Of a stretch of 31,084 nucleotides of DNA, positions 1-31,084 are shown in pieces; within the stretch, counting starts at the first letter, position 1; every line of letters begins with the position of its first letter. The position numbers and the translations under genes are program-made. The notes below the pieces were generated by a model. That model saw only the letters and a list, made by a program, of their open reading frames with translations. It was not told the DNA's origin and did not search any database. This DNA is from a virus: IMG/VR virus record IMGVR_UViG_3300007541_000111, positions 1 to 31,084 of that record; one strand, written 5' to 3'.

Positions 1-408
1 ATCCACGACAAGAATATCTCCTGTTGGTGCTTTGATAATCCTGTCAATATATCCCTCATGTTTGATTCCATCAGCAATCTCCTCTGCGAAATGGTGCTCG
101 ACAATAGATTCCTTTGGAAGCTGTGCGTTGAATCGAAGGAAGTTCTTGAAGCACTTCTCTATGTCTTTGTTATATTTCTCTGGGAAGGTATACTTATCTT
201 TTATTTGAGTAGCCTTTGTCCAAAGCTGGTCAATAGTGGTTGCGCTGACACTATGCTCAAAGACTTCGTGGATAAAGGATCCGAAGTGTAGGGCACCAGT
301 GTTCCCAGGGTCAGTGTCTTCGTAACGGTTCACATAGTTATATTTATACTTGAGCCGACACTGACGGAAAGTTTCTCGCTTCGAGTTGCTAATGGTATCA
401 CAAAACAT
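1..408 (-). CDS. PD-(D/E)XK nuclease, RecB/AddB/Cas4-like (partial, C-terminus outside window)
   Basis: This is the first 136 codons of a gene reading leftwards from an ATG at 408-406. The frame is open to base 1, so the C-terminus is missing. Residues 6-25 hold the helix typical of this superfamily (SNSKRETFRQCRLKYKYNYV), with Cys17 where AddB/Cas4-type proteins have 'CPLKYKY'. Residues 43-51 read GSFIHEVFE, the usual 'G...H..' motif. Residues 119-123 read GYIDR, with the first catalytic Asp at 122. The visible part ends at ILVVD (Asp136), where the family continues D-[YF]-K. These motifs come from my own translation and are well known in PD-(D/E)XK exonuclease domains. The likely role is in DNA recombination, repair or degradation during phage replication. 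The start overlaps the stop of the upstream 90-aa gene in a TGATG junction (410-406), which suggests translational coupling. The catalytic Lys lies outside the window, so activity cannot be confirmed. Confidence 0.88.
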   Translation of the reverse strand, partial: MFCDTISNSKRETFRQCRLKYKYNYVNRYEDTDPGNTGALHFGSFIHEVFEHSVSATTIDQLWTKATQIKDKYTFPEKYNKDIEKCFKNFLRFNAQLPKESIVEHHFAEEIADGIKHEGYIDRIIKAPTGDILVVD

Positions 409-680
409 CACATCACCAGCGGATAGTAGATCTCTATGTCTATATCATTAAAGAATTCATCAACTTGTTCTTCAGAGTATCTACACTTTTTTGTCATATA
501 AGTATACAGCGTTTTCTGTTTAACAGGCTTCTTATCATTCATAGACTTAAGAACCTTAAACTGAAACTTTTTAATGAATGAAGTAGAATACTTATACTTC
601 CATTTATCAACAAATCTATTACTAAAGGTATAGTTAAGTAGATCTATAAACTCTATAATCTCTTGTCCTTCTATATTCAT
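408..680 (-). CDS. Hypothetical 90-aa protein upstream of the nuclease
   Basis: A small basic and aromatic protein with no family that I recognise. It looks mostly helical: a Lys/Tyr/Phe-rich middle (about residues 21-58) precedes a compact tail with the pattern SEEQVDEFFND near residues 69-79 and a hydrophobic end, IEIYYPLVM. There is no signal peptide or membrane segment. It is probably a real gene because its TGA overlaps the ATG of the nuclease (TGATG), its start abuts the divergent AT-rich gap, and nothing competes on the other strand. No Shine-Dalgarno sequence precedes its ATG within the 24-bp gap. A small DNA-binding or transcription-accessory factor would fit size and context, but nothing in the sequence proves this. 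Confidence 0.65.
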   Translation of the reverse strand: MNIEGQEIIEFIDLLNYTFSNRFVDKWKYKYSTSFIKKFQFKVLKSMNDKKPVKQKTLYTYMTKKCRYSEEQVDEFFNDIDIEIYYPLVM

Positions 681-704
681 GTATATATTAATATAATATA
701 GGCC
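681..704. promoter_or_regulatory. Divergent AT-rich intergenic promoter region
   Basis: These 24 bp are the whole gap between the leftward nuclease operon and the rightward 30-kb structural block. Twenty of them are A or T. The top strand contains TATAAT at 692-697 inside ATATAATATA (691-700), and the bottom strand reads TATATTATATTAATATAT. TATAAT ends only 7 nt before the rightward ATG at 705, so a transcript started from it would have almost no leader. The alternative is that the working promoters lie inside the flanking genes. Neither start codon has a good Shine-Dalgarno sequence; only AGG at 700-702 precedes the rightward ATG. The box is seen directly; promoter function is inference. Confidence 0.45.
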
Positions 705-1208
705 ATGTACCGATCTTTAAAACAAATCGCTGAAAAAGTCTCAAGTATAGGTAAAGTACCTAAAAATGATGTAAAAAGCTTAATGGCTCCGGTTGATAGC
801 TTAGAGTCCAACATTACTCCTGGAGATATATTAAGTTTTAGATATAAAAGGTCTTACAAAAACGGTACGGTATTGGATGGATATTACATCTGCCTATCTG
901 CCAGAGTAGCAGGTAAAGGGTCTTCCTTTACAATATCTACACTAGGTAATCAGTTGTACGGAGGCTTTGAACTGGATCAGGCTCTACCAGAAACCATACT
1001 TACGATTGTTAATTCAATATATAAAAATAGACAGAAATCTAAAACTGAAATGAGTCCTGAGATTGCTAAGAAAATGTTAGCCTCAGTTTTGGGTCTTAAA
1101 CAGTACAAGACTTTTGATACTAAATACATAAGCAACAAGTTCAAGGTTAGTTTTGAGGAAATCAGTAGACAATCATCAGAGCTAATCTCCTCAGAAGAAG
1201 GGATGTAA
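705..1208 (+). CDS. Hypothetical 167-aa protein ahead of the tape measure
   Basis: First gene of the rightward structural block, ending 2 nt before the tape-measure candidate. I do not recognise the family. Residues 38-90 (starting TPGDILSFRYKR) look like a compact beta-rich domain of alternating hydrophobic strands and glycine turns. Residues 97-167 are helical and charged, ending in a Ser/Glu-rich tail. There is no signal peptide or membrane segment. Its place before the tape measure is where contractile phages often encode tail-assembly chaperones, so a chaperone or minor tail-assembly role is possible, by position only. I found no overlapping frame that would suggest the programmed frameshift common in such chaperones. 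The ATG at 705 is the first in frame but has a weak ribosome-binding site. Confidence 0.7.
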   Translation: MYRSLKQIAEKVSSIGKVPKNDVKSLMAPVDSLESNITPGDILSFRYKRSYKNGTVLDGYYICLSARVAGKGSSFTISTLGNQLYGGFELDQALPETILTIVNSIYKNRQKSKTEMSPEIAKKMLASVLGLKQYKTFDTKYISNKFKVSFEEISRQSSELISSEEGM

Positions 1209-1210
1209 AA

Positions 1211-2707
1211 ATGGCCGTACCTATACCTAAGCTTTTAACAGCACTTAATAGCTCTATTAGAAGCCTTACTGTACAGAACGCTGCATTAACCGCAGCGTAT
1301 GGAGCGGTGTCTAAGGCCGCTAATGCTGTGGTAGATAGTATGCTGGATTTCACAAAGATCCAGGACAGTGCTAGAGCGCAGAACGCCATTTACAATACTA
1401 GCTTGATGGGTAATACTGGTGCTCTGCTTGCAGCCACCGGAGGGTTCAAGAACGCTGCTATGGCTCAAGCCGAACTAGCCAAGGTAGGGTTACCTATGGC
1501 TGGTAAGAACATCCTTGATCTAGCTTCTAGGATGAAACTCAGCGGGGAGGATATGGGTAAATTCATGAATGTCATGGAAAATTCCCTAGGCCCCGCAAAC
1601 CTTACGAAAAAAGCTATAGAATCATTAGCTAAGGATGTAGTCCGTGGAGCCATATCTTCTCGCATATCCACTGAGAAAGTAGTAAATGCTTTAGGTAAAT
1701 TAGACAAAACCATATTGCTACAAGCTGCGTTCTTTGGCGGTGGTGCAGCAGTTAATAAGTTCATGACCACGCTCACAACCTCTGTACAGCCTTCTATGGT
1801 CGGTGTCGCAGAGGACTTCGCAAAAATGGTCCTTCAAGGAGGCGTTGATTACAATACTCTTCAAAGATTGGGTATTGAAGAGATGGTGGACTCAATTGCA
1901 AAAGGTAACATGTCCCAAGCTCAAATGTTATCCACTGTAGATACCGCTGCTAAAAACTTTAATTCTATTGTAGGAGATTCAGCAAACCTTACCAGAAGAC
2001 AGTTCCAAGCAATAGCCAGCGGACCTTTAGGAGATCTCGGGTTGATGGCTACTCGGCTTTCTGAATCCGCGAGACAACAAAGAGCCGTAGGTGTAAATGT
2101 AGTTGATGGATTAAAGACTACAATATCTCAGTTTACGACTAGAGTGATGAAACCTTTTGAGACAGTTACATCTATTCTATCAGGAGCATTCCGAGTATTT
2201 ATGGAAAGTCTTAAGTTTTCTATAGGAATGCTTTCACTAATTCTAGTGCCTCTAGTTCCTGTGATTGCCATACTGTTACCCATTGCTGGTCTATTTATAT
2301 CTCTTGTTGCTTTGATAGGAACTGTGGCTGGAATATGGTTTGTTGTTAGTAATATGACTACCATTGTAGTAGGGTTGCTGACTGGAGCTTTTGCTCCCTT
2401 AATACTTATTGTAGGCGCTCTCGCAGGACTAGCGGCATTCTTTGGATTTGGTCCTAGTAGTTTGTTTGATTCTATAACTGGATTCTTTAACTCTAAAGAG
2501 AGAAAGGAGGAACAGGCTGCATTAAAAGAATCTGCAACTACTCAAGTAGATAAGAATGTTCTCACGGACTTTTATAATATTAACATGGGTTTAAATAACC
2601 CTGCTAATGCATTACTTACTAGAGTTATAAGGGTTCTAGAAAATATTGACCAGAACACCCATCCCCCACTTCCACCAATGGACACCACATTACAAGGAGG
2701 ATTCTAA
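1211..2707 (+). CDS. Probable tail tape-measure protein (498 aa)
   Basis: A 498-residue protein, rich in Ala, Gly and Ser, with long predicted helices over residues 1-330. A strongly hydrophobic stretch at about 337-412 could form two to three membrane-spanning segments, followed by a charged region at 428-445 (KERKEEQAALKE) and a Pro-rich C-terminus. Helix-rich bodies with an embedded hydrophobic stretch are characteristic of tape-measure proteins, which set tail length and are ejected into the host membrane. It sits directly before tube-cap, LysM and hub genes, as tape measures do. By the usual rule of about 1.5 angstrom per residue it would specify a tail near 75 nm, somewhat shorter than from T4 gp29 (590 aa). 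No peptidase or lysozyme domain is visible. The assignment rests on composition and position, not on a diagnostic motif. Confidence 0.68.
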   Translation: MAVPIPKLLTALNSSIRSLTVQNAALTAAYGAVSKAANAVVDSMLDFTKIQDSARAQNAIYNTSLMGNTGALLAATGGFKNAAMAQAELAKVGLPMAGKNILDLASRMKLSGEDMGKFMNVMENSLGPANLTKKAIESLAKDVVRGAISSRISTEKVVNALGKLDKTILLQAAFFGGGAAVNKFMTTLTTSVQPSMVGVAEDFAKMVLQGGVDYNTLQRLGIEEMVDSIAKGNMSQAQMLSTVDTAAKNFNSIVGDSANLTRRQFQAIASGPLGDLGLMATRLSESARQQRAVGVNVVDGLKTTISQFTTRVMKPFETVTSILSGAFRVFMESLKFSIGMLSLILVPLVPVIAILLPIAGLFISLVALIGTVAGIWFVVSNMTTIVVGLLTGAFAPLILIVGALAGLAAFFGFGPSSLFDSITGFFNSKERKEEQAALKESATTQVDKNVLTDFYNINMGLNNPANALLTRVIRVLENIDQNTHPPLPPMDTTLQGGF

Positions 2708-3687
2708 TGAAAATAGATTCACATTTAGAAGAGAGATCCAAACTATCCTTCTTTTTCCCAGGAGTAGACAGACCTAGAGTCTTAAACTTCATGGAGAATA
2801 TTAAGTTAGATGAGACTAGTCAAGGGCTGTATTCAGAATACAATCCTATTGGAAGAAACGGAAGCGTGTTTGTGTACCTAGGATCTAAATCTAGAACCAT
2901 AAGTTTGGATTTCACACTGACTCTTCCTAACATAGTACAGTATACAAGATTTCCTTACAGTAAAGATTTTAGCACTTACGAAAAGAGGGCTGAAATTAGA
3001 GAGGAGTATTTTAAGAAAGCACAAAATGACGGGTTTAAACAAACAACGCAAACCCCTGCTAGTAATATTGCAGACCTTGTAAACTCGTTTGATTTAGACT
3101 TTCTCAGTCATTTAGATGATTCAGAAATATCTGTTCTTATTAGAAAGGTAGGACTTCAAAATGCTCAAGGTCTTTTAGCCACTAACGAAGGAGCTATAAG
3201 AAACGCTAGGACTGAGGCTATAGGAAAGATACTTATGTGGGTAAATCTAGTAAGATCTAGTGTGTTCACCAATAGTCAGAATCCTGCTGTAGGACCTCCG
3301 ATTGTGAGATTGACACATGGTATTCTTTATCAAAATGTTCCTTGCATAGTTACAGGGTATAGAATAGGTTTTGATAAAGAGTCTAGTTACGATCAGCGGA
3401 CACTTCTTCCTAGAAAAATAAATTTATCATTAGACCTTAGAGAGGTAAGAACTTCGTACACCTCATTTAAGTCTGGAGATGCGATAACCTCCGATGGAGC
3501 CCCAGGTTGGGATAGTATCGTAGAAGGAGGTAACGCAACCTTAGATCCTATAGGATATAATCATATCACTACAACTAAAAACATAGGAGGTAGTGTTATG
3601 AAAGAAGGTGGAGTACCTGTAGGAACTAGTACAACCTCTGATGCTAAACCACCTTCCACAACAGATGATTTCTTTATAAGTTGGTAA
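2707..3687 (+). CDS. Tail tube initiator/cap protein (gp48/gp54- or CIS-tube-like)
   Basis: A 326-aa protein with two conserved-looking segments. Residues 45-74 begin YNPIGRNGSVFVYLGSKSRT, the 'NP...R....Y......R.i.ldf.l' pattern of contractile-injection tube/LysM partner proteins. Residues 198-251 begin PPIVRLTHGILYQNVPC and end with a beta strand and LREVRT, as in tail tube-initiator proteins. The C-terminal 70 residues are Gly/Ser/Thr-rich and probably extended. The likely role is to cap the hub and nucleate the tail tube; T4 uses gp48 and gp54 here. The stop of the previous gene overlaps its ATG by one base, and a strong AAGGAGG lies at 2694-2700, which fixes the start. The next gene encodes the LysM/gp53-like partner, which supports the call. 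Which of gp48, gp54 or a P2-like equivalent it matches is not decided. Confidence 0.6.
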   Translation: MKIDSHLEERSKLSFFFPGVDRPRVLNFMENIKLDETSQGLYSEYNPIGRNGSVFVYLGSKSRTISLDFTLTLPNIVQYTRFPYSKDFSTYEKRAEIREEYFKKAQNDGFKQTTQTPASNIADLVNSFDLDFLSHLDDSEISVLIRKVGLQNAQGLLATNEGAIRNARTEAIGKILMWVNLVRSSVFTNSQNPAVGPPIVRLTHGILYQNVPCIVTGYRIGFDKESSYDQRTLLPRKINLSLDLREVRTSYTSFKSGDAITSDGAPGWDSIVEGGNATLDPIGYNHITTTKNIGGSVMKEGGVPVGTSTTSDAKPPSTTDDFFISW

Positions 3688-3688
3688 T

Positions 3689-3985
3689 ATGTTTACAACA
3701 CAGACAAGTAGATATGAACAAGGTTTCGTAAAGATGAATCATAAAGGTGTACAGGTAACTACATCTCTAGGTTCAGATTATGAGTCATACCTTCTAAAGC
3801 TTAGAGATATAATAACTACAAGGACTGGAGTAATTCCAACTCAACACGCTAACAGACCAGACCTTATATCAGATATATTTTATGATACTCCTGCTAATTG
3901 GTGGGTCATAATGGAAGTAAATGATATCAATGACCCTTTCGAGAACTTAAACGCAGGAGATCCTGTTAAAATACCTCTATTATGA
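3689..3985 (+). CDS. gp53: Baseplate wedge protein gp53-like (LysM-type fold)
   Basis: A 98-aa protein whose C-terminal half is diagnostic. Residues 56-67 read RPDLISDIFYDT, followed by WWVIMEVNDINDPF (71-84) and a Gly/Asp turn with VKIPLL at the end. This 'RPDLIS...Y.....WW.I...N.I.DPF..L..G....IP' pattern is shared by T4 gp53 and related small tail LysM proteins, which clamp wedge or hub components of the baseplate. T4 gp53 is about twice as long, so this would be a minimal version. It follows the tube-cap gene by one base, and its stop overlaps the ATG of the hub gene in an ATGA junction (3982-3985). Acts in the cytoplasm during baseplate assembly and stays in the virion. Confidence 0.82.
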   Translation: MFTTQTSRYEQGFVKMNHKGVQVTTSLGSDYESYLLKLRDIITTRTGVIPTQHANRPDLISDIFYDTPANWWVIMEVNDINDPFENLNAGDPVKIPLL

Positions 3986-6768
3986 CGATTCAAGCAAAGA
4001 CGCCTAGCATATCAATATTTCAGGTAAAGCCTGAAATAAAAAGTATTGAGGCTCAAATAGTAAGTCCTTCGGATTTTACTAATCCATATTTGCATTTAAT
4101 TAGTCCTAATGATGGGAATGTAGTGTCGTTTGAATATGCGTTCGACAAAAAGGAACACTTCCTTACTGTAAGAGTGGTTGATCCAAATCTAGAGTTATTT
4201 AAAAAGTTTTTTACTTCTTTTAATTATATTGGAAGATTAAAAGATATGTTAATGGATAAAGACACTTCTTTTGAATTTATCATAGGACAGCTTGCTCAAG
4301 ATCTAGAGGGATTAAACAGCAACTTCATCGACGGCATGTCTCAAGAAGGTAAAATTACAGATGATGATGCGTACTCAAAATCAGTTATATCAATAATTAA
4401 TAAGCAGTACACAAGAAGGGTTAGAGAGATAGAAAGCGAAGTCGGATCCGCCTACACTAGTTCTAAACCAGAAGCTTTAGGACCTCAATTCGATGAATGG
4501 AAGAGGAGAAGACAAAGAGCGATTGACTCAAGGGTATCAGATGAACTAGGTTCTCTAGGGTTTAATGATTTGAATGCTGCGGGTATACAGAAGTATATGA
4601 ACACTTATATCAATAGGAGATTCATAGCACAAATATCCGATGGAACTCATAATTCATTACATTTTGATGTAACTCTAACAAACATGAAACTCTTTTCATC
4701 ATCTGATAATTTATTAATGGTGGATCTTGTGTTTACAGTTGGAGCCCAGAACCCTAATTCAATGGGAGCTTTAAACTCAATAAGCAAGTCTGGTAAATTC
4801 CCTGTAGGGTGTGTTGGGATATGCTCTGTAAAAGAGACTAATATTAATTTAGGTGGAGGGACGGGTACTAAGGTTGATACGGGCTTGTTAATACCAGACA
4901 TTTCACCAAAAATACAAAGTAGAACTATTACTTCATTTATAGGAACTACAAAAAGAAGAGTTGAGAATATTCAGAAATCAATAGAGGCTGCCATAGGTAG
5001 TTTCTTATATGAGTTCGATAATACTTATGACATATCTAACTACCTCGTATTTCTAAATCCAGAGCTAAATGTTAAGATTTTACAATTAGTTCATGAGGAA
5101 GCCAACTTTATATCAGAGTCATCAAAGAATCATAAAAACAGCAGATACTACAGAGACAAAACAGCGGCTTATATTTTAGCTTTAAAAAATGTTTTAAAGA
5201 GGTTAGGTTTTTTGGTAATTCCTCATAAAACCGATGATGAACCTACAACAAGCTATCCTTGGAAGCGTAAGACTACTTCATATTACATAAAAGTAAACAA
5301 CCACGCTACCTATAAACTAGAAGATAGAAAAACAAAGCAGACTAAGGTGTATGATACTGATGATCCTAGAAAATTCATATTAGGATTAATAGAAAATATG
5401 TATTCTACTGTGGGTGTACGGTTCGTCTCTCCTAAAATTGAGCCTGCAAGTACTTGGATGTATAAAGACTTGTTGATAAACTGTTTGTCCTATAATGACC
5501 CAAACGGTAATTTCATAAATCCTTTATACTCTGGAAGTAACAATACTAAAAACTTTTCTTTGGAAAGAGAGAATTTATATCTTCTAGAAAAAGGAAGAAC
5601 CTTCGTAAACCGACCTCTGATTATAATAACTGATAATGTAGCAGATCAATTCCTAGCATCTCCAATGCGAGGTGATAAGGAGGCGAGAGAAGCAATTAAA
5701 AAACTTTATTACAATAAATTATCGAGTTACTATGGAAATATAAACACTAACTCTCAAGTGATACCTTCCACTCTTTTTGCTGGGTCTAATCTTGAAAGTT
5801 TAGTTATAAACGGGTGGTTGGAAGAAGATGTTATATCGAAGTTCTCTAGACTAAATGAAATAGATACTAAGAATTTTGAAACTCCTGTTTTTGTTTTTAA
5901 CGATGTAGGTGCTAATGTTATTAACTTTGAAACAGTAGACCAGAACTTTGCATTCGCATTATTTAAAACTCAACCACCAGCATTTGCAAAACGAATATTC
6001 TTTAATTCAGTAGACTTCTTAGGGTTTGATAATTATGATTCTATAAAGAAGTCTTTCTCTAAAGTTTTAGAATCAAGTAAGCAAGTGCAATCGAATACGA
6101 TAAATCAAATTCCTAACGAGGAGTTAACGGAGTTTGGAACACAATTATTTCAATATAGAGATGATGTTCTTACGGAAATTGTAAGGGTCGGAGATATTTA
6201 TAAAGAACTTTATGAAATGATTGATAATGTAATCATGACTGAGTTGAATACTCATTTAGAATCTTTAAATAAAAGTTCAGCCAGCCAGTTCATACAGAAA
6301 AGAAAAGTTTTTGAGAAGGCTACCAAGGAAGTGTTTGATCAATTTATTGACACATACTCTTCTGATAAGATAAGTATCTTTGGGTTCTTAGAATATCTTG
6401 AGTTCTTTCAAAAGATGAATAAATTTACCCATGTTCTTAAAATAAGAACAACTCCTATGTTTAATCTATCCTATGATAATGTTACGAATAGAGGATGTTT
6501 TTTCAAAGGAAAGGTTCCTAAAAGTCCACAACACGATATACCTGACCCTTTTGGATTAGGGTTAGATAATTTAATTTTTAACGGGGCCTATAGTATAACA
6601 GGGTTTAAACATGTAGCGAGTGATTCCGACTGCTATTCGGAGTTTACTTTACTTAAGCCAGGAATTACAGATGTCGTACCAGACACAGCACCAGAGCCCC
6701 AGACCACAGCAGCAGAAAAACAATTCCTGAGTTCAAGAGTAAATAATTGGGGAGGAGGTAGAAACTAA
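3982..6768 (+). CDS. Large baseplate hub protein (gp27/gpD-like, 928 aa)
   Basis: It lies immediately before the spike gene, where T4-like and P2-like phages encode the hub that carries the spike (gp27, gpD). N-terminal residues 45-75 (starting GNVVSFEYAFDKKEHFLTVR) resemble the first hub beta barrel. Residues about 830-899 end with YSITGFKHVASDSDCYSEFT and LLKPGI, which resembles a hub C-terminus. Between them lie several hundred extra residues with mixed helices and strands, including acidic and Lys-rich helices around 720-800. T4 gp27 is only about 390 aa, so this is more than twice the usual size; a fused or inserted domain is likely. The start is set by the ATGA overlap at 3982. Homology is suggested by position and weak motifs, not proven; another large structural protein is the alternative. 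Confidence 0.58.
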   Translation: MTIQAKTPSISIFQVKPEIKSIEAQIVSPSDFTNPYLHLISPNDGNVVSFEYAFDKKEHFLTVRVVDPNLELFKKFFTSFNYIGRLKDMLMDKDTSFEFIIGQLAQDLEGLNSNFIDGMSQEGKITDDDAYSKSVISIINKQYTRRVREIESEVGSAYTSSKPEALGPQFDEWKRRRQRAIDSRVSDELGSLGFNDLNAAGIQKYMNTYINRRFIAQISDGTHNSLHFDVTLTNMKLFSSSDNLLMVDLVFTVGAQNPNSMGALNSISKSGKFPVGCVGICSVKETNINLGGGTGTKVDTGLLIPDISPKIQSRTITSFIGTTKRRVENIQKSIEAAIGSFLYEFDNTYDISNYLVFLNPELNVKILQLVHEEANFISESSKNHKNSRYYRDKTAAYILALKNVLKRLGFLVIPHKTDDEPTTSYPWKRKTTSYYIKVNNHATYKLEDRKTKQTKVYDTDDPRKFILGLIENMYSTVGVRFVSPKIEPASTWMYKDLLINCLSYNDPNGNFINPLYSGSNNTKNFSLERENLYLLEKGRTFVNRPLIIITDNVADQFLASPMRGDKEAREAIKKLYYNKLSSYYGNINTNSQVIPSTLFAGSNLESLVINGWLEEDVISKFSRLNEIDTKNFETPVFVFNDVGANVINFETVDQNFAFALFKTQPPAFAKRIFFNSVDFLGFDNYDSIKKSFSKVLESSKQVQSNTINQIPNEELTEFGTQLFQYRDDVLTEIVRVGDIYKELYEMIDNVIMTELNTHLESLNKSSASQFIQKRKVFEKATKEVFDQFIDTYSSDKISIFGFLEYLEFFQKMNKFTHVLKIRTTPMFNLSYDNVTNRGCFFKGKVPKSPQHDIPDPFGLGLDNLIFNGAYSITGFKHVASDSDCYSEFTLLKPGITDVVPDTAPEPQTTAAEKQFLSSRVNNWGGGRN

Positions 6769-7913
6769 TGTATGTAGGAGTAGTAGTAAACGAGTATGAT
6801 CCAGACAAGCAGGGTAAACTAGCTTGTGAAATTTTAGATGAGTCTGATAGAGATCCTAGTTTGGATAGTAAGCCTATAGAGGTTTATTATGTCAGTCCAT
6901 GGAATCCTAAACAAGGAGGAGGTTTAGGCGCTATTCCTCAGGTCGGTGATGTTATACTTATAGGGACTGCACATAACAGCGACGATTATTTCTACATGGG
7001 AACAGTAGTAGGATATGATCATTACGGTGCTGTGTCTCCTAATAATCTAGGAGCAAATGATAAAATGTATAGCAAAGGGTTTACTACTAACTCCTTTGGT
7101 TTTACAAATAAGAGGAATGCTGGCTTTGTTGTAACAGATGAAGCTGACGAAAATGATGTAGAAAGGAATGTGGTAATGCAAGGTTCCGCAGGCCACAGGG
7201 TACAGCTAAACGATACTCCATACTTTGATAAGATTCTTCTCGTCAATGATGATAACAGTAGCAAGATAGAAGTTACTAATAAAACCTATGATTCGGGGAA
7301 GATTGCGGGAGATTCCATTAATGTGGAAGCTGGTAAAAATGTACATATCAAGGCTAAGGCTGCGATAGATATGATGGTAGATTCTCAGGGAGGTCCTTTA
7401 AGTATTCAGAACTACTCAAGCCCTATAACAGCAACCTTCGCTGGAGCTATACAAGGAGCAGCAGCAGGTATTGGAGGTGTGCTGGCAACTGCCATAACGG
7501 GACTAGTAGATCTAAGCCCAGGCGAGATAACAGTTAGGTCATTGAAGAACAGGGTCAATATACGATCAGGCTTCCCACCTTCTCCTTCGGCACCACAGGA
7601 AGTAGACTTCCTAGGCGTGTTCATACAGACTGGAGGATTACCTGCTGTGTCGTGGGCTCCCGCCTTAGCTACAACAGTACCGACAGTCCCTGGAGGGGTA
7701 ATTCAACTTAGATCTGATGGTAAGGTTGAAATCCTAGCAGCTAAGGGTATAGATTTAATAACCTTAGCAGGTGATATAAACATAAAATCTCTTGCTGGTA
7801 ATGTAAATATAAAAGGTCTTACTACGAATCTCAACCCTCCTGAGATTCCATCAATCATGACAGCAACACTTAACAATAATGAAATAGAAGGAAATTACCT
7901 AGGAGTAGAATAA
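6768..7913 (+). CDS. Tail spike/puncturing protein (gp5/gpV/VgrG-like), OB fold plus beta-helix
   Basis: The N-terminal 95 residues form an OB-fold barrel: MYVGVVVNEYDPDKQGKLAC at the start, VYYVSPWNP at 39-47, then GAIPQVGDVILIG at 54-66 and FYMGTVVGYDH at 75-85. This is the signature of the P2 gpV/T4 gp5/VgrG spike family. Residues 180-215 and 310-351 show short alternating strands with Gly turns (for example DGKVEILAAKGIDLITLAGD), typical of the trimeric beta-helical needle. Unlike T4 gp5, there is no room for a lysozyme domain between the barrel and the helix. The protein would sit under the hub and pierce the outer membrane, with the PAAR protein encoded at 30622 as tip. A Gly/Ala-rich linker at 224-246 is odd and hydrophobic. 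ATG overlaps the hub stop by one base; the ribosome site GGAGGAGG is at 6751-6758. Confidence 0.83.
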   Translation: MYVGVVVNEYDPDKQGKLACEILDESDRDPSLDSKPIEVYYVSPWNPKQGGGLGAIPQVGDVILIGTAHNSDDYFYMGTVVGYDHYGAVSPNNLGANDKMYSKGFTTNSFGFTNKRNAGFVVTDEADENDVERNVVMQGSAGHRVQLNDTPYFDKILLVNDDNSSKIEVTNKTYDSGKIAGDSINVEAGKNVHIKAKAAIDMMVDSQGGPLSIQNYSSPITATFAGAIQGAAAGIGGVLATAITGLVDLSPGEITVRSLKNRVNIRSGFPPSPSAPQEVDFLGVFIQTGGLPAVSWAPALATTVPTVPGGVIQLRSDGKVEILAAKGIDLITLAGDINIKSLAGNVNIKGLTTNLNPPEIPSIMTATLNNNEIEGNYLGVE

Positions 7914-10552
7914 TGGGAGTTAATCCTTTTTTACCTATAAGCCCAGACCTTAGCAATGACGGAGAGCAGTTTGGAGTACCTAACTGCATGTTGGATATTG
8001 CTAAAGAGGTTCTTGAACTTTTATTAGGAGATGTGTTAGCTGCAATGGCATTAGCCCTTCAGGAAGGTATTTTGTGGGCTAAGGCTAAAATATCATTTTA
8101 TATTAATAAGTTTCTTAACTGGTTAGGGTTTTTAGAATATGATCCTGTGACTGGCAAAATTAAGTTTGTTACAGACGGGGTATTCGGATTAGGTAGTTTT
8201 GGTTTCTTAAATGCTATTGCTGGTGCCATAGGAGCTTTATCTGTTCTTGCTGATGTTTATACTGATTTAGCTGAACAGTTTGAGTCTTTGAAAAACTGCT
8301 TTGACAAGCTGAAGAAGAAGCAAGAAGCTTTATCAAATCCTCAGAGTAATACTAACAGAGATCTAACCTTAGAAGAAAAGGTTGCCTTAAAGCAAGTTGA
8401 GTTTGCAGTAGATTTTATAACCAGAGCCAATAATCAACTTGAGCTTATCAACGAGGTACTAAACGAAAGGGTAGACGAACCTCAGATTGATGAGATAGGT
8501 GACGAGCCCATCTTCAGATTAACTTACGGTCCTCCTAAGTCTATAGACGGACAGCTTCTTCTTTCAGTTGATGGTTTATATTTCGATTCTCAAAGTAGAA
8601 ATTATCAGGACGGTACTATACCATCAGTAGAGGATATAGGATTTGTTCCTGATAGGGACAAGTGGAGAATGGATCATGCTCCTAGCTTAGGAGGAAAGGG
8701 AACCATAATAACCGTAAGAGATTTGAATAAGTATGTTGATACTCTTCTAGACATTGAAGTTATGGACGAGTCAGAAGAGCTTAGAAATTTCTATGATCAA
8801 GATCACTTGATTCAGGTACTTAAAGGTAACAAGACTAAAGTAGTGACTGATTTAGATGCTAAAAAACAGGAACTACTAGATTCCGGGTACACTACTTCTT
8901 CGGCTATTTATACCAATCTTCAGCAGCAGATATTTTCTGAGATAGAGGTATTTGACACAAAGATAAGAAAGAGGAAGAAACAGATTGAACTAGCTGTTAA
9001 ATCAACAGACTTGTTTGGATTAAGTAATCCTTTTAATCCAGGAGAGGTTCCCGTAAATGATTTCAGCTACCTAAGCAATATACATTTAAAGGTAGCACTA
9101 GAGAAGCAAAGAAAGCTGTCATTCGATCACGGAGAGGTTAGTGGTATAGTTTTACCAGTGAAGCCTATATTCTCCATATCCGAAAACACTGACAACTTGG
9201 TCAGCCTAGCTCCTCTAGAGGTTACTAGAACGGGGGTGGGGTCCATGACTGAAGTGTACGCTGTAAGTAGTACTCTACGACCAGTTCTTAGTGTACACGA
9301 TCCTATCATTACTGATAATTTAGTCTCTGTATATAACTTCATTGACCCAGATGCGGTAAAACCAAACTCAGATAAGTATAACTTAACCACCTGTAATGAG
9401 CTTGTTGATTACAACGCACAGTTGGTAGGAGATTCTGTAAAGACTATATTTAATAAAGGCTTAGGGTTAGCTAGACTAGACGGAATTGCTAGATACGGAT
9501 ACGATGACTCTACGAGTTTCCCTCAAGTGTCATCAGTAGGAAGTTATGTAAAGTTAAAATCATCCACTAGATTCCAGGACCTTCTCTACAACAGTGTAGG
9601 ATGTACCTTCGATAGTTGGCTTTATATGCCAGGATTAGGAGAGTCTAGAAACAGCTTTGAAAGACTTGGTGGGGATTTATCTTCTGCAACTCTAGACATT
9701 GATGTTATTAAGCCATCCGCATGGACAGACTTTAATTACTATAAGGTCCTTATTGCAAACGAGAATGTCGGAAAGGACTCTGGGGTTGCTGGCGACTCCG
9801 TTATACTAAATAACTCCTCTGATACTACAAGAGGTTTTGTGATGGGTTTCACAAGGGATCCTATATTTACAAAAGGCTCTACGGGCGCTCCAGGATCTGA
9901 CACGGACATAGGAGATACGCACGGTTATAATACAGGTAACACCACTAGTGCTACTTCTTTCTTCATAGCACCTACACAATCCTATTCTTCATCAGGAGCA
10001 TCTTTTATAAGGAGATCTAAAAGTAACCCTACCGCGAGCACTTACTACGGGATGGTTATTGATATAAGCTCAACAACTGATTCAGGATATAGCTTACAAG
10101 ATTGTTCAGGTCAGTTTATGCATTTATCAGTAAGTATAGATGTAGATGATAATTTAATACAAGTGTACCTTAACTCTGAGTTATTAGCATCTGATAGCAT
10201 ATCAAATGCGTTTGGAACTAAGGTCTCAGATCCTATCAGAATTCCTACATTCAAGTCTGAAGATAGCTTTGATTATACAAAGGTGACTACTGGGCTTACG
10301 AATGTATTTAACGAAGGCCCAGTCAACGATGATTATTTCACTCCCTGGATTATAGGAGGTGGTTGGACTGACGGATATCCTGTTGATCTAGCCACTAGCT
10401 CTGGAGGTTTCATGGGAAGTAATTACGGACTGTATAGTGGTCTGACTGGCTATGTAACAAGCTTTAAGATTTATGATGCCCCTTTAGCTCAAACCGAGAT
10501 CATAAAAAACTATAAAGCTCACAAAGATTTCCTAGGTAATATTAAGCTATGA
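7913..10552 (+). CDS. Virion structural protein with C-terminal LamG/concanavalin-like domain (879 aa)
   Basis: The N-terminal 110 residues carry two hydrophobic helical segments (about 30-60 and 75-102). They are followed by charged helices likely to form coiled coil (about 105-180 and 270-360), including Lys/Glu-rich repeats. From about residue 466 the protein looks like a LamG/concanavalin-A-type lectin fold: LVSVYNFIDPDA starts it, SYVKLKSSTRFQDLLYNSVG and a C-F-D-S-W strand lie in the middle, and LTGYVTSFKIYDAPLAQTEI near the C-terminus matches the closing 'G.i..v.iyd..Ls..EI...Y' strand of that family. Such domains bind glycans. It sits between the spike and gp25 genes and overlaps gp25 by 4 nt (ATGA), so it is probably a baseplate or fibre component. 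The N-terminal part is unrecognised and its hydrophobic helices are unusual for an external protein. The function is inferred. Confidence 0.72.
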   Translation: MGVNPFLPISPDLSNDGEQFGVPNCMLDIAKEVLELLLGDVLAAMALALQEGILWAKAKISFYINKFLNWLGFLEYDPVTGKIKFVTDGVFGLGSFGFLNAIAGAIGALSVLADVYTDLAEQFESLKNCFDKLKKKQEALSNPQSNTNRDLTLEEKVALKQVEFAVDFITRANNQLELINEVLNERVDEPQIDEIGDEPIFRLTYGPPKSIDGQLLLSVDGLYFDSQSRNYQDGTIPSVEDIGFVPDRDKWRMDHAPSLGGKGTIITVRDLNKYVDTLLDIEVMDESEELRNFYDQDHLIQVLKGNKTKVVTDLDAKKQELLDSGYTTSSAIYTNLQQQIFSEIEVFDTKIRKRKKQIELAVKSTDLFGLSNPFNPGEVPVNDFSYLSNIHLKVALEKQRKLSFDHGEVSGIVLPVKPIFSISENTDNLVSLAPLEVTRTGVGSMTEVYAVSSTLRPVLSVHDPIITDNLVSVYNFIDPDAVKPNSDKYNLTTCNELVDYNAQLVGDSVKTIFNKGLGLARLDGIARYGYDDSTSFPQVSSVGSYVKLKSSTRFQDLLYNSVGCTFDSWLYMPGLGESRNSFERLGGDLSSATLDIDVIKPSAWTDFNYYKVLIANENVGKDSGVAGDSVILNNSSDTTRGFVMGFTRDPIFTKGSTGAPGSDTDIGDTHGYNTGNTTSATSFFIAPTQSYSSSGASFIRRSKSNPTASTYYGMVIDISSTTDSGYSLQDCSGQFMHLSVSIDVDDNLIQVYLNSELLASDSISNAFGTKVSDPIRIPTFKSEDSFDYTKVTTGLTNVFNEGPVNDDYFTPWIIGGGWTDGYPVDLATSSGGFMGSNYGLYSGLTGYVTSFKIYDAPLAQTEIIKNYKAHKDFLGNIKL

Positions 10553-10992
10553 GTTCAACTTTATACGGAACAACTGCGACCAAAGCTGTTTTAAAGAATA
10601 CAGCCGATGCTAAAAAAGTCTCTACAAAAGGTGTAAAATTTCCTTTTGCTAACGATAACTATTTAGTTAACAAATCTACAGGGATTGAACTAGCAAGATC
10701 TCAGATAAGGCAGTTACTTTTCACTAAGCCTGGGGAACGGGTCATGATGCCAAACTACGGAATTGATCTAGAAAGCTATCTTTTTGATCAACTAGACGAG
10801 GATGTGCTATATGATTTAAGGAAAAAAATAGCTTTCAATATAGATACATATGTACCTTCTGTTAAAATAATAAGACTAGAGATTACTGAAACAGAAGATA
10901 TAAAATACTCAGGTCTTCCTGGCATTAGAATACTTCTAGTTGTCTCGCTGCGTGACACTGGAGAGATAGACCAGTTGGAGATAGAAGCATGA
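10549..10992 (+). CDS. gp25: Baseplate wedge protein gp25-like (GPW/gp25 family)
   Basis: A 147-aa protein with the complete gp25/GPW core. ELARSQIRQLLFTKPGERVM spans residues 47-66, followed by PNYGIDLESYLFDQL (68-82), then a helix and YVPSVKIIRLEI (101-112). GER at 62-64 corresponds to the EPR/GER motif that is conserved in gp25, P2 gpW and type VI TssE and contacts sheath and gp6. About 30 extra N-terminal residues are Lys/Thr-rich and likely disordered. It forms the inner core of each baseplate wedge and starts sheath assembly. The gp6-like gene follows directly with a 4-nt ATGA overlap, the usual W-J order. This is among the most secure calls in the window. Confidence 0.93.
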   Translation: MSSTLYGTTATKAVLKNTADAKKVSTKGVKFPFANDNYLVNKSTGIELARSQIRQLLFTKPGERVMMPNYGIDLESYLFDQLDEDVLYDLRKKIAFNIDTYVPSVKIIRLEITETEDIKYSGLPGIRILLVVSLRDTGEIDQLEIEA

Positions 10993-12575
10993 CGAATATA
11001 CCTTACACTACAGCCGCATCAGATTTCCTTAAGTATGTCAATTACAAGGAGGATGAGAAATCCTCCTTAATTGATTATGCAGCCTCGGACTTCCTGTCCT
11101 TGAAGGCTTCTCTTATAAATTATATAAAAGCGGTATACCCTCTGGATTACAACAATTTTTCTGAGTCTGATCTTGGGATAATGTTTGTTGAATTAGTTGC
11201 ATATATGGGAGCGGTCATGTCTATGAAGACTGATATGATTGCTCATGAGATGTTTTTAAAAACAAGCAAGAACCCTAACAATGTCAGGAAGCTTTTAGAC
11301 CTTATAGGAATCCGTCTGAGGGGTCCTTCATCTGCTGCGGCTATGACATCGGTTGTGGCAGAAACGGCCCTCACAGGAGCGGGGGAGAGCCTTACCGTAG
11401 CTGCCAGGGACAGGGTAGTTACCTCTACCTCTCCCGTAGACGGTCAAGCAGTAACTTATACTTTATACCCTACTAGAAACGGTGCGATAGAGAATCCTTT
11501 AAAAGATGCCTCTATAAAGTTTTACTATGAAGATTCCAATGGAGGACAAACTTGGGATAACGCTGTTCTCGTTGAAGGAGCCTTCGCTGTGGATACGGGT
11601 GTATTCTCAGAAGTAGATGTACTGAAGAAGATACCTTTATCCAAATCTCCAGTCGTAGACGGAAGCATTCAAGTATTCATTTCCTCAGACAATTCTGATA
11701 CAAGCGGAACATACAGAGAGGTTACTAGTTTATTCTCTGCTTCTGGTACAAATGATAAAGTTTTTCAAGCAGTTTACGGTAATGATTACGCAGCAATAGT
11801 GCAGTTCGGTGACGGTGTTACAGGATCTCTTCCCCCTGCTGGATCTGAGTATACCATAACCTATAGAGTAGGCGGAGGTGAGAGAGGTAATAACAACTCT
11901 AACACGATATCAACTACTTTACAAACAGAAGAAGACAATCCTATATCAATAGCAAACACTCAGCCTTTTACAGGAGGGGCTGATGCTGAAAGCATAGATC
12001 ACGCTAAGAAGTACGGTAAGTTAGTTTACAGACAACAGGACAGACTAGTTTCTTTAGAGGATTACATAGGTTTCTGCAATACTTACAAAGGTCCACTAGG
12101 AACTTCTGCAAAAGCAACTGCTGTTACAAGAAAGTCTTTCGGTTCAGCAAATATAATAGATGTTTACATGCTAGAGAAAGCTTCCAATCTTCAACTACAA
12201 AAAGCATCAATTGCATTTAAGGAAGCTATGCTCGCATCAATGGACGATAAGAAGATGTTAACTGATGAGATAGTTCTAGTGGACGGACTTGTAAGAACTT
12301 TAGATCTTGATATTAGAATTACATTAGACAGAAGATTCCAAAATGTAGAGGAGTCCCTTAAGAATAAGATATCAAGTATCGTCACTAATTATTTCAATGT
12401 GGACAATAGAGAGTTTGGAGAATCCTTTTTCCCTGCTGACATATCTAGAGAGATCTTTAGTAGTGTAGCGGAGGTAAGGATTGCTGAGGTAACTAATTAT
12501 AACGAAGCTCTTAATCTTGAGATAAACGAGATTCTACAGCTAAACAACTTTTCATTAAACTTTAACTATGTCTAG
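10989..12575 (+). CDS. gp6: Baseplate wedge protein gp6-like (baseplate J family)
   Basis: A 528-aa protein. The N-terminal segment (SLIDYAASDFLSLKASLINY at 26-45 and LGIMFVELVAYMGAVMSMKT at 62-81) matches the helical dimerisation region of T4-type gp6. The baseplate-J core lies at about 275-303, with VQFGDGVTGSLPPAGSEYTI and then GGGERGN. The C-terminal third has the Leu/Asp-rich beta-alpha pattern seen in gp6, including a VDGLVRTLDLDIRITLD strand. gp6 dimers form the ring that joins the six wedges and transmits the trigger for sheath contraction. Its stop codon lies 5 nt inside the next gene (8-nt overlap with ATG at 12568), the longest overlap in the block. Confidence 0.9.
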   Translation: MTNIPYTTAASDFLKYVNYKEDEKSSLIDYAASDFLSLKASLINYIKAVYPLDYNNFSESDLGIMFVELVAYMGAVMSMKTDMIAHEMFLKTSKNPNNVRKLLDLIGIRLRGPSSAAAMTSVVAETALTGAGESLTVAARDRVVTSTSPVDGQAVTYTLYPTRNGAIENPLKDASIKFYYEDSNGGQTWDNAVLVEGAFAVDTGVFSEVDVLKKIPLSKSPVVDGSIQVFISSDNSDTSGTYREVTSLFSASGTNDKVFQAVYGNDYAAIVQFGDGVTGSLPPAGSEYTITYRVGGGERGNNNSNTISTTLQTEEDNPISIANTQPFTGGADAESIDHAKKYGKLVYRQQDRLVSLEDYIGFCNTYKGPLGTSAKATAVTRKSFGSANIIDVYMLEKASNLQLQKASIAFKEAMLASMDDKKMLTDEIVLVDGLVRTLDLDIRITLDRRFQNVEESLKNKISSIVTNYFNVDNREFGESFFPADISREIFSSVAEVRIAEVTNYNEALNLEINEILQLNNFSLNFNYV

Positions 12576-15500
12576 ACCTTACAAAAGAAAAGCGGTTGAT
12601 GTATTTCAAAAGATAACTCCTGAAATATACAGGAGCGAGGATGAAGCATTATCAGAGTTAAAAACTGTTGATATAACAACCAAAGTAGTAAAAGGTCAGA
12701 TAGAGATTATTGAGAATTTTCAATCAATAAACCCCACTGTAAGTGCTGATGTAATTGTAACAAGTTTAGCTGGATGGGATAGTACTAATTTGTATCCTTC
12801 GGGTATGGTGAAGCATTTTGTAAAGCAAAACAAGCTTACAGAAATATCACCAAACAAACTATCCTTAGAGATCTTAGAACCTTTAGGTTACTATCTAGGA
12901 GATTACACCACTTCTTCAGATCTGTATGAGTTCTTCTCTGGGACACTATTTCCTCTGTTAAAGCAATCTACCGGATCTGTAGCATCTGATCTGTATACCT
13001 CTACAGACGGTGCTCTAGCTAACAGTAATGAGAATACACATATTTACTTACATGGATCTCTTGGTTTGTTTTACTATCTTCTGTGTGGGGATTTGTACGA
13101 CAAGGTAGTTCTACTATTCGCAACTAAGATTTCTAAATCAGAGACTCTACAACTTAACGATGCATTAGGAATTCTAAACGAATACATTTGGGAGAACCAA
13201 TACCTAACATCTTTTAGAAACACCTTCCCATCTCTTTTATCTGCTGAGTTCTTATCTGGAGTTGGTACTTATGCAAGTGGAACTCAGTCCTTAGATAAGT
13301 TAAATACTTGGACTGACATACTATTTCAAGATAACTACCGAGAGAAAGACGATGAGTTTGTAAAAAGTGCTCTTGTCGCCTATTTTGAAGGAGGGCTGTC
13401 CCCAGACATTTATTTAGACAACGGACCTCTATATAAGTTCCAAAGAGCATTAGGCTTTATATATTCAGACCTAGACAACGAGATTCTTTCACTAGAAACC
13501 TTGCTCTCAATTGATGAATGTCCAGAAGAGTACCTACCTTATCTGGCAGATATTGTTGGATGGAAGTTCTATACCTCTAACACAGATTCTTGGAGGAGAC
13601 AGCTTAGAGACTCAAGGGCTATCCTTCAGAAGAAAGGTACTAAGGCTGGTCTAGTCGATCTTTTAAAATCTATACTTCCCGCATCTAACTTCGATTTCTC
13701 AGAGGCTTACTCAGAGTTTTTTGAGTCTTATATCCCTAATCTTATTTACTATCTTCTAAAAACAGAATCAACTCAGCTAAGTTCCCTGGATGTATGGACT
13801 ACAGAAAAAGCAAACGAGTTTGCTGGTTCGTGGAGGGACGCGACTGATTTAGATAGAAGTATTAGATTCGTGGTAGACCAGATACTTTTAGAAGCTGTAC
13901 ATGAGTTTCCAAACTTGTTTAACATACGAGGATATCCTTTTAGACCTCAGGATGATAACTTCGTATTTAACTACAGAAACAGGGATTTTAATGTGCCTCC
14001 TTGGGAGTATGAAAACTTCTACAAGGATTGTGATGTAACCTTTGAGTTAGTTGAGTTCCTTAAAGGAAAGCTTTTATGTTTAGGAGTACCTTCAACTTAC
14101 TGCGAAAGCTTTGAAGACTTTATATTATCAAACACTGTTAGTGGAGATACAGATCCCAAGTTTTACAACAACGGCTTCTTCTTCTTAACTGAATCCTTAC
14201 AGCTACCTCCTAATTATCAAAATCTTATAGAGAACTTCGAGCAATCAAAGTTTGATTACATAGGTTACTGGAGTGGTAAATCTTCTCACTTTGATCTAAC
14301 GCTTTGCTCCGTAGGATTCTTAGATGAAATTTTTATACAGACCTCGTTTACAACTGAGGATTTCTTTGCTTCTATGGAGGCTGTAAAAGATTTCATTCCA
14401 GCTAAGGCTATAGGAAGGGTTCATACAAATCTCAGTGCTGTAGATAACTTCAGATCAGTAACTACAATATGCCCTAGGGTTAACTTCAAATTCCTTGACA
14501 TGATAAACTTGAGTGGAGCCCTTGGATCTTATCAAGCATCTTCACTCAATATGAGAGCGGATGAGTTAGGGTTTTTAGGAAAGCATAGACTCCCTTCTTA
14601 TAACTTTGCAACAACAAAGACTCAAAACAATCATGAGAACCTTCCTGTATTTGGAAGGGAGGTTTTAGAATTCGGTAGAACCTCAGATGACGACGCTTTT
14701 GTAGATTCCAGTAGCGTATACAACACTAGCGGTCCTTATCAAGAAGTATCTCCTAGAGGTGTCGTAAGAAGAAGGAACAGGGAAAAACTTTTCTCAAAAG
14801 GTAACTGGTTTAACAGGACAGGCTTTAATGCTCCTACCTTTATGAATCTCAGTGATGCGGGATCAGACACTGAATACTTATCCTTAGGCTATATTCCAAG
14901 TGCGGCAAGATTCCAAAGCATAGATGACAACAACAATCTTCCTGAGATATATAAAGACTACCAAGACAAAGATTCCTTGGCAACCATTTATGGAGTGGCT
15001 GTAAGTTCTGCATTCCCTACAAGAGGTTTAGAACCTTATGAGGGTTGTCAAAACTACAGGTTTAGAGATTCCTTTGAAGAAGTTTCTAAGTTCTTTTACG
15101 ATCTTGTTGATCATAAGATAGGTAAGCAGGCTGAACTTGAGATACTGTTGAATAGTAATTTAACCATAAATGATTCTTGGATGGATCATGCAGGATCTTT
15201 AAAGAACGAGTTGTGGAATGAGTATGATTTCAATTTTGAAAAGGAGTTTTCAGAGCTAGGTCTAGACTTTTACAAGCATGTTCCAAACGAAAAGAACAAG
15301 ACACTTAATTATCTTTATCTTAATAATTATGTTAAGCAAGGTAAGCCTTCTATATCAGACTCTACTCTAGAGGAGCTTGAGACAGGAGGCTCCTCTTTAG
15401 TATCCCATATTTACGGTCCTATTTTCTGGAATGCTAAGTTAAATGAAGATGGTTCCGCGTATGGAAATAACACGGTTAATCTAAAAAACACAGATACTGA

Positions 15501-18264
15501 TGATGATAATGAGTTCCTTATATTTAGTGCCAGTACAAGCAAACTCTCTATGAGTACAGACTTCTGGATCAAGTCCAGAACTGAAGAGAAGGTTGCTGAT
15601 TTACTTAGTGGAGTTGAGTTGGTTGATGTAATAGAATCTACTCAAAACAAAATATCTATCTACAACTTTGCAGAAGACCAAGGGGTATTAAATAAAAACT
15701 CAGCCCTCCTTGATAATAACATAGTTTGTTTATCCACAAAGCAGAATATTCCTAGATTAAGATATACTTTTAATTACGGAGATGGAGGTAATTACTTTAC
15801 ACCTGAGGATGATTTTGAGATATCTGTAAGCTCTATTTTCTTAAACGACGATAATCTAAATACTGGAGGAAGATCTTATAATGTACTTATAAGAACAGAG
15901 CTTGAACAGGATGCTGAAGGCAATAAAGTAAGTTGGGTGTATACACCTCAAGGTAAGTGGGAGATGATATACTTCTCATCAATCACCTCTTCAGACAACC
16001 CTTCCTCCTATGTACGAGATGAGCTTTCACATACAATAACTCATGAGGAAGGCACTCTTGAGAATGTTCAGGGTTCTGAGTGTGCAATAAATGTTACAAG
16101 AAGGAAGTGCTTGTACAACTTACTTCTGAGTGATTTTGAGGTAGATGTTTTAAAATTCAATACTTTGAACAGATTTATAAAAGTTCCTCTAAGCTATTAC
16201 CAGTATAAACAACAAGTACACAGATACGATCAGAAGTATGTCATTGAGCTAATACCTACCAACTCAATCGTAGAGGAAAACTTCTGGTGTCTTAATGGCA
16301 TATCTGTAGTGGACAAGACGATGAATCTTAGATCTGCTATACCTTTCTCAGTTTCCTCTACTATTAAAAATGTCCTAGTAATACAGGATAAGGTAGATGA
16401 GCTTTTAGACGAGGAAGGTTTAAGTATAAATGATGTAGATATTCTGTTTGCAAAACAGAATGGAACCTTATTGAGAATAGGAGAAAAGATAACCATATCG
16501 GACAAGAAAGTATTCCACGAATCACTTCCTGTTACTATTCTAGTAAAAACTCCATTTAATTCTTTTAATTTCTACAAGGATGTGAATGCAGTAATAGAAA
16601 CTTTCTTAGATGTTGTAGGTCCTGGAGGAAATATTGTTAGTGAGGAGTTCAATGGTGAAACCACAATCCATAGTTATAAACTACAGAACGCCTTGGGGTA
16701 TCAGGATGTAACTGGAATAGATTACATAAACTGGGTTAGTGCTATTGATGAAAATAACTACAGACTATCCCCAGATAAGCCAATCCTTAGCCCCACCTCA
16801 CTACTCACACCACTCGTTACGGAAACCTCTACATTACTTTCTTTTACATCATCAACTGAGTATACCTTCCCTAAAAACGATTGGACTGTTTACGAGTTAT
16901 CTGCTAAATATGCAACTCATGTAGATATAGATTACTATCCAGGAGCACCTACTAGTAGTCTTGAATTTGCTAAAAAATCTTCCTTACCTTTGAGAGAGGA
17001 TGGTACTGGTAAATATATTGTTGATAGCACTAACTTACTTCCTCTTCTCATAAGTAAAGGGGATGCATACTCAGAAAATTTCTTTAATACAGACGCAGAG
17101 GCTTACAACCCTTACTTCTCAGGAAACTTACCGACCCCTAATTCTTGTGATTATAATGCGATGATTGATGGGGGCGGGGCTGGAGTAAATTGCCAAGACG
17201 GGCCTTGGAGTTTCGCTAGACCTGAAACAGCCAGCCTACAAGATTTTCAAGAGAGGTGGTCTCTTCCCGAAGATTGTAACTTTAACCCTTGTTTTTCTAC
17301 TGAAGGTGGGGTTCCTTTGATATCTATAACCTTTAGAAGAGATAACTTAGACACGCTTCCTGAATACTTGTATGTTGCTGTTAATGAAGGGGATACAAAC
17401 CTTGGTGAATTAGATAACAACATGCAATATTATCTAATCCCTCTTATGCCAGAGGGAGTACCTGATGGATATACTAAGTCCACAAGATACGCCTTAAGAG
17501 AGTCTATAGCGGAGAGTCCTTGTTGGTACGGTAACGATTCTGCAAAGCTTCCCTTCGGAGGGTGTTGTAACTTTGGAGCTACTTGGTCTGAGTTTATACC
17601 AGATTACGCTCTTAATCTTAATTTAGAGGATGATCAGTCATACTACGACGAGGGGATAGGTTGGTGGACTGTTAACCTTATATTCCCAAATAATTTTGGA
17701 CTTAACCCGTTAGGTGATTGCACATATTCACAGGTACAAAATTGTCAAGGAAACACTTCTCCCGTCCTAAAACTTATAGATAGGGCTGGTAAATTTAAAA
17801 GATTATCCATAGGTCTTGCGGACAGCAGAGGTAGCACAACAAACCCTATTGAAAACAAGAAGGTGGTTATAGGTAATATCAGAATGGATATAGATTTCCC
17901 TACTACCCAATGGACTGATACAATTTGGGCTCAATACTTTAACATAGGATATCAACAGTTTTCAGATTCTAATCTTGTTATAAATGGCAATTCCTTTGGG
18001 AGTTATATTTCAGAGAACATTGATGATACATACACCTTAGATACTTTATATAAAGTACCTCCTAAGTCACTCCTATCATTATTCAGGTATCTTAATGAAT
18101 TGTCAGAACAAGATCAATCAAGAGACTCTGCAAATACTGAGATAACTCACGGACCTTCTGGTGGCGGTAGATCAAATTATAGAATACATCCTGGGGCGTT
18201 TAACCAAGGACCTGATTGGTTATCAGAAGGTAACTCCGTAAGTTCTGTGGAGGTTAGAAACTGA
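12568..18264 (+). CDS. Giant gp7-like baseplate wedge protein with tail protein I (P2 gpI) domain, 1898 aa
   Basis: Residues about 305-370 carry the tail-protein-I signature: LLSIDECPEEYLPYLADIVG, then a Trp/Arg-rich helix SWRRQLRDSRAILQKKGTKA and a Leu-rich helix. The W-J-I order with the two preceding genes supports this; T4 gp7 is related to gpI. T4 gp7 is about 1030 aa, so this protein has some 900 additional residues. Recognisable pieces are a basic segment VVRRRNREKLFSKGNWFNRT at about 730-750, several beta-rich domains from about 970 onward, and a Cys cluster at about 1526-1725 (nine Cys, including one CC pair), suggesting disulfides or metal binding. It would clamp gp6 and gp25 in the wedge, with distal domains reaching the baseplate periphery. 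The C-terminal two thirds match nothing I recognise. The frame is open throughout, with no sign of frameshift. Confidence 0.8.
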   Translation: MSRPYKRKAVDVFQKITPEIYRSEDEALSELKTVDITTKVVKGQIEIIENFQSINPTVSADVIVTSLAGWDSTNLYPSGMVKHFVKQNKLTEISPNKLSLEILEPLGYYLGDYTTSSDLYEFFSGTLFPLLKQSTGSVASDLYTSTDGALANSNENTHIYLHGSLGLFYYLLCGDLYDKVVLLFATKISKSETLQLNDALGILNEYIWENQYLTSFRNTFPSLLSAEFLSGVGTYASGTQSLDKLNTWTDILFQDNYREKDDEFVKSALVAYFEGGLSPDIYLDNGPLYKFQRALGFIYSDLDNEILSLETLLSIDECPEEYLPYLADIVGWKFYTSNTDSWRRQLRDSRAILQKKGTKAGLVDLLKSILPASNFDFSEAYSEFFESYIPNLIYYLLKTESTQLSSLDVWTTEKANEFAGSWRDATDLDRSIRFVVDQILLEAVHEFPNLFNIRGYPFRPQDDNFVFNYRNRDFNVPPWEYENFYKDCDVTFELVEFLKGKLLCLGVPSTYCESFEDFILSNTVSGDTDPKFYNNGFFFLTESLQLPPNYQNLIENFEQSKFDYIGYWSGKSSHFDLTLCSVGFLDEIFIQTSFTTEDFFASMEAVKDFIPAKAIGRVHTNLSAVDNFRSVTTICPRVNFKFLDMINLSGALGSYQASSLNMRADELGFLGKHRLPSYNFATTKTQNNHENLPVFGREVLEFGRTSDDDAFVDSSSVYNTSGPYQEVSPRGVVRRRNREKLFSKGNWFNRTGFNAPTFMNLSDAGSDTEYLSLGYIPSAARFQSIDDNNNLPEIYKDYQDKDSLATIYGVAVSSAFPTRGLEPYEGCQNYRFRDSFEEVSKFFYDLVDHKIGKQAELEILLNSNLTINDSWMDHAGSLKNELWNEYDFNFEKEFSELGLDFYKHVPNEKNKTLNYLYLNNYVKQGKPSISDSTLEELETGGSSLVSHIYGPIFWNAKLNEDGSAYGNNTVNLKNTDTDDDNEFLIFSASTSKLSMSTDFWIKSRTEEKVADLLSGVELVDVIESTQNKISIYNFAEDQGVLNKNSALLDNNIVCLSTKQNIPRLRYTFNYGDGGNYFTPEDDFEISVSSIFLNDDNLNTGGRSYNVLIRTELEQDAEGNKVSWVYTPQGKWEMIYFSSITSSDNPSSYVRDELSHTITHEEGTLENVQGSECAINVTRRKCLYNLLLSDFEVDVLKFNTLNRFIKVPLSYYQYKQQVHRYDQKYVIELIPTNSIVEENFWCLNGISVVDKTMNLRSAIPFSVSSTIKNVLVIQDKVDELLDEEGLSINDVDILFAKQNGTLLRIGEKITISDKKVFHESLPVTILVKTPFNSFNFYKDVNAVIETFLDVVGPGGNIVSEEFNGETTIHSYKLQNALGYQDVTGIDYINWVSAIDENNYRLSPDKPILSPTSLLTPLVTETSTLLSFTSSTEYTFPKNDWTVYELSAKYATHVDIDYYPGAPTSSLEFAKKSSLPLREDGTGKYIVDSTNLLPLLISKGDAYSENFFNTDAEAYNPYFSGNLPTPNSCDYNAMIDGGGAGVNCQDGPWSFARPETASLQDFQERWSLPEDCNFNPCFSTEGGVPLISITFRRDNLDTLPEYLYVAVNEGDTNLGELDNNMQYYLIPLMPEGVPDGYTKSTRYALRESIAESPCWYGNDSAKLPFGGCCNFGATWSEFIPDYALNLNLEDDQSYYDEGIGWWTVNLIFPNNFGLNPLGDCTYSQVQNCQGNTSPVLKLIDRAGKFKRLSIGLADSRGSTTNPIENKKVVIGNIRMDIDFPTTQWTDTIWAQYFNIGYQQFSDSNLVINGNSFGSYISENIDDTYTLDTLYKVPPKSLLSLFRYLNELSEQDQSRDSANTEITHGPSGGGRSNYRIHPGAFNQGPDWLSEGNSVSSVEVRN

Positions 18265-18265
18265 T

Positions 18266-20041
18266 ATGAGAGGTATAGTTGAGGTTTATGAAGTTGGACG
18301 AGAGAAAACGCTCGTACACAAATCTAATAATCTAATTGTTGACGGGGCTGGTGAGCTTATAGCAGACATATTTACGACACCATCTTCAATAGCTATGAGT
18401 GGTTTGGGGTCTGGATCTATAAACGAAAGAATACTAGACTCTTCAAACTTTGGAATTCATGGGTTCTCTTTAGGAAAAGGATCCTTAGGTTATAAAACAA
18501 ATGCTCACGCATACAAGAAACATAATCTTCTTGCATCAGGAGAATACCTTCCTATAGAAGTTACAGCCTCAGCTACTCAAGCTTCTTTTCCAAATCCATA
18601 TGATGTATCTTGCACTGTCTTAAGAGTAACTTCAACAGCAGCTTCAGGAGGATATGTAAAATGGGATTCTACAAGAATAGACCCTACCTTTTTACATTCC
18701 TTATCCTCCGTTCCTAAAATATTGTCATATGATTTTAAGATAGACCCTGCTGATTTCACTACAGACTCCACAGGAGGCTACTCTTACCTTACTACAGAGA
18801 TAACTCACGGTGATATTGATTACAGATATACACTACAAATACACCACCCCCTCCACGCAGAACTAAGTGCTAATGAAATTCCTGGTAGAGTTAATTCTAT
18901 TCTAACTAGCGAAACTTCGGGGAATTATGTATACTTGAAAGAGCTAGGTGGCGGTTGGTATAGAAAGGCGTGCGTCGTTCCTGAGGATGATTACAGCGCA
19001 TCTAGTGACACTGTAGTTAAAATATACCCAGCGTCACTATCAAGTGTTCCTGGGGACAGTTACACTAAGAGCATTAAAGGGTCTGCCTACATATCAAGAA
19101 TTTCTTTAAACGCAGGTAGCTTGCCTATAACTTATCATAAGAAAAGAACTACTCTGTACGATTCAACTCAGGATTTATTAGAACAGCCTTGTATAGCGTC
19201 GTCTGTTCTTACTTATGAGAATGGTCTATATCTACTTTCTAGAGGAGGAACTCTTACTTTAAACCCGTCTTCTTACGATGTTTCAGCTAGTTTACCTGAC
19301 ACTCCTCACCCTAATGATAAGTATCTTCAAAAGGTAACCTCGACTAAGTATGAGGATTTAGTTGATGTTAATATATTTCATGGACATAATGTTAACCTAG
19401 GATCCTATAGTAGAGATAATGTATCAGTTTCATCTATTGTAGATAGCTCTTGGTCAATAACATCATCCTTAACAGAGTTGCCTGCTCAAAAGGATATGAG
19501 GTTGTTCGGATGTTTTAGCCCATCTTCTAATGTTACATTAAATCTAATACCTACCTTTGATGCTACAGGGTTCGATAATCCTATTGTCACTTTTGAGTGT
19601 AGTGGGGAAGATGGATTTAATAGACCATCAGCACCCTCTATGGATAAAGACGGTTACGCTAGAGTATACCATTCAAATTTAGGAGAATCTCCAACGACAT
19701 CTTCTACGGTATATTCAATTACAGAATCTAACTTCTCCTCTACTGGAGAGGTTAAATTCAAAGCAGTTATAAAAGCATCTGAAAGAAAAATGATAAATGC
19801 ATATGGAGGTATCTTTGAAATAGGACTACATGCAATTGATTACCTTTCAATGCTGAAGACTGGACAGGTAGATTCAACTAGATCAATTAACAAAGATGTT
19901 ATTGACGGTGATGATATAATATTTAAACTAGTGGCAAAGAAACAATTCCTTTATGATATAACGCATCAAGGTGATTATGGAACCACGGCGGGTCTTTCAG
20001 ACGAGAGAGACTTGGAAATAATTTGGACTTTGGATTTCTGA
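18266..20041 (+). CDS. Baseplate/fibre paralogue A with inserted jelly-roll-like module (591 aa)
   Basis: First of three tandem related proteins. Residues 1-80 share the family start (RGIVEVYEVGREKTLVHKSN, then NLIVDGAGELIADIF and FSLGKGS), and residues 510-591 share its end (GGIFEIGLHA... IIWTLDF). Residues about 90-295 look like an inserted carbohydrate-binding jelly roll: a strand-rich module in which LKELGGGWYRKACVV (224-238) and KGSAYISRISLNAGSLPITY (271-290) follow the common phage pattern '..GWYR......Y......aqle.gs.pT.Y'. A second insert of unknown type lies at about 300-470. No signal peptide or membrane segment. Probably a peripheral baseplate or receptor-binding decoration; family function is unknown to me. 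Ribosome site GGAGG at 18249-18253 supports the ATG at 18266. Confidence 0.7.
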   Translation: MRGIVEVYEVGREKTLVHKSNNLIVDGAGELIADIFTTPSSIAMSGLGSGSINERILDSSNFGIHGFSLGKGSLGYKTNAHAYKKHNLLASGEYLPIEVTASATQASFPNPYDVSCTVLRVTSTAASGGYVKWDSTRIDPTFLHSLSSVPKILSYDFKIDPADFTTDSTGGYSYLTTEITHGDIDYRYTLQIHHPLHAELSANEIPGRVNSILTSETSGNYVYLKELGGGWYRKACVVPEDDYSASSDTVVKIYPASLSSVPGDSYTKSIKGSAYISRISLNAGSLPITYHKKRTTLYDSTQDLLEQPCIASSVLTYENGLYLLSRGGTLTLNPSSYDVSASLPDTPHPNDKYLQKVTSTKYEDLVDVNIFHGHNVNLGSYSRDNVSVSSIVDSSWSITSSLTELPAQKDMRLFGCFSPSSNVTLNLIPTFDATGFDNPIVTFECSGEDGFNRPSAPSMDKDGYARVYHSNLGESPTTSSTVYSITESNFSSTGEVKFKAVIKASERKMINAYGGIFEIGLHAIDYLSMLKTGQVDSTRSINKDVIDGDDIIFKLVAKKQFLYDITHQGDYGTTAGLSDERDLEIIWTLDF

Positions 20042-20676
20042 TGAAAGGTTTAGTTACGATACAAAAGGTTTATTCTGATGGAAGAAAGGAGATTGTGCTT
20101 AAGGAAGGGTGCAATATTCTTACTGACGGATTCGGTATATCTGTAGTTAATTTATTTACAAGTGACGGCAGCGAGCAAGGGGATGATCTTAGAATAGCTT
20201 ATTTTCAGCTAGGGACTAGCGGTTATTCGGACGATCCCGACTGGACTGATCTACTTCCTAGCAGCACGGCTAACAACTTCTATTCATTAAGTGCTCCAAT
20301 ATCCTCGATAGACGGGTACGGACTAGACACTACTTTGAAGGCTGTTGAGAGGGAAATTATAACTGTAGAGGAGGCTTTTATCGAAGCCTCGGCATTAACA
20401 TATCAATATGAGAATCAAGTTTTATGTGAGTTTGAAGCTGATTCAGTCTCAGATATAAATGAAAGATACATTAACTGTAAGTTTACTATAGATGAGAAAG
20501 GTGCTGTAGGAAAATCTTTGAAAGAATTAGGGTTATTCGTAAAGAACCCAGAGCATCACCAGGATCGTGATAGGCCAGCATTAGCTGCTTATAAGTTACT
20601 GGCCGAACCTTTAGAGAAGACAGACGCTTTTAGTTTAGATGTGGAGTGGATTATAGATGTTTCTAACGAAGCGTGA
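20041..20676 (+). CDS. Baseplate/fibre paralogue B (211 aa)
   Basis: Second tandem paralogue. I take the ATG at 20041, which overlaps the previous TGA (TGATG). An in-frame TTG at 20023 would add six residues but lacks justification, and the ATG start aligns with MRGIVEV of paralogue A. The family features are VTIQKVYSDGRKEIVLKEG with CNILTDGFGISVVNLF (5-39), YFQLGTSGY (54-62), and a C-terminus with LKELGLFVKNP (160-170), LAAYKLL and TDAFSLDVEWIIDV. The body is beta-rich with acidic loops and no insert, so it looks close to the ancestral scaffold. The likely role is a small virion subunit near the baseplate rim; no enzyme motif is visible. It ends just before the only real intergenic gap of the block. 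Confidence 0.75.
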   Translation: MKGLVTIQKVYSDGRKEIVLKEGCNILTDGFGISVVNLFTSDGSEQGDDLRIAYFQLGTSGYSDDPDWTDLLPSSTANNFYSLSAPISSIDGYGLDTTLKAVEREIITVEEAFIEASALTYQYENQVLCEFEADSVSDINERYINCKFTIDEKGAVGKSLKELGLFVKNPEHHQDRDRPALAAYKLLAEPLEKTDAFSLDVEWIIDVSNEA

Positions 20677-20729
20677 TTATAAAATTAACCTAAACCACTA
20701 CAAAGATTATATAATAAAGAGAGGTCCAC
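20677..20729 (+). promoter_or_regulatory. Only intergenic gap within the structural block: possible late promoter and ribosome site
   Basis: These 53 bp separate paralogues B and C and are strikingly AT-rich. TATAAAAT at 20678-20685 matches the T4 late-promoter box TATAAATA at 6 of 8 positions. It would place a transcript start near 20692 and leave a leader with the ribosome-binding site GAGAGG at 20719-20724. A second box, TATATAATA at 20708-20716, is too close to that site to allow a normal leader. Every other junction in this block is 4 nt or less, so this one probably carries a regulatory element. Promoter use is inference. Confidence 0.4.
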
Positions 20730-21311
20730 ATGAAAAAGGGAGATAAATTACAGCCTAAAGGACACCTAGAGGTTTGGAAAGTACATTCCAATGGAGAAAG
20801 AGAGCTTCATTGGTCTGATCATAATGTTATTACCTCTGGAATGGGTGTCGGTTTATCACACTTCTTCGCTGCATCTGGTGGTGATTCCATACTAGACTAC
20901 CAAATTCTTAACTTTCAGGTAGGGACTAGCGGAGATACCTCAGATTATGGAGTGTCAACTTACAAGCTACAGTCCCCTTTAGGGGCTGGAGAATACGGAG
21001 CCGAGTCCGCACTCCTTGTGGAACAGCTAACTCCAATAGAAAACGGGTCTGTCGCTGGATCCGTCAAGTATTTCCCAAGGATACGATTTAGTAATATACA
21101 CAGAGTTAACAAAACAGCAGTCAGGTTCACCTTAGTTCTTGATGACGCGACTGCCAATGTTTCAGATCCTATTAATGAGATCGGATTGTTCATGAGAAAT
21201 CCTAGAGGTCTATCTTCTCATGCACCAATCCTAGCAGCTTACAGACCGTTTACACCTATAAAAAAGACTGACTCCTTCTCGTTAGTCTTCCTCTGGACTT
21301 TACAGTTTTAA
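20730..21311 (+). CDS. Baseplate/fibre paralogue C (193 aa)
   Basis: Third tandem paralogue, 193 aa. It has the family start after a Lys-rich leader: GHLEVWKVHSNGERELHWSD (11-30), then HNVITSGMGVGLSHFF. FQVGTSGD at 62-69 matches FQLGTSGY in paralogue B. The C-terminus carries INEIGLFMRNP (148-158), ILAAYRPF (167-174) and TDSFSLVFLWTLQF, which lines up with both other copies. It is preceded by its own gap and a good ribosome site, so it may be expressed separately from A and B. It is strand-rich and has no membrane segment or enzyme motif. Likely a structural subunit, perhaps forming hetero-oligomers with A and B; the role is not known. Confidence 0.75.
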   Translation: MKKGDKLQPKGHLEVWKVHSNGERELHWSDHNVITSGMGVGLSHFFAASGGDSILDYQILNFQVGTSGDTSDYGVSTYKLQSPLGAGEYGAESALLVEQLTPIENGSVAGSVKYFPRIRFSNIHRVNKTAVRFTLVLDDATANVSDPINEIGLFMRNPRGLSSHAPILAAYRPFTPIKKTDSFSLVFLWTLQF

Positions 21312-21313
21312 CG

Positions 21314-24300
21314 ATGCCTTTTAACCCCGCTGACATATATTCAGTAACCGCAGGAGTTGAGCTTTACAACTACTGGAACCCTTTCGTAACTAAGCACGAC
21401 GCTAGTTCTTTCTATAACTGGGAACAGGATAACCTTCCTCTATATGACCTAGAGGAGCGCACTGATTACCTGTGGGAAAGGTTCGGTTGGGCTGGATCTT
21501 CTCTCCCAGGTATGGCGTTATGTGTGTCTTCCTCTTTAGCCACTGATAATAACAATGTCTTTACTAGTTTAGAAGACGCTATAAACGCTCTACCTGAGGT
21601 CATAAGAATGCCAGTTCTTATAGAAGTTGCAACCAGCGGTAACTTAGGTAGCATCAATCTCAATAACATTAAGTTTACTGGAGATGGAAAACTAGAGATA
21701 GTTAATAGAGTATTTACAGAGTTCGTATCTGCAAGTGCAGTCAGTACAGACTATGACTCAGCCTTAGGAACAATTAGAACAACCTCAAGCGTAGATGCGG
21801 CGAACATTATAACTGATACTTCAGTAGTTTCCTTGAGTGAGCCAACTGCAAGCCTGTGGCCTTCAAATACTGAAAAGTGGAAAGGGTTAGCATTCGTATC
21901 TGAGGTTAAGAATTTAAATGGCAACAGACCAGATAAGTGCTCAGTGGTCGTACATGACGATCAGGTTAACTCTTGGAGACCTACCACTAGTACTTTCTTT
22001 ACTCCAGACATCGCTGATGCAGGTTCCGTAGTTATAGATGGAGCAACCTCACTTGATTGGAATAATACTAAGCTGTCATTAAACGGAGCGTTAACACTTA
22101 CTAGAAGTGAGGCTCCCATATCAGGAGCTAACTCAGGGGGTCAGATGGTTGGTTTCTTAACTAACAACTATCTTGACAGTATTAAGATTGTAAACTGCGA
22201 CGGTCCTATTTATATTAGAGGCTTTGGTGTTGATGCTAGGAATACTTCTGATTGGGGTATCATAATAAAGAACTCTGAGGGTATTACTTTAGAGAACTGT
22301 GGCGTAACTAGGGCTTTGATTGGTGGAGTAGACATTTCAAATTCTGAGGTTAATCTTAGAAGAAGGTTTGTTTCTTCTAGAAATTATAACCACACTTCCA
22401 CAGCTACCAGAACTGCAACTGATAATTATGGTCTTAGGTCTTCCAACTCGACCATTTCATTTGTGACTGATTCCTACATAAACGGTAATGATTCACTGTT
22501 TGCATTCCAAGAAAATGATTACGGTATGCATTTAAGCAATTCAAAGCTTTTAGGTGAGGATTCAACAGCGTACTACAAGTGTTCACACAATCATAAGGCA
22601 GGTTTAAAGTTAGTTAACTCTGTCGTAGATGTCGATGGTTATCTAGACATTTATAGTAACCATGTAGGGTGTGAGGCTATTTCATCTGAGTTAATGTTGG
22701 ACGGCTTTATATGCCAGTACAACAAGCAAGAAGGGTTACTCGCAAAAGACAGTAGCGTAGTATACGGTAAGAAAGAAGGAACTAGAGCATACACTTCATT
22801 GTTTGGAAATGACGGTATAGCTTATAGCTATAGATTAGGCTTCTTTGGAAATGGAAAAAATATAAGCATGTTCAACTCTTCCATGATGCCTGCTAGAAGA
22901 CCTAACATGTTCTATAATCATGACCAAATTTTTATAGCAGGACATCAAGGAGTTACCGTTGATGAGGAGCATAATCCAGGCGCAGCACTCATAGCTCAAC
23001 CTGGAATTTATCTAAACAACAGCAAGGCAAAGCTTATTCACTGTGTTTTAACAACAGCTAAAACTTCTTCAACTGGAAACATAACAGGAGCAGACTATCT
23101 TACAAACATACCTGTGCTAGGCTCTGTAGTACAAGCATGTAACAATTCCAAGATCGAGTTTTTAGGATCTCAGTACGGCGCTAATTTAATCGTTGGAAGA
23201 AACTCTAACACTTATAACGATGCAGGCATCTATGTATCAGATAATTCTACTTGTAAAATATCAGGACCTACTTTTATAGGACAGTTTGATACTGCCATAT
23301 TGGCAGATAGAAACTCCTCTATTGTTATAAGCCCACATGACAATGACTCAGAGAATACATATGATGAGCAAGGTTTTGGACTTAGTTCTACAGCAAACCA
23401 CACTAGCGTTGAGATTCATGCATATAGCCGTTGCTTAGTCGCAGACAACGGATCCACTATAACTATGAGAGACTTGGGTGATGCTATAGAAAGATACCCT
23501 ACTTCAATCGAGCAAGCAAGTTCAACGGATTATTTCTCAACAAGAGAAACTGTAGCATCTTCCATAACAGGTGGAAGTTTAGTCCTTCTTCCAAACCCAA
23601 AAATAGCTGCAACTGTACCAGCAGGAGTTTATCCAACTAGATTGTCTTACGAGCAGAACCCTACTAACTATAGGTTTGCAAGTACTACCGTAAACACTCA
23701 TCCTTACAATTACTATCTAGCTAATATAGGAACTATAACTGCTAGTGACTTTAGAACAAACTTATCTAAGGGTGGGGTATGTGTTCACGCTCTTAACGGA
23801 AGCACTGTTAGAGCACAGAATGTTTGCTTCTTAACTTCTCCCGAGAACACTGACTGGCCTTATTACGATCATCTTGAAAGTGCAGCGGGTTGTTCTGATT
23901 TGAGAATATGGGCTATATCAAGCGGATCTAGACTAGAAGCTAATAACCTAGCAGTATCTTCAACTTATCCTTCTTTAGCAGGATATACAGGTCCAAGTGC
24001 TACTTACGGTTTTGAATACAGCGCGTTCGCTCACCAACCTTACCTGCCCTCAATAGGACACCCAGACACTAGCACCTTGTCCATACTAGACTTTTATGGT
24101 ATAGGTGGTGAAGTATCAGCAGGTATACTTTCAGATAGAATGCAGGCTTGGTCTAAGCAGAGATGGGGAGGTGCATTGAATCATTTCGGTGTAAGCTCTT
24201 CTGAAAACTCAGGACCTTTTAGGTTATATTTCGATGTGGACCCAGCAGCAAAGTCTCTAAACTTCTTTAGCTCTACAGCAGGAGGGTATTCTCTTGATGA

Positions 24301-24676
24301 TAACAGACCTTATCAGATAATGGCTCAAGGGTATTTCTTATCAGGTCCTGCGGTGACTCAAGAAGATATTGCTCAAGAGTTATATGGAGATCTGCTGACA
24401 CTATCCTCTACATCTACAGACTTTGAAAGCTCTGGGTACTATCATACTTCATCGTTTGTTAATGCATCTAGAGCAGTAGTAACTTTAGATGAATCTGCTG
24501 CTAATACATTTGCAAACGCTAAACATTGTTCACACCCATTCCTAGGAAGAGAAAAACTTGTCAACATTTATAGAGCAACTAATAAAGCTTATGGTGAAGG
24601 TTATTCTCATACCACTACAGGGTATGGAGCAGGATTTACAACAACAAATATCTTTGATGTCAGGAGAACACTCTGA
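21314..24676 (+). CDS. Fibre/baseplate protein with right-handed beta-helix (1120 aa)
   Basis: The N-terminal 60 residues include FYNWEQDNLPLYDLEER (33-49), a motif shared with the next gene. Residues about 285-730 form a parallel beta-helix: repeated short strands with Asn/Ser ladders, such as SDWGIIIKNSEGITLENCGV near 312-331 and repeated 'G..L.NS....' rungs (NYGLRSSNS, DYGMHLSNS, KAGLKLVNS). This pectate-lyase-like fold is common in phage tailspikes and fibres. Residues 800-1120 are a separate C-terminal region, ending FTTTNIFDVRRTL. The protein probably binds or degrades surface polysaccharide, or serves as a scaffold. I see no clear catalytic triad. No ribosome site precedes the ATG; translation is probably coupled to the stop of paralogue C 2 nt upstream. 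Confidence 0.75.
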   Translation: MPFNPADIYSVTAGVELYNYWNPFVTKHDASSFYNWEQDNLPLYDLEERTDYLWERFGWAGSSLPGMALCVSSSLATDNNNVFTSLEDAINALPEVIRMPVLIEVATSGNLGSINLNNIKFTGDGKLEIVNRVFTEFVSASAVSTDYDSALGTIRTTSSVDAANIITDTSVVSLSEPTASLWPSNTEKWKGLAFVSEVKNLNGNRPDKCSVVVHDDQVNSWRPTTSTFFTPDIADAGSVVIDGATSLDWNNTKLSLNGALTLTRSEAPISGANSGGQMVGFLTNNYLDSIKIVNCDGPIYIRGFGVDARNTSDWGIIIKNSEGITLENCGVTRALIGGVDISNSEVNLRRRFVSSRNYNHTSTATRTATDNYGLRSSNSTISFVTDSYINGNDSLFAFQENDYGMHLSNSKLLGEDSTAYYKCSHNHKAGLKLVNSVVDVDGYLDIYSNHVGCEAISSELMLDGFICQYNKQEGLLAKDSSVVYGKKEGTRAYTSLFGNDGIAYSYRLGFFGNGKNISMFNSSMMPARRPNMFYNHDQIFIAGHQGVTVDEEHNPGAALIAQPGIYLNNSKAKLIHCVLTTAKTSSTGNITGADYLTNIPVLGSVVQACNNSKIEFLGSQYGANLIVGRNSNTYNDAGIYVSDNSTCKISGPTFIGQFDTAILADRNSSIVISPHDNDSENTYDEQGFGLSSTANHTSVEIHAYSRCLVADNGSTITMRDLGDAIERYPTSIEQASSTDYFSTRETVASSITGGSLVLLPNPKIAATVPAGVYPTRLSYEQNPTNYRFASTTVNTHPYNYYLANIGTITASDFRTNLSKGGVCVHALNGSTVRAQNVCFLTSPENTDWPYYDHLESAAGCSDLRIWAISSGSRLEANNLAVSSTYPSLAGYTGPSATYGFEYSAFAHQPYLPSIGHPDTSTLSILDFYGIGGEVSAGILSDRMQAWSKQRWGGALNHFGVSSSENSGPFRLYFDVDPAAKSLNFFSSTAGGYSLDDNRPYQIMAQGYFLSGPAVTQEDIAQELYGDLLTLSSTSTDFESSGYYHTSSFVNASRAVVTLDESAANTFANAKHCSHPFLGREKLVNIYRATNKAYGEGYSHTTTGYGAGFTTTNIFDVRRTL

Positions 24677-27279
24677 TGGCTTTTAATGAAAATCAAAACA
24701 CAGGTTTGACACAGGTATGGTCAGATAGTAAGTATAAGTTTACTGACCCTGTACGCTACTATAAAAGTAACGATCCTTACTACTGGGAAGTAGATAACAT
24801 TCCTATAAAGCAACTAGAGGAAAACATCCTATGGTTAAAGGATCAATTATCAAGCCCATCAACCAATGCTTCTGGTATAGGTAGAGAGGGCTTGTCAGAG
24901 CTACAACCTTACAGCAACGGGTCGAGCAGAATTGTTGCTGTTCGACCTGGAAAGTTTATGGCTAGGGTTAATGATGCTTATAATAAAGGTATTACAACTT
25001 TAGCTAAGGAGGCTTATGAGAGTCTCCCCGCACAAGGATCTAATTATGTAAAATCTAGAGTATCCTTCGAGCTTCCTGACTCTGTATTAAGAAGAATAGT
25101 TGGAGAGGTTATCACAGGACCTACAATCTATAACAATGGATTGTATGATCACTTACAGCATCACGCAGTAGAGAGTTACGGTGATCTCGCTAATGTTTTA
25201 GAATTTAGAGAAGGCTCAACCCAATTCTCTCAGAACTTTGTACAGTCAGAGATATTAAACATACCTAAGAACAAACTAGCTTTGTGGAAGACTGGTACAA
25301 CGGCTAGAGATTATCAGCCAAATGCACTAGACCTACAACAGCTTTCTGTAGAGTTTACTAGACGATGGGGAGGTATAGCAAGAACTTCACTTGTAAATGT
25401 TGCAGAGGACATTTCAATCGAAATTCCAAGCTTTGATGAGGATGATGTTTTAAGCTCACCAAACTTCCCTAGACAATATGAACCCCAGTATAGAATAGAT
25501 TTACTTTTTATATACGCCCACCCTTCTGATTCAAAGGAGACTTATATAACACCTCCTAATGGAACTCAGCCTACCAAGATTACCAAGCCTAGACTTGGGC
25601 TAGTAAAAGGAGCAGGGGTTGTTGGATTAAAAGGTATTGGAGCATTCTCAGAGTTTGATAGTATAACTAACTTCATAGATAACTTTTTTGAGTCCGGTGG
25701 CTACCTTACAAATAGGGTTAACTCTCAAAACTTCTTCAAAGCTAGAGAGGCTCTGGATTCCTCATTTAATTATCAAATAACTTCTCCAATATCAGACTTC
25801 TATCAACAAGAGGTTGGTGTAAAAGGAACTGTTTACGGTAACCTACCTTCTCCTGATGATTTAATGAACTTAGCCCCTCTTCTTCAAGAAGGGGTGGAAA
25901 ACTCGTTATCCTTAATAGGACAGTCAGTTCTTCCCATAGCTTACATTATTACAAGAAAAGGGAGTACTGTTATAAGGTCTGATGATATCGTAGACATAAG
26001 ACCTTTCTTTAGAACTGCGGAACTAGCATACAATGAGCGTGCTGGTATAGCTGCTGCTAACCCTCCTCTTTCTCTAGCAAACCCTGCCGTAGGTAAAAGA
26101 GAACTTAACGAGCATACTAGAAAAATATCAACCTATGTAGAAAATGCTATTAGTGAGATAGTTGTTGGAGGAGGCGGTTCCGCTGGAGGTGGAGTCATAG
26201 GAAGAGGTATGATTTTAGGTGGCACAAAATATGGAGTAGAGGGTGCGACTTTACTTACGGCTGCGCTAAAAGATCTACCTGGAGCAACTGCGGGTTCCAT
26301 ACCATCAGAAGCTGTGGCTACGGATGTTTTAAGAAGAGCACACTTAAAGGGGTATGATTTATTAAACGAAAATACTCGATTCCCCGAACTCCCAGGATGG
26401 GACATTTCTCCAACCATAGCTGCTGCTGGTGTTGAGCAACTTGGTGAGTATAGAAATGATAGAATTAATTTTGCATCTCACGCAGGAGTAGCAGTTAACC
26501 CTGTAGATCTTCTTAATGAAGCTGATATTGATTCCACTACTTATTCATTTTTAACTCAATATGTAAACGAGATAGGAAATACTGAGAATGGTCTGGAGCC
26601 TTGGTATGCATCAGATCTTAACGATACCGATGGTAACAATGGATTTGTAAATTCTTTAAGAGAGTTGCAGTATGATAATATAGCATTTGTTAAGAAAAGG
26701 TTGAAGTTTAAAATACCAGCAGGCACTACGAACTTTGATTACAGTGTAAATGCTAGATTAATTAATTGTGTTCCAGCAAGCATAAGACAGAATTGCACAA
26801 CAAAAGATTATGGTTATACCTTTCTAGCAAATTCTACATCTTATAATGGAATATTTATAGAGAAGGGTGATAATGATGTTAATGGGTACGCAAACTTCAC
26901 TATCTATGTTGCTTTTAATGCTGGAAATCAGCTAGACGGCGGGTTCCCAGACAGCAACATTTATGATAGCGTTCACGGTCCATTAAATACTGCTTCTGGA
27001 AGAAGGAGTTGGAACAGACAAAATACAATGTATTCAGAAACATTAACTAACACAGATAGAAGTTCTAATAGATTTTCAGGGTTTAGGTATATACACTCAT
27101 CATGGATTGATACTGACACTGATTTCTTAGAGGAGAAGATACCTCCAATTTATGTTACATATCCCACATTAGAGTTTGAAATATTACAATATAGTAATAC
27201 AGATACTCCAATGAACTTCATTGTAAACAATTCAAACCCTGCTCCTGATATGGACACTATAATACCTTCATTTGAATGA
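24676..27279 (+). CDS. Virion structural protein sharing N-terminal docking motif (867 aa)
   Basis: Residues 1-58 resemble those of the preceding beta-helix protein. Both begin M-x-FN, and DPYYWEVDNIPIKQLEENI (33-51) matches the 'YxWExDNxPxxxLEE' motif there, suggesting a shared attachment to the same baseplate site. The middle is mixed helix/strand without a recognised domain. A Gly-rich hinge lies at about 496-512 (VGGGGSAGGGVIGRG). The C-terminal 200 residues are beta-rich. No membrane segment or enzyme motif. The likely role is a fibre adaptor or large baseplate component; T4 gp10- or gp8-like proteins would fit by position only. Its ATG overlaps the previous TGA by one base, with AGGAG at 24662-24666. 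Confidence 0.7.
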   Translation: MAFNENQNTGLTQVWSDSKYKFTDPVRYYKSNDPYYWEVDNIPIKQLEENILWLKDQLSSPSTNASGIGREGLSELQPYSNGSSRIVAVRPGKFMARVNDAYNKGITTLAKEAYESLPAQGSNYVKSRVSFELPDSVLRRIVGEVITGPTIYNNGLYDHLQHHAVESYGDLANVLEFREGSTQFSQNFVQSEILNIPKNKLALWKTGTTARDYQPNALDLQQLSVEFTRRWGGIARTSLVNVAEDISIEIPSFDEDDVLSSPNFPRQYEPQYRIDLLFIYAHPSDSKETYITPPNGTQPTKITKPRLGLVKGAGVVGLKGIGAFSEFDSITNFIDNFFESGGYLTNRVNSQNFFKAREALDSSFNYQITSPISDFYQQEVGVKGTVYGNLPSPDDLMNLAPLLQEGVENSLSLIGQSVLPIAYIITRKGSTVIRSDDIVDIRPFFRTAELAYNERAGIAAANPPLSLANPAVGKRELNEHTRKISTYVENAISEIVVGGGGSAGGGVIGRGMILGGTKYGVEGATLLTAALKDLPGATAGSIPSEAVATDVLRRAHLKGYDLLNENTRFPELPGWDISPTIAAAGVEQLGEYRNDRINFASHAGVAVNPVDLLNEADIDSTTYSFLTQYVNEIGNTENGLEPWYASDLNDTDGNNGFVNSLRELQYDNIAFVKKRLKFKIPAGTTNFDYSVNARLINCVPASIRQNCTTKDYGYTFLANSTSYNGIFIEKGDNDVNGYANFTIYVAFNAGNQLDGGFPDSNIYDSVHGPLNTASGRRSWNRQNTMYSETLTNTDRSSNRFSGFRYIHSSWIDTDTDFLEEKIPPIYVTYPTLEFEILQYSNTDTPMNFIVNNSNPAPDMDTIIPSFE

Positions 27280-27283
27280 TTAA

Positions 27284-30200
27284 ATGTCACTGTTCTATAA
27301 CTGTTTCAGGCTTTTATTTCCAGATGAGCCACCTTCTGTAATTGATCCTCCTGACCCAGGAGGGGATGGGTGTCCCGAATGTGGAGGAGGCGGAGATGAC
27401 GGAGGTTGTACAGGACCTGATTGTGATGGAACAGATCCGTGTGATGAGATTTTAAAGCTTTATACTTGCGGAGATTGTAACGATCAAGGGTGTTGTCAAA
27501 ATAGACAGTTTGAAGAGAAAAGTATTTCTAGATGGGTATCAGAGAACGGATGTTCTATAGATTGTAACAATCCTCCTACTGCTGGGTGTATAACTTGTAA
27601 TAATGTAAAGTATCATTTTGAGAATAGCTGTTTTCAGTGTTGCCAATCTGATCCTTGTTTTGGTTGGGAGTGTAGGAATCCCGATCCTTGTACTTACCCT
27701 ATAGGAACGCCTTTCCCAGACGGATGCTGCGAACTTGCTGTTGACCCTCATACTTGGGTTCCTGAAGGAGATCCTTGTCCTAGTCCTCCTGCGGGACAGT
27801 ATAACTTAAAAACAACCTGTGATCAAACTACGCAGTGCTTTAAATTTTATAACGATCCTACTACACCGATAGACCCTCCTGGAGGGGAACCTGGAGGTGG
27901 AGGAGGCGCTGGCGCTGGAGGAGCGCCAGGAACTTGTTTAATGTATAAGTGTAATGGGTCTACAGGAGATTGTGATCCTTCTATAGTTAGCAAAGGATCC
28001 ATTCCAGGATTAAACGCAAACGATCCTTGTCCAACCACAGGAACTTATTTTATAGCAGGTAATACTTATTACGCAAGCCAAAGTACTTGCGATAACAACG
28101 ATCCATTATGTTGTCCTAAGGGTACTTACTGGTACTGTCCAGGCTCTCCTGGACAAGGTTGCGAAAGTGAACAGTTATGTCCATACCAGATAGGATCTGA
28201 TGGAAAGTATAACGGATTCCTCATGTACAATAGCGAGGATGGTTGCAATGATAGTGAAAATTGCGGAGGACCTGCTGGTCCATTCTGTGAATTGTATGAA
28301 TGTAGAAACGGTCAATGTTTACCTATAACAAAACTAGTAGAAGACTGGGCGCAGATATTCGGATTGAATCCTGCGACAACTACCTGTACAGATATTAGAC
28401 TTTATTTAAATAGCACCCCTCAATTACAATACTTTACAACTTCTATAAAGTGTCAAGCTGTTTGTGGAGGCCCAGGAGACGGTGGCGGTAATACAGGTGG
28501 TGGAGGCAGCGGTGATTCTGGAGGTCCTGGAGATTTAGATGATACGGTATTCCCTGATATTACTATTTTCGATGGTGGCGGTTCTACTGGAGGTGGGGGA
28601 GGAGGTTCTACTGGAGGTGGAGGTGGAGGAAATACTGGAGGTCCTGGAGATTTAGATGATACGGTATTCCCTGATATTACTATTTTCGATGGTGGAGGAT
28701 CTACTGGAGGAGGTTCTACTGGAGGCGGAGGTGGAGGAAATACTGGCGCTCCAGGAGGAGACGGTACAGCAGGGTCAACATCTAGACAAGGAGTCTTTCA
28801 GTCCGATCCTGATAAAGTAAAATCAGTTCTGTCTAATATTATAAACGAAGAGGTTTTAGTAGATCCTATTGCAACTAATAGATCTTATGACACTAGAACC
28901 ATAAAACTCGCACTAGTTGATAACAATTTTAGAACTGATATATTCTCAAATAAAATACACTATTCTGTAAGGGAGGCTATTCTTCAATCTAGAAAGGAGT
29001 CTTATACAACTTCTGAGGTAGTTTATGATGATCTAAGTTACTCTAAGATTGAATATAGCCTGAATGAACAATTAAGAGACAGGTTAGCAAAGCTTCATAC
29101 TTTGAATGGATTACCTCTTAAGAATCAAATTCTAAAGAGACTTAAATTCTTAATAGTAAACGGTCGTTTGGATGAGTTTGATATAGATGATTTAGAAATG
29201 TTGTCTAATGAAAGCCAAAGCATCGTTCCTGTAACTGTTGCGTATGAGAAGAGATTTATAAACTTCTTAGATAATAAACTTAAGCCAATGGACCCAAAGA
29301 AGTATCAAGGTCGTGGTAAGGAGTTGATGAGGCTATGGAAAACAATTGCAGAGGATGTTGACAAGTCTGTTATTTTGATTGATGATGGAGCTATAAGAGA
29401 ACTTCATCCTGTAAAGAACAACGATACCTTTGATTGGTTAAACTCTAGTGGAGATGCGTCAACCATGTCCATACAGGATGGTGATTACATAAAGACTATA
29501 ACCTCTAAGGGAGAAGAGTTATATGTTCCCTTGTATACCAATTTAGACAAATCGTTTATGCTAGATCTGAAGGAGACTTCTGAAGCATTTTCTATGCTAA
29601 GGTCTTCTTATGAAATAACTTTAGATGTTTCATCCCCAGAGTCTTCTTTTGTAGAAGAGACTTACGATCTAAGTAACAGTCGAGAGGTTGCTTATTATTT
29701 AAAGTTAGACCCTAATACTATTGAAGATCTTCCTTATGAAAGGAATGTTATAAGAAAAACACGGGTCGTATATGAAATTATTGATGATGATGAGTCTATG
29801 AATGACTGGTCTAAGTTCAAACCGTGGCCGTACTTCACACTTTATATCGACCCAGAGGATCCCTTCATAGACCATCTTATAGAAAGTGGAAAGCTTACCG
29901 CAACTTACAAGGATATATCATTCAAAAGATTTATAGGATACGAAGATGAGTATCCTAACATACCTAGAAGAATACCATGGTATTTAGTCGTAGTTCCCAC
30001 TGATAGAACCAGTCTTCTTGTATCAACAGGTAGGTCTAGCTTACTGAGCTACAATCAAAGAAGAATAATTTATAACATCCACCCTAATTCATCGAGAGAC
30101 AAAAGGAAGTTTTCTCCTAAGTTCATGAAGGTGGAGCGTGCTAATGATCAAAACGGTGTCAACCCTAATGATTCTTACATAGGTCCTGTTTATACTGTAT

Positions 30201-30622
30201 TCAACAAAGAACTTATATCTAACAGGAAAAAGTTATTTAAAAACAACCAACAACAGCTTCCTAGAAGAAAGACTAATGTGAGGAAGTTATTAGAGTCCAT
30301 GAGAGCCTTGAGGGAGTCTGGGGATGAATTCCTAGATGAAAAAAACAAGATAGTATCTTGGGGAACCTTATACAAGAACCTAAAGATTAGAGAAAGAAAA
30401 GGTTTATCCTTGTTTGAGTTTGCAGACTGGGACTCGGCTAAGGCAGAGATTGAGAACAACTCTTTCGCTAAAGAGCAATCAACAAAAGATAGATATACTA
30501 AAGTAACCATCGTACCTCCTAGGAACATAAAAAAGATAGATGAGTATGAGGATCCGGTAATTACAGTTAAAAAAGTTAAGGTAGATATTGACCCAGAAAC
30601 AGAAACACCAGAGGAGATATAA
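27284..30622 (+). CDS. Cysteine-rich, glycine-hinged virion protein (1112 aa)
   Basis: Three zones. Residues 1-394 contain 43 cysteines (about 11%), arranged in divergent modules of roughly 50-60 residues with the pattern C-x4-C-x(4-6)-C; examples are CFGWECRNPDPC (125-136), CLMYKCNGSTGDC (218-230) and CELYECRNGQC (335-345). A Pro/Gly stretch at 195-216 splits them. Residues about 395-497 are a Gly-rich low-complexity linker with two copies of GPGDLDDTVFPDITIFDGGG. Residues 498-1112 contain no cysteine at all, are highly charged and look folded (helices at 505-620, 655-700 and 980-1040). No signal peptide, so disulfides would form after lysis or the Cys bind metal. I do not recognise the family. 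It lies just before the PAAR gene and overlaps its ATG. Probably a baseplate-attached adhesin: C-terminal anchor, flexible linker and disulfide-rich head, but this is inference. Confidence 0.75.
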   Translation: MSLFYNCFRLLFPDEPPSVIDPPDPGGDGCPECGGGGDDGGCTGPDCDGTDPCDEILKLYTCGDCNDQGCCQNRQFEEKSISRWVSENGCSIDCNNPPTAGCITCNNVKYHFENSCFQCCQSDPCFGWECRNPDPCTYPIGTPFPDGCCELAVDPHTWVPEGDPCPSPPAGQYNLKTTCDQTTQCFKFYNDPTTPIDPPGGEPGGGGGAGAGGAPGTCLMYKCNGSTGDCDPSIVSKGSIPGLNANDPCPTTGTYFIAGNTYYASQSTCDNNDPLCCPKGTYWYCPGSPGQGCESEQLCPYQIGSDGKYNGFLMYNSEDGCNDSENCGGPAGPFCELYECRNGQCLPITKLVEDWAQIFGLNPATTTCTDIRLYLNSTPQLQYFTTSIKCQAVCGGPGDGGGNTGGGGSGDSGGPGDLDDTVFPDITIFDGGGSTGGGGGGSTGGGGGGNTGGPGDLDDTVFPDITIFDGGGSTGGGSTGGGGGGNTGAPGGDGTAGSTSRQGVFQSDPDKVKSVLSNIINEEVLVDPIATNRSYDTRTIKLALVDNNFRTDIFSNKIHYSVREAILQSRKESYTTSEVVYDDLSYSKIEYSLNEQLRDRLAKLHTLNGLPLKNQILKRLKFLIVNGRLDEFDIDDLEMLSNESQSIVPVTVAYEKRFINFLDNKLKPMDPKKYQGRGKELMRLWKTIAEDVDKSVILIDDGAIRELHPVKNNDTFDWLNSSGDASTMSIQDGDYIKTITSKGEELYVPLYTNLDKSFMLDLKETSEAFSMLRSSYEITLDVSSPESSFVEETYDLSNSREVAYYLKLDPNTIEDLPYERNVIRKTRVVYEIIDDDESMNDWSKFKPWPYFTLYIDPEDPFIDHLIESGKLTATYKDISFKRFIGYEDEYPNIPRRIPWYLVVVPTDRTSLLVSTGRSSLLSYNQRRIIYNIHPNSSRDKRKFSPKFMKVERANDQNGVNPNDSYIGPVYTVFNKELISNRKKLFKNNQQQLPRRKTNVRKLLESMRALRESGDEFLDEKNKIVSWGTLYKNLKIRERKGLSLFEFADWDSAKAEIENNSFAKEQSTKDRYTKVTIVPPRNIKKIDEYEDPVITVKKVKVDIDPETETPEEI
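28518..28695 (+). repeat. Two 61-bp perfect direct repeats, 117-bp period, in Gly-rich linker
   Basis: Positions 28518-28578 and 28635-28695 are identical over 61 bases and in the same reading frame (117 bp = 39 codons apart). They encode GGPGDLDDTVFPDITIFDGG. Between and after them lie runs of GGSTGGG codons that vary in number. Identity at synonymous positions points to a recent duplication and to potential copy-number change by recombination or slippage. Confidence 0.95.
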
Positions 30623-30954
30623 TGCAACCAATATCAATAGTAGGAGATTCTACAACAGCCACGCCAGGGTTAGCTCCAGCAGCTAGTACAGCGCATGTCC
30701 TAACGGCACTAAATTCTTTTCCAACCGTAACTGCTTATGGTGTTGCTGTGTGTGTAGCCAATGGTTACACGGACTCTACTCACAATCACTTAAATTCAGA
30801 CGGTAATAATGTCCCTACTCCGTTTACTATTGTAGGTGCAGGCACCGTTACTGTAGGAGGGTTTCCTGTTCATAGGTTAGGAGATCCTTGGGATTGCGGA
30901 GATATTACCGATATCCCTATCAACCCAGTCCCCACAGTATTTGTAGGTCTATAA
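30622..30954 (+). CDS. PAAR-repeat spike-tip protein
   Basis: A 110-aa protein with the PAAR pattern. An early GDSTT segment is followed by VCVANGYTDSTHNH (43-56), then PFTIVGAGTVTVGGFPVHRL (67-86) and GDPWDCGD (87-94). Candidate metal ligands are Cys44, His54, His56, His84 and Cys92; PAAR proteins bind a metal ion at the tip with His and Cys. It would form the sharp cap of the spike encoded at 6768-7913, far upstream, and so lies away from its partner gene. The ATG overlaps the stop of the cysteine-rich gene, with ribosome site GAGGAG at 30611-30616. It is the last gene of the rightward block. Confidence 0.88.
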   Translation: MQPISIVGDSTTATPGLAPAASTAHVLTALNSFPTVTAYGVAVCVANGYTDSTHNHLNSDGNNVPTPFTIVGAGTVTVGGFPVHRLGDPWDCGDITDIPINPVPTVFVGL

Positions 30955-31029
30955 AAAACAGGAAAAATCACCGATTAAATTTAATCAGATATACATATCT
31001 ACAGACGGTTGAACCGTCAGGAGTTTATT
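30955..31029 (+). promoter_or_regulatory. Intergenic leader with three tandem inverted repeats
   Basis: Three perfect inverted repeats sit in 46 bp: GATTAAATTTAATC (30973-30986, 7-bp arms, no spacer), AGATATACATATCT (30987-31000, 6-bp arms, 2-nt centre) and GACGGTTGAACCGTC (31004-31018, 7-bp arms, 1-nt centre). The third is directly followed by AGGAG (31019-31023), the ribosome site for the ATG at 31030. No U-tract follows any hairpin, so a simple intrinsic terminator is not supported. The first two could equally be operator-type sites in DNA. Confidence 0.8.
30990..30997 (+). promoter_or_regulatory. Candidate T4-type late promoter box TATACATA
   Basis: TATACATA differs from the T4 late consensus TATAAATA at one position. 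A start six to seven bases downstream falls at about 31003-31004, the first base of the 31004-31018 hairpin, so the mRNA would begin with a 5' stem-loop. The box lies inside the middle inverted repeat. No conventional -35 box is needed by the T4 late system. The match is seen; usage is inferred. Confidence 0.45.
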
Positions 31030-31084
31030 ATGAACAGAGATCAATTAAGAGAAGCCGTACTCGGCACCGCAGCCTGGAAGAAGG
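31030..31084 (+). CDS. Start of an unidentified gene (partial, C-terminus outside window)
   Basis: An ATG at 31030 with AGGAG six bases upstream opens a frame of 18 full codons: MNRDQLREAVLGTAAWKK. No family can be assigned. The few codons visible include GCC, GTA, CTC, GGC and ACC, slightly richer in G/C than the neighbouring genes, which may hint at high expression, but the sample is too small. Its separate leader with hairpins and a late-promoter-like box suggests independent, strong late transcription. Confidence 0.6.
   Translation, partial: MNRDQLREAVLGTAAWKK

Follow-up and report, generated by a model that had tools for sequence, protein, structure and literature searches.

The closest described precedents for a cysteine-rich phage tail are the Agrobacterium phages Milano and 7-7-1, which have contractile tails and cysteine-rich virions, with extensive disulfide networks reaching the sheath, the baseplate and the tail-fibre attachment (PMC10811340, PMC12796354). 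In Milano, Cys38 of the short tail fibre, near its N-terminus, is disulfide-bonded to the baseplate, and this phage shows that tails and receptor-binding proteins of phages can contain disulfides (PMC10811340). Another point of comparison is the operon type found near the baseplate genes of T4-type phages, which the locus described here shares through relatives of gp53, gp25, gp6 and gp21-23.

We analyzed a virus record from IMG/VR of 31,084 bases (hereafter the window), in which a sequence-only reading had drawn attention to one large open reading frame (ORF) with an uneven distribution of cysteines. That reading took as its premise that tailed-phage structural proteins are normally poor in cysteine, a rule to which Milano and 7-7-1 are a published exception (PMC10811340, PMC12796354). 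In Milano, however, the cysteines are spread over many structural proteins (2.1%), whereas in the window most of them are concentrated in the head of one protein. Our literature search found no described family of cysteine-rich phage tail proteins.

A cysteine-partitioned protein in a contractile-tail gene block

Counting residues in the 1112-aa ORF bore out the reported partition: there are 43 cysteines, the first at residue 7 and the last at residue 394, and none in the remaining 718 residues (395-1112). Placed at random, all 43 would fall within residues 1-394 of the 1112-residue chain with a probability of ~1e-20, to be read as an order of magnitude only, the 394 boundary itself having been taken from the data. 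Cysteine makes up 3.9% of the protein and 10.9% of residues 1-394, compared to 0.69% (62/8948 aa) in the 16 other main ORFs of the window taken together. The reading frame is real, because independent homologs with 20-36% identity have the cysteine pattern too. Aligned with the heads of its closest relatives, the window head shows 84% identity in cysteine columns and 25% in the others. The proposed Gly-rich hinge was also found, with 49 glycines among the 107 residues from 394 to 500 (Table 1).

Judged by its gene content, the window is a contractile-tail gene block. Matches to gp25, gp6 and gp53 in the window, together with a gp23-type capsid protein in relatives, identify a T4-type myovirus; the window ends short of the capsid gene, and the capsid evidence comes from the relatives' contigs. 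From the gp25-like and gp6-like wedge genes, it follows that the target sits in a myovirus tail operon. The placement originally described, before a PAAR gene and among tail and baseplate genes, thus agrees with the gene content, and the PAAR start codon overlaps the target stop codon (TAATG), with GAGGAG upstream.

Several neighboring genes appear to be related to one another. Three successive proteins encoded at 18266-21311 have similar N-termini, two of them being weakly similar to phrog_5417, and are probable tandem paralogs. The products of 21314-24676 and 24676-27279 have a common N-terminal motif, roughly WExDNxPxxxLEExxxxLW, which suggests that they are paralogous tail proteins; there was also a weak cross-hit in contig G012. 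A search for psbA as a clue to the host was negative.

Table 1. Coordinates of the target, its parts and its neighbors in the window
Feature	Position	Strand	Remarks
gp53-like gene	at 3689		gp53 match
gp25-like and gp6-like (Baseplate_J) baseplate wedge genes	10549..12575	+	gp25 at 10549, gp6 at 10989
Tail_P2_I fusion protein	12568-18264		1898 aa; Tail_P2_I at about residues 292-369, long remainder, 21 Cys
Upstream tail protein	24676..27279	+	867 aa; adjoins the target in homologous loci too
Target, whole CDS	27284..30622	+	1112 aa, ATG start; Cys-rich repeat head, Gly-rich hinge, Cys-free body
N-terminal motif MSLFYNCFRLLF	27284..27325	+	window sequence; family motif from alignments and the N-termini of 21 members; predicted short helix at 2-11 (AlphaFold)
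8-Cys module	27656..27934	+	aa 125-217 (C-x2-W-x-C...); by eye, resembles the first module of the L050 and L075 heads
Six-Cys repeat	27935..28114	+	aa 218-277; repeat HMM 26.2 bits (aa 218-272)
Degenerate Cys repeat	28130..28285	+	aa 283-334 (WYCPGSPGQGC...); kept in the four closest homologs
Six-Cys repeat	28286..28465	+	aa 335-394; repeat HMM 18.4 bits
Gly-rich hinge	28466..28903	+	aa 395-540; low model confidence
Hinge tandem duplication	28518..28757	+	117-bp unit, 2.1 copies, 88% matches
Cys-free C-terminal body	28904..30619	+	aa 541-1112; mixed alpha/beta
PAAR-motif protein	30622..30954	+	Pfam PF05488, 31.5 bits

Relatives share the locus

Direct searches with the target were uninformative. 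Queries with the whole protein, the head and the body gave chance matches only by tblastn against INPHARED (50,697 phage records); among these, a match in Xanthomonas phage XacN1 was set aside, the strand that it lies on having no gene annotated there. Pattern scans of IMG/VR with single proteins gave nothing, one body-profile scan of genome contigs gave no match, and an IMG/VR scan with the repeats of the relative L050 recovered L050 itself only. Relatives were instead retrieved via the gp6-like gene (21 contigs) and then by gp21-like protease and body-profile scans. Where the gp6-retrieved contigs were of sufficient length, they carried a body homolog of 33-38% identity at the same position, with a Cys-rich N-terminal part.

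The resulting family comprises 23 distinct members, the window included, with a complete or near-complete N-terminus, and several partial ones. At least 22 further distinct members, from uncultivated phages with T4-type capsid proteins, share the locus: directly upstream lies a tail protein of ~830 aa and downstream a PAAR or small gene, and the recurrent order continues with a gp21-like protease, a scaffold gene and a gp23-like capsid gene. A homolog is present in the examined relatives whose contigs span the site, packed tightly among tail genes. Three contigs (L059:7787-8692, L067:7580-8608 and L069:7702-8679) have a larger gene at the PAAR position, coding for 301-342 aa, compared to 88-120 aa in most others. 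In L093, the most divergent member, a Pro-rich, Cys-containing open frame without an ATG start lies upstream of the body (6900-8000); at first sight L093 has no head, but this upstream frame continues into a Pro/Cys-rich stretch.

The two-part architecture first described for the window is conserved across this diverse family, although the tandem repeats in the head and the duplication in the linker had been overlooked. Searches of Pfam, PHROGs, NCBIfam, PDB, INPHARED and BFVD gave no significant match, and neither head nor body matches a Pfam, PHROGs or NCBIfam family significantly. The original statement that no named family has this architecture therefore stands, and none of the databases searched offers a clear match to a characterized family. 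Based on these searches, the target represents an unnamed new protein family, probably a new type of tail-tip surface protein within the general kind of phage tail surface proteins.

The phages themselves form a coherent lineage, far from the cultured phages compared, because in the records compared the capsid proteins share 54-79% identity among themselves but 27-34% with those of T4, S-ShM2 and RM378. They are about equally far from RM378 (29-32%) and S-ShM2 (31-34%). The RM378 whole genome and the 45-kb structural region of S-ShM2 contain no target homolog by HMM search. The Far-T4 clade of Roux et al. (2015) reportedly carries phoH near its structural genes and groups with RM378. Our comparisons do not suffice to file the lineage under Far-T4: no PhoH match above the cut-off was found in 21 records, which are partial genomes, and the capsid comparison, made with cultured references, puts the lineage about as far from RM378 as from S-ShM2.

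The head is a variable string of six-cysteine repeats

Across members, the head ranges from about 400 to 1240 aa and from 15 to 101 cysteines. That of L050 includes 13 consecutive six-Cys repeats of the form C-x2-Y-x-C-xn-C-xn-C-xn-[YF]-x5-C-x3-C. Its near relative L075 has counterparts of L050 repeats 1-5 and, following on in the same order, 8-13, with repeats 6 and 7 missing. With the window sequence left out of its alignment, the repeat HMM detected two repeats in the window (Table 1), whereas Cys-preserving shuffles reached at most 3.0 bits for the window and 7.6 bits over all members; the degenerate repeat at aa 283-334 was not detected by this HMM. By pairwise scores, the window repeat at aa 335-394 is closest to L050 repeat 2. 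Spacing within the repeats is roughly C-x4-C-x(4-7)-C-x(11-22)-C-x(11-26)-C-x(3-6)-C.

Ahead of the repeats, the family N-terminus follows the pattern hydrophobic-x-[NSTD]-C-hydrophobic-[LF], in which the first cysteine (Cys7 of the window) is found in nearly all members. No secretion signal was apparent by eye in member N-termini. Behind the repeats, the linker of L092 contains repeats comparable to those of the window hinge but of different sequence.

The body is of nearly constant size, at 571-588 aa in 14 measured members, compared to 428-778 aa for the part that precedes it in the same proteins, and contains 0-3 cysteines across members. With a 5-row alignment, AlphaFold gave a pLDDT of 53, whereas 25 sequences yielded a usable body with pLDDT mostly 80-95 over residues 550-1090. 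The structure prediction proposed with the original reading thus produced a confident model of the body, but Foldseek returned no significant match: at E 0.001, neither the full model nor its body could be paired with a structure in PDB or BFVD.

Comparison of the repeats with Kunitz domains

In the AlphaFold model, the repeat at aa 218-277 consists of a pair of beta hairpins followed by a short helix (pLDDT about 70-87). Three tandem-Kunitz entries, SmCI, bikunin and boophilin, are among the best 50 Foldseek matches in PDB, at weak E values of 0.38, 1.2 and 3.0 and ranks 2, 10 and 45. A profile check found several Kunitz matches each in SmCI and boophilin; bikunin we take to be a tandem-Kunitz protein. 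Like these Kunitz/BPTI arrays, the target has tandem small six-Cys domains, and its repeats end in [FY]-x5-C-x3-C, predicted to lie within a helix that follows beta hairpins.

Sequence comparisons do not extend this likeness. Kunitz/BPTI domains are spaced C-x8-C-x15-C-x7-C-x12-C-x3-C, a pattern that the family repeats do not follow; in particular, the first two cysteines are separated by 4 residues in the target and by 8 in Kunitz domains. Relaxing the threshold to E 10 brought no PF00014 match in 21 records, and the 26 repeats scanned gave none. Aligning the repeat with the Kunitz profile by hhalign gave a probability of 0.6% and a score of 10.3 versus a shuffle maximum of 8.7, confined to 8 columns. 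As the PF00014, spacing and profile-profile tests fail, we rejected membership and do not file the repeats in the Kunitz family. On the model, the repeat fold is possibly Kunitz-like.

Cysteine spacing and divergence of the head

The cysteine-rich domain had been suggested to form disulfides or to bind metal. Relative to shuffle expectation over 20 heads, C-x2-C (0.56), C-x-C (0.19) and CC (0.60) are under-represented, and C-x4-C (1.30) and C-x6-C (1.26) are over-represented. Histidine is scarce in the heads, and acidic residues outnumber basic ones. Zinc knuckles and ribbons would call for enriched C-x2-C and His ligands, so the zinc-knuckle reading is disfavored and the spacing argues for disulfide mini-domains, retaining the first half of the suggestion. 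The head cysteine count without the first Cys is even in 19/23 members, a supportive observation only, as these counts are non-independent through shared ancestry and the first Cys was left out after inspection of the data. Counting against the disulfide reading, no thioredoxin-family gene was found in 20 related records.

We compared divergence along the locus in 45 pairs, which share members and are not independent. Mean identity is 85% for the protease (first 200 aa), 74% for the capsid, 41% for the upstream tail protein, 34% for the body, 27% for the downstream PAAR-position protein and 24% for the head. The body is less conserved than its upstream neighbor in 43/45 pairs. By these identities, diversification is fastest in the distal tail and most of all in the head, in the manner of host-interaction parts. 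Faster divergence than that of other structural genes is typical of receptor-binding proteins and is seen here for the head compared to the capsid (24% versus 74%).

Discussion

We give a probability of roughly 0.5 to the explanation that the target is a virion protein of the tail tip or baseplate, whose body docks and whose disulfide-stabilized, fast-diversifying repeats are displayed for surface interaction. The fixed-size body, perhaps together with the N-terminal Cys7 motif, would dock onto the tail tip, and the string of small six-Cys domains would be displayed, presumably outward, as a surface-interaction array whose size changes through repeat gain and loss. Virion presence, disulfide pairing, outward polarity and the adhesin role are steps that we infer. 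The fastest-evolving head is what would be expected of a surface-interacting module. Given the lack of a visible secretion signal, disulfide pairing would probably be completed mainly after lysis. Against docking, the body has no fold match in PDB or BFVD that would suggest a docking mode. Phage fibers also usually attach via the N-terminus; on that pattern the head would be a stalk with the body at its tip, which counts against this explanation.

The reverse polarity is less likely in our estimation, but a serious rival. Here, the Cys7 motif would anchor the protein to the baseplate, possibly through an intermolecular disulfide by analogy with Milano Cys38 (PMC10811340), the repeats would form a stiff stalk of variable length, and the body would be a distal receptor-binding or enzymatic tip. 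The short N-terminal Cys motif is conserved though the heads are otherwise divergent, repeat gain and loss would suit a stalk, and the Milano fiber shows that such a bond to the baseplate exists (PMC10811340). The body, however, shows higher conservation and a more constant length than the head, which is not typical of a receptor-binding tip, and it matches no fiber or enzyme fold in PDB or BFVD. Separately, we regard as unlikely a more far-reaching proposal of a new phage tail surface module, in which tandem Kunitz-like disulfide mini-domains stay reduced in the cytoplasm and are oxidized only after lysis, making an environment-matured, repeat-number-tunable adhesin with Cys7 covalently tied to the baseplate.

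Two further alternatives were considered. A head that chelates zinc, iron or copper as metal-bound modules in the reducing cytoplasm could account for the very high Cys density of a protein made there, and the window does contain 4 C-x2-C pairs; given the depletion of C-x2-C to 0.56 of expectation in 20 heads, the scarcity of His and a repeat spacing unlike that of zinc ribbons, we consider it quite improbable. The target, which has no fold match, could also be an assembly or scaffold factor, or another non-virion protein merely located in the tail operon. This we hold to be about as improbable: the gene is tightly packed between tail genes in the examined relatives that cover the site, and a repeat-variable, fast-evolving head is typical of exposed proteins.

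The target defines an unnamed tail-block family that many environmental phages with T4-type capsids carry and that has no member from a cultured phage in the collections searched. Extracellular proteins of animals often contain tandem disulfide mini-domains. Should the head prove to be disulfide-bonded, such mini-domains would serve a phage as an evolvable surface array, and the protein would join Milano against the rule that phage tails assembled in the cytoplasm avoid disulfides. With repeats clearly lost from one close relative to another, the adhesin hypothesis is open to direct testing.
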